Shown here: positions 1 to 64,000 of the stretch, in pieces
How positions within the stretch are numbered: the stretch's first letter is position 1
How the letters are laid out: every line of letters starts with the position of its first letter
Source of the DNA: Williamsia serinedens
GTDB lineage: Bacteria; Actinomycetota; Actinomycetes; Mycobacteriales; Mycobacteriaceae
Direction: 5' to 3'
Assembly: GCF_024171725.1 (NCBI RefSeq)
Contig: NZ_JAMTCG010000001.1
Location: 434,001-498,000 of the forward strand
Length of the DNA stretch: 64,000 nt
Made by a program: the position numbers and the translations under genes
Notes under the pieces: generated by a model
What the model saw: only the letters and a program-made list of their open reading frames with translations
What the model was told of the DNA's origin: nothing
The model's database searches: none

Positions 1-220
1 CGGCGCCGAAGATCCGGATCCGCGCGAGGTCCCGGTTCTCGGCGGGCCGCAGCGGACCGACCTCGGGCTCGCGGTCGTGCATGCGGGCGAGCGACACGCC
101 GTAGTCGCCGGGCAGGTCCGGGGGCGGCGCGGTCCGACGGCGTCGCAGACCCAGGTACTCGCCCACGACACGGACGCGCGCGGGAATCACGCCGCGGGCC
201 CGCGGCCGGGGGTCTGCCAC
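1..220 (-). CDS. mptB: MptB-like alpha-(1->6)-mannosyltransferase, N-terminal fragment
   Basis: Only about 73 N-terminal residues lie in the window; the gene runs off the left edge. MptB is a polytopic GT-C transferase that extends the mannan core of lipomannan at the membrane. The visible part is an Arg/Pro-rich cytoplasmic N-terminus ending in RIRIFGA, which resembles the stretch just before the first membrane helix of the family. No membrane segment is visible, so the call rests mainly on synteny: in M. tuberculosis mptB (Rv1459c) is divergent from sufR. The GTG start at 218-220 follows a TAGTCT box by 6 nt, the pattern of a leaderless mRNA. Moderate certainty. Confidence 0.6.
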   Translation of the reverse strand, partial: MADPRPRARGVIPARVRVVGEYLGLRRRRTAPPPDLPGDYGVSLARMHDREPEVGPLRPAENRDLARIRIFGA

Positions 221-226
221 GAGTGC

Positions 227-232
227 AGACTA
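227..232 (-). promoter_or_regulatory. -10 element for leaderless mptB transcript
   Basis: TAGTCT on the minus strand fits TANNNT and ends 6 nt before the GTG start, so the start codon would be at or next to +1. Inference from spacing only. Confidence 0.45.
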
Positions 233-327
233 TCCGTCGGGCAGGCCGTGCCGGGCGTCGTCGTACCGCGTCTCGTGCCCGGCGGGGGATAGGTCACCCT
301 TGCTGGCATCGCGTCGCGAATTAGGTG

Positions 328-342
328 ACACTTGTGTTGTGA
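328..342 (+). promoter_or_regulatory. SufR operator overlapping the sufR start
   Basis: The sequence ACACT-TGTGT-TGTGA is an inverted repeat of 5-bp arms around a 5-bp spacer. It matches the ACACT-N5-TGTGA site described for mycobacterial SufR as I recall it. It covers the GTG start codon at 339-341, so bound SufR would block initiation of the whole suf operon. A related, poorer copy (TAGGTCACCCTTGCT against TAGGTGACACTTGTG) lies 33 bp upstream at about 290-304. Confidence 0.8.
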
Positions 343-1151
343 AAACCTCGTCGGCAGGCGCGCGCTCGGTGGAGCCGCACGTCACGATCATCGCGGAGGG
401 CCAGACCCGGTCCGCGGTGATCGCATTGCTGCTCGAGCACGGACCCAGCACCGCCGGCGAGATCGGCGAGGAACTCGGCATGAGCGCCGCGGGTGTGCGA
501 CGTCACCTCGACGCCCTGATCGCCGAGGGTCACGTCACGGCCGGCGAGTCGTCGCCGTACGTGCGCCGCGGCCGTGGGAGGCCCGCCAAGCAGTTCCGGC
601 TGACCGCCTCCGGCCGGGGCCGCCTCCCGCACGCCTACGACGACCTCGCCGGTGCGGCCATGCGCCGTCTGCGTGAGCTCGGCGGGGACGACGCCGTCCG
701 TGCCTTCGCGGCCGACCGGATCGACGACGTGGTCGGTGACGTCGAGCCGACCACGCCGGAGCAGGCCGAGCGCGACCCGGCCGCCGTCGAACGCACCGCG
801 GCGCAGATCGCCGACGCGCTCACGCGGTCGGGGTTCTCCGCCGACACACGCCGCGTCGGCAACGGCGTCCAGATCTGCCAGCACCACTGCCCGGTGGGGC
901 ACGTCGCGCAGGAGTTCCCCGAACTCTGCGAGGCCGAGACGGCACGGTTCACCGCGCTGCTCGGCACGCACGTGCAGCGGCTGGCCACGATCGCCAACGG
1001 CGACTGCGCGTGCACCACCCATGTACCCCTGCCCACCCCCACGACCTCGCACCCCGGCCCCGGCCGGGCACGTGTGACCTCGGCGGCCGACGCACAGCCC
1101 CCGTCGCCGACCGCCACCATCCACCGAGAGGACACCGATGACCGTCACTGA
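339..1151 (+). CDS. sufR: SufR, iron-sulfur-sensing transcriptional repressor of the suf operon
   Basis: Predicted 270-residue winged-helix regulator that carries an Fe-S cluster and represses suf genes when clusters are plentiful. The helix-turn-helix spans roughly residues 25-75 ([19 protein letters not shown]). The C-terminal sensor has the expected cysteines: C180-x3-C184-x12-C197, then C223 and C225 in a DCACT motif. It is the first gene of sufRBDCSUT and overlaps sufB by 14 bp. The start is GTG 339, inside the operator; GTG 336 and an in-frame TTG at 300 are alternatives. Orthologue by sequence and position of M. tuberculosis Rv1460. Confidence 0.9.
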
Positions 1152-2589
1152 CCCCCGCACCCCCACCGGCGGGCCGACCCCGTTGACGCAAGAGGAGACC
1201 ATCGCGTCGCTGGGGACGTACGGCTACGGCTGGGCCGACTCGGACGACGCCGGCGCCGCCGCGCAGCGCGGCCTGTCGGAGGCCGTCGTCGCCGACATCT
1301 CGGGCAAGAAGAACGAGCCCGAGTGGATGCTCGCCGCCCGTCTCAAGGCGCTGCAGACCTTCGAGCGCAAGCCGATGCCGACCTGGGGCAGCGACCTCGA
1401 CGGCATCGACTTCGACAACATCAAGTACTTCGTGCGCTCGACGGAGAAGCAGGCCGCGTCCTGGGACGACCTGCCCGACGACATCAAGAACACCTACGAC
1501 AAGCTCGGCATCCCCGAGGCGGAGAAGCAGCGTCTCGTGGCCGGTGTCGCGGCCCAGTACGAGTCGGAGGTCGTCTACCACCAGATCCGCGAGGACCTGG
1601 AGGAGAAGGGCGTCATCTTCGTCGACACCGACACCGGTCTGCGCGAGCACGAGGACCTGTTCCGGGAGTACTTCGGTTCGGTGATCCCGGCCGGCGACAA
1701 CAAGTTCTCCGCGCTGAACACCGCCGTGTGGTCGGGTGGCTCGTTCATCTACGTGCCGAAGGGTGTCCACGTCGACATCCCGCTGCAGGCCTACTTCCGG
1801 ATCAACACCGAGAACATGGGCCAGTTCGAGCGGACGCTGATCATCGTCGACGAGGGCGCCTACGTGCACTACGTCGAGGGCTGTACCGCGCCGATCTACA
1901 AGACCGACTCGCTGCACTCCGCGGTCGTCGAGATCATCGTGAAGAAGGGTGGTCGCTGCCGCTACACGACCATCCAGAACTGGTCGAACAACGTCTACAA
2001 CCTGGTCACCAAGCGCGCGAAGGCCGAGGCCGGCGCGACCATGGAGTGGGTCGACGGCAACATCGGTTCCAAGGTCACGATGAAGTACCCGGCGGTGTGG
2101 ATGACCGGTGAGCACGCCAAGGGCGAGGTGCTCTCGGTGGCGTTCGCCGGCCCGGGCCAGCACCAGGACACCGGTTCGAAGATGGTGCACCTCGCACCGC
2201 ACACGTCGAGCAACATCGTCTCGAAGTCGGTCGCCCGCGGCGGTGGTCGCGCGTCCTACCGTGGCCTGATCCAGGTCAACCGTGGCGCGCACGGCAGCCG
2301 CTCGACGGTGAAGTGTGACGCACTGCTGGTCGACACGATCAGCCGCAGCGACACCTACCCCTACGTCGACATCCGCGAGGACGACGTGACGATGGGACAC
2401 GAGGCGACCGTCTCGAAGGTCAGCGACGACCAGCTGTTCTACCTGATGAGCCGCGGCCTCACCGAGGACGAGGCGATGGCGATGGTGGTGCGCGGGTTCG
2501 TCGAGCCCATCGCCAAGGAACTGCCCATGGAGTACGCGCTCGAGCTGAACCGCCTCATCGAGCTGCAGATGGAAGGATCGGTCGGTTGA
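1138..2589 (+). CDS. sufB: SufB, Fe-S cluster scaffold subunit
   Basis: Core of the SufBC2D scaffold on which nascent Fe-S clusters form, using sulfur from SufS/SufU and ATP hydrolysis by SufC. The 483 residues are a full-length, intein-free SufB; the M. tuberculosis protein carries an intein. Family signatures include the beta-helix core ([17 protein letters not shown]) and [20 protein letters not shown], whose Cys is the expected sulfur acceptor. The C-terminal stretch [21 protein letters not shown] contacts SufC. ATG 1138 follows a GAGAGG Shine-Dalgarno at about 1127. It overlaps sufR by 14 bp and sufD by 4 bp. Confidence 0.97.
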
Positions 2590-3806
2590 GTTCGGCCCAG
2601 GAGACGCCCAACGGTGTGGTCGGCGCGGTGGCGGGGGAGAACCCGCACCCCGTCGCCAACAAGGGCGAGTTGTTCACCTCGTACGACGTCGAGGCCTTCG
2701 AGGTCCCGTCGTCGAAGGACGAGGCGTGGCGGTTCACGCCGTTCCGCCGACTGCGCGGCCTGCACGACGGCTCGGCCACCGCGTCCGGGTCGGCGTCGAT
2801 CGAGGTCTCGGGTGCCGGTGACGGCGTGACCGTCGAGACCGTCGGCCGCGAGGACTCCCGTCTCGGTGACGGTGGTGTCCCGTTCGACCGCATCGCCGCG
2901 GCGGCGTGGTCCGGGTTCACCGAGGCCACGGTCGTCTCGGTGGCGCGGGAGACCGAGCTCGCCGACCCGGTGACGGTCACCGTGACCGGCCCGGGCGAGG
3001 GCGTCACCGCGTACGGCCACCTCCAGATCCGGGTCGACCGGCACGCACGCGCCGTGGTCGTGCTCGACCAGGTCGGCAGCGGCACCTACGCCGAGAACGT
3101 CGAGTTCGTCGTCGGTGACGGTGCGTCGCTCACCGTCGTGAACGTCCACGACTGGGCCGACGACACCGTCCACGTCGCCGCGCACCACGTGCGGCTCGGC
3201 CGGGACGCGTCGATCAGGCACTTCGCGATCAGCCTCGGCGGCGACCTCGTGCGTCTGAGCCCGCTGGTCCACTACGACGGTCCGGGCGGCGACGCCGAAC
3301 TGTGGGGCCTGTACTTCGCCGACGCCGGTCAGCACCTCGAGCAGCGGCTCCTCGTCGACCACTCCCAGCCGCACTGCCACTCGAACGTGGTCTACAAGGG
3401 TGCGCTGCAGGGTGACGTCGACGTCACCGGGCGGGCGACCGACCGGTCTCGCGAGGCGCACACCGTGTGGGTCGGCGACGTGTTGATCCGCGCCGAGGCC
3501 GAGGGCACCGACACGTTCGAGCTGAACCGCAACCTCGTCCTCACCGACGGCGCCCGCGCCGACTCGGTGCCGAACCTCGAGATCGAGACCGGCGAGATCG
3601 TCGGTGCCGGGCACGCCAGTGCCACAGGCCGTTTCGACGACGAGCAGCTGTTCTACCTGCAGGCCCGCGGAATCCCGGAGGACCAGGCACGCCGCCTCGT
3701 GGTGCGCGGCTTCTTCTCCGAGATCATCGCGAAGATCGGCGTGCCCGACCTGCGCGAGCGCCTCGAGGCCGCCATCGAGGCCGAGCTCGCCACCGCCGGC
3801 GTCTGA
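2586..3806 (+). CDS. sufD: SufD, Fe-S assembly scaffold partner
   Basis: Paralogue of SufB that completes the SufBC2D complex and is implicated in iron entry. The 406 residues contain the [13 protein letters not shown]-terminal motif, a beta-helix core and the C-terminal SufC-docking helix ([22 protein letters not shown]). The TTG start at 2586 overlaps the sufB stop (TTGA), with AAGGA about 9 nt upstream, so translation is probably coupled. TTG starts are uncommon, but no other start fits the conserved N-terminus better. Confidence 0.95.
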
Positions 3807-3837
3807 CGCCCCCACCCACGACACACGAAGGAATTCC

Positions 3838-4611
3838 GTGACCACTCTCGAGATCCGCGACCTCCACGTCGACGTCGCCGGCAGCGACACCGACGCCGAG
3901 CCCATCCACATCCTCAAGGGCGTCGACCTGACGATCGAGTCGGGCCAGACCCACGCGATCATGGGCCCCAACGGCTCCGGCAAGTCGACACTGTCCTACG
4001 CCATCGCCGGCCACCCCAAGTACACCGTCACCTCCGGGTCGATCACCCTCGACGGCGAGGACGTGCTGGAGATGTCCGTCGACGAGCGCGCCCGCGCCGG
4101 CCTGTTCCTCGCGATGCAGTACCCCGTCGAGGTGCCGGGCGTGTCGATGTCGAACTTCCTGCGCACCGCGGCCACCGCGGTCCGTGGCGAGGCGCCGAAG
4201 CTCCGCCACTGGGTCAAGGAGACCAAGGAGGCGATGACCGAGCTCGAGATCGACGCGTCGTTCGGTGAGCGCAGCGTCAACGAGGGCTTCTCCGGCGGCG
4301 AGAAGAAGCGGCACGAGATCCTGCAGCTGGGGCTGCTCAAGCCGAAGATCGCCATCCTCGACGAGACCGACTCGGGCCTCGACGTCGACGCTCTGCGCGT
4401 CGTGTCCGAGGGCGTCAACAAGTACAAGGAGCGCGAGAACGGCGGCGTGCTGCTCATCACGCACTACACCCGCATCCTGCGCTACATCCAGCCGGAGTTC
4501 GTGCACGTGTTCGTCGGCGGCCGCGTCGTCGAGTCCGGCGGCCCGGAGCTCGCCGACGAGCTCGAGGAGAACGGCTACGTCCGCTTCACCGGGGCGGGAG
4601 CGTCGGCCTGA
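3838..4611 (+). CDS. sufC: SufC, ABC-type ATPase of the Fe-S scaffold
   Basis: Soluble ABC ATPase of 257 residues that drives conformational change in SufBC2D. It shows Walker A GPNGSGKST (about residues 42-50), the signature FSGGEKKRHEI with the Lys-Lys typical of SufC, Walker B IAILDETDSGLD, and the switch His in LLITHYTR. The GTG start at 3838 has GAAGGA 5 nt upstream. The reading frame stays open into sufD, but family alignment (TTLEIRDLHV) and the ribosome site fix this start. It lies 31 bp after sufD. Confidence 0.97.
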   Translation: MTTLEIRDLHVDVAGSDTDAEPIHILKGVDLTIESGQTHAIMGPNGSGKSTLSYAIAGHPKYTVTSGSITLDGEDVLEMSVDERARAGLFLAMQYPVEVPGVSMSNFLRTAATAVRGEAPKLRHWVKETKEAMTELEIDASFGERSVNEGFSGGEKKRHEILQLGLLKPKIAILDETDSGLDVDALRVVSEGVNKYKERENGGVLLITHYTRILRYIQPEFVHVFVGGRVVESGGPELADELEENGYVRFTGAGASA

Positions 4612-5922
<1,311 letters not shown>

Positions 5923-5926
5923 TCCC

Positions 5927-6415
5927 ATGCGGATGGAGCAGATGTACCAGGACGTGATCCTGGACCACTACAAGCACCCGCACGGTCGCGGGCTGCGGGA
6001 GCCGTTCGGCGCCGAGGTGCACCACGTCAACCCGACCTGCGGTGACGAGGTGACGCTGCGCGTCGCGGTCGCCGACGGCGCCGTCGCCGACATCTCCTAC
6101 GACGGCCAGGGCTGCTCCATCTCCCAGGCCGCCACGTCCGTCCTCTACGACCAGGTCGTCGGGCAGTCGGTGACCGAGGCGCTCGACACCGTCGGCGCCT
6201 TCACCGACATGGTGACCTCTCGCGGCGAGGTGGACGGCGACGAGGACGTCATCGGCGACGGCATCGCGTTCGCCGGCGTCGCCAAGTACCCCGCCCGCGT
6301 CAAGTGCGCCCTGCTCGGGTGGATGGCCTTCAAGGACGCACTGGGTCGCACCGACGCCGAGGTCACCGACGCGACAATCCATCTCGACGAGACCACCACC
6401 AGGAGCACGACATGA
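5927..6415 (+). CDS. sufU: SufU, zinc-dependent sulfurtransferase partner of SufS
   Basis: The 162-residue IscU-like protein is of the SufU type used in Gram-positive bacteria and actinobacteria. It accepts persulfide sulfur from SufS through a zinc-bound cysteine. Metal/sulfur ligands appear in NPTCGDE, GCSISQAATS and RVKCALLGW, in the usual order. ATG 5927 gives MRMEQMYQD; ATG 5933 is equally plausible. Its stop overlaps the sufT start (ATGA). Confidence 0.95.
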   Translation: MRMEQMYQDVILDHYKHPHGRGLREPFGAEVHHVNPTCGDEVTLRVAVADGAVADISYDGQGCSISQAATSVLYDQVVGQSVTEALDTVGAFTDMVTSRGEVDGDEDVIGDGIAFAGVAKYPARVKCALLGWMAFKDALGRTDAEVTDATIHLDETTTRSTT

Positions 6416-6771
6416 CAGACCAGACCACGCCGGTACCCGCGGAGGTCCAGACCTCGCTGCCCACGATCGACGACGTCGAGGAGGCCATGCGCGACGTCGT
6501 CGACCCGGAGCTCGGCATCAACGTCGTCGACCTCGGCCTCGTCTACGGCATCGACGTCGACACCGAGGCAGTGGCCAAGATCGACATGACCCTGACGTCC
6601 GCGGCCTGCCCGCTGACCGACGTCATCGAGGACCAGTCGCGCGCCGCGGTCGTCGCCAGCGGCCTGTGCACCGACATCGAGATTAACTGGGTTTGGCTGC
6701 CGCCGTGGGGCCCGGACAAGATCACCGACGACGGTCGCGAGCAGTTGCGCGCCCTGGGCTTCACCGTCTGA
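6412..6771 (+). CDS. sufT: SufT-like DUF59/MIP18 family protein
   Basis: The 119-residue DUF59 protein has the typical MRDVVDPELGINVVDLGLVY beginning and the single cysteine in TSAACPLTD. The family helps mature Fe-S proteins, and the M. tuberculosis orthologue Rv1466 closes the same operon. It overlaps sufU by 4 bp (ATGA), so it is the last gene of the suf unit. Function is inferred from family and context. Confidence 0.93.
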   Translation: MTDQTTPVPAEVQTSLPTIDDVEEAMRDVVDPELGINVVDLGLVYGIDVDTEAVAKIDMTLTSAACPLTDVIEDQSRAAVVASGLCTDIEINWVWLPPWGPDKITDDGREQLRALGFTV

Positions 6772-6780
6772 ACGGAGCGC

Positions 6781-6810
6781 TTGACGCGAGATTGTTGTAG
6801 TACCCACAAT
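6781..6810 (+). promoter_or_regulatory. Promoter of the SDR-marR operon
   Basis: TTGACG (6781-6786) and CACAAT (6805-6810) are 18 bp apart. The -10 ends 7 nt before ATG 6818, so the transcript may be leaderless. Confidence 0.45.
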
Positions 6811-6827
6811 GGTTGTCATGAGTACAA
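6795..6827 (+). promoter_or_regulatory. Tandem TTGT-N7-ACAA palindromes over the SDR-marR promoter
   Basis: Two copies of TTGT-N7-ACAA occur at 6795-6809 and 6813-6827, with centres 18 bp apart. A further inverted repeat pairs ACCCACAAT (about 6802-6810) with ATTGTGGGT (about 6830-6838). They cover the likely -10 element and start codon of the SDR gene. Spacing and symmetry suit a dimeric MarR regulator, and the next gene but one encodes one. Confidence 0.6.
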
Positions 6828-7516
6828 CGATTGTGGGTGACGTCCTGATCGTCGGGGCATCCCGGGGGCTCGGAGCAGCTCTCGTGGAGCAGTGGGTGTC
6901 CGCCGGTCGCCACGTCGTGGCGACCAGTCGTGGCGGGCACACCCCGCTCGACGACATCGCGGCGACGGATCCCGGATCCGTCGAGGTCGAGCACGTCGAC
7001 GTCACCGACGTCGACCAGATCGCGGCACTGCGCCGTCGACTCGACGGGCGGTCCTTCGGTCTGCTGTTCGTCAACGCCGGTGTCACCGACGAGGCCGACG
7101 CCACGGTGCCGGAGATCTCCACCGACGAGTTCGTGCGCCTGATGGTGACCAACGCGCTGAGTCCGTTGCGCGTCATCGACGCTCTCGAGGATCTCGTCGT
7201 GCCCGGCGGGATGATCGGCGTCATGTCGTCCGGGCAGGGGAGTGTCGCCAACAACACCCGCGGCGGCCACGAGGTCTACCGCGGCAGCAAGGCGGCACTG
7301 AACACCTTCGTCCGCAGCTACGTGGCCCGCCGCGGCGAGGACCGCGGACCGGTCGTGCTGATGGCGCCCGGATGGGTCCGGACGGGGCTGGGCGGCCCCG
7401 GCGCGCGGCTGACCATCGAGGACAGCGTCCCGGGGGTCGTCGCGACCCTGGACTCCCTCGTCGACCGTCCCGGTCTGCACTACGTCGACTACCAGGGCAG
7501 GACGGTCCCGTGGTGA
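6818..7516 (+). CDS. Short-chain dehydrogenase/reductase, unknown substrate
   Basis: Classical SDR of 232 residues with a Rossmann motif (GASRGLG), the NAG motif (VNAGVTD), a Ser in MSSGQGS and catalytic YRGSK. NAD(P)-dependent oxidation or reduction is expected; the substrate cannot be told. ATG 6818 is preferred over ATG 6809 because the -10 ends 7 nt before it. The gene overlaps the downstream MarR gene by 4 bp (GTGA), so the two form an operon. It has no counterpart here in the M. tuberculosis order. Confidence 0.85.
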   Translation: MSTTIVGDVLIVGASRGLGAALVEQWVSAGRHVVATSRGGHTPLDDIAATDPGSVEVEHVDVTDVDQIAALRRRLDGRSFGLLFVNAGVTDEADATVPEISTDEFVRLMVTNALSPLRVIDALEDLVVPGGMIGVMSSGQGSVANNTRGGHEVYRGSKAALNTFVRSYVARRGEDRGPVVLMAPGWVRTGLGGPGARLTIEDSVPGVVATLDSLVDRPGLHYVDYQGRTVPW

Positions 7517-7935
7517 GCGGCGATCCGGCGACCCGGGCGTGGACGTCGCTGTACGCGTTCGTCGAGGCGCAGGGCCGACGCGCGGAACTGGCCGAGGCGC
7601 TCGGGTTCTCGCTCGGCGGCGGACGCGGGAAGGTCCTGACCCGCCTGGGCGACGGGCCGCTCTCGCTGCGCGACATCGCCGTCGAGATCGGGGTGGACGC
7701 GCCCTACGCAACCGTCATCGTCGACAAGCTCGAGTCACACGGCCTGGTGGAACGCCGACCGCACCCCGACGACCGGCGGCGGAAACTGGTGGCCCTCACC
7801 GACACGGGGCGCCGCGCCCTCACCACCGTCGAGCAGATCCTGAGTCGTCCGCCCGCCGCGATGGAGCGGCTCACGGACGCACAACAGCGCACCCTTCTCG
7901 ACCTCCTCGAGGAATTGACCGCCGACGACGCCTGA
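7513..7935 (+). CDS. MarR family transcriptional regulator
   Basis: The 140-residue winged-helix protein has the MarR wing motif VERRPHPDDRRRKLVALTDTGR and a recognition helix region (IAVEIGVDAPYATVIVDKLES). It is translated from GTG 7513, which overlaps the SDR stop. MarR proteins usually repress their own operon and respond to small ligands. The two palindromes upstream of the SDR gene are the obvious operator candidates. Confidence 0.87.
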   Translation: MSGDPATRAWTSLYAFVEAQGRRAELAEALGFSLGGGRGKVLTRLGDGPLSLRDIAVEIGVDAPYATVIVDKLESHGLVERRPHPDDRRRKLVALTDTGRRALTTVEQILSRPPAAMERLTDAQQRTLLDLLEELTADDA

Positions 7936-7944
7936 TCCGCGTCG

Positions 7945-9138
7945 TCACCGGGTCCGGGTGGACCGCCAGGCCGGGCGCCGCATCGCACCGCGGGCGATCC
8001 GGACCGCCGCCGCGGGGCCGACGATCGGCATGAGGGCGGCCATCGCACCGGCCACCGCGCCGAGGTCGTCGCGGCCGCTGAGATAGGCGTCGCGACGGGC
8101 CGGATCGAGCAGGAAGAACCCGTCGAAGAAGCCGATGGTGGCCGCGGCGTCCATACACAGCATCGTGTTCAGCCCGCGACGCCGCAACGCGTGCACCGTC
8201 CGCGCCGACGACGGCCACAGGGCGTCGACGACGTCGGTCCCGTCGGCCACGGCCCGCACCACCACGTCGGCGAGGGCGAGCGAGACCGCGACGCTGTACC
8301 CGGTGGCCGGGTGCATCAGACCGCCCGCCGCGCCGAAGCGCACCGGGTCGGCGTGCCAGGGGCGTTCGCCGCCGCCGTCGAGCGCGAACCGCACCGACTC
8401 GCGCGGCGCCTCGGTCGCCACGTCACCGTCGAGGCCCGCGCGGGCCAGCCGCCGCAGCAGTCGGCCGCGTAGTTCGGCGACCGGGACGGGCGGATCCGCG
8501 GCCAGACACGTCTCCTCCAGCAGGACGGTGTCCTCGGCCACGGGGATCGCGTAGAGGAAGGTCGCGGGCAGTACGCGTCCCCGCCCGTCGACACCCGGGG
8601 TGTCCAGGGCGCGGCCGTCGGGATCGCGCCAGTCCATGAGCACGGCCTCGTCGTCGCCGAGAAGGGGTGCCGCCGTCGCGAAGTCGACGAAGATCCCCGA
8701 CGCGGTCTGTGCCGGACCGGGGGTGTCCTGGCTGCCGCGGGCGTCGACGACGACATCCGCGGCGAGTACGCGCCCGTCGGCGAGCCGCACCGCGCGGGAT
8801 GCGACGTCGGTGACCATCGCGCCGTACTCGGTGACCTCGCCGTCGAGCGCGAGCCGCAGAGCAACGGTGTCCAGCACGACGTAGGGCCGGTCGATGCGAT
8901 GGCGCCGACCCGTGTACACCGTGACGGACCGGTGGCGTGTCGCGATCGCCTCCGGGGGCAACCACAGGGGCAGTTCGTCCTCCCACGCCGCGTACGTCGC
9001 CGACCACGGCCCGGCCGGGCGGGGGTCGACGATCGCGACGTCGATCCCGGCGAGCGACGCCCGGTGCGCGACCGCGCGGCCCGCGGGCCCGGCGCCGACG
9101 ACGACGAGCCGGTGCAGCGCCGTCGGGCGATCAGCCAC
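7945..9138 (-). CDS. crtL: Lycopene cyclase of the CrtL family
   Basis: The 397-residue FAD/NAD(P)-fold protein begins with RLVVVGAGPAGRAVAHRA, followed by VDPRP at the end of the second strand. It has plant-type CrtL features: a WEDELPLW region, YAIPVAEDTVLLEETCLA and PATGYSVAVSLALAD. Members in Rhodococcus (CrtLm) cyclise one end of lycopene to gamma-carotene. No other carotenoid gene is nearby, so the pathway must be encoded elsewhere. Start GTG 9138 overlaps the upstream SDR stop by 8 bp. Confidence 0.85.
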   Translation of the reverse strand: MADRPTALHRLVVVGAGPAGRAVAHRASLAGIDVAIVDPRPAGPWSATYAAWEDELPLWLPPEAIATRHRSVTVYTGRRHRIDRPYVVLDTVALRLALDGEVTEYGAMVTDVASRAVRLADGRVLAADVVVDARGSQDTPGPAQTASGIFVDFATAAPLLGDDEAVLMDWRDPDGRALDTPGVDGRGRVLPATFLYAIPVAEDTVLLEETCLAADPPVPVAELRGRLLRRLARAGLDGDVATEAPRESVRFALDGGGERPWHADPVRFGAAGGLMHPATGYSVAVSLALADVVVRAVADGTDVVDALWPSSARTVHALRRRGLNTMLCMDAAATIGFFDGFFLLDPARRDAYLSGRDDLGAVAGAMAALMPIVGPAAAVRIARGAMRRPAWRSTRTR

Positions 9139-9901
9139 CGGCCAGCAGCCCGCCGTCGAGGGTGATGGTCTCGCCGCTGATCCATCCCGACCGCTCGTCG
9201 TCGACGAGGAACGCGACGAGCTCGGCGACGTCGGCGGGTGTGCCGAGTCGCTTCAGCGGGAAGCGGGACGCGACACCCTCCTCGTCGGCGCTGTAGAGCG
9301 CCTCGGCGAACTGTGTCTTGACGATGTTCGGGGCGATCGCGTTGACGCGGATGCCGGGACCGAGTTCGGCAGCGAGTTCCGCGGTCAGCCGGATCAGCGC
9401 CGCCTTCGACGCACCGTAGGCCGCGATGACCCGCGTCGACCGCAGACCCGCGGTGCTGGCGATGTTGACGACGGCGCCACCTGTGCGACCCATCCCCGCA
9501 CGGTGGCACTCCTGCAGATAGCCGAGGGCGGCGACGACGTTGACGTCGAAGATCTTGCGGACGGCGTCGAGGTCGGCGTCCATCAGCGGGCCGTACACCG
9601 GGTTGATCCCGGTGTTGTTCACGAGGATGTCGACCGTTCCCCGGTCGCGGGCAGCGAGCTCCACCGCGGCGCGCCGATCGTCGGCGGAGCCGGTGTTGGC
9701 GACGATGGTCCGCACGTCGGCGTCCGGAGCCGCCTCGCGGATGGTCGCCTCCGCCGCGGCGAGGGCGTCGGGTTTGCGGCCCGTGACGGTCACCGTGGCA
9801 CCCCGCGCGGCCAGCACGGATGCGGTGCCGAGACCGATCCCGCGGCTGCCGCCGGTCACGAGTGCGGTCCGTCCGGACAGGGGCTGTGTCACATCGGTCA
9901 C
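9131..9901 (-). CDS. Short-chain dehydrogenase/reductase upstream of lycopene cyclase
   Basis: FabG-like SDR of 256 residues with TGGSRGIG, NNTGIN, Ser in NIASTAG and YGASK, and a C-terminal LDGGLLAGG typical of the family. Substrate unknown. It overlaps the lycopene cyclase gene by 8 bp, so they are probably cotranscribed; the pairing could be chance. GTG 9901 is 7 nt after the -10 TAGCGT (9909-9914), which supports a leaderless start; GTG 9907 is an alternative. Confidence 0.85.
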   Translation of the reverse strand: MTDVTQPLSGRTALVTGGSRGIGLGTASVLAARGATVTVTGRKPDALAAAEATIREAAPDADVRTIVANTGSADDRRAAVELAARDRGTVDILVNNTGINPVYGPLMDADLDAVRKIFDVNVVAALGYLQECHRAGMGRTGGAVVNIASTAGLRSTRVIAAYGASKAALIRLTAELAAELGPGIRVNAIAPNIVKTQFAEALYSADEEGVASRFPLKRLGTPADVAELVAFLVDDERSGWISGETITLDGGLLAGG

Positions 9902-9997
9902 ACCCACGACGCTAGCCGACGCCGACGGGAGTCCTGCCAGGTCAGCCCCGCCGCGGCCGGCGGTACCGGTTTGCACCCGTCCGTAGACTGGACCGTC

Positions 9998-11626
9998 GTG
10001 ATCACGGCAACGGACCTCGAGGTGCGGGCAGGGGTGCGGACCCTGCTCTCGGCGCCCGGCCCTGCGCTGCGCATCCAGCCCGGTGACCGGATCGGCCTCG
10101 TCGGCCGCAACGGTGCCGGCAAGACCACCACCATGCGGATCCTCGCCGGCGAGGGCGAGCCCTACGCCGGCAGCGTCGCACGCAGCGGGGACGTCGGCTA
10201 CCTCCCGCAGGACCCCAAGGAGGGCGACCTGGGCGTCCTGGCGAAGGACAGGGTGCTCTCCGCGCGCGGGCTCGACGCGATGGTCCGGGACATGGAGAAG
10301 CAGCAGGCGCTGATGGCCGAGGCCGCCGACGACGCCACCCGCGACAAGGCGGTCGCGAGGTACGGACGCCTGGAGGAACGCTTCTCCGCGCTTGGGGGTT
10401 ACGAGGCCGAGTCCGACGCCGCGCGCATCTGCCACAGCCTCGCCCTGCCCGATCGTGTCCTCGGCCAGCCGCTGTCGACGCTCTCGGGTGGCCAACGACG
10501 CCGCATCGAGCTGGCACGCATCCTCTTCGCCGCGTCGACCGGCGGGGGGAAGTCGAACACGACGCTGCTCCTGGACGAGCCGACGAACCACCTCGACGCC
10601 GACTCGATCTCCTGGCTGCGCACCTTCCTGCAGAACCACGACGGTGGTCTCGTCGTCATCAGCCACGACGTCGACCTCCTCGCCGACGTGGTGAACAAGG
10701 TGTGGTTCCTCGACGCCGTCCGGGGCGAGGCCGACGTCTACAACATGGGCTGGGCCAAGTACCTCGACGCGCGCGCGACCGACGAACAGCGACGCAAGCG
10801 TGAGCGTGCGAACGCGGAGAAGAAGGCGTCGGCGCTGCGGACGCAGGCCGCGAAACTGGGCGCGAAGGCCACCAAGGCCGCTGCGGCACAGCAGATGCTG
10901 AAGCGGGCGGACAAGATGATCGACGCCCTCGACGAGGAGCGCGTGGCCGACCGGACCGCGAAGATCCGGTTCCCGGAACCGACCGCGTGCGGCAAGACGC
11001 CGCTCATGGCCAGGGAGCTCACGAAGAACTACGGGTCGCTGGAGATCTTCACCGGCGTCGACCTCGCCATCGACCGCGGCAGCCGCGTCGTCGTGCTCGG
11101 GCTCAACGGTGCCGGCAAGACGACGCTCCTGAAACTGCTCGCCGGCGTCGAGAAGCCGGACCTCGGCACCATCGAACCCGGCTACGGCCTCAAGCTCGGG
11201 TACTTCGCCCAGGAGCACGACACCATCGACGACATGGCGTCGGTGTGGGAGAACATCCGCCACGCCGCGCCGGACGCGGGCGAGCAGGACCTGCGAGGGT
11301 TGTTGGGCGCGTTCATGTTCAGCGGTCCGCAGCTCGAGCAGCCGGCGGGGACGCTGTCGGGCGGCGAGAAGACGCGTCTCGCGCTGGCGGGCCTGGTGTC
11401 GTCGGCGGCGAACGTCCTGCTGCTCGACGAGCCGACGAACAACCTCGACCCGATCTCCCGCGAACAGGTGCTCGACGCGCTGCGGACCTACGCCGGGGCC
11501 GTCGTCCTGGTCACCCACGACCCGGGTGCGGCGGCGGCACTCGAGCCCGAACGGGTCATCCTCCTGCCCGACGGCACCGAGGACCACTGGTCCGCCGAGT
11601 ACCAGGAGCTCATCGAGCTCGCGTAG
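9998..11626 (+). CDS. ABC-F family ATPase (Rv1473-like)
   Basis: The 542-residue duplicated ATPase has no membrane domain. Domain 1 has NGAGKTTT, LSGGQRRRIELA and LLLDEPTNHLD; domain 2 has NGAGKTTL, LSGGEKTRLALA and LLLDEPTNNLD. Between them is a Lys/Arg/Ala-rich linker of about 80 residues (ERANAEKKASALRTQAAKLG). ABC-F proteins act on ribosomes, as translation factors or antibiotic-protection proteins. Length and position match M. tuberculosis Rv1473, which I recall as linked to macrolide tolerance. GTG 9998 lies 8 nt after TAGACT (9984-9989); the open frame upstream is non-coding. Confidence 0.92.
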   Translation: MITATDLEVRAGVRTLLSAPGPALRIQPGDRIGLVGRNGAGKTTTMRILAGEGEPYAGSVARSGDVGYLPQDPKEGDLGVLAKDRVLSARGLDAMVRDMEKQQALMAEAADDATRDKAVARYGRLEERFSALGGYEAESDAARICHSLALPDRVLGQPLSTLSGGQRRRIELARILFAASTGGGKSNTTLLLDEPTNHLDADSISWLRTFLQNHDGGLVVISHDVDLLADVVNKVWFLDAVRGEADVYNMGWAKYLDARATDEQRRKRERANAEKKASALRTQAAKLGAKATKAAAAQQMLKRADKMIDALDEERVADRTAKIRFPEPTACGKTPLMARELTKNYGSLEIFTGVDLAIDRGSRVVVLGLNGAGKTTLLKLLAGVEKPDLGTIEPGYGLKLGYFAQEHDTIDDMASVWENIRHAAPDAGEQDLRGLLGAFMFSGPQLEQPAGTLSGGEKTRLALAGLVSSAANVLLLDEPTNNLDPISREQVLDALRTYAGAVVLVTHDPGAAAALEPERVILLPDGTEDHWSAEYQELIELA

Positions 11627-11632
11627 CTCGCA

Positions 11633-13156
11633 TCAGACGTAGGCGGCCCTGAGCTTTCCCTTCACCAGCTTGCCGGTCGCCGTGCGGGGCAGTTCGTCGA
11701 CGAAGTCGTAGCTGCGCGGCACCTTGTAGGCGGCGAGCTGCCCGCGGACGAACGCGTCGAGCTCAGCGGCGAGTTCCGGTGAGCCCGTGTGCCCCTCCTC
11801 GAGCTGGACGCAGGCCTTCACCTCCTCGCCGAACTCGTCGTTCGGGACGCCGATCACCGCGACGTCGAACACGGCGGGGTGGCCGATGAGCACGTTCTCG
11901 GCCTCCTGCGGGTAGATGTTCACGCCGCCGGAGATGATCATGAACGCCTTGCGGTCGGTCAGGTAGAGGTAGCCGTCGGCGTCGACGTGGCCGATGTCGC
12001 CGGTGGTCGCCCACAGCTCGTGATCGGGATGCTCTGCGGCGCGGGTCTTCTCGGGGTCGTTGTGGTACTCGAAGGTCTTCGCCTCGCGCTCGAAGTACAC
12101 CGTCCCGGTCTCGCCGACGGGTAGTTCCGCACCGGTGTCGTCGCAGACATGGATCACCCCGAGGAGCGGCTTGCCCACCGAACCCGGGTGCGCCAGCGCC
12201 TCCGCCGAGTCGATGAACGTGCCGCCGATCGCCTCGGTCGACGAGTAGTACTCGTAGATCACCGGGCCCCACCAGTCGATCATCGCCCGCTTGACGTGCA
12301 CGGGACACGGGGCGGCGGCGTGGATCGCGGCCTTCATCGACGAGACGTCGTAGCGGTCGCGGACCTCCTTGGGCAGCTTCAGCATCCGCACGAACATGGT
12401 CGGCACCCACTGGCTGTGGGTGACGTGGTAGGTCTCGATGAGGCGCAGTGCCTCCTCGGGTTCGAAGCGGTCCATCACGATCACCGTGCCGCCCACCGAC
12501 TGCGTCATCCCGCAATAGCGCAGCGGCGCAGCGTGATACAGCGGGGCGGGGGAGAGGTAGACGGTTGCGGCGTCGAACCCGTACATCCCGGAGAAGATCA
12601 CCGTGTAGATGTCGGGGACCTCGTCGACCTCGCCATCCGGCAGCGGCGGCTGGATGCCCTTGGGTCGCCCCGTCGTACCCGACGAGTAGAGCATGTCGTG
12701 GCCGCGGGGCTGACTCGCCGGCTTCTCCGGCGAGGCCGCTGCCAGCACCTCGTCGTAGGACTCGAAACCGTCGATCCCACCCCAGGCGATCCGGTGTTCG
12801 AGGGTGGTGACCTCCGCGGCGTCGGCGACGGCGTCGGCCGACGCCGCGGAGGCGAACAGGACACGCGCACCGCAGTCGCCGAGGATGAAGTTCGTCTCGG
12901 CGGCGGTCAGGTGATGGTTCACCGGCGTGATGTAGAGCCCGGACCGCAGGGCGGCCCAGTAGACCTCGAACACGCGGAGGTCGTTGGTGGAGACCAGCGC
13001 GATGCAGTCGCCGCGCTGTAACCCCAGTTCCCGGAGGTGGTTCGCCAGCCGGATCGAGCGCTCGTCGAGCTCGGCGTAGGTGATCTGCTCACCCGTCGCC
13101 GGGAGGATGGCTGCGGGCTTGTCGGGCGTCGTCGCCGCGAACACTCCTGGGAACAT
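11633..13156 (-). CDS. Acyl-CoA synthetase / AMP-binding ligase (FadD type)
   Basis: Adenylate-forming ligase of 507 residues that activates a carboxylic acid as acyl-AMP and then acyl-CoA. Visible motifs are the P-loop MLYSSGTTGRPKG, YYSSTEAIGG, TTGDIGHVDADGYLYLTDR, the hinge MIISGGVNIYP and the C-terminal catalytic Lys in PRTATGKLVKG. Substrate unknown; a bulky or branched acid is possible. ATG 13156 lies 6 nt after TATCCT (13163-13168), so a leaderless start is preferred over the longer open frame. It converges on the ABC-F gene with a 6-bp gap. Confidence 0.9.
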   Translation of the reverse strand: MFPGVFAATTPDKPAAILPATGEQITYAELDERSIRLANHLRELGLQRGDCIALVSTNDLRVFEVYWAALRSGLYITPVNHHLTAAETNFILGDCGARVLFASAASADAVADAAEVTTLEHRIAWGGIDGFESYDEVLAAASPEKPASQPRGHDMLYSSGTTGRPKGIQPPLPDGEVDEVPDIYTVIFSGMYGFDAATVYLSPAPLYHAAPLRYCGMTQSVGGTVIVMDRFEPEEALRLIETYHVTHSQWVPTMFVRMLKLPKEVRDRYDVSSMKAAIHAAAPCPVHVKRAMIDWWGPVIYEYYSSTEAIGGTFIDSAEALAHPGSVGKPLLGVIHVCDDTGAELPVGETGTVYFEREAKTFEYHNDPEKTRAAEHPDHELWATTGDIGHVDADGYLYLTDRKAFMIISGGVNIYPQEAENVLIGHPAVFDVAVIGVPNDEFGEEVKACVQLEEGHTGSPELAAELDAFVRGQLAAYKVPRSYDFVDELPRTATGKLVKGKLRAAYV

Positions 13157-13224
13157 GGCGACAGGATAACCACACCTATGGCCGCGATGGAACAAAACCG
13201 CGAAAGTGTCGCTTTGGGTTCCCG

Positions 13225-13797
13225 TCACTCGGTCCGCGACCGGCGGACCGACTCCTCCACGAGGTCGAGGACGGCGTGCAGATCCGAGCCGCGGTGACCC
13301 GAGGCCAATCGGGTGATCAGCCCGTCGAGGATGAGGTCGAGGTAGGCCACGATCACCTCGGTGGGCAGGTCGTCGCGCAGACGACCGGCACTGCGTTGGC
13401 GTTCGAGCCGTGCGAGGGTCGCGGCCTCGAGGTCGATCGACCGGGCCAGGAACTCCGACCGGAACTCGGGGTCGCTGCGCAGCTTCCGCGCGATCTCCAG
13501 CCGCGTGCCGAGCCAGTCGAAGTCCTCGGGGTGGTCGAGCATGTCGCGCATGACCTGCACGAGCCCCTGCTCGGCGGCGACGTCGGCCATGCGTTCGGCG
13601 TCCTCGTGCGCGAGCGCCAGGAACAGCGCCTCCTTGTCGCGGAAATGGTGGAAGATCGCACCCCGCGACAGACCGGTGGCCTCCTCCAGACGACGGACGG
13701 TCGCGCCGTCGTAGCCGTGCTCGGCGAAGCAGCGCCGGGAGCCGTCGAGGATCTCGCGACGACGCGCGGCGAGATGGTCCTCGCTCACCCGTGGCAC
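13225..13797 (-). CDS. acnR: AcnR, TetR-family repressor of aconitase
   Basis: TetR regulator of 190 residues: N-terminal helix-turn-helix (TVRRLEEATGLSRGAIFHHFRDKEALF, about residues 28-54) and an alpha-helical ligand domain. It matches M. tuberculosis Rv1474c and C. glutamicum AcnR, which repress acn in response to citrate and iron status. It sits directly downstream of acn on the same strand. GTG 13797 has a strong AAAGGGGGTGA ribosome site. A perfect AcnR palindrome lies in the acn promoter. Confidence 0.92.
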   Translation of the reverse strand: MPRVSEDHLAARRREILDGSRRCFAEHGYDGATVRRLEEATGLSRGAIFHHFRDKEALFLALAHEDAERMADVAAEQGLVQVMRDMLDHPEDFDWLGTRLEIARKLRSDPEFRSEFLARSIDLEAATLARLERQRSAGRLRDDLPTEVIVAYLDLILDGLITRLASGHRGSDLHAVLDLVEESVRRSRTE

Positions 13798-13838
13798 GGC
13801 GTCACCCCCTTTCCTGCGGCGATCACGGTGGTGATGGT

Positions 13839-13874
13839 CGTGCGCCCCGGCTCTCGGGGGAGAACCGGGGCGCA
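13839..13874 (-). terminator. GC-rich hairpin between acn and acnR
   Basis: An 11-bp perfect stem (GTGCGCCCCGG with CCGGGGCGCAC) closes a 14-nt loop in the 100-bp acn-acnR gap. There is no U-tract, so it may attenuate read-through or set mRNA ends rather than fully terminate. Confidence 0.55.
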
Positions 13875-13897
13875 CGGACTCATGGGAACGGCGTGCC

Positions 13898-17922
<4,025 letters not shown>

Positions 17923-19539
17923 GTGAGGCGACGTTCCGCATGCGGTCGTCGGGAGTCGTTTCATCCCGCCGACCCGCGCCGCCATCCCGCCGTCGACCAC
18001 GGCACCATCCACCCGACGGACCCCGGAGACGGACACCTCGTGCGGTCGGCGGCGCGTGGTCTGCGCGTTCTCACCGCCGCGACCGTGACCCTCCTCGTCG
18101 CCGTCGGTCTGCTCGGTGTCGGAGCGGGCGCCGTGGCGGCCGACCCGGCCGGACCCGCACCCCGCGGGCCGTCGGGCATCGCGGGGCTGATCAACCAGAT
18201 CGCCGACGTCGACCAGCGTCTGGCCGACATCGACGCCTCTCTCGCGATCAAGCGGGAGGCCGCGAACCGTGCCCTCGTCGACCTGCAGACGTCGCGCGAC
18301 CAGGAGCGGCTGTCGGTGCTGGCGGTCAACGGGTCGTCCGACGCGCTGAAGAAGGCCGACGCCCAGATCGCGACGGCGCAGAAGAACTTCGACGACTTCG
18401 TCCGGGACCTGTACCGCCAGGGCAGCAACCAGGCGTCGCTGGCGACCGTGTTCACCTCCGGCGACCCGGCCGCCGTGCTCGACCGCGCCGGCGTCATCGC
18501 CCAGCTGACGAAGGACCAGCAGGCGACCATCCAGCAGCTGAAGGTCTCGCGCAACGAGAAGGCGAACAAGCTCGCCACCGCGACGGCCACCCGCAAGTCG
18601 GCGGCACGCGCGGCCGAGCAGGCAGCCCAGCGCAAGCAGGACGCGGTCGACGCCATCGCGCAGACCGTCGCCGCAGCCAAGACGGAGTCCGCGACGAAGG
18701 CGCAGCTCAGCGCCGCCCGGGATGCGGCCCAGCAGCAACTCGACGCGCTGCGTGGACGGGTCCCGGCCGCCGCTCCCGTCACCGTCCCGGGCGGTGCTCC
18801 AGGCAGCACGCCCGCGGCGGCGCCGGCTCCGTCCCCGGGCGGGGTGGCCGCGGTCATCCCCGGCCGGGTGGACGCCGCGTCGCCCATCGACCCCCTGCGG
18901 GACGCGATCGTCACCGCAGCGCAGTCGGCGTTCCAGATCGCGGCCCAGGCCGCGGCCAAGCTCGCCGTCGACGCCGCGCAGCAGGTCGTCGCCCAGGTGA
19001 TCGCCTCGATCACCGGCAACCACACCGACATCGACGGCACCGATGGTGGATCGGGTACGTCCTCCGGCGGGAGCGGTGGCGGCGGCGCCACCTCCGTCAC
19101 GCCCGGTGTCACCGGCTCGGCCGCGGTCGAGATCGTCGTGAACCGCGCGCTGTCGCAGCTCGGTGTCCCGTACTCCTGGGGCGGCGGCAACGCCAACGGA
19201 CCCACGAAGGGCATCCGCGACGGTGGCGTCGCCGACAGCTACGGCGACTACAACAAGGTCGGCTTCGACTGCTCGGGTCTGATGATGTACGCGTTCGCCG
19301 GCATCGGCATCTCGCTGCCGCACTACACCGGTTACCAGTACACGTCGGGTCCGCATGTGCCGCTCTCGCAGATGCAGCGGGGCGACATGATCTTCTACGG
19401 CCCCAACGCCAGCCAGCACGTCGCGCTCTACCTGGGGAACAACCAGATGGTCGAGGCGCCGGAATCGGGCTCCGTGGTGAAGATCTCGCCCCTGCGGACC
19501 AGCGGCGCGATGCCGTACGTCGTCCGTCTCACCGGATAG
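17923..19539 (+). CDS. ripA: RipA-like NlpC/P60 peptidoglycan endopeptidase
   Basis: Secreted hydrolase that cleaves peptidoglycan stem peptides during daughter-cell separation. From N- to C-terminus it has a basic region, a signal helix (VLTAATVTLLVAVGLLGVGAGAVAA), a long coiled coil (about residues 85-270), a Pro/Ala/Gly linker and a C-terminal NlpC/P60 domain. The domain shows catalytic Cys (FDCSGL) and His (QHVALYLG). GTG 17923 has AGGGAG 6 nt upstream; GTG 18040, just before the signal helix, is the alternative. M. tuberculosis has ripA-ripB here; only one gene is present. Confidence 0.9.
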   Translation: MRRRSACGRRESFHPADPRRHPAVDHGTIHPTDPGDGHLVRSAARGLRVLTAATVTLLVAVGLLGVGAGAVAADPAGPAPRGPSGIAGLINQIADVDQRLADIDASLAIKREAANRALVDLQTSRDQERLSVLAVNGSSDALKKADAQIATAQKNFDDFVRDLYRQGSNQASLATVFTSGDPAAVLDRAGVIAQLTKDQQATIQQLKVSRNEKANKLATATATRKSAARAAEQAAQRKQDAVDAIAQTVAAAKTESATKAQLSAARDAAQQQLDALRGRVPAAAPVTVPGGAPGSTPAAAPAPSPGGVAAVIPGRVDAASPIDPLRDAIVTAAQSAFQIAAQAAAKLAVDAAQQVVAQVIASITGNHTDIDGTDGGSGTSSGGSGGGGATSVTPGVTGSAAVEIVVNRALSQLGVPYSWGGGNANGPTKGIRDGGVADSYGDYNKVGFDCSGLMMYAFAGIGISLPHYTGYQYTSGPHVPLSQMQRGDMIFYGPNASQHVALYLGNNQMVEAPESGSVVKISPLRTSGAMPYVVRLTG

Positions 19540-19607
19540 TCGCCGACGCCGCGCCCGCGGCGCCCGGGCGGGTGGCGACGAGACCGCTACCCTCGGGGGC
19601 GACAGGC

Positions 19608-19625
19608 GTGCGGGGGTCCCCGCAC
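19608..19625 (+). promoter_or_regulatory. Short GC hairpin upstream of moxR1
   Basis: GTGCGGGG and CCCCGCAC form an 8-bp stem around 2 nt in the ripA-moxR1 gap. A TACCCT box at 19588-19593 could start transcription just before it, placing the hairpin at the 5' end of the moxR1 mRNA. Without a U-tract it is not a classical terminator. Confidence 0.35.
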
Positions 19626-19666
19626 CGTGGAGGCCAGCAGGCGCGACGACCGGTGGAGGAGAGCGC

Positions 19667-20831
<1,165 letters not shown>

Positions 20832-20845
<14 letters not shown>

Positions 20846-21781
20846 CCGCCTTCCGTCGTTCGGCGGCGGATCCCTCGACGACCCGACCCTGACCGCGGCG
20901 CTCAAGACCCTCGAGCTCACCGTCCGCCGCAAGCTCGACGGCGTGCTGCAGGGGGACCATCTGGGGCTCATCCCGGGACCGGGGTCCGAGCCGGGCGAGG
21001 CGCGTCCCTATCAGCCCGGTGACGACGTCCGACGCATGGACTGGTCGGTCACGGCCCGCACCACGCACCCGCACGTGCGCCAGATGGTCGCCGACCGCGA
21101 GCTCGAGACGTGGCTGGTGGTCGACATGTCCGCCAGCCTCGACTTCGGCACCACCGGCGGGACCAAGCGCGACCTCGCCGTCGCCGCGTGCTCGGCGATC
21201 GTGCACCTGACGCTGGGCGGCGGCAACCGGATCGGTGCGATCGTCGCGACCGGCGACCACATCGTGCGGGTGCCCGCACGGTCGGGCCGACCGCACGCGA
21301 TGTCGCTGCTGGCGACCATCGCGTCCACCCGTCGCAGCTCCGAGGGTGTGCGCGGCGACCTCGCGGGGGCCGTCGACGCGCTGCGGCGGCCGCAGCGTCG
21401 CCGCGGCCTCGCGGTCGTCGTCAGCGACTTCCTCGGCCCGATCGACTGGGACCGTCCGTTGCGGGCCGTCGCCGGCCATCACGAGGTCCTCGGCGTCGAG
21501 GTGCTCGACCCCCGGGACCTCGAGCTGCCCGCCGTGGGCGAGATCATCCTGCGTGACGCCGAGAGCGGGCAGGTGCGGGAGCTGACCGTCACCGAGAAGG
21601 TCCGCACCGACTACGCGCGCGCCGCGGCCGCGCATCAGGCCGACGTGCATCGGGTGCTGCGCACGTGCGGTGCACCCACGATGAGCCTGCGTACCGACCG
21701 CGACTGGATCGCCGACGTCGTGCGGTTCGTCGCCCGCCGACGTCGCGGGCTCCACGCCGGCGCCGTGGCCGGGGCCGCACG

Positions 21782-21785
<4 letters not shown>
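20832..21785 (+). CDS. DUF58 family protein
   Basis: The 317-residue protein has the DUF58 hallmark GEARPYQPGDDVRRMDWSVTART and a VWA-like core with MSASLDFG. These proteins accompany MoxR ATPases and VWA membrane proteins. M. tuberculosis Rv1480 is the positional orthologue. No membrane helix is seen. ATG 20832 lies inside the end of moxR1 (14-bp overlap), and the stop overlaps the VWA gene (ATGA). Confidence 0.9.
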
Positions 21786-23579
<1,794 letters not shown>

Positions 23580-23651
23580 CACTTCCGACCACCGAGACGA
23601 CCGACGCGGCAGCCCATCCCGCCGCGACCACACCGACGTGAGGGGACAGCC

Positions 23652-24485
23652 ATGAGCGGACTGCTCGAGGGCAAGACCGTACTGATCACCGGCATCATCA
23701 CCGATGCCTCCATCGCGTTCCACGCCGCGGCCATGGCGCAGGAGCAGGGGGCGACGGTCATCATCACCGGCATCCCGGAGCGACTGCGACTCATCGACCG
23801 CATCGCCCGACGGCTCCCGAAGGAGGTGCCGCCGGCGATCGGACTCGACATCACGAACGAGGAGGACCTCGCGGCCCTGGCCGACAAGGTCCGCGAGCTC
23901 GCCCCGCAGGGCGTCGACGGCGTCATGCACTCGATCGCGTTCGCACCGCGCACGCTGATGGGTCCCGACGCCAAGCCGTTCCTGGAGGGTCCCGGCCCCG
24001 ACGCGGCCAAGGCGTTCGAGATCTCGGCCTGGAGCTACGCGTCCCTGGCCCGCGCCGTGCTGCCGGTGATGAACGAGGGCGGGTCGATCGTCGGGATGGA
24101 CTTCGACCCGCGCACCGCCATGCCGTACTACAACTGGATGGGCGTCGCCAAGGCGGCGCTGGAGTCGGTCAACCGCTACGTCGCGCGGGAGGTGGGCGAG
24201 GCCAAGAAGATCCGCTCGAACCTGGTCGCGGCCGGCCCCATCAAGACGCTCGCCGCCAAGGCCATCGCCGGCACCGCCACCGACGACGCCAGGCAGCTCA
24301 CCATGCTCAACGAGTACTGGGACGGCGCGTCGCCCATCGGCTGGGACGTCGACGACCCCACCGTCGTCGCGAAGTCGGTGTGCGCGTTGCTCTCCGACTG
24401 GCTGCCCGGGACGACGGGATCGATCGTGTACGTCGACGGCGGCGCGAGCCACAACACCTGGTTCCCGGAGAGCTTCGGCTCGTGA
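23652..24485 (+). CDS. inhA: InhA, NADH-dependent enoyl-ACP reductase
   Basis: FAS-II reductase of 277 residues and target of activated isoniazid. Recognisable are the N-terminal [11 protein letters not shown] nucleotide loop, DITNEED, HSIAFAP and the catalytic [11 protein letters not shown] (Tyr and Lys), followed by [12 protein letters not shown]. It is a few residues longer than the M. tuberculosis protein. The start ATG has AGGGGACAG upstream. Cotranscribed with fabG1 (72-bp gap) and overlapping hemH by 4 bp. Confidence 0.97.
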
Positions 24486-25561
24486 CCGACCCGGGGACCG
24501 CGCCGTTCGACGCGGTGATGGTGCTGTCGTTCGGTGGCCCCGACGGGCCCGACGACGTGATGCCGTTCCTGGAGAACGTGACCCGCGGTCGTGGTGTGCC
24601 CCGCGAACGGCTGGCGTCGGTCGCCGAGCACTACATGCACTTCGGCGGCGTGTCGCCGATCAACCGGCTCAACCTCGACATCATCGACCGGTTGCGGACG
24701 GCGTTGCGGGACAACGCGATCGACCTGCCTGTGTTCTTCGGCAACCGCAACTGGCACCCGATGGTCGAGGACACCGTGGTGGAGATGTTCGACGCCGGCC
24801 ACCGTCGGGTGCTGGTGTTCCCGACGTCGGCGTGGGGTGGCTACTCGGGGTGCGCGCAGTACCACGAGGACATCGGGCGCGCGCTGTCCGCGCTCGCCGA
24901 GCGGCGTCCCGCCTCCGTTGACGACCCGATGACGCTGCGGAAGCTGCCGCACTACTGGGACCGGCCGGAGATGATCGAGGCCGGCGCCGACGCCCTGCGC
25001 GCCGCCCGCGAGCGGTTGCCCGAGGACGTGCGGTCGACGGCACGTGTCGTCTTCACCGCGCACTCGGTGCCGTCGGCGGCCGACGCGGTGGCAGGGCCTC
25101 CCGCCGAGGGCGGACACCTCTACAGCCGCCAGGTCACCGCGGCCTCCGCGGCGGTCGCCGCCGCGGCCGGCGTCGACGACCACGACGTCGTGTGGCAGTC
25201 GCGGTCCGGTCCGCCGCAGGTCCCGTGGCTCGAACCGGACATCGTCGACCACCTCGAGGCGATCCACGCCGACGGCGCCCCCGGCGCGGTCGTCGCGCCG
25301 GTCGGCTTCGTCTCCGACCACCTCGAGGTGGTGTGGGATCTCGACACCGAGGCCGCCGAGAAGGCCGACGAACTGGGCATGCCCATGGCGCGTGCGGCGA
25401 CCGTCGGAACCGACCCCCGGTACGTGTCGATGATCGTGGAGCTGATCCGCGACCAACTCGCCGGCGCGTCGACGGAGAGCACCGGGATGGGCTGCACCGA
25501 CAACGGTCGGCGATGCGTCGAGGGCTGCTGCCCCCTCGTCCGGCCCCAGCGCCCGTCCTGA
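24482..25561 (+). CDS. hemH: Ferrochelatase (CpfC/HemH)
   Basis: Enzyme of 359 residues that inserts iron into coproporphyrin III in the Gram-positive haem pathway. It has [19 protein letters not shown], the catalytic His in FTAHSVPS and the C-terminal [14 protein letters not shown] motif. Its tail carries a cysteine cluster ([13 protein letters not shown]), the likely [2Fe-2S] site seen in actinobacterial enzymes. The GTG start overlaps the inhA stop (GTGA), linking haem to mycolate genes as in Rv1485. Confidence 0.95.
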
Positions 25562-25592
25562 CCGGTCGAGCGCGCGGACCGCGGCGGCGCGT

Positions 25593-26420
25593 CTATCGGC
25601 GTGGTGCCCGATCCGATTCCGCGACAACGGCGTTGAGCGCGGTCATCCGCGCGGTGCGGACCGTCCGGTGCAGATCGTCGAGGGCGCTCTCGACGCTGCC
25701 CTGACCTGTCGAGGACAGCCCCGTGCGGGGCCGTGCCGCGGCGGCGAGGTGGAGGATGGCGGCGATCTGCGCGGTCTGGCCGATCACCCGCACCACCCGG
25801 TCGCCCGCGTCCGGTGGCACGTCGAGCATCTCCGTCCGGGTCCGCGCGGCAAGACGCATGCGTAGATCCGATGCGGACCCGTCGCCCGACTCGATCCCCC
25901 CGACACGCGTGAGCAGCGCGGTGGCGTCGCGGACGGCCTCCTTCATCAGGAGCTCGGCCTCGCCCAGATCGCGGTCGGGCAGGCGCACCACGCTCCCCAG
26001 CGATCGCACCGTCCACGTCACCGAGCCCGGTCCCACCGTGCGGGCGTAGACCCCGACCGCCTCGTCGGAGAGGTCGCCGAGCCACAGGACGAGCACCGCG
26101 CCGGCGTCCAGCGCAGACCCGAGCGGCGCGCCGGTGAGCCCGAGCGTGTCACCGGGAGCGGGCAGCAGTACGCGCAGTCGCGCGGCGCGGCGGACGGCGC
26201 GCAACAGCACCCCGGTGCCGACCTCGGCGGCGGTCAGGTCGACGACGGCGGCAGCGTCGGGGTCGGCGGCCACCACGCGGTGCGCGGGCGCCACGTCGGC
26301 CAGGGCGTCGACGACGTCGTCCGGGGAGCAGAGGCCGGCACGCCACACCGAGCCCCAGGTGGCCAGCGCGGCGACGGCCGGGAGCCCGGCTTCCGCGACG
26401 TGGTCGGTCATCTCGCTCAC
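25593..26420 (-). CDS. Conserved hypothetical protein (Rv1486c-like)
   Basis: The 275-residue Ala/Val-rich protein has no motif I can name; no signal peptide or membrane helix stands out. It matches Rv1486c in strand, length class and position, but its function is unknown. GTG 26420 lies 7 nt after TATCGT (26428-26433), supporting a leaderless start; the frame stays open upstream but without coding support. Confidence 0.75.
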   Translation of the reverse strand: MSEMTDHVAEAGLPAVAALATWGSVWRAGLCSPDDVVDALADVAPAHRVVAADPDAAAVVDLTAAEVGTGVLLRAVRRAARLRVLLPAPGDTLGLTGAPLGSALDAGAVLVLWLGDLSDEAVGVYARTVGPGSVTWTVRSLGSVVRLPDRDLGEAELLMKEAVRDATALLTRVGGIESGDGSASDLRMRLAARTRTEMLDVPPDAGDRVVRVIGQTAQIAAILHLAAAARPRTGLSSTGQGSVESALDDLHRTVRTARMTALNAVVAESDRAPRR

Positions 26421-26522
26421 CCCGGCCACGATAGCGACGGTCCGCGGCGGTGGGAGTGTGACGCCGTCCACGGTCCGGCGTGGCACCGGGGCGCCGCCGC
26501 GCCGACCTCCTACGGTCGCGTC

Positions 26523-27365
26523 ATGGGTTTCTCCGACGACCGCTACGGCTTCGACGTCCTCGACGCAGGGGCCCGCCGCGCCCGGTCGGCGCCCGCGGTG
26601 CCCGTCGTCGACGCGGAGCGGGACCTGGTCGTCGAGGACGCCGCGACCGGCTTCTGCGGCGCCGTCGTGGGTTTCGAGAAGGGCTACGACGGCGACCACG
26701 TGCGTCTGGAGGACCGGCGCGGTGCCACCCGCATCTTCGCGATGCGTCCGTCGGCGTTCCTCATCGACGGCGCACCGGTGACCCTGCGCCGGCCGGTCGC
26801 GCGGGCTGCGGCCCCGGCCCGCACCGCGTCGGGCTCGGTCGCCCCGGCGTCGTCACGGGCACGGGTGGCCCGCGCGAGCCGCATCTTCGTCGAGGGGATC
26901 CACGACGCCGCACTGGTGGAACGCATCTGGGGTGACGACCTGCGCGCCGAGGGCGTGGTGGTGGAGGGGCTCGACGGCCTCGACAACCTCGACGACGTCC
27001 TCGCCGACTTCGCGCCGGGCCCGTCGCGGCGTGCGGGCGTGCTCGTCGACCACCTCGTCGCGGGCAGCAAGGAGAGCAGGCTGACCCGCGAGGTCGGCCC
27101 GCACGTGCTGGTGTGCGGGCACCCGTTCGTCGACATCTGGGAGGCCGTGAAGCCCGAGGTGCTCGGCATCGCCGAGTGGCCCCGCGTACCCCGCTCGGAG
27201 GAGTGGAAGGCCGGGGTCTGCCGTCGGTTGGGGTGGGGCACACCGACCGAGGGGTGGCGACGGGTGAACCGCGCCGTCTCCGACTACCGCGACATGCGGG
27301 TGGAGGTGCTGCGCAGTGTCGAGGAGCTCATCGATTTCGTGACCGCCGCGAGCGGCGACGGGTAG
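26523..27365 (+). CDS. DUF3097 family protein
   Basis: The 280-residue soluble protein has a small N-terminal beta domain (VEDAATGFCGAVVGFEKGYDGDHVRLEDR). The C-terminal region contains IFVEGIHDAALVERIWGDDLR and a second acidic motif, LVDHL. This resembles a TOPRIM-like fold (EGxxD...DHL), suggesting nucleic-acid phosphoryl chemistry; that is inference. The family is confined to actinobacteria. ATG 26523 lies 6 nt after TACGGT (26511-26516), consistent with a leaderless mRNA. Confidence 0.85.
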   Translation: MGFSDDRYGFDVLDAGARRARSAPAVPVVDAERDLVVEDAATGFCGAVVGFEKGYDGDHVRLEDRRGATRIFAMRPSAFLIDGAPVTLRRPVARAAAPARTASGSVAPASSRARVARASRIFVEGIHDAALVERIWGDDLRAEGVVVEGLDGLDNLDDVLADFAPGPSRRAGVLVDHLVAGSKESRLTREVGPHVLVCGHPFVDIWEAVKPEVLGIAEWPRVPRSEEWKAGVCRRLGWGTPTEGWRRVNRAVSDYRDMRVEVLRSVEELIDFVTAASGDG

Positions 27366-27479
27366 GCAGTCGCGAGCGGCGCCGGGTAGGCAGTCGCCGA
27401 CGACGGCCGCCGAGCCACCGTCCGACGGGCGGTGCGTGCGAGACCTGGACGGGCGTCTGGTCTCTGGCACGATGGAGGC

Positions 27480-27908
27480 ATGGCTGCGATCATCTGGCTG
27501 ATCGCGGCGCTCGTCCTGGTCGGTGCCGAGGCGCTCAGCGGCGAACTGGTGCTGCTGATGCTGGCCGGTGGGGCGATCGCCGCCTCGGGCACCGCCGCGC
27601 TCACCGACCTCCCGGTCGTCGTGGACGCCGTCGTGTTCGCGGCCGTGAGCGTGTTGTTGCTGGCCGGTGTGCGGCCGGTCGCCAGGCGACACCTGTTGCG
27701 TCGGCCGACGCTCGCGACGAACGCCGAGGCGTTGCAGGGGAAGACCGCCGTGGTGACGACGACCGTGGACGCGCACGGTGGTCAGGTGCGTCTCGACGGG
27801 TCGATCTGGTCGGCCCGTCCACTGCACTCCGGCGACGTGTTCGCCGAGGGGGAGGACGTGATGGTCATGCAGATCGACGGGGCCACCGCGGTCGTCTGGA
27901 AGTCCTGA
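27480..27908 (+). CDS. NfeD-like membrane protein
   Basis: The 142-residue protein has two or three N-terminal helices (about 3-75) and a C-terminal OB-fold-like domain (GKTAVVTTTVDAHGGQVRLDGSIWSARP) typical of short NfeD proteins. NfeD proteins pair with SPFH proteins in membrane microdomains, and one follows 39 bp downstream. M. tuberculosis Rv1487 is the orthologue. ATG 27480 follows a CACGAT box by 6 nt; GGAGG touches the start and is too close to act normally. Confidence 0.87.
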   Translation: MAAIIWLIAALVLVGAEALSGELVLLMLAGGAIAASGTAALTDLPVVVDAVVFAAVSVLLLAGVRPVARRHLLRRPTLATNAEALQGKTAVVTTTVDAHGGQVRLDGSIWSARPLHSGDVFAEGEDVMVMQIDGATAVVWKS

Positions 27909-27947
27909 TGTGACCGGTCGTCGACCGGTCGGGAGTAGGAGCGTGCC

Positions 27948-29150
27948 ATGGAAGTCGGAGTGATCGTCGTCGTCGCGGTGGTGGTGCTGCTGGCGTTCGT
28001 CATCCTGTTCCGGTCGGTCGCGTTGATCCCGCAGGCCGAGGCCGCGGTCATCGAGCGGCTGGGGCGGTACACCAAGACCGTGTCGGGTCAGCTCACGCTG
28101 CTGGTGCCGTTCGTCGACCGGATCCGCGCCCGCGTGGACCTGCGGGAACAGGTGGTGTCGTTCCCGCCGCAGCCGGTGATCACCGAGGACAACCTGACGC
28201 TGTCGATCGACACGGTCGTCTACTTCCAGGTGACCGTGCCGCAGTCGGCGGTCTACGAGATCAACGACTACATCATCGGTGTGGAGCAGTTGGCCACCAC
28301 GACGCTGCGCAACGTCGTCGGCGGCATGACGCTGGAGGAGACGCTGACCTCCCGCGACTCCATCAACGCGCAGCTGCGCGGGGTGTTGGACGAAGCGACC
28401 GGCCGGTGGGGCCTGCGGGTGGCCCGGGTCGAGTTGAAGAGCATCATGCCGCCGCCGTCGATCCAGGAGTCGATGGAGAAGCAGATGAAGGCCGACCGTG
28501 AGAAGCGCGCGATGATCCTCACCGCCGAGGGTCAGCGGGAGTCGTCGATCAAGACCGCCGAGGGCAACAAGCAGAGCCAGATCCTCGCGGCCGAGGGTGC
28601 GAAGCAGGCCGCGATCCTCGCCGCCGAGGCGGACCGCCAGTCCCGGATCCTGCGGGCGCAGGGTGACCGGGCCGCGCAGTACCTGAACGCCCAGGGCGAG
28701 GCCAAGTCGATCGAGAAGGTGTTCGCGGCGATCAAGGCGAGCCGGCCGACCCCGGAGTTGCTGGCCTACCAGTACCTGCAGAAGCTGCCCGAGATGGCGG
28801 CGGGCGAGGGCAATTCCGTGTGGGTGGTGCCGTCCGACTTCGGTTCGGCGCTGCAGGGTTTCGCGCGCTCGTTCGCGAACCAGGGCGATGACGGCGTGTT
28901 CCGCTACGAGCCGCCGCAGGACACGGCCACGACGACGTCGGGTGACGACTCCGAGGTCGACGACTGGTTCGACCTCGCCCCCGATCCGAAGGTGGCACAG
29001 GCCGTCGCCGAGGCCGAGGCGGTCGCACGCACGCCCGTCGCCCCGGAGATGGAGAGCCGACCGGCCAAGCCGGGCATCGGGGCCGCGTCGGACGTCCCCG
29101 CGGTCGGCGGCGGCTCCGACTCGTCGGACAGCGCGGCACCGACGGCCTGA
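27948..29150 (+). CDS. SPFH/stomatin-like membrane protein
   Basis: The 400-residue protein has one N-terminal helix (about 4-23), an SPFH domain (QAEAAVIERLGRY ... VEQLATTTLRNVVGGMTLEETL), a long Ala/Glu/Lys coiled coil (about 170-265) and a variable acidic tail of about 100 residues. SPFH proteins scaffold membrane domains and modulate proteases. It works with the preceding NfeD (Rv1487-1488 order). ATG 27948 has AGGAG 7 nt upstream. Confidence 0.93.
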   Translation: MEVGVIVVVAVVVLLAFVILFRSVALIPQAEAAVIERLGRYTKTVSGQLTLLVPFVDRIRARVDLREQVVSFPPQPVITEDNLTLSIDTVVYFQVTVPQSAVYEINDYIIGVEQLATTTLRNVVGGMTLEETLTSRDSINAQLRGVLDEATGRWGLRVARVELKSIMPPPSIQESMEKQMKADREKRAMILTAEGQRESSIKTAEGNKQSQILAAEGAKQAAILAAEADRQSRILRAQGDRAAQYLNAQGEAKSIEKVFAAIKASRPTPELLAYQYLQKLPEMAAGEGNSVWVVPSDFGSALQGFARSFANQGDDGVFRYEPPQDTATTTSGDDSEVDDWFDLAPDPKVAQAVAEAEAVARTPVAPEMESRPAKPGIGAASDVPAVGGGSDSSDSAAPTA

Positions 29151-29159
29151 TCGGGTCGG

Positions 29160-29726
29160 TCAGCGGCAGAGTGATCTCGACGCCGACGCGAGCGCCACGG
29201 CGTGCAACGGGTCGAGCCGGTGGGTCGCCGTGGTGGTCGCGACCGCGGCGGCCACCTCCGCGAGGCACCCGGGTGCCCGGAGCGTGGCGTCGTCGCGGGC
29301 CAGTCCCGACACGAGGTCGCCGGTGAGTGCGGTGATCCGCGGTCGGACGTCGGCCAGGTCGGCCGGTGCCGTCGGGGCGGTCGCGGGCACGGTGCGCCAC
29401 AGCGCGAGGAGCGTCCGCTGCACGGCCTTGCCCACCTCGATCTGGTCGCGGACGACGGTCATCACCCGGGCCGGGTCGAGTCCTGCGGTTCGTCCAGCGG
29501 CGACGGCCGCCGCGATGACCTGCGCCTCGCGGGCGGGGTCGTCGACGGGCGTCCCCGTCCGCCACTTCGCGGCGGCGACGGTGTCGGCGGTGGCGAGGCG
29601 ATCGGCGACGATCCCGGTCAGGGCGCCGAGCGTGACGTGACGGTGCGGGGTGGCCGCGGCCGACGGGGCCGTCGCGACGAGCGCCGCGGCGACCGTCGCG
29701 ACGACGGCGGGCAGGTGACGGGGCAC
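29160..29726 (-). CDS. Secreted chorismate mutase (AroQ gamma type)
   Basis: The 188-residue protein has a signal peptide (HLPAVVATVAAALVATAPSAAA, cut near residue 24) and an all-helical domain (ADRLATADTVAAAKW ... DPAREAQVIAAAV). This matches periplasmic chorismate mutases such as M. tuberculosis Rv1885c, which convert chorismate to prephenate outside the cytoplasm. Two cysteines near the end may form a disulfide. GTG 29726 has GGAGA 6 nt upstream. It is a local addition to the M. tuberculosis gene order. Confidence 0.82.
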   Translation of the reverse strand: MPRHLPAVVATVAAALVATAPSAAATPHRHVTLGALTGIVADRLATADTVAAAKWRTGTPVDDPAREAQVIAAAVAAGRTAGLDPARVMTVVRDQIEVGKAVQRTLLALWRTVPATAPTAPADLADVRPRITALTGDLVSGLARDDATLRAPGCLAEVAAAVATTTATHRLDPLHAVALASASRSLCR

Positions 29727-29736
29727 GGGGGTCTCC

Positions 29737-30294
29737 TCAGGTGAGGGCGAGTCGGGCGACACCGGCGGCGGCGACGGCCCACAGCACCGAGGCGAAGGTG
29801 CCGATGATGAACTGCTCGCCGGCGTGCTGGTCACGGATCTCGGGGTAGCGGGCGAGGCCCTTCACGGCGAGGACGACCGCGATCCCCTCCGGCCATCCCG
29901 CGACGAGGGCCCCGACGACCGCGACGCGTTCGAGCACACCGATGACCCGTCCGCCCCGCAGCGGCCGAGAACGCAGGGCGGTGGTGTCGTCGTCTGTGGC
30001 CGCGGCTCCCGGTTCCTCCGCCGGTCGGTGGTCACGGTGGTCGACCTCGACGAGGTCGAACACCAGGGGGACCAGCCCCACCCCGCCGAACGCCGCGATC
30101 ACGACGACGAGGGTGACCACGACCCCGCGCGTCGACCCCTCGGCGGGAGAGACGACCGCGGCGGCGACGGCCGCCGTCGCCAGCGTGACCGTCGCGACCA
30201 CCACCGCCGCGGTGCGCAGGAAGCGACCGTGCGGGAGGGTCGACAGGACGGCGACCGCCGCGCACACCGCGAGACACACCACCGTGACCGTCAT
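29737..30294 (-). CDS. Small integral membrane protein coupled to a SatD-like regulator
   Basis: The 185-residue protein has about five predicted helices: three in the first 85 residues (VCLAVCAAVAVLS, RTAAVVVATVTLATAAVAAAVV, GVVVTLVVVIAAFGG) and two in the last 60 (VAVVGALVAGWPEGIAVVLAVKG, FIIGTFASVLWAVAAAGVA). An acidic hydrophilic loop separates the two sets. Function unknown. It is translated from ATG 30294, which overlaps the SatD-like gene stop (ATGA), so the two probably work together. Confidence 0.75.
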   Translation of the reverse strand: MTVTVVCLAVCAAVAVLSTLPHGRFLRTAAVVVATVTLATAAVAAAVVSPAEGSTRGVVVTLVVVIAAFGGVGLVPLVFDLVEVDHRDHRPAEEPGAAATDDDTTALRSRPLRGGRVIGVLERVAVVGALVAGWPEGIAVVLAVKGLARYPEIRDQHAGEQFIIGTFASVLWAVAAAGVARLALT

Positions 30295-30890
30295 CGCGGA
30301 CCCCCGGCCGCCGAGTCCGCCGCGGCCACGAGATGGATCGCGGCGACGCGGCCGTCCCGTTCCGCCTGCCACTCGGCGACGGAGAGTCGCTGCGAGACGG
30401 CCTGCTTGCTGATGCCCAGTTCGTCGGCGATGTCGCTCTGCGACGCCCCGGCCCGGATGCGGGCCACCGCCTGATGGCCCTCGTCGGACCGTCTCGCGAC
30501 GACGATCGCCAGCAGGGCGAGCACCGCCGCGGCGTCGGCGGAGCGAGCCGGGTCGCCCCCGGCGACGCTCACGTTGCCCGGCGCCCGTTTGGCCCGGGTG
30601 ACCGCGTCGCGGGCCGCCTCGAACGCGCGACCGCGTCCGGCGCGGGTGACCGAGGGCAGGGGGTGTTCGACGGCGCCCACCCCGACGCCGATGCTCCACC
30701 CGCCGAGCGCCACCAGGTCGAGGACGACGTCGACGACGACGCCGGGATCGTCGGCGACCGCCTGCACCTCGTCGCCGGCGGTGCGGTCGAAGCCGCGGAG
30801 GAGGGGGGCGTCGGCGAAACGCTCGACCAGTTCGGGCACGCGGTCACGGTCGCGCCGGCTCCGGCGCTGGTCGACCGTCAGAACGTACAC
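30291..30890 (-). CDS. SatD-like protein with C-terminal helix-turn-helix
   Basis: Predicted 199 residues. The N-terminal part (VLTVDQRRSRRDRDRVPEL ... FDRTAGDEVQAVADDP) resembles the SatD family, and the C-terminal part has a clear helix-turn-helix (QSDIADELGISKQAVSQRL, about 158-176). It probably regulates its membrane partner; the signal is unknown. GTG 30890 lies 7 nt after TAGCTT, and an upstream TTG at 30899 is less likely. Confidence 0.75.
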   Translation of the reverse strand: MYVLTVDQRRSRRDRDRVPELVERFADAPLLRGFDRTAGDEVQAVADDPGVVVDVVLDLVALGGWSIGVGVGAVEHPLPSVTRAGRGRAFEAARDAVTRAKRAPGNVSVAGGDPARSADAAAVLALLAIVVARRSDEGHQAVARIRAGASQSDIADELGISKQAVSQRLSVAEWQAERDGRVAAIHLVAAADSAAGGPR

Positions 30891-30897
30891 ACCGGTC

Positions 30898-30927
30898 AAG
30901 CTACTCGGGTTTACTCTGTGACTTCAA
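30898..30927 (-). promoter_or_regulatory. Promoter of the SatD-like gene
   Basis: On the minus strand, TTGAAG and TAGCTT (30898-30903) are 18 bp apart. The -10 ends 7 nt before GTG 30890, giving a leaderless transcript. One of the better sigma-A-like promoters in the window. Confidence 0.55.
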
Positions 30928-30939
30928 GCCGTCAGGCTT

Positions 30940-31728
30940 TCACGGACGGTCCGCGGTGACCGCGGCGCCTGTGTCAAGCCCGTCGACCTGACCCTGGGCT
31001 GTCGAGTCCGAAGCCTTGACGCCGTGCTCGTCGTCGCGCACCGGTGTGAGCGAGTCGACGCCGAGACCGACGACCCCCAGCACCACGCCGGCGATCGAGA
31101 TCGCCAGACCCGCCGGGTGCGCGCTGCCCGACAGGACGCTGCCGAGCACCACCACCGAGACGGTGCCGGGCAGGATGCCCACCGCCGTCGCGACGGTGTA
31201 CGGGATCAGACGGATCCGCGAGAGCGCGGCGCAATAGTTGATGACCGAGAAGGGTGCGGGAGCGATCAACCGCAGTGACCCGACCGCGAGCCACCCGCGC
31301 CGGGCCAGGCGGGCGTCGACCGCGCGCACCGCGGGGTGGGTGAGTCGAGGCGCGACGACATCCCGACCGATCGAGCGGACCAGCAGGAACGAGGCGACCG
31401 CGGCGATCATCGTGGCACCGAGCGCCACCACGAGACCCGTCACCGGACCGAAGAGGACGCCGGACGAGAGGGTGAACACGGTGCGGGGGATCGGGGCGAC
31501 CGTGATCACCGCATAGGCGAGGAAGAAGACGACCACGAACCAGGGTCCGAGCGAGTCCGACCATGCACGGAAGCGGTCGACGCCCGGCAGTCCGACCACC
31601 GCGACGACGATCAGCGCGGCGATGAACACGACCGCCAGGGCGATCGGTCCCCACCATCTGCGCGCCGCCCGGATCACGCGGGCGAGGCTACCCGCCGACG
31701 CCGGGGCAGCTCCCGACCGAGCGTTCAC
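30940..31728 (-). CDS. TVP38/TMEM64 (DedA-like) family membrane protein
   Basis: The 262-residue membrane protein has about six helices and the VTT-domain signature (APIPRTVFTLSSGVLFGPVTG ... LRLIAPAPFSVINYCAAL). Such proteins are implicated in lipid scrambling across the membrane. M. tuberculosis Rv1491c sits at the same place, divergent from mutA. GTG 31728 lies inside a short palindrome. Confidence 0.88.
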   Translation of the reverse strand: MNARSGAAPASAGSLARVIRAARRWWGPIALAVVFIAALIVVAVVGLPGVDRFRAWSDSLGPWFVVVFFLAYAVITVAPIPRTVFTLSSGVLFGPVTGLVVALGATMIAAVASFLLVRSIGRDVVAPRLTHPAVRAVDARLARRGWLAVGSLRLIAPAPFSVINYCAALSRIRLIPYTVATAVGILPGTVSVVVLGSVLSGSAHPAGLAISIAGVVLGVVGLGVDSLTPVRDDEHGVKASDSTAQGQVDGLDTGAAVTADRP

Positions 31729-31738
31729 ACGGGTGTGA
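31725..31738. promoter_or_regulatory. Palindrome over the TVP38 gene start
   Basis: TCACAC-GG-GTGTGA has perfect 6-bp arms and overlaps the start codon of the TVP38 gene, in the 135-bp divergent gap with mutA. It is a candidate operator; no cognate regulator is identified. Confidence 0.35.
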
Positions 31739-31863
31739 TGGCCGTCTCACCCCGGTATGCGGTAAGACACAGGTGCAGCACCGGATCCGGCGGACGACCC
31801 CCCGCGCCCGCCGGAGCCGGACACGACGGTCGCCCGACCGTCGCCGAGGACAGGGAGTTCGCC

Positions 31864-33783
31864 GTGCCCCCACCATCCGACGCCTCCGCCCCCGACGTCG
31901 ACCTGCGGGCCGCACGCCAGGCCTGGGACGACGCGGTCGCCGGCGTGCTCGCCAAGGCGCGGCGCACCGAGGCCGACCAGATCAGCCGGCCCGCGGCGGC
32001 GCACCTGCAGACGACCACCTACGACGGCACGGTCATCGACCCGCTCTACACACGGGCCGACGAGCTCCCCGAACCGCCGCTGCCGGGCGGGTTCCCCTTC
32101 GTCCGGGGCCGTGAGGCCACCCGTGACGTCATGCGCGGCTGGCACGTCACCACACGTCTCGGCGCGCTCGACGCCGATCCCGCGGACACGAACGCCGCGA
32201 TCCTCGAGGCACTCACCACCGGCACCAGCGCGCTGTGGTTGACGCCGACCGCCGACCCCGGCGACCTGACCCGCATCCTCGACGGCGTCCTGCTCGACCT
32301 CGCTCCGCTCACCCTCGACGCCGGACCGCACACCACGGCGGCCGCGCACGCGCTCTTCGACCTCCTCGACGAGCGCGCGGCCGCACCCACATCCGGCTCC
32401 GCACCGGCACCCGACGCGAGCACCACCCGGATCACGCTGGGCGTCGACACCCTCACCGCGCAGTTCGCCGGCGTCGACGCGGTCACCCACGACGAGGCGA
32501 TCGCCCTGACCCGGGCGGCCGTCGCGCGGCCCGAGGAGATCCGCGCACTCGTCGTCGACGCCACCGTCTTCCACGACGCGGGCGCCTCCGACGCGCAGGA
32601 GATCGGGGCCGCGATCGCCGCCGGACTGACCCATGTCCGGATGGCGGTCGAGGCGGGGCTGTCGATCGCCGACGTCCTCGACACGATCGCGTTCCGGTTC
32701 GCCGCCACCGACCAGCAGTTCGAGACCATCGCCAAGTTCCGTGCCGCACGCCGGGTCTGGGCCCGGGTCGCCGAGGTGCTCGGTGCACCCGACCACGGCG
32801 ACGCCCCGACCCATGCGGTGACGTCGGCCGCGATGATGACCCGGCGTGACCCGTGGGTGAACATGCTGCGGACCACGCTCGCGGCGTTCGGCGCCGGACT
32901 CGGCGGGGCGGACCAGGTGACCGTCGCGCCGTTCGACTCGGCACTGCCGCCCGGCGCGCTCGGGGTGTCCCGGTCGTTCGCCCACCGCATGGCCGTCAAC
33001 ACCCAACTGCTGCTGCTGGAGGAGTCCCACCTCGGGCGTGTGCTCGACCCGGCTGCCGGCAGCTGGTACGTCGAGTCCCTGACCGACGCCACGGCACGCG
33101 CGGCGTGGGACGTGTTCACCGGCATCGAGGCACAGGGCGGCTACCGCGAGGCCCTCGCCTCCGGCGAGCTCGCCGCCGCCATCGCCGCGGTCCGTGACCG
33201 CCGGGCCGACGACGTCGCGCACCGGCGGCACGCCATCACCGGGGTGAGCGAGTTCCCCGACGTGGCCGAGAAACCCCTGCCCACGGCCGCCCCGTCGGCG
33301 GCCCGTCCCGTCGCCCGTCACGCCGAGCCGTTCGAGACCCTGCGCGACCGGTCCGACGCCCACCTCGCCGCGACCGGGTCCCGACCCACGGTGCTGCTGG
33401 CCCCGCTCGGCAGCCTCGCCGAGTACACCCCCCGCACCACCTTCACCACCAACCTCCTCGGCGCCGGCGGTGTCGGAGTCATCGACCCCGGGCCCGGTGC
33501 CGACCTCGCCGCAGCCGTCGCGGACACGGGATCGCCGGTCGCGGTGGTCTGCGGGACGGACAAGCGCTACGCGACCGAGGCCGGAGACACCGTGGCCGCG
33601 CTCCGGGCCGCCGGGGTGACCCGGGTGCTCCTGGCGGGCACCGAGAAGGCCGTCGCCGACCTCGAGGGCGATCGCCGACCCGACGGGTTCCTGTCCCTCG
33701 GCATCGACGCCGTGGCGGCGCTGACCGACATCCTCGACCTGCTGACCGCGCAGGACGCCGACACCGCGGGGGTCCCGGCATGA
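31864..33783 (+). CDS. mutA: Methylmalonyl-CoA mutase small (beta) subunit
   Basis: The 639-residue non-catalytic partner of MutB has a degenerate TIM-barrel ([21 protein letters not shown] ... [20 protein letters not shown]) and a B12-like C-terminal fold. It lacks the DxHxxG cobalamin motif, as expected for this subunit. The heterodimer interconverts methylmalonyl-CoA and succinyl-CoA, handling propionyl-CoA from odd-chain lipids and sterols. GTG 31864 has AGGGAG about 8 nt upstream. It overlaps mutB by 4 bp. Confidence 0.93.
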
Positions 33784-36050
33784 CGACACACGACACCGAG
33801 CACGGCATCGGCAGCTTCGCCGACGTGCCCCTCGCCGACGAGACCACCGACACGGCGACCCCGCCGGGTCCCGGCGACGCCGACGCGCTCGCCGCGGCGG
33901 CCGCGAGCGCGCACGGCTACACCACCGACCAGATCTCGTGGACCACGCCCGAGGGCATCGAGGTGCCGCCGGTGTTCACGCGCGCCCACCGCGACGAGGT
34001 GGCCGCGGAGGGCTTCCCGATCGACACGGTGCCCGGCGCGACGCCGTTCCTGCGCGGGCCGTACCCCACGATGTACGTCAACCAGCCCTGGACGATCCGG
34101 CAGTACGCGGGGTTCTCGACGGCGGCGGAGTCCAACGCGTTCTACCGGCGCAACCTGGCGGCGGGCCAGAAGGGACTGTCGGTCGCGTTCGACCTCGCCA
34201 CCCACCGTGGATACGACTCCGACCACCCGCGCGTCGCCGGTGACGTCGGCATGGCGGGCGTCGCCATCGACTCGATCCTCGACATGCGCCAGCTGTTCGA
34301 CGGGATCGACCTCGGGTCGGTCTCGGTGTCGATGACCATGAACGGCGCGGTGCTGCCGATCCTCGCGCTCTACGTGGTGGCCGCCGAGGAGCAGGGCGTG
34401 CCGCCGGAGAAGCTCGCCGGGACCATCCAGAACGACATCCTCAAGGAGTTCATGGTCCGCAACACCTACATCTACCCGCCCGAACCGTCGGTGCGGATCA
34501 TCTCCGACATCTTCGCCTACACGTCGCAGAGGATGCCGCGGTTCAACTCGATCTCGATCTCCGGCTACCACATCCAGGAGGCCGGGGCCACAGCCGATCT
34601 CGAGCTCGCGTACACCCTCGCCGACGGTGTCGAGTACATCCGGGCCGGTCTCGACGCGGGCCTCGACATCGACAGCTTCGCACCGCGGTTGTCGTTCTTC
34701 TGGGGCATCGGGATGAACTTCTTCATGGAGGTCGCGAAACTGCGTGCCGCTCGGCTCATCTGGAGCGAGCTGGTCGCTCAGTTCTCCCCGCAGAACCCGA
34801 AATCGCTGAGCCTGCGGACGCATTCGCAGACGTCGGGGTGGTCGCTGACAGCGCAGGACCCGTTCAACAACGTCGCCCGCACCTGTGTCGAGGCGATGGC
34901 CGCGACGCAGGGCCACACCCAGTCGCTGCACACCAACGCACTCGACGAGGCGCTCGCGCTGCCGACGGACTTCTCGGCCCGCATCGCCCGCAACACGCAG
35001 CTGCTGCTGCAGCAGGAGTCGGGCACCACCCGTCCGATCGACCCCTGGGGCGGCTCCTACTACGTCGAGTGGCTGACCCACCGGCTCGCCGAGAAGGCCA
35101 GGGCGCACATCGCCGAGGTCACCGAGGCCGGCGGCATGGCCAAGGCGATCAACGAGGGCATCCCGAAGCTGCGCATCGAGGAGGCCGCCGCGCGCACGCA
35201 GGCCCGGATCGACTCCGGCCGCCAGCCGGTGATCGGCGTGAACAAATACCAGGTCGAGTCCGACCAGGAGGTCGAGGTCCTCAAGGTCGAGAACAGCAAG
35301 GTCGCCGCCGAGCAACTCGAGAAGCTCGCCCGGCTGCGGTCCGAGCGGGACGGCGCCGCGGTGGAGCGTGCGCTCGCCGACCTGTCCCGCGCGGCGGCCC
35401 AGACCGGTCGCGGCGGGTCGCTCGACGACAACCTCATGGCGCTGGCCATCGAGGCCGCACGCCGACAGGCGACGGTCGGGGAGATCTCCGAGGCGTTGGA
35501 GAAGGTCTACGGTCGTCACCAGGCGGAGATCCGCACCATCAGCGGGGTATACCGACAGGAGGCCGGCCAGGTGGGCAACATCGACACGGCCACCGCCGTC
35601 GTCCGCGCCTTCGCCGAGGCGGAGGGTCGGCGCCCCCGTGTGCTCATCGCCAAGATGGGCCAGGACGGACACGACCGCGGCCAGAAGGTGATCGCGACCG
35701 CGTTCGCCGATCTCGGCTTCGACGTCGACGTGGGCCCGCTGTTCCAGACCCCCGACGAGGTGGCCCGTCAGGCGGCCGACAACGACGTGCACGTGGTCGG
35801 GGTCAGCTCGCTCGCGGCCGGTCACCTCACCCTGGTGCCCGCCCTGCGGGACGCCCTCGCGGCGGTCGGTCGCGAGGACATCATGATCGTCGTCGGCGGC
35901 GTCATCCCGCCCGGCGACTTCGACGCCCTGTACGCGGCCGGTGCCACGGCGATCTTCCCGCCCGGCACCGTCATCGCCGACAGCGCCGTCGAGCTCGTCA
36001 CCAAGCTCGGGGAGTCCCTGGGCCACGACCTGTCCGCCGCGGCGGGGTAG
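33780..36050 (+). CDS. mutB: Methylmalonyl-CoA mutase large (alpha) subunit
   Basis: The 756-residue catalytic subunit has an N-terminal TIM barrel with substrate motifs ([29 protein letters not shown]) and a C-terminal cobalamin domain with DGHDRG (Dx-His-xxG cobalt ligand), SSLAAGH and GGVIPP. Adenosylcobalamin-dependent. ATG 33780 overlaps the mutA stop (ATGA). Expression is presumably with mutA and meaB. Confidence 0.97.
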
Positions 36051-36061
36051 CCCACACGCCG

Positions 36062-37051
36062 ATGCCCGCACCCCCGATCGACCCCGGTGAGCTCGCCGCT
36101 GCCGTCCGGGCCGGCGACCGCGCCCGTCTCGCCCGCGCGATCACGCTGGTGGAGTCCACGCGTCCGGACCACCGGGCCGCGGCCCAGGAGATGCTGCTCG
36201 AGCTGACCCCGCACGCCGGCGACTCCTACCGCGTCGGTATCACCGGTGTCCCCGGGGTGGGCAAGTCGACGACCATCGAGGCGCTTGGCATGCACCTCAT
36301 CGGTCAGGGTCACCGGGTGGCGGTGCTCGCGGTCGACCCGTCGTCGACGCGCACCGGCGGGTCGATCCTCGGTGACAAGACCCGGATGGGCCGTCTGTCG
36401 GTCCACCCCGACGCCTACATCCGTCCGTCGCCGACGTCGGGGACGCTCGGCGGCGTCGCGAAGGCCACCCGCGAGACGATGGTCGTGCTCGAGGCGGCGG
36501 GCTACGACGTCGTCATCGTGGAGACGGTGGGCGTGGGGCAGTCCGAGGTGACGGTGGCCAACATGGTCGACAGCTTCTGTTTCCTCACCCTTGCCCGCAC
36601 CGGTGACTCCCTGCAGGGCATCAAGAAGGGCGTCCTGGAGCTCGCCGACATCGTCGTGGTGAACAAGGCCGACGGCAAGCACGAACGGGACGCCCGTTCG
36701 GCCGCCCGCGAACTACGTGGCGCCCTGCACCTGCTCTACCCGCACGACGCGCTGTGGCACCCGCCGGTGCTGACGATGAGCGCGCTCGAGGACGTCGGGG
36801 TGACCGAGTTCTGGGACACCGTGATGCAGCACAAGCAGGTTCTCGCCGACGCGGGCGAGTTCGCCGAGCGTCGACGGCGGCAACAGGTCCGGTGGATGTG
36901 GTCGATGGTGACCGACATCCTCACCGACCGCCTCGACACCGATCCCGGTGTGCGCGAGGCACGCCGGCGTGCCGAGGAGGCCGTCCGGTCGGGGGATCTG
37001 ACCCCGGCGCTCGGCGCCCAGCAGATCGTCGAGGCCTTCGACGCGCGTTAA
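36062..37051 (+). CDS. meaB: MeaB/ArgK, G-protein chaperone of methylmalonyl-CoA mutase
   Basis: The 329-residue GTPase loads and protects the cobalamin cofactor of MutAB. It shows the P-loop GVPGVGKST, VDPSSTRTGGSILGDKTRM, the switch ETVGVGQSE and the guanine motif NKAD. It starts 11 bp after mutB. M. tuberculosis has the mazEF4 toxin pair between mutB and meaB; none is here. This is the last gene of the syntenic block. Confidence 0.96.
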   Translation: MPAPPIDPGELAAAVRAGDRARLARAITLVESTRPDHRAAAQEMLLELTPHAGDSYRVGITGVPGVGKSTTIEALGMHLIGQGHRVAVLAVDPSSTRTGGSILGDKTRMGRLSVHPDAYIRPSPTSGTLGGVAKATRETMVVLEAAGYDVVIVETVGVGQSEVTVANMVDSFCFLTLARTGDSLQGIKKGVLELADIVVVNKADGKHERDARSAARELRGALHLLYPHDALWHPPVLTMSALEDVGVTEFWDTVMQHKQVLADAGEFAERRRRQQVRWMWSMVTDILTDRLDTDPGVREARRRAEEAVRSGDLTPALGAQQIVEAFDAR

Positions 37052-37651
37052 TTGAGGCCGCCGACCGAGCGGGCCGCGTGACGTCACCTCCGAGAGCAGC
37101 GTTGACGGTAACTAGACCGAGACGACGGAAGTGCACTGAAAGAGTGCTTAGCAGAGAGCTCCACGTTCGGCGCGCGAATTGAAAGCGAATGCAGTGCAAA
37201 AACTGGCGCGCATTTTAAAGCCGGAGAAAATGCAGATTCGGCTCGCTTTCTGCAACGCAATAAGCAAAGGTAGGCTGCCTTTTCAAGGCCGAGGCCTCTC
37301 CGGGGCGGGAAACCTGTTGAAGTTTTGAGCTCCCGATGCTGCAAGGCCCACGGCTCCCGAACGTTCGACGGTTCACGCCTTGGTTCGGCAAGCTGAAATC
37401 TCCCGCACCTGCGCACCGCCTAGCTCGAAACAACGAGCGGAGATGAACGATGCCGAGTCGCGCGCCTGTAGCTCGAACGTATGAAACTACCTCCGAACAC
37501 AGATGTCAGGCGGTCGCTCAACTCGTCAGCAACGCTTAGTATCCGGATTGCCGAGACAACGACCACAACGGGCTCTAGTGTCAGACCGGTCTGGCACGAG
37601 TTCGCTTGTTGCGGGGTTCGAGGTCCGGTTGAACTCGAAAGGAGGAATCTT
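37052..37651 (+). promoter_or_regulatory. Island left border and upstream region of the RiPP-like operon
   Basis: No convincing gene is present in these 600 bp; the open frames have poor codon bias. GC falls from about 68% just before to 50% in 37,201-37,260 (counted by hand), marking an abrupt compositional border. TAGTAT at 37537-37542 is a possible -10. A near-perfect palindrome at 37578-37597 and a strong ribosome site at 37640-37646 precede the first small ORF. No integrase, tRNA or clear att repeat is seen. Confidence 0.5.
37578..37597. promoter_or_regulatory. 20-bp palindrome upstream of the RiPP-like operon
   Basis: GTGTCAGACC is followed directly by GGTCTGGCAC; nine of ten base pairs are symmetric. 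It lies 54 bp before the first start codon of the operon, a good place for a repressor. No regulator gene lies in the island, so the partner is unknown. Confidence 0.5.
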
Positions 37652-37744
37652 GTGGCGAGGTTTGCCTACGGCCGTCGCGAGCGGCCGACACCTTTGCCCG
37701 TAGAAGGATTTCGCCGAATACGCGTCATGCGTCGCGACCAGTGA
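37652..37744 (+). CDS. 30-residue basic peptide, first gene of the RiPP-like operon
   Basis: GTG 37652 follows one of the strongest Shine-Dalgarno sequences in the window (AAAGGAGGA, about 6 nt spacing). The product is an Arg-rich peptide: MARFAYGRRERPTPL, then PVEGFRRIRVMRRDQ. Its stop overlaps the GTG start of the next gene (GTGA), so it is translationally coupled to the LLM oxidoreductase. I do not recognise the family. It could be a second precursor peptide, a small subunit, or a leader that couples translation. The frame is open upstream to 37481, but only this start has a ribosome site. Confidence 0.55.
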   Translation: MARFAYGRRERPTPLPVEGFRRIRVMRRDQ

Positions 37745-38685
37745 CAGCGATAGCGGCTACTACCCAGGTAAGGGTGGGTCTTGGGCTCGGCCTGGGAGTC
37801 TCCTGGACCTCGAGCGCGGAATTCGCTCAGTTCGCGCGCTCCGCTGAAGCGACAGGTTGGGATTCAATATGGTTGTCTGAACATTTGACCGGACCAACAC
37901 CCGCTGCCCTTCCCGCACTGGCCTACGCGGCTGCCGTCACATCCAACATCCGTCTTGGTACTTCAATAACCGTCGTGCCTGGGCGCAGCCCCGTCGAGCT
38001 TGCGAAGACGTTGTGGACGATTGCAGAGCTATGCGACGGTCGGCTTTTGCCGATCTTTGGGCTCGGAACAGCTGAGGACGCCGAGCACGCCGCTTTCAAT
38101 GTCGGCCGGCGCCACAGGGGTCCATGGTTTGATGCCGCATTGCCCGTTATCCGCGCATTACTTCGCGGGGACCGTGTCACGGCATCCTCGCCATATTTCA
38201 ACATTAGTGACACTTGCGTCACCGATGGTGGGGCGGCCGCGATTTCGGACCTCTGGATGGGTGGACGAAGTCAGACCGAACTGCGTCGCGTCGCCAAGCT
38301 TTCTGATGGCTGGCTTGCCAGCTTCGCCACTCCACTTCAAACGCGCAATTCGATCGCGTTTATTGTCAATCAGGCGGCCGAAATGGGCCGAGAATTTGAC
38401 AAAGAACACTTTGGCCTGCTTCTTCCCTACGGCAGGCTGTCCCGGTCCGCGGCAATCGCCGACTTGCTCGACCACGCATATCCTGGGATCGACCCCGACG
38501 AACTGTGCCCTGTCGGCGTCGATGCTCTGCGTAGGGTGCTTGACGGCCACGCCAAGGCTGGGGTTACGAAGTTCATCCTGGTGCCCGACAATCGGCCTAC
38601 GAACTGGAGCCTCGAACTTAAACTGCTACGTGACGACGTCGTGTCGGCGGCTGCACGGTCAGAAATTGTGAGGTTAGCGGAATGA
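37741..38685 (+). CDS. LLM-class flavin- or F420-dependent oxidoreductase
   Basis: The 314-residue TIM-barrel protein of the luciferase-like monooxygenase superfamily has typical stretches: GWDSIWLSEHLTGPTPAALPALAYAAAVTSNIRLGTSI, then DGRLLPIFGLGT and DLWMGGRSQTELRRVAKLSDGWL. In mycolic-acid actinobacteria most relatives use F420, but the cofactor cannot be settled here. GTG 37741 overlaps the 30-residue ORF, and its stop overlaps the amidohydrolase start (ATGA). Its place in the operon suggests it acts on the modified peptide or a compound derived from it. Confidence 0.82.
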   Translation: MTAIAATTQVRVGLGLGLGVSWTSSAEFAQFARSAEATGWDSIWLSEHLTGPTPAALPALAYAAAVTSNIRLGTSITVVPGRSPVELAKTLWTIAELCDGRLLPIFGLGTAEDAEHAAFNVGRRHRGPWFDAALPVIRALLRGDRVTASSPYFNISDTCVTDGGAAAISDLWMGGRSQTELRRVAKLSDGWLASFATPLQTRNSIAFIVNQAAEMGREFDKEHFGLLLPYGRLSRSAAIADLLDHAYPGIDPDELCPVGVDALRRVLDGHAKAGVTKFILVPDNRPTNWSLELKLLRDDVVSAAARSEIVRLAE

Positions 38686-39932
38686 GCACGAAGGCAACAA
38701 AACTTCCGATAATTGATGCCGATGCGCATGTAGTCGAGCCTTTCGATCTCTGGTCCGAGCGGATGCCGGCCGAGTTCCAGCACCTGGTCTGGCGACGCGA
38801 ACTTGACGACGACGGCCGCGAGCGGCTGTATTACGACGGCGAGTTGCTGAACATCGAATGGTCCACCGGCACGCTGAGCACACCGGGGGCCGTGCAGGAG
38901 GGCGGCCGGCTCGACATCGACATCGAGACCGAGGTCGACGAGGGGGTGCGCGATCCGCACCGTCGGCTGGCACTGATGGATGAACAGGGCATTGCGGTCA
39001 GCGTGCTCTTCCCGTCGATGATGCTCGGACTATCCGACATGCGTGAGGATCGGATTCAGGTCGCTTACGCACGCGTGTACAACGACTGGGTCGCCGAACT
39101 CTGCTCGACAAATCCGTTGCGGCTCAAATGGGGCGCGGTGATTCCGGCCGGGGATATACCCGCTGCCGTAATAGAGGCAGAGCGTGCCATATCGGCCGGG
39201 GCACAGGCGGTAATGGTGCCTCCCATCTTCAACAAGCAGCATCTTTCGGTGGCCGATCCGGCGCTGGATGGACTGCACGGTCTGCTGGCCGAGGCGGGCG
39301 TGCCGCTCGTCGTACACGCGGTCAATCCCCACAATCGCTGCCTGTCGATTTACCCGCACTTGCGAGGTCGCGTTCAGTGGCAAATGGGCTACTCGTTTCA
39401 AAATCAGCTTGCGACAATGCACGTGCTCGACTCGGACCTGTTCGTCCGGCATCCGCGGTTGCGGATCGGGTTCTTCGAGGGCGATGTCGGTTGGGTGCCT
39501 CACTGGTTCAGCCGGCTCGACTTGACGCTCGCCAAGATGGCTTTAGTCGCAACACGGCGGGAGACGCCCGTCGTCAATGCATTTTTGCGCAACTGCGTGA
39601 TGTCGGGCGATATGAACGATCCCCAATTGGCCGCTGCGGTGGACTATCTCGGATTGGGCGGCGTGTTGTTCGCCTCCGACTGGCCCCACCACGACGGCAC
39701 CTGGCCGGACCCGATTGTCGCCATCCGCGAACACTCTGGGCTGACAGACGCGCAGAAGCGCGACTTGTTGGTCGATGCCCCAGCCAACTTTTTTGGCATT
39801 AACATCCCCGAGCTACTCGCCCGACTGCCCTCCGAGTGGAGCCTTGACGCTCCGCTCGCTACGATCCCGCCGCTCTTGCGGCAAGGGCGGGGCCCCGCCA
39901 TCGATGCCGTGACTACCGCGGCAACACTTTGA
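38682..39932 (+). CDS. Amidohydrolase family 2 protein (ACMSD-like)
   Basis: The 416-residue metal-dependent TIM-barrel enzyme is related to aminocarboxymuconate-semialdehyde decarboxylase. Metal ligands are visible: DADAHVVEP near residue 12 (D-x-H), the His in LVVHAVNPHN, and Asp in FASDWPHHDG. It should catalyse hydrolysis or decarboxylation of a small carboxylate; the substrate is unknown. It is chained to the LLM gene by ATGA. A 94-bp gap with an AT-rich stretch (CAGTAATTAG) separates it from the precursor gene. Confidence 0.85.
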   Translation: MSTKATKLPIIDADAHVVEPFDLWSERMPAEFQHLVWRRELDDDGRERLYYDGELLNIEWSTGTLSTPGAVQEGGRLDIDIETEVDEGVRDPHRRLALMDEQGIAVSVLFPSMMLGLSDMREDRIQVAYARVYNDWVAELCSTNPLRLKWGAVIPAGDIPAAVIEAERAISAGAQAVMVPPIFNKQHLSVADPALDGLHGLLAEAGVPLVVHAVNPHNRCLSIYPHLRGRVQWQMGYSFQNQLATMHVLDSDLFVRHPRLRIGFFEGDVGWVPHWFSRLDLTLAKMALVATRRETPVVNAFLRNCVMSGDMNDPQLAAAVDYLGLGGVLFASDWPHHDGTWPDPIVAIREHSGLTDAQKRDLLVDAPANFFGINIPELLARLPSEWSLDAPLATIPPLLRQGRGPAIDAVTTAATL

Positions 39933-40026
39933 CCGTCCGACGAGAGGATCACCCGCTATCCCGCCATTTGCCTTCCGTTCAGTCATCTGACCTAGTAGCG
40001 CAGTAATTAGACCTTCAGAGGAGATC

Positions 40027-40203
40027 ATGTCCATCAAGACCGGAGGATCGCTCAGCGACCTTTCTCGGACCGAAGCCGCGGACTCCATCGCCAGAACCGG
40101 CGAATCCGCGCTGGCGTTAGCGCTGCGGCGGGCGCGTGAAGACGATACGGACTCGCGCTCGCAGCACCACAGCTACAACAGCCACTCGTCGCACCCTTGG
40201 TGA
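40027..40203 (+). CDS. Candidate RiPP precursor peptide with aromatic-x-Ser core
   Basis: The 58-residue peptide has a hydrophilic leader (about 1-45, with an amphipathic stretch ESALALALRRARED) and a C-terminal core, HHSYNSHSSHPW (residues 47-58). The core reads as four in-phase triplets, HHS-YNS-HSS-HPW, each starting with an aromatic residue and three ending in Ser. FxsB-type radical SAM enzymes link an aromatic residue to the residue two places on, so the core has the expected substrate form. ATG 40027 has AGAGGAG just upstream (short 3-nt spacing). The stop overlaps the first radical SAM gene (GTGA). Confidence 0.8.
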   Translation: MSIKTGGSLSDLSRTEAADSIARTGESALALALRRAREDDTDSRSQHHSYNSHSSHPW

Positions 40204-41447
40204 CAAACACGTTTCTCGGTACGCCGTCGGCGGCCATCAGGACTGCGCCGGAATGGCCGTCGGCGGCGCACTTCGACATCCCCACGATGCTCGCTGAAGG
40301 GTGGCGGTCCAGTCCCTTCACGGAGTTCGTGGTCAAGATCGCCAGTCGCTGCAATCTCGACTGCGACTACTGCTACATGTATCACGCGGCCGACCAGAGC
40401 TGGCGTTCGCAACCCAAGCTGATGAGCTTCGAGAACATCGGCTTGCTCGGCGAGCGCATCGCCCAACACGCGGAAACCCATTCGCTCACCCGCGTCGGCG
40501 TGTCCCTTCACGGCGGGGAACCCCTGCTAGCGGGAGCCGACTACGTCACCCGGTTCGCCGAGCTGATGAGGTCGAAGCTGGACGGGCAGTGCGAAATGTC
40601 GCTGGTGTGCCAATCCAACGCCACGCTCATTACCGTCGATCTGGCGCACGCGTTGCAGCGCAACGAGATTCGAGTCGGAGTGAGCCTGGACGGCGATCGC
40701 GCGGCGAACGATCGCCACCGGCGGTATCGGGACGGCCGGTCGAGCTTCGACGCGGTACTGAAGGGGATCGAGACCCTGCGTAGCGTCGACGAGCAGCTAT
40801 TCTCCGGCATTCTGACCACGATCGACGTCCGCAACGATCCGGTCGCTACGTACGAGCAGATCGTCGCGCTGGACGTCGAACACTGCGATCTGCTTTTCCC
40901 CCACGCCAATTGGACCACGCCACCGCCGGCGAAGGGAAGCGAATCCACCACGCCGTACTCGGACTGGCTTATTCCGATCTTCGATCTCTGGTACCACCAG
41001 CCTCGACAACCGTTGAAATTGAGGATCTTTCGCGACATAATGAACCTTCTGCTCGGCGGCGTTGGCGGGTTCGAGATGGTCGGTCACGGACCGGTGACGT
41101 TAATAAGCATCGAGACGGATGGGTCAATCGAGCTCGTCGACACCCTCAAGACGACGTACGAGGGCGCTGCGAGCACATGTCTGACGCTGCGTGAATCGAC
41201 ACTTGATGCCGCGCTAGTGCATCCCGGGGTGGTGGCCCGGCAGATTGGACTCGATGCCCTGGCGCCGTCGTGTCTCGCGTGTAGATTTCGGGACGTTTGC
41301 GGTGGGGGAATGTACACCCACCGCTACCGGGCGGGTAGCGGCTTTAAGAACCCCAGCGTCTATTGCTCCGACTTATACAAGTTAATCGACCACATCGCAA
41401 CCACCCTCGAGGCGGATCTCGTGGCCCTGAACAGGGCAGTCCAATGA
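40200..41447 (+). CDS. FxsB-like radical SAM/SPASM peptide maturase
   Basis: The 415-residue enzyme probably installs crosslinks on the preceding peptide. The radical SAM cluster motif is C51-x3-C55-x2-C58 (CNLDCDYC), preceded by FTEFVVKIASR and followed by YMYHAADQSW and VSLHGGEPLL, all typical of FxsB. The SPASM region has C358-x2-C361-x5-C367 in the stretch CRFRDVCGGGMYTHRYRAG, then NPSVYCSDL. GTG 40200 overlaps the precursor stop. Known FxsB relatives form three-residue cyclophanes; that this one does so is inference. Confidence 0.9.
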   Translation: MTNTFLGTPSAAIRTAPEWPSAAHFDIPTMLAEGWRSSPFTEFVVKIASRCNLDCDYCYMYHAADQSWRSQPKLMSFENIGLLGERIAQHAETHSLTRVGVSLHGGEPLLAGADYVTRFAELMRSKLDGQCEMSLVCQSNATLITVDLAHALQRNEIRVGVSLDGDRAANDRHRRYRDGRSSFDAVLKGIETLRSVDEQLFSGILTTIDVRNDPVATYEQIVALDVEHCDLLFPHANWTTPPPAKGSESTTPYSDWLIPIFDLWYHQPRQPLKLRIFRDIMNLLLGGVGGFEMVGHGPVTLISIETDGSIELVDTLKTTYEGAASTCLTLRESTLDAALVHPGVVARQIGLDALAPSCLACRFRDVCGGGMYTHRYRAGSGFKNPSVYCSDLYKLIDHIATTLEADLVALNRAVQ

Positions 41448-42478
41448 CAGCCTTCGGCGCCAACGCGCAGATCATGATCACCGAACGGTGCAATCTCAAA
41501 TGTGTCCACTGTGCAGTGCCGGAGGAGAGCTCGCCTGCTGATACCGAGTTGACCACCGCTGAGTGGGGCGACTTCATCAAGCTCATCGCCGAGGGCGGCG
41601 TTGAAGCGTTGACCATCTCCGGGGGCGAGGCGACTCTGCGTGACGACGCTCCGTTGCTGCTCGAAGCCGCCGCCGCCGCACGTATCCCGCGGGTGACTCT
41701 GTTGACCAATGGGCTGCTCCGCAACTCAGTGATCACTGAACTCGTCGCCGTGCAACGACGCCATTCCAACGTCGGGATCCACGTCAGCCTAGATGGGGCC
41801 TCTACTGCTACCCACGACGTCATCCGTGGGCGTGGGACGTTTCGCGCGACCATGACCAGGATCGAGAGCCTGCGCGCCGCAGGTGGTGTCATCACTGGTG
41901 TGCACACGGTGCTGCACCGGGACAATGTCGACGAGTTCGAGGCGATAGTTGCGATGGTGTCTGAACTTGGCGCCTCCGTGTGGACCATTTTCCCCGTAGC
42001 AGCCCTGGGCCGCGCGCAGCAGAGCGCACTCACCAGCTTGACCGCGGAGCAGTGGGCAGACGTCACGGCACGGCTGGCACACGTAAGGAACGCCCTTGGT
42101 ATCGACGTGGGACAGATGGGGCCTGTACTCAACGACGACTGGCCGGCCGATGCCTCCATCACACCGCGGGGGCGGAGCGAAGCCAGTAGCAACGTCGTAG
42201 TGGGTCCCGACGGCGCCATCTTCACGTGTCCACCGCTGCGCGATCACCTGATGGGCGACGTGCGCACCCAACGCACGGTCGACGACTGGCGTATCGCGCT
42301 GCAGATGGGCGAGGAGCTCACCGAATCAGTCTGTCGGAAATGTCAATTTAGGCTGCTGTGCACGGGTATCGATCCCGACCGACCGTTCCGTACAGTCGAC
42401 ACGCCGGAGTGGTCTGGGCGTCCAGACGAGATCCTGGCGCGACAGCCATCCATGACGAACTTGAGCGGAGGACACTGA
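41444..42478 (+). CDS. Second radical SAM enzyme of the peptide operon
   Basis: The 344-residue radical SAM protein has the cluster motif in ITERCNLKCVHC (about residues 15-22), SAM-binding TISGGEATL, VSLDGAS and a C-terminal part with FTCPP and SVCRKCQFRLLC. The latter looks like a short SPASM or twitch domain. It may modify the same peptide at another site. ATG 41444 overlaps the first radical SAM stop (ATGA). A precise subfamily cannot be given. Confidence 0.85.
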   Translation: MTAFGANAQIMITERCNLKCVHCAVPEESSPADTELTTAEWGDFIKLIAEGGVEALTISGGEATLRDDAPLLLEAAAAARIPRVTLLTNGLLRNSVITELVAVQRRHSNVGIHVSLDGASTATHDVIRGRGTFRATMTRIESLRAAGGVITGVHTVLHRDNVDEFEAIVAMVSELGASVWTIFPVAALGRAQQSALTSLTAEQWADVTARLAHVRNALGIDVGQMGPVLNDDWPADASITPRGRSEASSNVVVGPDGAIFTCPPLRDHLMGDVRTQRTVDDWRIALQMGEELTESVCRKCQFRLLCTGIDPDRPFRTVDTPEWSGRPDEILARQPSMTNLSGGH

Positions 42479-43977
42479 TGCCGGTATGGATTGATCCGGC
42501 GCATCCGTTGTCCCCTTGGCGCGCAGCAGTAGTTACCGATTTGCCGACGTCCGGAGCGGTGAGCGCAGCGCACTTGCACTGGCGCGCCGTCGACGACTTC
42601 TGGTTCGCGATCTCGGATCGCACCGGCGGTTGGGTGATGGCTACCAATGACGAGCGCCACGGAATTTGCTCCGCGCTCGACCGGGATGTCAGTGATGTCG
42701 AACGAGCCTCACTCGTGCGCGACTTCTGGCGGCGCGGCCTCGTCGAGGTCGATGGTCGAAACGTGGTCGAGGGCGCGGACTGGTCGGCCGCGATTGACGA
42801 AACCCGTTCCTACTACGGTCTGGTGCTAATCCTAAATTCCGGGTGCAACCTCGCGTGCACCTACTGCTACCTCGGACACTCAGCACCCGACCGGCGCAAC
42901 GACATCGACCTCAACATCGCCCAAACCACGATCCTCGCCGCACTAGATCGCCCAGAAACGCAGGTCATCCTGGATTTTGGCGAAGTAGCGGCGGCCACCG
43001 CGCTGTTCTACGAACTCGCGACCTTCGCCGAGCGGTCGGCCGCGACGCTCGGAAAAAAGCTCCGCATCGCGATCCAGACAAACGCCACGACGCTCAACGA
43101 TCGGCTAGTCGACTTCCTCGTCGAACGCGACGCCATCTTGGGGGTCAGCCTTGATGGCCCGCATGACATCCACGACAAGGCCCGGCCCACCCGCAGCGGC
43201 CGCGGTTCACACCGCACCGCCGTCGAGGCGCTGAAACGCTGTCGCGCAGCCGGTCTCGATTTCCACCTGATCGTAACCGTGGGCGCGCACAACGTCGGCT
43301 CGGCGTCCCGCGTGCTCGACGAGATCGCATCCATGGCGCCGAAGACATTCCTCTGCAAGCCGATCTTGGCTCACGGCGAGGCCAGTACCAGCTGGGACGA
43401 CGTAGGTGCCAATAGCGACGACATTGCGGCTTTCCTCGCCAACTCGGTGCGCCGCGCCGCCCACGACGGGCTAGAAATGCTCGACCAGTCGGCTACGAAG
43501 TTCCTCAGCCGGATGATCGGAGAATCAAGCGGGTGGCGCGAATCATGTACGTCCCGAGACTGTGGTTCCGGCCGAAACATGCACGTACTCAGTGCCCGCG
43601 GGGAACTACACGCCTGCCCACGGTTCGTCGAGCCCGGTAAGGGTCGCCTCGCGACACCGAAAACCGTCGAGCTAGTGCTGCAGCGCAAGATCGACCTCGT
43701 CGGCGACGAGCTTCACCGGCAGCCGGAGACTTGCAAGGGGTGCCCGTGGTTGCGCAGTTGCGGCGGCGGATGCACTCTATCGGGCGACCCGGACTTCACG
43801 CCGCTCCCGGACCCACACTGCGCCTCGTACATGGCGCAGCACGAGGCGCTCGTCGATCACATTCTGCCGGAACTCATTTCTGGTCGGCTGCCCATTGACG
43901 GGCCATTGGCCGGTGGGCGGATTCGGGTCAGCAGCGAGGATGTGGCACCTACCCCGGTGCGCCAGTCGCAGTCTTAG
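42478..43977 (+). CDS. Third radical SAM/SPASM enzyme, with an RRE-like N-terminal domain
   Basis: The 499-residue enzyme has a radical SAM motif C-N-L-A-C-T-Y-C (about residues 122-129) and a full SPASM region (CTSRDCGSG ... ACPRF ... TCKGCPWLRSCGGGC ... PHCASY). The first 100 residues (FWFAISDRTGGWVMAT ... SLVRDFWRRGLVEVDG) have the strand-helix pattern of a PqqD-like recognition element that could bind the leader peptide; this is inference. Its start (TGATG) overlaps the previous stop by one base. It ends the operon, 9 bp from a convergent gene. Confidence 0.85.
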   Translation: MPVWIDPAHPLSPWRAAVVTDLPTSGAVSAAHLHWRAVDDFWFAISDRTGGWVMATNDERHGICSALDRDVSDVERASLVRDFWRRGLVEVDGRNVVEGADWSAAIDETRSYYGLVLILNSGCNLACTYCYLGHSAPDRRNDIDLNIAQTTILAALDRPETQVILDFGEVAAATALFYELATFAERSAATLGKKLRIAIQTNATTLNDRLVDFLVERDAILGVSLDGPHDIHDKARPTRSGRGSHRTAVEALKRCRAAGLDFHLIVTVGAHNVGSASRVLDEIASMAPKTFLCKPILAHGEASTSWDDVGANSDDIAAFLANSVRRAAHDGLEMLDQSATKFLSRMIGESSGWRESCTSRDCGSGRNMHVLSARGELHACPRFVEPGKGRLATPKTVELVLQRKIDLVGDELHRQPETCKGCPWLRSCGGGCTLSGDPDFTPLPDPHCASYMAQHEALVDHILPELISGRLPIDGPLAGGRIRVSSEDVAPTPVRQSQS

Positions 43978-43986
43978 GCCGCCGCG

Positions 43987-44778
43987 CTACCAGGACGCCC
44001 CAAGGGTCTCGCTAGGCGGGTCCGGCGAGGGTTTCGGGCTGGCGTCGGTGAGTACGTCCGCGGCTTCGCATATTGAGTCGAGTCGGGCTGCCGTACACCG
44101 AACGTAGCCGGAATCGACAGTAGTCACCGTGCTCAGTACATCCTCGGTAAGTGCGTCGCCGCGCGTACACAGCAGTGTGTAGTTGCCGAAGTACGGGTGG
44201 TGTGGCGACATTACAGTCATCCGCAGCGGGGTCGCGGCACGAATGGTGGCGCACACCCTAGCGACGTATTGCATGTCCGGATGGTCGATCAGCCCGTAGA
44301 CCAGAATGCCTTCGTCACGCAGCGCGCAATTGAGCCGAGTCACGCACTCCGCCGTGGTGAGATCCTCCGGAACATGGCCCCCCGCAAAGGCGTCTACCAC
44401 AATGAGGTCGGCCGAATTGGCTGGTAGTTCCTCGATGACCGGCCTGCCAAGCTCGTGTCGCAGCGTCAGTTTGGCGTCAGCAGGGAAGGAGACCCGTGCC
44501 AGCACCGCCTCAGTCATTGCCCTGTTGGGTTCCACAATCAGCTGCCTAGAGGCCGGATGGGCGTAGGCGAAGTAGCGGGCGAGCACCATACCCCCGCCGC
44601 CTATGTGTACGACATCAAGCGCAGCGGGTCTCTGATGATCGAACGCCGCAGCGATGTGGCGGAGGTACCCCCACGACAATTCATATGGATTCTGGACGAC
44701 TATCCTTGATTGCGCGGCACGCCCAACAAACACCAGAAGAGCATCGCCATCGTGCTCGATTGTAAAGTTCTCATGCAT
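43987..44778 (-). CDS. Spermidine-synthase-fold methyltransferase-like protein
   Basis: The 263-residue Rossmann protein has VVHIGGGGMVLARYF (nucleotide loop), IVEPNRAMTEAV, and VVDAFAGGHVPEDLTTAECVTRLNCAL, typical of spermidine-synthase-like proteins. Without a membrane domain or clear polyamine residues, the reaction is unknown; aminopropyl or methyl transfer to a peptide is possible. ATG 44778 has AAGGTG 7 nt upstream. It is convergent with the third radical SAM gene and may belong to the system. Confidence 0.8.
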   Translation of the reverse strand: MHENFTIEHDGDALLVFVGRAAQSRIVVQNPYELSWGYLRHIAAAFDHQRPAALDVVHIGGGGMVLARYFAYAHPASRQLIVEPNRAMTEAVLARVSFPADAKLTLRHELGRPVIEELPANSADLIVVDAFAGGHVPEDLTTAECVTRLNCALRDEGILVYGLIDHPDMQYVARVCATIRAATPLRMTVMSPHHPYFGNYTLLCTRGDALTEDVLSTVTTVDSGYVRCTAARLDSICEAADVLTDASPKPSPDPPSETLGASW

Positions 44779-45430
44779 AAGTGCACCTTAGTGTCCCAAC
44801 TGCGGTAGGACTCCGAGTGAGCCTGGGAAAACTGATCAAATGAGATGTTCAACTGTCGAGACGAGCGGCGGCGCCCTCTGTAGTACTTAGACCGCCGAGA
44901 CGGCATGCATATATAGGAGGAGTCGATCGCAGTAGATATCGGCCGCAGGCCGTGCGCGGTCCACACCGTACGCAGCGGCTTCGCGAAAATCGGCGACTGT
45001 CACCGCGGATACCTAGACGCAGTCGGGCATCCATTGCGGTCAATAGCTGGCGCGTAGAACTTGACCACAGAACATGACGGCTAAAGACCCGGCCTGACCT
45101 AATGCAGAATAGAGCGGGTAACCGCGCTGTAGACACAGCACCAAATCGATAATCGAACCTTGCAAACTTCGTGGCATCCGCGTCTCGAAATCAAGCAAAC
45201 CCTATACCCTCAGTCGGCCATCGCCACGGGATCGGTCGATGTCGGACACCGATAAGTCAATCCGTACGGTCGAAAACCCTGATCGACTATACGGGATCGG
45301 AAGTGCACCTATTCCGCATCCGACATGCTTGCACCATACCTTGAATTCCTCCGCCGCCCATCGGCATCATTCTGGTGGTTGCGGCACTGCAAAAACTAGT
45401 TGCTCGGCTCCTCTGCCCGCAAGCAGCCGG
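44779..45430. other. Low-GC intergenic stretch without a supported gene
   Basis: Open frames of 85-95 codons on both strands lack ribosome sites or codon bias. A 16-codon frame on the minus strand (about 45,327-45,277 downward) has GGAGG 10 nt upstream and gives MVQACRMRNRCTSDPV, too short to call. GC is 53% in 45,241-45,300 by hand count. Several AT-rich boxes may hold promoters, but none can be assigned. Confidence 0.4.
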
Positions 45431-46465
45431 TCACGAGCAAGCGGCCCGAGCGTCTTCGACGGCCGCCTCGGCCAGTTCCTCGCCCGCACTCGTTAATACG
45501 CCTGCTGCCAGCACTGCGGTCGCCGACTGGAGTACCTGGTTGGCGCGCCGCGAGATGAGTTCGTTCGCACGAGTCGATGCAACGCTGCGAGTCTTGCTTA
45601 GGTGAATCCAGAATCTCATTACGGCACTGAACGCAACGATTCCGTGCAGAACGGCCCGTGTCGGTCGCGTCGCCCCCTTCCATGGCGCATAAAACTCAGC
45701 TTCATTCTCAAGTTCGAACTCGCAGAGCTCTAGCGCCATGTTGAACAGGCTGTGATACGATTCGTGAACCATTGCTTCGGCGAAGCTAACGCGGTCCCAT
45801 GTACCGGGCGAAATATAGGCCATACCGACGGCGTCAGTCAGCGATCCACTCTCGATCTCGAACTTGCTGGTGCGGCCATAAGCCTTCCCGTCGCGCTGGA
45901 GAAGCGGCACTACAACTGTGGTGAGAGCCGTCGCATTAATGAAGTCGCGGTTGTCGAGCTCAGCGATCAAAGCGGCCGAGTCGCTAACCAGTGCACGCCA
46001 CTCACCGGTGATGTTGGGGTCCACGTGATCTGACCACGCGTTGAATGCCGGCTCGATGTTGTTCAGCTCGAATCCGTTGACCACTTCGAGCGCACGCATT
46101 GTTTTGGCCGAGTGATCCCACACCGATGCGGTCCCTGGAAGATGAACGCCCCCGGCCGTAAGGACACCGCGACTGCGCAGCGCGGCGATTGCGCCGACCT
46201 CGTCACCGGCGAGTAGCTGAAGTGCGGCTACGACAGGCGCCCAGTGCTTTGGTGCGGCCGACCCTGCTCTAGCCATAGATCCCACCGCAGGATGGGAAAA
46301 AACCTTCCGAATTGCCTCCGGTGGCGCGAGTTGAGATTCAGGCAACGGCGAAGCCGCACCGTACGTTTCGAGTCTTAAAGCGAATTCTCGCTCCGCCCAC
46401 GCGACGCGCACAGGTTCGGGGTCGATTCGGCCCAACAGAGCAGGCACAAGATTCGTCAATGCCAT
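45431..46465 (-). CDS. HExxH-type peptide beta-hydroxylase-like enzyme
   Basis: The 344-residue protein has MVHESYHSLFN (HExxH) at about residue 250 and, 30 residues on, the conserved APWKGATRPTRAVLHGIVAF. This is the signature of the HEXXH family found beside FxsB-type systems. Some members are alpha-ketoglutarate-dependent hydroxylases acting on ribosomal peptides. ATG 46465 has AAAGGG 9 nt upstream; GTG 46492 is an alternative. It is transcribed away from a divergent LLM oxidoreductase gene. It strongly supports a peptide-modification role for the island. Confidence 0.82.
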   Translation of the reverse strand: MALTNLVPALLGRIDPEPVRVAWAEREFALRLETYGAASPLPESQLAPPEAIRKVFSHPAVGSMARAGSAAPKHWAPVVAALQLLAGDEVGAIAALRSRGVLTAGGVHLPGTASVWDHSAKTMRALEVVNGFELNNIEPAFNAWSDHVDPNITGEWRALVSDSAALIAELDNRDFINATALTTVVVPLLQRDGKAYGRTSKFEIESGSLTDAVGMAYISPGTWDRVSFAEAMVHESYHSLFNMALELCEFELENEAEFYAPWKGATRPTRAVLHGIVAFSAVMRFWIHLSKTRSVASTRANELISRRANQVLQSATAVLAAGVLTSAGEELAEAAVEDARAACS

Positions 46466-46572
46466 GCTCAGCGGCCCTTTAGTCGTTGCCACGTGGCCAG
46501 CGTAGCGGCGGCCTGCGTTTGTCGATGACCAAATGGGGCAGCGGTCGGGCCAATCGACGATACGGTCACGCG

Positions 46573-47436
46573 ATGGACTTGGGGCTGCACTACCACGACT
46601 TCCTCTCCTTCCCGCCCGAGCGGATCGGTACGACGATAGCCGCCACGGCTCGTGCGGCCGAGGACGTCGGCTTTACACTGTTCACCGTCGCCGACCACAT
46701 GTTCCAGATGGAAATGATCGGCAGGGCCGAGGACCCGTTTTTGGAGAGCTACACCACCTTGGGCTTCCTCGCGGGGCAGACCAAGAGCATCACTCTGGCC
46801 GCGCTTGTCACTGCGGTGACATATCGGCATCCCGGGGTTCTAGTCAAGGCCATGACCACTTTGGACGTGCTTGCCGAGGGTAGAACAATACTTGGTCTCG
46901 GCGCCGCGTGGTATCAGCGCGAGCACGACGCGCTCGGGATTCCGTTTCCGCCAGCTGCAATCCGACTCGAGCGTTTGGAGGAGACGCTGCGTATCTGTAG
47001 GCAGATGTGGAGCGATGACCATGATGGGCCGTTCGAAGGCAAACACTTCCGACTTGCCGAGACGATCTGCCAACCACAGCCGTTGCGACCACCCCCAATC
47101 CTTATCGGTGGCTCAGGCGAGCGCCGACTGCTCCGGATTGTGGCCCAGTATGCCGACATATGGAACACCACAGATGGCCTCAGTCGGCTCCCCGGTAAGG
47201 TCGAAGTCCTTCGCAGGCACTGCGCGAGTGTCGATCGCGACTTTTCCCAGATCCGCCTGACGGCCTCTACTTTCGTCGATCCATTTTCAAACGTCGATGT
47301 GTTCTTGCGCCTGGTAGACAGCTATGCTGAGCTTGGCTTTACTTTGTTAACGGTAGGACCACTCCCAGGACGCACCGACCCTGTCGGATTCGTTGAGCGT
47401 TTCGGCGAAGATATTCTTCCTCGGATTTCTGACTGA
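46573..47436 (+). CDS. Second LLM-class F420/flavin-dependent oxidoreductase
   Basis: The 287-residue luciferase-like protein has DLGLHYHDFLSFPPERIGTT at the N-terminus, GFTLFTVADHM, VTAVTYRHPGVLVKAMTTLDVLAEGRTILGLGAAWYQREHDALGIPFP and PPILIGGSGERRLLRIVAQYADIWN. This resembles F420-dependent members. ATG 46573 lies 6 nt after TACGGT (46561-46566), so a leaderless start is likely; a longer frame to 46486 lacks support. It is divergent from the HExxH gene and only distantly similar to the first LLM protein. Confidence 0.85.
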   Translation: MDLGLHYHDFLSFPPERIGTTIAATARAAEDVGFTLFTVADHMFQMEMIGRAEDPFLESYTTLGFLAGQTKSITLAALVTAVTYRHPGVLVKAMTTLDVLAEGRTILGLGAAWYQREHDALGIPFPPAAIRLERLEETLRICRQMWSDDHDGPFEGKHFRLAETICQPQPLRPPPILIGGSGERRLLRIVAQYADIWNTTDGLSRLPGKVEVLRRHCASVDRDFSQIRLTASTFVDPFSNVDVFLRLVDSYAELGFTLLTVGPLPGRTDPVGFVERFGEDILPRISD

Positions 47437-47713
47437 AGTCCCGATTGAGTGATTGGGCTCGACATAATTCCAGCTTAACTGCCGGCAGGGCTATCGGAGG
47501 GTCCAGTTTTCCAAACGTGGGTTCGCGCTTAGACACTTCGACTCTCAAGAATCTCGGGTAGCGTCGTCCGGCCTAGCGGCAAAATCACCACTGTGAGGAC
47601 ACGGCAGCAGTGCATTTTTCTGTCGGTAACCACTACGCAACACCCGGACCGCTTACTGGGTAGACGCACACATCGTGGTGTGTGCTCCCGTCCCCCAGCA
47701 GCAGGAGAGTGCG
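47437..47713 (+). promoter_or_regulatory. Upstream region of the Nit1C cluster and right border of the island
   Basis: No gene is seen. Composition returns to high GC near 47,640. A GlnR-type box lies at 47626-47641, and AGGAGAG precedes ATG 47714. A -10 is not clear; TAGACG at 47661-47666 is the nearest candidate. Confidence 0.45.
47626..47641 (+). promoter_or_regulatory. GlnR-type nitrogen-control box
   Basis: GTAAC-CACTAC-GCAAC matches GTnAC-N6-GnAAC, the actinobacterial GlnR consensus as I recall it, including AC-N9-AC spacing. It lies 72 bp before the nitrilase start. Nit1C genes are induced by nitrogen starvation in other bacteria, so the site makes sense. Only one half-pair is clear. 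Confidence 0.55.
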
Positions 47714-48610
47714 ATGACGACCATCGCCGCCGTGTCCGCGAACTTCACCCGCGACCTCGACCAGAACTACGCCCTCATCACCGATCTCGTCAGCCGGGCC
47801 CGGGCCCGCGGGGTCGACTTCCTCGTCCTCCCCGAGGCCGCCATCGGCGGCTACCTCTCGTCGTTGGGCAACCACGGTGACACACGCCGCGACGCGGCCG
47901 TGTCGCTGCCCCCGGCGATCTCCCTGGACGGCCCCGAGCTCGCGCGCGTCGGTGCCATCGCCGGCGACATGCTCGTCGCCATCGGCTTCTGCGAACTCGC
48001 CGAGGGCCCCGACGGGACCCCGACGCGGTTCAACGCGGCCGCCGTGCTCGACGGCAGCGGTATCTACGGCAACTACCGCAAGGTGCACCAGCCGTTGGGG
48101 GAGAACATGTCCTACGCCTCCGGCGACGGGTACGGCGTCTTCGACACGCCCGTCGGCCGCGTGGGCCTGCAGATCTGCTACGACAAGGCCTTCCCGGAGG
48201 CCGCGCGCGTCATGGCGCTCGATGGCGCGCAGATCATCGCGAGCCTCTCGGCGTGGCCCGCCGCACGCACCGCCACCGCCGAGGACCTCCAGCAGGACCG
48301 GTGGACCTACCGGTTCAACCTGTTCGACTCCGCCCGCGCCCTCGACAACCAGGTGTTCTGGGTGGCCTCGAACCAGTCCGGGACCTTCGGGTCGCTGCGC
48401 TACGTGGGCAACGCCAAGGTCGTCGACCCGGGCGGGAACGTCCTGGCCACCACACTTCTCGACTCCGGGATGGCGGTGGCCGACGTCGACATCGACGGCA
48501 CGTTCGCCGCGATGCGCGCCGGGATGTTCCACCTGCGCGACCGTCGCCCCGACGTCTACGGCGCCCTGACCGAGATTGCCGTGACGCAGGGAGACCTGGC
48601 CCATGCCTGA
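47714..48610 (+). CDS. nitC: NitC-type nitrilase of the Nit1C cluster
   Basis: The 298-residue carbon-nitrogen hydrolase has an intact triad: Glu in LVLPEAAIGGY, Lys in YRKVHQPLGE and Cys in LQICYDKAFPEAARVMAL. It should hydrolyse a nitrile (or cyanide adduct) to acid and ammonia. It opens a nine-gene cluster matching Nit1C, which others have linked to cyanide use as nitrogen source. ATG 47714 has AGGAGAG upstream. It overlaps nitG by 8 bp. Confidence 0.88.
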   Translation: MTTIAAVSANFTRDLDQNYALITDLVSRARARGVDFLVLPEAAIGGYLSSLGNHGDTRRDAAVSLPPAISLDGPELARVGAIAGDMLVAIGFCELAEGPDGTPTRFNAAAVLDGSGIYGNYRKVHQPLGENMSYASGDGYGVFDTPVGRVGLQICYDKAFPEAARVMALDGAQIIASLSAWPAARTATAEDLQQDRWTYRFNLFDSARALDNQVFWVASNQSGTFGSLRYVGNAKVVDPGGNVLATTLLDSGMAVADVDIDGTFAAMRAGMFHLRDRRPDVYGALTEIAVTQGDLAHA

Positions 48611-48917
48611 GATGACCGTGACCGTCCGCTGGCCGGACGGCACCCGCGACGACTGCTACTCGCCGAGCCTGGTGATGCACGATCACCTGCGCGCCGGCAC
48701 CGACTACACGGTGGCCGACTTCACCGACCGGGCGACGGTGGCCCTGGGGGAGGCGGCCGAGCGCGTTCGCGCCCGGTACGGGTTCGCGTGCACGTCGGCC
48801 ATGGCCTCCGCGGAGCACATCCGCACCCGCGCGGAGCGGTTCGCCTCCGACGCGACCGTCACCGTCGTGGCGATGGAACCGCCGCTGCCGGCGACGGTCC
48901 CCGGAGCCACCCGATGA
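48603..48917 (+). CDS. nitG: NitG, MSMEG_0570-type nitrogen starvation response protein
   Basis: The 104-residue protein begins MPEMTVTVRWPDG and has CYSPSLVMHDHLRAGTDYTVADF, characteristic of the family. Biochemical role unknown. It overlaps nitC by 8 bp and nitH by 4 bp (ATGA), so it is translated within the cluster. The assignment rests on sequence resemblance and neighbours. Confidence 0.82.
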   Translation: MPEMTVTVRWPDGTRDDCYSPSLVMHDHLRAGTDYTVADFTDRATVALGEAAERVRARYGFACTSAMASAEHIRTRAERFASDATVTVVAMEPPLPATVPGATR

Positions 48918-50191
48918 GCGCCCACGTCCCCGTCGCCGTCGTCGGCGGCGGGCAGGCGGGGCTCGCCGTCAGCTGGTACCTCGCCGAGTCCGGTGTCGAC
49001 CACGTGGTCCTCGAGGCGCAGACCCCGATGCACCACTGGTCGGACACCCGCTGGGACGCCTTCACCCTCGTCACCCCGAACTGGCACTGCCGCCTGCCGG
49101 GCCACCCGTACGACGGGGACGACCCCGACGGCTTCATGACCCGCGACGAGGTCGTCGCCTGGCTCGACCGCTGGCTCGAGGACTTCCACCCACCGCTGCG
49201 CACCCACACGCGTGCCACCCGGCTCAAGCACGCCCCGGACGGCGGATGGGAACTCACCGTCGTCCCGGACGGCGGGGAGCCGCAGACGCTCACCTGCGAC
49301 GAGGTGGTCGTCGCGACAGGCGGCTACCAGGTGCCGATCATCCCGCCGTACGCCGCACGCATCCCGGCCAGGATCGAACAGATCCACTCCGCCCAGTACC
49401 GCAACCCCGAGCAGCTGCCCGACGGCGCGGTGCTGGTCGTCGGGACCGGTCAGTCCGGTGCGCAGATCGCCGAGGACCTGCACCTCGCCGGGCGGACCGT
49501 GCACCTGGCGGTCGGCGGCGCCCCGCGCGTCGCGCGGTCCTACCGGGGACGCGACGTGATGACGTGGCTCGCCGACATGGGCCTCTACGACACCCCGGTC
49601 GCCCAGTACCCGGGTGGCGCGCCCGCACGGGAGAAGACCAACCACTACGTCACCGGCCGGGACGGCGGGCGCGACATCGACCTGCGTGCCTTCGCCCGCG
49701 AGGGCATGCAGCTGCACGGACAGCTCGTCGACTGTGACGGCGCGGCACTGCGATTCGCACCGACGCTCGCCGCGGCCCTGGACGCCGCCGACGCCGTCTA
49801 CAACTCGATCTGCGCCGACATCGACCGCCACATCGAGCGCGAGGGCCTCGACGCCCCACCGCCGTCGCGGTACGAGCCCGTGTGGCGGCCCGAGACCGAA
49901 CCCACCGAGGTCGACCTCGCGTCGGCAGGCATCACCTCGGTGGTGTGGGCCATCGGGTACCGCCCCGACTGGTCGTGGATCGAGGCCAGCGCCTTCGACG
50001 GGGCCGGTCGGCCGATGCAGACGCGCGGCATCAGCGAGGTGCCCGGCCTGAGCTTTGTCGGGCTCCCGTGGATGCACACCTGGGGATCGGGCCGGTTCAT
50101 CGGGATCGACACCGACGCGCGTCATGTCGCCGACGTCGTCGCGCGGCGGGTCGGCGTCGCCGGCGGGCTCCGGCTGGCCGCCTCGGGGTGA
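48914..50191 (+). CDS. nitH: NitH, MSMEG_0569-type flavin-dependent monooxygenase
   Basis: The 425-residue FAD protein resembles Baeyer-Villiger/N-hydroxylating monooxygenases. It has FAD loop VVGGGQAGLAVSWYL, NAD(P) loop VVGTGQSGAQIAEDL and ATGGYQVP, plus VVWAIGYRPDWSWIE near the C-terminus. It may oxidise an amine or small nitrogen compound feeding the nitrilase. It overlaps nitG by 4 bp and is followed 3 bp later by the AMP-binding gene. Confidence 0.87.
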   Translation: MSAHVPVAVVGGGQAGLAVSWYLAESGVDHVVLEAQTPMHHWSDTRWDAFTLVTPNWHCRLPGHPYDGDDPDGFMTRDEVVAWLDRWLEDFHPPLRTHTRATRLKHAPDGGWELTVVPDGGEPQTLTCDEVVVATGGYQVPIIPPYAARIPARIEQIHSAQYRNPEQLPDGAVLVVGTGQSGAQIAEDLHLAGRTVHLAVGGAPRVARSYRGRDVMTWLADMGLYDTPVAQYPGGAPAREKTNHYVTGRDGGRDIDLRAFAREGMQLHGQLVDCDGAALRFAPTLAAALDAADAVYNSICADIDRHIEREGLDAPPPSRYEPVWRPETEPTEVDLASAGITSVVWAIGYRPDWSWIEASAFDGAGRPMQTRGISEVPGLSFVGLPWMHTWGSGRFIGIDTDARHVADVVARRVGVAGGLRLAASG

Positions 50192-50194
50192 CGG

Positions 50195-51610
50195 GTGCCC
50201 GAGGCGGACAGGCCGATCGGTGACCTCGTCGCAGACCGCGCGCGACGAGAACCCGACGCGGTGCTCGTGGTCGACGCCGGTACCGGCGAGGAGATGACCG
50301 CGGCGGCGCTCGACGCGGCGGCGTCGACCCTGGCGCGTCGTCTCCGCGCTCTCGGGGTGACCCGGGACGACCCGGTGGTCGTCGCCCTGCCGACGTCGAC
50401 GGCGGGCGTGGTCGCGGTCGTCGCGGTGTGGAAAGCCGGGGGAGTCCCGGTGCCGGTGTCCCCGCACCTGCCCGACGATGAGCGTGCCCACGTCGACGAT
50501 CTCGCCCGCCCCGCGGCCGTGATCGGGAGACCCGCACCCGGGTCGACGCCACCGACGATCGAGACGGTGTCCGAGAACGGGGTCGACGCGGGAGACGGCG
50601 GACCGAACGGTCTGTGGGCGTCGGCGTGGAAGGCGACCACGTCGTCCGGCAGCACCGGACGGCGCAAGCTCGTGTGGTCGACGTCGCCGGCCCGCTTCGA
50701 CCCCGATCGTCCGATCGCGCCGTTCCTGCCCGGGGGCGCGGTCCAGCTGGTGACCGCCGACCTGTGGCACTCGGCCGCCTTCACCTACGCCTTCCGCGGC
50801 CTGATGACCGATCACCGGATCGTGCTGGCGCCGTCCGTGTCCGCCGCAGACATCCCCGCGACGATCCGACGTCATGCCGTCACCTGGACGCTCATGGCAC
50901 CGTCGCTGCTGCGTCGCATCGTCAGACTGCCCACCGAGCACCGCGGGGACGTCCCCACCCTGCGGTCCGTGGTGCACCTCGGGGCGCCGTGCCCCGCTGC
51001 CGACAAGCGTGCCCTCATCGATTGGCTGGGGCCCGAGCGGGTCGTCGAGGTGTACGCGAGCAGTGAGTCGTTCGGCCTCACCGTGATCACCGGGACGGAG
51101 TGGCTCGACCGTCCGGGCAGCGTCGGCCGGGGCGTCGGGGGGACACGGATCGCCGTCCGCGACGACGACGGCAGGGACCTGCCGACCGGTGAGGTCGGCA
51201 CCGTGTGGATGCGCCGCGACGGCGGACCCCTCTACCGGTACGTCGGCGCGGAGTCGGCCCGGACCCACGACGGATGGGACACCGCAGGGGATCTCGGCCG
51301 ACTCGACGACGACGGGTACCTCTACCTCGTGGGTCGGGTCACCGACCGACGTCCCTGCGGTGACACCGTCGTCGACCTCGCCGACGTCGAGGACCGTCTG
51401 CTGCGCCACCCCGACATCGTCGAATGCCTCGTCACCCTTCCCGACGAGGACGGTCTCGGCGCCGACCTCGTGCTGCACGGCGACGTCGACGAGTCGGCCG
51501 TCACGGACCACGCTCGTTCCGTGCTGGCCCGGTACTGCCGCCCGGCGCGGATCCGACTGCGTCGCACACCGATCCGCGACACCGCCGGCAAGGCACGCCG
51601 CCCGTCGTGA
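50195..51610 (+). CDS. AMP-binding (adenylate-forming) enzyme within the Nit1C cluster
   Basis: The 471-residue ANL-superfamily protein has the P-loop TSSGSTGRRKLV, YASSESFG, GWDTAGDLGRLDDDGYLYLVGR and a C-terminal DTAGKARR with the expected Lys. Hinge and core are short for a fatty-acyl ligase. It is not one of the seven classical Nit1C proteins I recall, so it may add an acid-activation step. GTG 50195 lies 3 bp after nitH. Substrate unknown. Confidence 0.83.
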   Translation: MPEADRPIGDLVADRARREPDAVLVVDAGTGEEMTAAALDAAASTLARRLRALGVTRDDPVVVALPTSTAGVVAVVAVWKAGGVPVPVSPHLPDDERAHVDDLARPAAVIGRPAPGSTPPTIETVSENGVDAGDGGPNGLWASAWKATTSSGSTGRRKLVWSTSPARFDPDRPIAPFLPGGAVQLVTADLWHSAAFTYAFRGLMTDHRIVLAPSVSAADIPATIRRHAVTWTLMAPSLLRRIVRLPTEHRGDVPTLRSVVHLGAPCPAADKRALIDWLGPERVVEVYASSESFGLTVITGTEWLDRPGSVGRGVGGTRIAVRDDDGRDLPTGEVGTVWMRRDGGPLYRYVGAESARTHDGWDTAGDLGRLDDDGYLYLVGRVTDRRPCGDTVVDLADVEDRLLRHPDIVECLVTLPDEDGLGADLVLHGDVDESAVTDHARSVLARYCRPARIRLRRTPIRDTAGKARRPS

Positions 51611-51660
51611 CGACGACGACCGTGTGCGCCGCATGAAACCCGGTCGCAACACACGGATGT

Positions 51661-51675
51661 CGCTGTAACACAGCG
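51661..51675 (+). promoter_or_regulatory. Small inverted repeat upstream of nitB
   Basis: CGCTGT-AAC-ACAGCG is a perfect 6-bp stem in the 168-bp gap before nitB, the longest gap inside the cluster. It contains GTAAC, half of a GlnR site. It may be an operator or a weak RNA hairpin. Confidence 0.35.
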
Positions 51676-51778
51676 TTGTTCCGCACCGAACCACCGCGCA
51701 ACGCGACCACCGTTGACTGGTCCCCACCAGAGCCGGATCCCCGGTTCTCGGTCCGACACTCTCCTCCCGGAGGATCCC

Positions 51779-52303
51779 ATGTCCGAGATCGACGACGCCA
51801 TCGCCGCCAACATCGCCACCTCGCTCGCCGAGATCCCGCACCCCTCGCTGCCGAAGGGCTCGAACATCTACGGCGGCACCAAGTTGTTCCCCGACTACCA
51901 GGCCGAGGACGGCGAGACGTACTTCACCCTCGTGCACGGTATCGCGCACGAGTCGTCGGTGAGCTTCGTCGCCGTGCTGCAGGCCACACGCGCCCTGCGC
52001 AAGGGCTTCGAGTCCGCGATCTACTTCTACGGGCCCGGCGCCATCAACTGCCTGGCCACCCGCGGTTTCCCGACCACCGGCGACAGCGGCTTCCCGGGCG
52101 AGCAGAACATCAACAACTCGCTCGAGACGTTCATCGGCGAGGGCGGCACCGTCTACTGCTGCCGCTTCGGGCTCGCACTGCACGGTGGCCGCGAGGAGGA
52201 TCTCATCGCCGGCGTGATCCCCGCGCACCCGCTCGACGTGCAGGACGCGATCATCCATTACGCACGCAAGGGCGCCATCATCAACTCCACGTACATGGTG
52301 TGA
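51779..52303 (+). CDS. nitB: NitB, MSMEG_0572/Sll0783-type nitrogen starvation protein
   Basis: The 174-residue protein has the conserved NIYGGTKLFPDYQ, FYGPGAINCLATRGFPTTGDSGFPGEQNIN and EGGTVYCCRFGLALHG stretches. In Synechocystis, Sll0783 is induced by nitrogen starvation and is needed for polyhydroxybutyrate accumulation; its chemistry is unknown to me. ATG 51779 has GGAGGA about 5 nt upstream. Followed by nitD 1 bp after the stop. Confidence 0.88.
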   Translation: MSEIDDAIAANIATSLAEIPHPSLPKGSNIYGGTKLFPDYQAEDGETYFTLVHGIAHESSVSFVAVLQATRALRKGFESAIYFYGPGAINCLATRGFPTTGDSGFPGEQNINNSLETFIGEGGTVYCCRFGLALHGGREEDLIAGVIPAHPLDVQDAIIHYARKGAIINSTYMV

Positions 52304-52304
52304 G

Positions 52305-53378
52305 GTGACCGTGGTCAGCCCGTCCTCGGTCTCCACCCGCGTCGACCTCGCGCTCCTCGGTATCCGCGGCGAACCGCCCGTGTCGAGGGGCGCGGGGGCC
52401 GGACCCAGCGCCGACGGTCACGTCGTCGTCGACGGCCTCGGAGCCGCGATCCCCCGGAACCCGCTGAGCCCCTACGTGTTCGACGGGGATCGCATCGTCC
52501 TCGACGGCTCGGACACCGGGCTGTCGGTGGAGGCGGTCGCGCGGCCGCGGTTCTACGACCTGCACACCGCCGACGGTGTCGCCTACGAGAAGATCGCGCG
52601 GTTGCACGGCCGCGACGTGCTGGCCACCACCGTCGTGCAGACCTGCGTCCGCTACGCCCCCGACCAACGGTGTCGCTTCTGCACGATCGAGGAGTCGCTG
52701 CGGTCGGGTGCGACGGTGGCGGTGAAGAAACCGGCCGACCTCGCCGAGGTCGCGCGGGCCGCCGTCGACCTCGACGGTGTGCGGCAGATGGTGATGACCA
52801 CCGGCACGTCCAACGGGCGGGACCGCGGCGCCACGCACCTCGCCCGCTGTGTCCGCGCGGTGCGTGACGCGGTCCCGGATCTGCCGATCCAGGTCCAGTG
52901 CGAGCCGCCCGCGGATCTCGCGACGATCCGCGAGCTGCGCGACGCCGGTGCCGACGCGATCGGCATCCATGTGGAGTCCCTCGACGACGACGTGCGACGC
53001 CGGTGGATGCCGGGCAAGGCGTCGGTGCCTCTGTCGGAGTACCGCGCCGCCTGGGCCGAGGCGGTGCGGGTCTTCGGACGCAACCAGGTGTCGACCTACC
53101 TGATCGTGGGCCTCGGCGAGGACCCCGAGGAGCTGGTCGCGGGCGCGGGGGATCTGATCGACATGGGGGTCTACCCGTTCGTGGTGCCCTACCGGCCTCA
53201 TCCCGGCTCGCTCGCGGTCGAGGTCGACGGTGTCGGCCCACCCGACGCCGCGGTCTACGAAAAGGTCGCCCGCGGCGTCGCGGACCGGCTGCAGGTCGCC
53301 GGGATGGCCGGGTCCGACCAGCGGGCCGGGTGCGCCGCGTGCGGGGCCTGCTCCGTGCTGCCGGCGGTGGGCGGATGA
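52305..53378 (+). CDS. nitD: NitD, MSMEG_0568-type radical SAM protein
   Basis: The 357-residue radical SAM protein has an unusual cluster motif: CVRYAPDQRCRFC (Cx8Cx2C instead of Cx3Cx2C). Downstream are MTTGTSNGRD, VQCEPPADL and GVYPFVVPYRPHPGS, and a C-terminal cysteine set CAACGACSV that could bind a second cluster. The reaction is unknown. GTG 52305 follows nitB by 1 bp, and the stop overlaps the next gene (ATGA). Confidence 0.88.
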   Translation: MTVVSPSSVSTRVDLALLGIRGEPPVSRGAGAGPSADGHVVVDGLGAAIPRNPLSPYVFDGDRIVLDGSDTGLSVEAVARPRFYDLHTADGVAYEKIARLHGRDVLATTVVQTCVRYAPDQRCRFCTIEESLRSGATVAVKKPADLAEVARAAVDLDGVRQMVMTTGTSNGRDRGATHLARCVRAVRDAVPDLPIQVQCEPPADLATIRELRDAGADAIGIHVESLDDDVRRRWMPGKASVPLSEYRAAWAEAVRVFGRNQVSTYLIVGLGEDPEELVAGAGDLIDMGVYPFVVPYRPHPGSLAVEVDGVGPPDAAVYEKVARGVADRLQVAGMAGSDQRAGCAACGACSVLPAVGG

Positions 53379-54814
53379 TCGACGGACGCGCGCCGGCCCC
53401 GGTCGACCTGTCGGGCCCGATGTCGATCCTCGAGGGGTTGCCGCGCGCCACGACGGGCACCGCGGGGTTCCTCGTGCGGCCTGCGGAGACGACCGAGCAC
53501 CACCGGAGGTACCGCTCCCTGCGGCGCGCCGTCTTCGTCGACGCGCAGGGTGTGTTCGAGCGCTCCGACGTCGACGAGATCGACATCGACGACCGCACCG
53601 TCGTCCTCGTCGCGATCGCCGGCGACGGCGACGTCGTCGGCGGGGTGCGTCTGGCGCCGGTGGGTGAGACCGACATCGGCTGGTGGACCGGCAGTCGACT
53701 GGTCGTCGCCCCCGACCACCGCGGGACCACCATCGCCTCGGCGTTGATCCGCGCGGCGGTCGCCCACGCCGAGGGCCGCGGCGTCCTGCGGTTCGACGCG
53801 TGCGTCAACGCCGCACACCGGGGACTGTTCACCCGGCTGGGGTGGACGGCCCACGGCGACACCACGATCGCCGACGTGCCGCACGTGCACATGCGCCGCC
53901 CGATGGACCGCATCGCCCGGACCGCGCACGCCACCAAGTCGTTCCTCGCCGACGTGCTGGCACCGCTGCGCACCCAGGCGGGCGGGCTCGGTCCCGCCGG
54001 GTTCGTCGGTGACGACGGTGTGCCGGTTCCCGGTGGGGACACCGTCGCGGCGTGCGACGCGATCCTGCCGTCGATGGTCGACCGCGACCCGTGGTGGGCC
54101 GGGTGGTGCTCGGTGCTGGTGAACGTCAACGACCTCGCCGCGATGGGTGCCGCGCCGACCGGTCTTCTCGACGCCGTCGGCGCGCGCACGACCTCGCAGC
54201 TCACACGCGTGGTCCGCGGGCTCGCCGCGGCCGCCGCCGCGTGGGATGTGCCGGTACTGGGTGGACACACGCAGGTCGGCGTCCCGGCGTCGCTGTCGGT
54301 CACCGCACTGGGTCGCGCGTCGCATCCCGTCCCGGCGGGCGGGGGGCGTGTCGGCGACGCGCTGCGCCTGACCGTCGACGTCACCGGCGGCTGGCGTCCC
54401 GGATACACCGGGGCGCAGTGGGACTCGACGTCGCGACGCGGCGCCGACGACCTGCGTGCGATGAACGGCGTGGTGCGGCACCTGTCGCCGCACGCCGCGA
54501 AGGACGTGTCGATGGCCGGGATCGTCGGGACCAGCGGGATGCTCGTCGAGGCGAGCGGTACCGGGGCGGTCGTCGACGTCGCCGCGGTCCCGCGACCGTC
54601 CGGCGCCGACATGGCCTCCTGGCTCACGTGTTTCCCGGGGTTCGGGATGCTCACCGCCGACGACCCCGGCACCGCGGCGCCGACGGTGCCCGCCGGTGTC
54701 GCGACCGCACCGGTCGGTCGGCTCACGGCGGAACCGGGCGTGCGTCTGCGCTGGCCCGACGGTGTCGAGACCGTCGCGGTGGGGTCGTCGGTCACCGGAC
54801 TCGGTGCGGCGTGA
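53375..54814 (+). CDS. nitEF: NitE-NitF fusion: GNAT acetyltransferase plus AIR-synthase-like domain
   Basis: The 479-residue two-domain protein. Residues 1-180 form a GNAT domain (FLVRPAETTEHHRRYRSLRR ... LVVAPDHRGTTIASALIRAAVAHA), matching the MSMEG_0567/Sll0786 type. Residues 190-479 form an AIR-synthase/PurM-like ATP-binding domain (GDDGVPVPGGDTVAACDAILPSMV ... GHTQVGVPASLSVTALGRA), matching the Sll0787 type. These are separate genes in cyanobacteria, so the fusion suggests consecutive steps. It overlaps nitD by 4 bp. Confidence 0.87.
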   Translation: MIDGRAPAPVDLSGPMSILEGLPRATTGTAGFLVRPAETTEHHRRYRSLRRAVFVDAQGVFERSDVDEIDIDDRTVVLVAIAGDGDVVGGVRLAPVGETDIGWWTGSRLVVAPDHRGTTIASALIRAAVAHAEGRGVLRFDACVNAAHRGLFTRLGWTAHGDTTIADVPHVHMRRPMDRIARTAHATKSFLADVLAPLRTQAGGLGPAGFVGDDGVPVPGGDTVAACDAILPSMVDRDPWWAGWCSVLVNVNDLAAMGAAPTGLLDAVGARTTSQLTRVVRGLAAAAAAWDVPVLGGHTQVGVPASLSVTALGRASHPVPAGGGRVGDALRLTVDVTGGWRPGYTGAQWDSTSRRGADDLRAMNGVVRHLSPHAAKDVSMAGIVGTSGMLVEASGTGAVVDVAAVPRPSGADMASWLTCFPGFGMLTADDPGTAAPTVPAGVATAPVGRLTAEPGVRLRWPDGVETVAVGSSVTGLGAA

Positions 54815-54856
54815 GCGGATCGACGCGACGGACCCTGGGCTGACAGGCTGAGCAGC

Positions 54857-55741
54857 ATGGGTCCCATCACGATCGGTGCGGTCGCGGCGCATTTCGGCCG
54901 CGACCTCGAGCGGTCCCTGGAGAAGGTCCTCGGCATCGTCGAGGCGGCCGCGCGCGACGGCGTCGACCTCCTGGTGCTCCCGCACGCCAGTCTCGGTGGG
55001 TACATCGGCGATCTGCGCGACCCCGACCTGACCGAGCTGCCGCCGCCGATCCACCTCGACGGCCCGGAACTGACCGCCGTCCGATCTGCGGCCGGGCCGA
55101 TGACGGTCTGCCTCGGCCTCACCGAGGACGCCGGCGCCGGCCGGCGACACAACACCGCGGTGTGTCTCACCGGGAACGGCATCCTGGGCGTCCACCGCAA
55201 GGTGCATCAACCCGCCGGCGAGGCCCGCGCGTTCGCCCCCGGGGACCGCTTCGCGGCCTGCGACACCCCGGTCGGCAGGGTCGGCATGCTCATCGACTAC
55301 GACAAGACGTTCCCGGAATCGGCACGGACCCTCGCGCTCGACGGCGCCCACGTACTGGCGATGCTGTCGGCGTGGCCGGCGAGTGTCACCGACCGCGCCT
55401 CCCGACTGCCCGCCGACCGTCAGTCCCGACTGTTCGACCTCTACGACGCCGCACGGGCCGCGGAGAACCAGGTCGTGGTGGCGTCGGCGAACCAGACCGG
55501 TGTGATGGGGTCGCTGCGCTTCCTCGGTCAGGCCAAGGTCGTCGGGCCGGGCGGCGAGACGTTGGCGACGACGCGGTCGAAGGGCGGCATGGCCACCGTG
55601 AGCATGGACGTCGACGCCGAGATCGCCCGTGCGCGACGTGTTCTCGACCATCTGACCGAACGCCGGGTCGACACCTACCGTTCGGGCCTCGACGTCACCA
55701 CGCCCGGGTCGCACGACCCGACGGGAGGAGTGCTCACGTGA
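54857..55741 (+). CDS. Nitrilase-fold paralogue lacking catalytic Glu and Cys
   Basis: The 294-residue carbon-nitrogen hydrolase fold is clearly paralogous to the nitrilase at the cluster head. The Glu position is His (LVLPHASLGGY) and the Cys position is Asp (LIDYDKTFPESARTLAL); the Lys (HRKVHQPAGE) is kept. Classical nitrilase chemistry is therefore unlikely. It may be a regulatory or structural partner of NitC, or have new chemistry. The frame is intact and the protein full length. ATG 54857 follows CAGGCT by 7 nt. It overlaps the glycosyltransferase gene by 4 bp. Confidence 0.85.
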   Translation: MGPITIGAVAAHFGRDLERSLEKVLGIVEAAARDGVDLLVLPHASLGGYIGDLRDPDLTELPPPIHLDGPELTAVRSAAGPMTVCLGLTEDAGAGRRHNTAVCLTGNGILGVHRKVHQPAGEARAFAPGDRFAACDTPVGRVGMLIDYDKTFPESARTLALDGAHVLAMLSAWPASVTDRASRLPADRQSRLFDLYDAARAAENQVVVASANQTGVMGSLRFLGQAKVVGPGGETLATTRSKGGMATVSMDVDAEIARARRVLDHLTERRVDTYRSGLDVTTPGSHDPTGGVLT

Positions 55742-56829
55742 GGGTCGCGCTCGTCACCTATTCGACGCGTCCGCGCGGGGGCGTGGTGCACACCCTGAAC
55801 CTCGCCGAGGCGCTGGCCCGGGCGGGCGCGCACGTCACCGTGTTCTCCCTCGCCCGCGACGGCGACCCCGGCTTCTTCCGACCCGTCGATCCTGCCGTCG
55901 ACGTCCGCCTCGTGCCGTTCACCGCCCGCGACGACGAGTCCGTCGCCGACCGCATCGTGCGGTCGATCGCGGCGCTCGCCGACGGCGTCGACCGCGGCGG
56001 CCACGACATCGTGCATGCGCAGGACTGCATCAGCGCCAACGCGATCGGGACCTGCATCCGCACCGTGCACCACCTCGACACGTTCACGACCCCGGTCCTG
56101 GTGCGCTGCCACGAGAAGGCCATCGTCGATCCCTACGCCCACATCTGCGTCTCGGCCGCGGTGGCCGCGGAGGTGCAGGCCGGGTGGGGGATCGCACCCA
56201 CCGTCATCCCCAACGGCGTCGACGCCGGCCGCTTCGCGTCGGCGGCGGGCGACGACGCCGCTGCGGTCGCCGCGCGTCACACATGGCGAGATCGTCTGGG
56301 CCGCTTCGTGCTCGCCGTCGGCGGCATCGAACCCCGCAAGGGCAGCATCGACCTCCTCGAGGCGTGGGCCGTCCTCCGGCGTCGCCATCCCGACGTCGAC
56401 CTCGTCGTCGCGGGCGGGGAGACCCTGTTCGACTACCGCGACTACCGCGCGGCGTACGAGCGTCGTGCGGACGAGCTCGGTGCACACCCGACGGTGCTCG
56501 GCCCGGTGGCCGAGGACGCCTTGCCGTCGCTGGTCGCCGCCTGCGACGTGTTCGCCTTCCCGTCGGTCAAGGAGGGGTTCGGCCTGGCCGCGATGGAGGC
56601 ACTCGCCTCGGGGCGGCCCGTCGTCACCCGGGACCTACCGGTCCTGCGAGAGGTGTTCGGCGACAGCGTGTCCTACGCAGCCGACGTCGACGCTCTCACC
56701 GATGCACTGTCGGACTCGCTGGAGCGCGCCGCGGACCCGGGTCCCGGGCGGGCGCTCGCGGAGTCGCTGACGTGGGATGCGGCTGCCGCCGCGCACCTGG
56801 AGTTCTACGCGCGCAACCCGACGCCCTGA
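55738..56829 (+). CDS. GT4-type glycosyltransferase (MSMEG_0565-like)
   Basis: The 363-residue GT-B glycosyltransferase has an N-terminal YSTRPRGGVVHTLNLAEALARAGAHVTVF, VIPNGVDAGRF, the donor region LAVGGIEPRKGSIDLLEAW and SVKEGFGLAAMEALASGRPVV. Sugar and acceptor are unknown. The family occurs with Nit1C genes in mycobacteria, hinting that a glycosylated product is made. GTG 55738 overlaps the nitrilase paralogue (GTGA). Its 3' end overlaps the convergent nucleoside hydrolase by 25 bp. Confidence 0.87.
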   Translation: MRVALVTYSTRPRGGVVHTLNLAEALARAGAHVTVFSLARDGDPGFFRPVDPAVDVRLVPFTARDDESVADRIVRSIAALADGVDRGGHDIVHAQDCISANAIGTCIRTVHHLDTFTTPVLVRCHEKAIVDPYAHICVSAAVAAEVQAGWGIAPTVIPNGVDAGRFASAAGDDAAAVAARHTWRDRLGRFVLAVGGIEPRKGSIDLLEAWAVLRRRHPDVDLVVAGGETLFDYRDYRAAYERRADELGAHPTVLGPVAEDALPSLVAACDVFAFPSVKEGFGLAAMEALASGRPVVTRDLPVLREVFGDSVSYAADVDALTDALSDSLERAADPGPGRALAESLTWDAAAAAHLEFYARNPTP

Positions 56830-57866
56830 GTGTCGTCGGGCGTGCGCCGGGCGAGGTCGGCGACGCGGTCGACGATGTCGTCGAGGACCGCGTCGGCGTC
56901 GGTCGCCGTGGCGATCCGGGCGTTCACCGGGCGACCCCACATGCCACGGGTGTCGGCGACCGTGGTGCCGCGGGTCAGCGCTCCGTCGACCTCCACGTCG
57001 ACGACGGCGGGCCGCGTCGTCACGATGCCGGGGTCGACGGCGACCGCCGCGGCGAACGGGTCGTGCATGTGGCAGATGTATCCCTCGTCGTGGTCGGCGT
57101 GGAACTCGAAGTAGAAGCGGACCGCGTCGGTGACGTGTCGGACGACGGTGTTCGACGCGACCGATCGCGTCCCGTACTCGTCGTCGGGGCCGGGTTGCTC
57201 CACCGGCTCGCTCTCGGCCGCTGCGGCCAGCCGACCGAGGTGGTCGGGTGTGAACACGATGGACTCGGTGAGGTCCAGCGGGCACACGATGGGCTCGGGC
57301 GCGCCGTCGCGGCCGAACGCCGCGAAGACGGCCTTCGCGGCCTCGGGGTCGACCGCCACGTTCCACTCCGACGTCGGGGTGGTGTTGCCGGGGTGGTGGA
57401 AGGTGCCGCCCATGATCACCAGACGAGCCAGACGGGCGGGCAGGGCGGGGTCGGCCTCGACGGCCTGCGCCAACGTCGTCAGGGGACCGGTGACGAGGCC
57501 GACGACCTCGCCGGGGTGGCGGGTGGTGACGTCGATCCACCAGTCGACACCGGACCGCGACGACGCCGGACGTGCCGCGGTGGGCAGCTCCGCATAGCCG
57601 ACGCCGAGCGGCCCGTGGGTGTCCTCGGTGGTGCGCAGCGGCGCGACAAGCGGATCCGTGGCACCGAGCGCGACGGGGATGTCCTCGCGGCCGCAGACCT
57701 CCATCCACGCGAGGTTGTTCGCGCACACGACGTCCGCCGGGACGTTGCCCGCGGTCGACACGACAGCGAGGAGCTCGGCCGCGGGGTGGGACAGCAGGTA
57801 CAGGATCGCGAGGGAGTCGTCGATCCCGGTGTCGCAGTCGAGGATCAGCGGGACGGGCGTGGCCAC
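56805..57866 (-). CDS. Nucleoside hydrolase (IU-NH family)
   Basis: The 353-residue enzyme should cleave the N-glycosidic bond of nucleosides for salvage. It has the calcium-binding DCDTGIDDSLAI at the N-terminus, VMGGTFHHPGNTTPTSEWNVAVDPEAA and HDPFAAAVAVDP. GTG 57866 lies 8 nt after TAGGGT (57875-57880), supporting a leaderless start. Its end overlaps the glycosyltransferase gene tail-to-tail by 25 bp. Confidence 0.92.
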   Translation of the reverse strand: MATPVPLILDCDTGIDDSLAILYLLSHPAAELLAVVSTAGNVPADVVCANNLAWMEVCGREDIPVALGATDPLVAPLRTTEDTHGPLGVGYAELPTAARPASSRSGVDWWIDVTTRHPGEVVGLVTGPLTTLAQAVEADPALPARLARLVIMGGTFHHPGNTTPTSEWNVAVDPEAAKAVFAAFGRDGAPEPIVCPLDLTESIVFTPDHLGRLAAAAESEPVEQPGPDDEYGTRSVASNTVVRHVTDAVRFYFEFHADHDEGYICHMHDPFAAAVAVDPGIVTTRPAVVDVEVDGALTRGTTVADTRGMWGRPVNARIATATDADAVLDDIVDRVADLARRTPDDTQGVGLRA

Positions 57867-57877
57867 GGTCGCCGACC

Positions 57878-58351
57878 CTAACCGTCTGCGGACGACGTCA
57901 GCAGGTCGCGGGTGATCTCGAGCTGGCCGAGGTGCTGGGACAGTTCCCGCACGACGTGCAGCAGCATCCACTCCGCCGACGCCTCTCTCACCGCTGCGGT
58001 CCGCGTGGACCCGACCGCCGTGCGGTCGCGCGGCCCCTCCTCGAGCGCGATCCGCACCCATCCCGGGACGCGGTCGGCGAGTTCGGTCAGGCGCGCCGCG
58101 ACGTCGGCGACCCGTCCGGTGGCGGTGAACTCGCCGTCGCGGTCGCGCGGGATGCGCTCCCCGCCGACGACGCTGCCGAGCCAGAACTCGACGAGTCCCA
58201 CGCAGTGGTTGGCGATGCCGTAGGGCGCGTTCGCACCGGGGAGGTCGGGTCGGCGGGCGGCCAGGTCGTCGCCGAGCCCGACGACGAGATCGGCGACGGC
58301 GGTGAGGTTCTCCTGCAGCAGCGCGATCGCGGCGTCGTGCAGTGGGGTCAC
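57878..58351 (-). CDS. DinB-like / DUF664-type four-helix protein
   Basis: The 157-residue protein has an N-terminal helix (DAAIALLQENLTAVADLVVGL), the motif ANHCVGLVEFWLGSVVGGERIPRD and a C-terminal His-containing helix (SAEWMLLHVVRELSQHLGQLEITRDLL). This is the DinB/mycothiol-dependent fold, with His residues placed to bind a metal. It may be a thiol-dependent transferase or isomerase; substrate unknown. GTG 58351 overlaps the upstream SDR stop (GTGA), so the two genes are coupled. Confidence 0.83.
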   Translation of the reverse strand: MTPLHDAAIALLQENLTAVADLVVGLGDDLAARRPDLPGANAPYGIANHCVGLVEFWLGSVVGGERIPRDRDGEFTATGRVADVAARLTELADRVPGWVRIALEEGPRDRTAVGSTRTAAVREASAEWMLLHVVRELSQHLGQLEITRDLLTSSADG

Positions 58352-59802
58352 CACGGGTGCACCCGGAAGTCCTTGAGGAAGCAGCCGGACAGGTCGATGC
58401 CGTTCTCCCCGTCGACGATCGGGTGGTAGATCCGCGCCGCGCCGTCGACGAGGTCGAGCGGGGCGCGGAACCCCTCGTCGGCCAGTCGGGTCTTCGTGGT
58501 GTGCGGACGTTCGTCGGTGATCCAGCCGGTGTCGACGGCGGTGACCAGCACGCCGTCGCGGGCGAGATCGCCGGCGGTGGTGCGCGTCAACATGTTCAGG
58601 GCCGCCTTGGCCATGTTGGTGTGCGGGTGGCCCGCACCCTTGTAACGACGCGAGAACACGCCCTCCATCGCGGACACGTTGACGACGTAGCGGCGGCGGG
58701 CGTCCGAGGCGCGCAGCGCGGGTGTGAGCCGCGACAGCAGTATGAACGGCGCGACGCTGTTGCACAGCTGCACCTCGAGCAGTTCCAGCGGGTCGACGTC
58801 GTCGACGGTCGCGACCCAGCTGTTGGTGGAGACGAGGTCGGGGAGGAGGCCACCGGCGTCGACGGCGGTGCCGTCGGCCAGCCGCGCCGGCGAGGCCGAC
58901 CCACCGGTCATCGCCGCGACGGCGAGCGCGCGCGCACCGGCCGCCGACATCGCACCGGGCGTGTCGGTGGCCGACAGCAGCGCTGCCGGGTGTTCGGCGG
59001 TCTCCCCGACGGTGAGCACCGGGACCCGGGCCGCTGCGCCCGTGAGCGGGGCCTGTTCGGCGTCGACGAGCGAGCGGTAGGCGCCGGGGGAGCGTCGTAC
59101 GGTCTGCGCCGCGTTGTTGATCAGGATGTCGAGCGGGCCGCCGGCGGCGACCTCGTCGGCGAGCGCCACGACCTGCGCTGGGTCCCGCAGGTCGATGCCG
59201 ACGATGTGCAGCCGGTGCAGCCAGTCGTCGGCGTCGGGCCGGGCGGCGAACCGTCGGGCCGCGTCGCGGGGGAAGCGGGTCGTGATCGTCAGGTCGGCGC
59301 CGTCACGCAGCAACATCAGCGCGACGTGCATCCCGATCTTGGCCCGACCGCCGGTGAGCAGGGCCCGGCGACCGGTCAGGTCGACCCGCTGGTCGCGACG
59401 AGCCCCGTTGTCGCGCACACAGTCCGGGCACAGCTGGTGGTGGAAGGCGTCGACCTGGGTGTAGGCGCGCTTGCAGATGTAGCAGTCCTGCGGTCGGACG
59501 AGGTGGCCGGCGATGCCGGACCCCGACGGGGTCAGCGGCAGGCCGGCGGTCTCGTCGTCGATGCGATCGGGGGAGCCGGTGGCGGTCGCGTCGACGACGG
59601 CGCGGTCGGCGGCGATGCGTGCACGCCGGGCGCGGCGCTTCCGTGAGCGCTTCACCTCCTTGAACATCGCACCCACCGCGTGCTGCACCGCGACGGAGTC
59701 AGGATGCGTCGGGTCGAGGTCGGCGGCACGGTCGAGGATGCGACGGAGTTGCTCGAGGTCGTCGGCCCCGAGGCCCGGATCACGTGTCGTCTGCCCCGTC
59801 AC
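58348..59802 (-). CDS. SDR-fold protein with N-terminal zinc ribbon
   Basis: The 484-residue protein has an N-terminal charged helical segment (about 15-70) and a four-cysteine ribbon: C107-x2-C110 and C125-x2-C128 (CYIC, CPDC). A Rossmann domain follows (TGGRAKIG, INNAAQ). The usual YxxxK is altered: the Lys in NMAKAAL is kept, but the residue four before it is Thr. Activity may therefore differ from standard SDRs. GTG 59802 lies 8 nt after TACACT (59811-59816). Coupled to the DinB-like gene. Confidence 0.82.
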   Translation of the reverse strand: MTGQTTRDPGLGADDLEQLRRILDRAADLDPTHPDSVAVQHAVGAMFKEVKRSRKRRARRARIAADRAVVDATATGSPDRIDDETAGLPLTPSGSGIAGHLVRPQDCYICKRAYTQVDAFHHQLCPDCVRDNGARRDQRVDLTGRRALLTGGRAKIGMHVALMLLRDGADLTITTRFPRDAARRFAARPDADDWLHRLHIVGIDLRDPAQVVALADEVAAGGPLDILINNAAQTVRRSPGAYRSLVDAEQAPLTGAAARVPVLTVGETAEHPAALLSATDTPGAMSAAGARALAVAAMTGGSASPARLADGTAVDAGGLLPDLVSTNSWVATVDDVDPLELLEVQLCNSVAPFILLSRLTPALRASDARRRYVVNVSAMEGVFSRRYKGAGHPHTNMAKAALNMLTRTTAGDLARDGVLVTAVDTGWITDERPHTTKTRLADEGFRAPLDLVDGAARIYHPIVDGENGIDLSGCFLKDFRVHPW

Positions 59803-59873
59803 GAGCGATCAGTGTAGGAAAGCGGCTCGCGGGACGCAGATCACGCCTCGCCCCGGTCGTGCTACAAGAGGGT

Positions 59874-60395
59874 GTGGACGACGCCGCGCCGACCGACCGC
59901 CACATCTGCGTCATGGGGGTGAGCGGGTCCGGGAAGACCACGATCGCCACCCGGCTCGCCGAACGGCTGGACCGCAGCTTCTGCGACGCCGACGACCTGC
60001 ACCCGCAGAGCAACATCGACAAGATGGCCGCGGGGACCCCGCTCACCGACGACGACCGTCGCCCGTGGCTCGACGCCGTGGTCGCCTGGTGCGACGAGCA
60101 GGCCGCGGCGGGTGCGTCGACCGTGTTCGCCTGTTCGGCTCTGAAGCGCAGGTACCGCGACCACCTCGCGCAGGCGTCCGGTGGGGTGTTGTTCGTCGAG
60201 CTGGCGGTGCCCGAGGACGAACTGCGTCGCCGCCTCGAGTCGAGGACGGGTCACTACATGAAGGTCGCGATGCTGGCGTCGCAGCTGAAGACGTTCGAGG
60301 ACCTGCAGCCCGACGAGAACGCGGTCACCGTCGACGCCACCGGTGAGATCGAGGAGACGGTCGCCGCCGCGCTGCGCGCCGCCGACGATCGGTGA
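59874..60395 (+). CDS. gntK: Gluconokinase
   Basis: The 173-residue P-loop kinase phosphorylates gluconate to 6-phosphogluconate for the pentose phosphate pathway. Motifs are GVSGSGKTT, the substrate segment DADDLHPQSNIDKMAAGTPLTDDDRRPWL, CSALKRRYRD and the lid SRTGHYM. Length matches the GntK/GntV family. GTG 59874 is chosen because it gives the usual short N-terminus; the longer frame reads into the divergent promoter. Confidence 0.93.
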   Translation: MDDAAPTDRHICVMGVSGSGKTTIATRLAERLDRSFCDADDLHPQSNIDKMAAGTPLTDDDRRPWLDAVVAWCDEQAAAGASTVFACSALKRRYRDHLAQASGGVLFVELAVPEDELRRRLESRTGHYMKVAMLASQLKTFEDLQPDENAVTVDATGEIEETVAAALRAADDR

Positions 60396-60401
60396 GTGTG
60401 T

Positions 60402-60486
60402 GTCCGGAGGGGGACTTGAACCCCCACGCCCGTTAATAGGGCACTAGCACCTCAAGCTAGCGCGTCTGCCATTCCGCCACCCGGAC
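60402..60486 (-). tRNA. tRNA-Leu (anticodon GAG)
   Basis: Read on the minus strand, GTCCGGG pairs with TCCGGAC (one G-U) as acceptor stem. The anticodon stem CTAGC/GCTAG closes loop TTGAGGT with anticodon GAG. A long variable arm (class II) and a GGGGG-TTCAAGT-CCCCC T-arm follow. The CCA end is not encoded. It reads CUC and CUU codons. Confidence 0.96.
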
Positions 60487-60572
60487 ATGTGCGCCGCCGC
60501 AGCAGCGCGTCGACCACACTAGCGGAGGGCGCGCGCGGTCCCCAAATCTCCCGGCGGTGACAGGATGGCCGG

Positions 60573-61913
60573 GTGACCGATGCCTCCACGCCCCGCGCCA
60601 CCGACGAGGTGGTCGACCTGGTCAGCAGGTTGATCCGCTTCGACACCTCCAACACCGGCGAACTCGCGACGACCGCGGGCGAGGAGGAGTGCGCCCGCTG
60701 GGTGGCCGACCAGCTCGCCGAGGTCGGCTACGAGACCGAGTACGTCGAGTCGGGACAACCCGGCCGCGGCAACGTGTTCGCGCGGTTGCGTGGCTCCGAC
60801 CCCGACCGCGGGACCCTGCTGCTGCACACCCACCTCGACGTGGTGCCCGCTCGACCCGAGGACTGGAGCGTGCACCCGTTCTCGGGGTCGGTGAAGGACG
60901 GCTACGTGTGGGGCCGCGGGGCCATCGACATGAAGGACATGGTCGGGATGGCCCTGGCTCTCGCCCGCCAGTTCGCCCGCGAGGGCACGACGCCACCGCG
61001 CGACATCCTGTTCGCGTTCCTGGCCGACGAGGAGGCCGGCGGCAAGTGGGGGTCGCACTGGCTCGTCGAGAACCGGCCCGACCTGTTCGAGGGCGTCACC
61101 GAGGCGGTCGGTGAGGTCGGCGGGTACTCGCTGACCGTCGACACCCCCGACGGAGACACCAAGCGGCTCTACCTCGTCGAGACTGCGGAGAAGGGCATCG
61201 CCTGGATGAAGCTGACCGCGTCGGCGACGGCGGGCCACGGGTCGTTCCTGCACGAGAACAACGCCGTCACGATCCTCGCCGAGGCCGTCGCCAAGCTCGG
61301 CCGCCATACGTTCCCCCTGGTGATGACCGATTCGGTGGGGGAGTTCCTGGCCGCGGTGTCCCAGGAGTCGACACTCGACCTCGACGCCTCGTCGCCGGAC
61401 CTCGAGACCACGCTGTTCAAGCTCGGGTCGATCGCGCGGATCGTCGGCGCGACGCTGCGGGACACCGCCAACCCGACGATGCTCGACGCCGGCTACAAGG
61501 CCAACGTCATCCCGCAGACCGCGACCGCCGTCGTGGACTGCCGGGTGCTGCCGGGTCGGCAGGCGGAGTTCGAGGCCGAGGTCGACGCGATCATCGGGCC
61601 GGACGTCACCCGCGAATGGGTCACCAAGCTCGACTCGTACGAGACCACCTTCGACGGCGACCTCGTCGACGCCATGAACGACGCGATCCTGGCCTTCGAC
61701 CCGGACGGCCGGACCGTCCCGTACATGCTGTCGGGCGGCACGGATGCCAAGGCGTTCGCCAAGTTGGGCATCCGCTGCTTCGGTTTCGCGCCGTTGCAGC
61801 TCCCGCCCGACCTCGACTTCGCTGCGCTGTTCCACGGCGTGGACGAGCGCGTCCCCGTCGACGGGCTGCTCTTCGGCGTGCAGGTGTTGGAACACTTCCT
61901 GCTGCACAGCTGA
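60573..61913 (+). CDS. M20 family metallopeptidase (Rv2141c-like)
   Basis: The 446-residue zinc hydrolase of the DapE/ArgE/carboxypeptidase type has metal ligands in LLLHTHLDVVPA, GRGAIDMKD and FLADEEAGG, and the dimerisation-domain motif ASATAGHGSFLHENNAV. Substrate unknown; a dipeptide or N-acyl amino acid is likely. GTG 60573 lies 6 nt after CAGGAT. It is divergent from the tRNA-Leu gene. Confidence 0.92.
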   Translation: MTDASTPRATDEVVDLVSRLIRFDTSNTGELATTAGEEECARWVADQLAEVGYETEYVESGQPGRGNVFARLRGSDPDRGTLLLHTHLDVVPARPEDWSVHPFSGSVKDGYVWGRGAIDMKDMVGMALALARQFAREGTTPPRDILFAFLADEEAGGKWGSHWLVENRPDLFEGVTEAVGEVGGYSLTVDTPDGDTKRLYLVETAEKGIAWMKLTASATAGHGSFLHENNAVTILAEAVAKLGRHTFPLVMTDSVGEFLAAVSQESTLDLDASSPDLETTLFKLGSIARIVGATLRDTANPTMLDAGYKANVIPQTATAVVDCRVLPGRQAEFEAEVDAIIGPDVTREWVTKLDSYETTFDGDLVDAMNDAILAFDPDGRTVPYMLSGGTDAKAFAKLGIRCFGFAPLQLPPDLDFAALFHGVDERVPVDGLLFGVQVLEHFLLHS

Positions 61914-61924
61914 CGCAGCACGGA

Positions 61925-63193
61925 TCATGCAGCGTCGGTTCGTCGCGCGGGCGCGCGTGATCGGTGTTCGTGGCCGGTCGGCGTGCGGATCAGCGCCTCG
62001 TGGGTGTCGTCGTCATCGATCGACGTGGTGACCGCCCAGCCCGGGTTCTGTTTCTGCCGGTTGTGGGTTCGGCACAGGCCGTTTCCGTTCAGGCTGTCGG
62101 TCACCCCGCCGTCGACGTGCGGATGGGCGTGGTCGATCTCGGCGATCGGGGCGTCGCAGTAGGCCATCCGACACGACACGTCGCGCCGGGTGATGAAGCG
62201 ACGCAGCCCTGTCGGGAAGATCCTCGCTCTCGACTCCATCGCGACGAGCGCACCCGACTCCGGGGCGGCGAACAGTCGCCGCAGCGTCACCAACGCGTCC
62301 GCGTCGAGCGTGTCGGATATCAGGCTCCGCGCCGTATCGGCCGGGACCGGTCCGTAGCCCGGAACCTCCGCCGCAGCATTGGAACCGGCGACGAGCGTGT
62401 CGGCAGACATGACGACGTCGACAGACACCGCCACGTCTTCTGCCGCGGCCTTGCCGGTCAGCCGTTCGAGGAGGGTGTCGGCCATGACCTGCGCGTGAGT
62501 CCGGTCCCCGTCGCCGACCAGCCCATCCGCATGCTGCTTCAGGGCGGCGTACGCCGCGATCCCGGCTGTCATCGGCAGCAGCGCCGAGAGCTGCACCATC
62601 GCATCGGGTTTCGGACGCATCGTCACGCGGCGGTCCTTCGGCGCTGAGGCGTTGTCATCCACCACAGCCTGTGGGTCACGTTCGTAGGTGATCCTTTTCG
62701 CCAGCGCCTCGAGCGCCCGGTCGCCGACACTCTCGAGCGTCGACGTATCGGCGCACAGCGCGTGATCGATGATCCGACGGTCCTCGACCTGCAGGTACGC
62801 CGTCTCGCGGACCAGGATCGTCGCCCGCCACTCCGACAGCGAACCCTCCCTCAGACGCGCGAAGGTGTTGGGCATTTCGCTCATCGCACGCGCGAACCCC
62901 AGATGCCGACCTCCGGCGTTGCCGGACGCCCGCCGCGCGAGTGCCACTTCCGCCGACAACCCGCGGCAGCGTCGCTCGACCGGCACACCCCGTTCAGACT
63001 CGGCGGCCGACCGGAGCTCCTGCAGGCGCAGAGTGTCCTCGGCCTGCCCCGCCGCACAGACGGCCTTGATCGACTCCATCAGCGAGATCCGGTCGACGGT
63101 CTCGGCTTCGTCGGCCGCAATCGGTAGATCGGCCAGCGCAGTCATCATCTCGCGCAGTGTCGCGCGGGCGTCGATGGCGCTGGTCGAGTTCAT
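61925..63193 (-). CDS. DUF222/13E12-repeat HNH endonuclease-like protein
   Basis: The 422-residue protein has an N-terminal helical DUF222 domain (LSAEVALARRASGNAGGRHLGFARAM ... LREGSLSEWRATILVRETAYL) and a C-terminal HNH nuclease motif (CDAPIAEIDHAHPHVDGGVTDSLNGNGLCRTHNRQKQ). The family is multi-copy in mycolic-acid actinobacteria, often in 13E12 repeats; function unknown, perhaps mobile or DNA-damage related. ATG 63193 is preferred; an upstream in-frame start at 63307 lacks support. It converges on the M20 gene with an 11-bp gap. Confidence 0.88.
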   Translation of the reverse strand: MNSTSAIDARATLREMMTALADLPIAADEAETVDRISLMESIKAVCAAGQAEDTLRLQELRSAAESERGVPVERRCRGLSAEVALARRASGNAGGRHLGFARAMSEMPNTFARLREGSLSEWRATILVRETAYLQVEDRRIIDHALCADTSTLESVGDRALEALAKRITYERDPQAVVDDNASAPKDRRVTMRPKPDAMVQLSALLPMTAGIAAYAALKQHADGLVGDGDRTHAQVMADTLLERLTGKAAAEDVAVSVDVVMSADTLVAGSNAAAEVPGYGPVPADTARSLISDTLDADALVTLRRLFAAPESGALVAMESRARIFPTGLRRFITRRDVSCRMAYCDAPIAEIDHAHPHVDGGVTDSLNGNGLCRTHNRQKQNPGWAVTTSIDDDDTHEALIRTPTGHEHRSRAPARRTDAA

Positions 63194-63195
63194 GA

Positions 63196-63207
63196 GTACA
63201 TGTGTAC
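63196..63207. promoter_or_regulatory. Short palindrome at the DUF222 gene start
   Basis: GTACA-TG-TGTAC has perfect 5-bp arms and lies 2 nt upstream of the ATG. It could bind a repressor; it does not match the actinobacterial LexA box. Confidence 0.3.
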
Positions 63208-63418
63208 ACGAGGGCTCCGACAACGTGTCCGGGTCAAAGCTGTTCGTGCACAGAACAATTTGTATCCACAGCCCGACGTTCTCCAACCGCCCAACGGATG
63301 GTTCCAACCGCCCAACAGACGTCAGTCGATCGCGTGAACATCACGCTTCCTAGTAACGCTCACTATCGACCCCGGCGACCTCACAGATGTACAACACCCC
63401 ACAGGAAGCGAGCGTCCG

Positions 63419-63913
63419 ATGACCCCTCTTACGAAGTCCACCGTCCGTCGCGTCACCGCCACCGCAGCAGCGGTCGCGGCCGTCGCCGTCATACCGGTCG
63501 CCGGCGCGAACGCCGCCACCGGTGACGAGAGCGTGGCGTACTCACCGACCCTCACCATCCGCCCCGGACCGATCGGCTGCGCAGCCCTCATCCAGACCAC
63601 GAAGCTCCCGCAGACGCGGTCCGGGGCCTACCGCGTCCAGATGAAGGTCGTCCCGTTCGGAATCGACTGCGGCTCGTTCAAGGTCGCCGTCGACTGGCGG
63701 AACACGACGGCCGGCGGCACCGGCGGTCAGGTGAACACCGTCTTGCCCGACGGGAGCATCGAAGGCGCCCCGGGCGGCGTGATCGACGGTTTCGGCTATG
63801 CCCCCGGCGCCGGACGGATCGTCTCGACCATTCACACCTATTCGCAATACGACGAGGCGGGCGAACAGCAGCTGCCCCACATCGCCGGCACCGCGACCTT
63901 CACACTGCGCTGA
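63419..63913 (+). CDS. Small secreted protein of unknown function
   Basis: The 164-residue protein has a clear Sec signal peptide (basic KSTVRR, then TATAAAVAAVAVIPVAGANAA, cut near residue 33). The mature part is about 130 residues and beta-rich, with two cysteines (GCAAL, IDCGS) that may form a disulfide. No family recognised. ATG 63419 has AGGAAG about 11 nt upstream. It is probably exported and soluble or wall-associated. Confidence 0.8.
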   Translation: MTPLTKSTVRRVTATAAAVAAVAVIPVAGANAATGDESVAYSPTLTIRPGPIGCAALIQTTKLPQTRSGAYRVQMKVVPFGIDCGSFKVAVDWRNTTAGGTGGQVNTVLPDGSIEGAPGGVIDGFGYAPGAGRIVSTIHTYSQYDEAGEQQLPHIAGTATFTLR

Positions 63914-64000
63914 CCACCGACGCTCCCGTCTCGGGAAGGCCCGGGGCGGGAGTGTGGTTGTGGTCCATGCAGGCGCGTGTCCGCGCGCCGTCGAGACGAG

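Follow-up and report, generated by a model that had tools for sequence, protein, structure and literature searches.

The locus described here, from Williamsia serinedens, probably encodes a triceptide-type RiPP pathway to which two radical SAM maturases have been added. It lies within the window, by which we mean the whole stretch of 64,000 nucleotides that was analysed, and consists of a 58-codon ORF (40027-40203, plus strand) followed on the same strand by three radical SAM genes, RS1, RS2 and RS3, whose products all score above the Pfam Radical_SAM cut-off (3/3). The precursor, the family of RS1, a gene for an HExxH enzyme, the coupling of the genes and an island that holds them can be read directly from the DNA. 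Triplets containing His are not new; what is new is the RS2/RS3 pair.

Layout of the locus and the precursor peptide

The ORF and RS1 (40200-41447, plus strand, 415 aa) overlap by GTGA at 40200-40203, RS1 and RS2 (41444-42478, plus strand, 344 aa) by ATGA at 41444-41447, and RS2 and RS3 (42478-43977, plus strand, 499 aa) by TGATG at 42476-42480. The original prediction held that these overlaps couple the three radical SAM genes, and sequence and reading frames agree with it. RS2 and RS3 are tied to RS1 by these start/stop overlaps.

Translation of the ORF gives the 58-aa peptide MSIKTGGSLSDLSRTEAADSIARTGESALALALRRAREDDTDSRSQHHSYNSHSSHPW, with RTGESALALALRR in the leader and QHHSYNSHSSHPW as the core, and confirms the predicted C-terminal end HHS-YNS-HSS-HPW, in phase, in which YNS, HHS and HSS are the aromatic-x-Ser triplets. 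A Shine-Dalgarno-like AGAGGAG precedes the ORF. No other of the 460 window ORFs of 25-150 aa ends in an in-phase run of at least three triplets starting with F, W, Y or H; the run of the precursor is four triplets long, and six other ORFs have a run of two. We built a leader profile from nine FxsB-adjacent precursors, leaving the window precursor out, and the leader scored 15.8 bits against it, a score somewhat favoured by the nine seed rows having been chosen by eye and two of the loci, L029 and L070, having been added after the likeness was spotted. The runner-up among the window ORFs reached 3.5 bits; when the precursor itself was shuffled 5000 times, the highest score was 11.2 bits. With the top rank among the 460 under a profile to which it did not contribute, the ORF is a credible precursor. 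In an alignment of eight precursors, its YNS is placed with FNS, FQS, YNS, HTS, HNS or FEA of the others. A search of 101 relatives returned, besides the precursor itself, two weak matches (E 0.002 and E 0.003), and a plasmid search returned none.

It is extremely improbable that the ORF is untranslated and its triplets accidental. Such a reading could draw on the lack of a sigma-70-like promoter in 39800-40026 and on the occurrence in one genome only, but it leaves the leader similarity, the unique triplet run, the Shine-Dalgarno sequence and the stop/start overlap with RS1 without an explanation.

The radical SAM proteins

RS1 is, judged by its sequence, an FxsB-family cyclophane (triceptide)-forming radical SAM/SPASM maturase. 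It scores 442 bits against TIGR04269, for which the cut-off is 370, and its nearest PDB chain is 9gm3, the radical SAM domain of ChlB (E 1.6e-73). The model score and the common leader type uphold the earlier claim of an FxsB-like enzyme next to its precursor, and family membership supports the (i, i+2) crosslink chemistry that had been proposed for it. The likely sister of RS1 in trees is the FxsB of locus L070 (SH-aLRT 94; in a second tree bootstrap 87 and SH-aLRT 92), a pairing that is never starred, has long branches and is not strongly supported. The L070 core contains HTS, HNS and a C-terminal W. At L068, whose FxsB is also close to RS1 in the trees, the leader profile found no precursor.

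RS2 (Pfam PF04055, 88.6 bits) is an orphan radical SAM protein that begins at its barrel, the N-terminal domain being absent, and has a partial C-terminal Cys cluster. None of the best 25 NCBIfam models listed for it is over its cut-off, the top one being TIGR04053 with 108 against 395 bits, and its top PDB match is SkfB. RS3 (PF04055, 58.9 bits) is an orphan radical SAM/SPASM protein with an N-terminal extension of about 115 residues, and again none of the best 25 NCBIfam models listed is over cut-off. Its best plasmid match is a Paracoccus yeei protein, 26.5% identical over 76%, with 127 bits; anaerobic sulfatase maturases are, with 96.7 bits, not much further away.

When RS3 is aligned with its relatives, FGEV is found at the position of their GGEP, and with this altered motif RS3 could be impaired. 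It is conceivable, though on balance we find it unlikely, that the two proteins RS2 and RS3 need one another, or that RS3 is catalytically dead and may assist RS2 as a subunit that binds the leader or acts as a scaffold. The missing N-terminal domain of the one and the 115-residue extension of the other would fit such a division of labour, as would the loss of GGEP, but RS3 retains the CX3CX2C motif and the complete SPASM pattern (CX12GX4C, CX2CX5CX3C). A structure model of RS3 made from three window sequences had a mean pLDDT of 37.7, too poor to reveal a leader-binding fold, and for that reason a leader-binding N-terminus remains a guess.

The HExxH gene and the island

An alpha-KG-HExxH peptide beta-hydroxylase of 353 aa with the motif HESYH is predicted at 45431-46492 on the minus strand (TIGR04267, 95.4 bits, cut-off 40), opposite in strand to RS3 and 1.45 kb past it. 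Its nearest PDB chain is 8s5f, ChlH (E 1.2e-6). Homologues lie at most 4 kb away at 90 of 109 FxsB places; the 19 places with none within 4 kb include all six with a YVHNSG-type core. Among 68 loci compared, L070 holds the top match to the window gene. Neither this gene nor the island was part of the earlier note.

Between RS3 and the HExxH gene lies a gene for a spermidine-synthase-like protein (43987-44778, minus strand, 263 aa; NF037959, 53.5 bits, cut-off 40), whose role in the pathway is uncertain; tblastn at 1e-3 over 108 FxsB loci gave no match to it. The inserted island is about 10.5 kb long (37048-47586), and a congener (G005) has 31 bp at the same place. The GC content is 61.3% for 37741-47436 as compared to 69.5% for the window. 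Besides the cluster the island contains an amidohydrolase gene and two LLM genes of the F420 type, none of which we count as pathway parts; the amidohydrolase had no match in 68 FxsB loci.

Survey of related loci

At none of 108 FxsB loci did a search at E 1e-3 find, apart from the FxsB genes themselves, a homologue of RS2, RS3, HxsB or HxsC. Only matches overlapping FxsB were set aside in this search, and as a positive control the Paracoccus query recovered all three window radical SAM genes. No second SPASM-type family was detected in the 108 loci, one having a B12-type radical SAM gene and one two FxsB copies, whereas the cassette has three SPASM-type genes. We know of no curated FxsB definition that includes the absence of another SPASM-type family. 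Set against these loci, the three-enzyme layout is different, as had been claimed, and for mycofactocin and Hxs the locus falls below model cut-offs (see below). The claim that His is unusual as the aromatic residue did not hold, since at least seven of the 108 loci have His-x-Ser cores (six YVHNSG or YAHNSG, and one with HTS and HNS) and crosslinks to His are reported for HaaB, ScaB and YhhB (PMC11002830).

It follows from the 0/108 count that FxsB systems do not need RS2 and RS3. RS1 and the HExxH enzyme might then make an ordinary FxsB triceptide, with RS2 and RS3 as riders on a common transcript whose job lies elsewhere, with a different substrate or in a small-molecule reaction, and RS2 is indeed as similar to heme, PQQ and MoaA-type proteins as to peptide maturases. 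We consider this quite unlikely. The stop/start overlaps give RS1-RS2-RS3 the look of one translational unit, the top models of RS3 are peptide or protein maturases, and no other small island ORF with at least two aromatic-x-Ser motifs appeared precursor-like by eye.

No second genome with the precursor and RS1-RS2-RS3, and no close relative of RS2 or RS3, was present in the collections sampled; the genome draws are samples that overlap, and the source genome is counted in each. RS3 was found in the source genome alone among 394 class genomes at 1e-40 and among 239 order genomes at 1e-25. At 1e-12 it matched 15 of 227 phylum genomes, the source included, the best other match having E 4.4e-22 and 26% identity. 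Three of the 14 others were inspected by eye and no His-rich precursor was seen around them; one of the three adjoins sulfatase-like genes. A scan of genome contigs with RS3, which requires exact 8-residue patterns so that distant relatives can escape, gave a single match, in a Chloroflexota MAG, with 33% identity over 71 residues. RS2 was likewise confined to the source genome among 301 family genomes at 1e-25 and had no match in plasmids at 1e-20, and viral scans with RS2 and RS3 gave no relative.

Proposed pathway

We infer every reaction in the triceptide-type pathway by analogy, and what we assign to RS2 and RS3 is guesswork. RS1 would be docked by the leader helix around RTGESALALALRR, abstract a beta-hydrogen from the third triplet residue, Ser, and bond the beta-carbon of this Ser to the aromatic ring at the start of the triplet, which is that of Tyr in YNS and of His in HHS and HSS. 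As many as three rings could form, each at a cost of 2 Da. Residues of the cyclised core would next be beta-hydroxylated by the HExxH enzyme, adding 16 Da each, and RS2 and RS3 would act on the same core to give further crosslinks or oxidations, most plausibly where the His triplets lie and at the C-terminal HPW.

A bolder version, which we put forward tentatively and hold to be slightly on the doubtful side, is that a single core of 13 residues is worked on successively by three different SPASM-type enzymes, each with its own triplet or bond type. The product would be a row of three-residue rings, one next to the other, that runs through His, Tyr and the final His-Pro-Trp and is also hydroxylated by the HExxH enzyme. 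RS2 and RS3 would each be the first of a new maturase family, the SAM-binding motif being altered in RS3, and the Paracoccus link would lead to a wider undescribed His-x-Asn/Ser class. If RS2 and RS3 do act on the precursor, the locus is a compact five-gene system for testing several radical SAM enzymes, and their order, on one short core, and it offers two maturase families that have yet to be characterised.

Comparison with known systems

The actinobacterial FxsA/FxsB triceptides (TIGR04269; MscB-type 3-CyFEs) are like the window cluster in maturase family, leader type and a nearby HExxH gene, and their aromatic-x-Ser triplet is at the matching place. Their core is AGF[NQ]S as compared to the His-rich core of four triplets here, and the window cluster adds two radical SAM genes and has its HExxH gene on the other strand. 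L070 (genome G206) resembles the window cluster in its core, where HTS and HNS occur and W is the last residue, but its second radical SAM gene is of B12 type, near RiPP C-methyltransferases, and not RS2 or RS3. The nearest solved relatives of RS1 and the HExxH protein are ChlB and ChlH of Chlorogloeopsis, a cyclophane synthase and an alpha-KG-HExxH hydroxylase with His as a reported target. The likeness is by enzymes, and in the parts of the ChlB/ChlH description available no further radical SAM enzyme appears, in contrast to RS2 and RS3 in the window.

In mycofactocin, MftA ends in VY. The window precursor ends in HPW, which to our knowledge is no triceptide motif, and RS2 reaches 83.9 bits against the MftC model, where the cut-off is 265. 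Loci resembling mft exist elsewhere in the source genome.

The HxsA/HxsB/HxsC system has His-x-Ser triplets and more than one radical SAM enzyme in common with the locus. The HxS core, together with matches of the precursor to HxsA2 (NF038296, 21.7 bits), of RS3 to HxsB (94.3 bits, residues 32-380) and of RS2 to HxsC (71.4 bits), raised the question of whether the precursor is HxsA-like, RS3 is HxsB and RS2 is HxsC. This is very unlikely, the cut-offs being far higher (48, 370 and 267.9 bits), and direct comparison with R. tumorigenes gave 22% identity over 203 residues for RS3-HxsB and 22% over 237 for RS2-HxsC; on these grounds we rejected Hxs membership. HxsA of R. tumorigenes has 210 residues, a secreted-type start (by eye) and a HASHASHAS run, as against 58 aa in the window, and the HxsA model did not match the precursor at E 0.01. 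HxsA2 as a wider family matches 12 of 296 phylum genomes at E ≤0.1, the source included, none over cut-off.

By description, a Mucilaginibacter lappiensis BGC comes close: it encodes a His-Xaa-Ser peptide together with two radical SAM enzymes reported as unrelated to HxsB/HxsC, like the several non-Hxs enzymes here. What sets it apart is a lantibiotic-dehydratase-like gene and another five precursors (PMC9062424). In the 3-CyFEs the reported bonds are C4(Phe)-Cb(Ser), C2(His)-Cb(Ala or Arg) and C3(Tyr)-Cb(Arg or Asp) (PMC11002830). HaaA/HaaB, ScaB and YhhA/YhhB have His, and YhhB also Tyr, as the aromatic partner in (i, i+2) bonds, but their reported partner residue is Ala or Arg and not the Ser of the window triplets, and in the tree neither the YhhB nor the HaaB rows are paired with RS1.

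The Paracoccus yeei plasmid locus (L139) has its RS3-like radical SAM gene near a precursor with His-x-Asn repeats (HVN/HAN) and beside an HExxH gene. It has one radical SAM gene in the cluster, since peaB, a few kb off, serves another system. Judging by this link, peptides of the His-x-Asn/Ser kind that have HExxH partners may form a broader group than Haa, Yhh and Hxs, the types named so far.

Gene organisation and precursor peptide

The precursor ORF (40027-40203) encodes 58 residues and its translation ends in QHHSYNSHSSHPW. It overlaps the first radical SAM gene, RS1 (40200-41447), by GTGA, RS1 overlaps the second, RS2 (41444-42478), by ATGA, and RS2 overlaps the third, RS3 (42478-43977), by TGATG. 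The original prediction of an ORF with C-terminal triplets, coupled in this way to three radical SAM genes, matches the sequence, and all three proteins exceed the Pfam Radical_SAM cut-off. No terminator-like site was found in 39800-44100, and the two promoter-like sites there, as compared to 0.9 expected, are both located within genes.

Judged by its sequence, the ORF is a credible precursor. It is the only one of 460 ORFs of 25-150 aa in the window with a C-terminal in-phase run of three or more triplets starting with F, W, Y or H. Against a leader profile of nine aligned small ORFs that precede FxsB-type genes in other sequence records, picked by eye, two of them for their likeness to the window precursor, which was itself left out, the precursor scored 15.8 bits, as compared to 3.5 bits for the runner-up among the same ORFs and 11.2 bits for the best of 5000 shuffled precursors. 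When the profile was iterated to 40 rows the score was 14.4 bits. The part that the leaders have in common is a helix-like stretch, e.g. RTGES.LA.ALRR, and the closest leader by eye is that of Embleya sp. NBC_00888, whose peptide ends in GYNSFVGGE. In an alignment of eight precursors, YNS of the window peptide occupies the position of FNS, FQS, YNS, HTS, HNS and FEA.

The maturase and its hydroxylase partner

RS1 scored 442 bits against the FxsB model TIGR04269 (cut-off 370), and 361 bits against the YhhB model, which is under the cut-off of 445. The nearest solved relative is the radical SAM domain of ChlB, the Chlorogloeopsis cyclophane synthase (E 1.6e-73). FxsB-like proteins (E up to 1e-70) are present in 79 of 394 sampled genomes of the class, own genome included, and at 1e-30 they were found in none of the seven congeners.

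The gene at 45431-46492, on the minus strand, is a partner of the cluster that had been overlooked. It encodes an alpha-KG-HExxH peptide beta-hydroxylase (TIGR04267, 95.4 bits, cut-off 40), with the Chlorogloeopsis hydroxylase ChlH as its nearest solved relative (E 1.2e-6). We compared 108 loci containing 109 FxsB places, drawn from the FxsB-like hits in the class genomes, mostly with about 7 kb per side and some shortened by contig ends. With three query proteins, a HExxH homologue, fused or separate, was located within 4 kb at 90 of the 109 places, and with the window protein alone as query at 70.

The best match of the window HExxH protein among 68 loci is that of L070, an FxsB locus in genome G206. 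RS1 pairs with the L070 enzyme in a tree of 69 rows (SH-aLRT 94, not starred), and again in a tree of 37 rows, where 32 rows were omitted to thin crowded groups (bootstrap 87, SH-aLRT 92, not starred). The support for this apparent grouping is only moderate because the RS1 branch is long.

RS2 and RS3

An FxsB locus with RS2 and RS3 beside it appears to be unusual. When RS2, RS3, HxsB, HxsC and a Paracoccus enzyme were used as tblastn queries (1e-3), no homologue was found outside the FxsB genes in the 108 loci, and the same queries recovered all three window genes. L070 has a B12-type radical SAM gene, and L090 has a second FxsB gene. A motif scan of 66 loci, blind to an altered motif like that of RS3, was in agreement. 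In genome samples whose draws overlap, RS3 had no relatives in 393 other genomes of the class (1e-40) or 238 of the order (1e-25), and at 1e-12 it matched in 14 of 226 other genomes of the phylum, at best with 26% identity; RS2 had none at 1e-25 in 300 other genomes of the family. RS2 resembles SkfB, PqqE and AhbD-type proteins, all weakly and at similar levels.

RS3 has a CX3CX2C motif and the full SPASM pattern, and is extended at its N-terminus by about 115 residues. It reads FGEV in place of the GGEP of HxsB and the Paracoccus protein. Within the plasmid collection RS3 is best matched by this Paracoccus yeei protein (26.5% over 76%). One gene away, a protein of 208 residues carries repeats of HVNSGPPGFVNGGGHANFDP, and a HExxH protein over the TIGR04267 cut-off (90 bits) comes directly after in the locus. 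Probably the best relative of RS3 works on His-x-Asn repeats beside a HExxH enzyme, which is a hint and not proof, because the identity is 26% and sulfatase maturases are close behind (96.7 bits). The RiPP-like locus, with the HVN/HAN-repeat precursor, radical SAM/SPASM, alpha-KG-HExxH and hypothetical proteins, is located at 6201-11090 of plasmid NZ_CP020441.2, a few kb from peaAB.

Genomic island

The cluster is situated in inserted DNA. The methylmalonyl-CoA mutase gene (33780-36050) is separated from that of the FAD protein (48788-50191) by 12.7 kb in the window, and by 2.2-3.9 kb in all seven congeners. Three congeners were aligned. In G005 the match extends to 37047 and resumes from 47587 with 31 bp between, and at the same site G003 has 188 bp and G006 1.7 kb of other sequence. 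The GC content of 37741-47436 is 61.3%, as compared to 69.5% for the window, and neither island edge has a tRNA. On either side of the RiPP genes are genes for two F420-type LLM oxidoreductases and one amidohydrolase (37741-39932 and 46486-47436), which came with the same insertion. The first LLM gene and the amidohydrolase gene overlap by 4 bases, and the amidohydrolase was found in none of the seven congeners at 1e-60.

Beyond the island, 48788-55741 holds consecutive genes for the FAD protein (homologues in all seven congeners), an AMP-ligase, a radical SAM protein, a GNAT-AIRS fusion and a carbon-nitrogen hydrolase, presumably an MSMEG_0568-type nitrilase cluster.

Comparison with known systems

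As follows from the established enzyme families, RS1 would join aryl groups to C-beta in an (i, i+2) arrangement, the expected sites being YNS, HHS and HSS, and the HExxH protein may add a hydroxylation step. We infer both the action of RS2 and RS3 on the same precursor peptide and the nature of their reactions.

His triplets as crosslink cores are not new. His as the main aromatic residue had been thought unlike known FxsB layouts, which the loci examined do not support: His-x-Ser cores are present at at least seven of the 108 FxsB loci, a lower bound, as the profile named a precursor at 48 of the 109 places. Six related loci (L086, L099, L101, L104, L105 and L106) have YVHNSG or YAHNSG cores, and the L070 core reads SAHTSTTHNSSFSQGTW. 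All six are among the 19 places lacking a HExxH homologue within 4 kb. L070 combines FxsB, the core HTS..HNS..FSQGTW, a HExxH homologue, a carbamoyltransferase and the B12-type radical SAM protein, which is near RiPP C-methyltransferases.

Several radical SAM enzymes act per precursor in polytheonamide and bottromycin, and three are therefore not without precedent among RiPPs generally. The literature on triceptides, cyclophanes, His-Xaa-Ser, FxsB and radical SAM RiPPs, as far as our partial coverage extends, describes no FxsB locus in which two more SPASM enzymes are encoded, which is weak evidence of absence. For a Mucilaginibacter cluster, a His-Xaa-Ser peptide is reported together with two radical SAM enzymes that are not related to HxsB/HxsC (PMC9062424). 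On the Rhizobium tumorigenes plasmid pRt1078 (9553-18792) yhhA-yhhB is near hxsB-hxsC-hxsA on the same strand, so cyclophane and His-Xaa-Ser maturases can share a neighbourhood. The own genome also has two mycofactocin-like loci, named by eye, about 22 kb apart on contig C4 (about 490110 and 512357), each with a peptide ending in IDGMCGVY and with MftC-like proteins that are 83% identical. Mycofactocin, the F420-type enzymes and the relatives of the FxsB protein suggest that the organism is an actinobacterium. The window locus is most likely of the triceptide kind, in a variant form.
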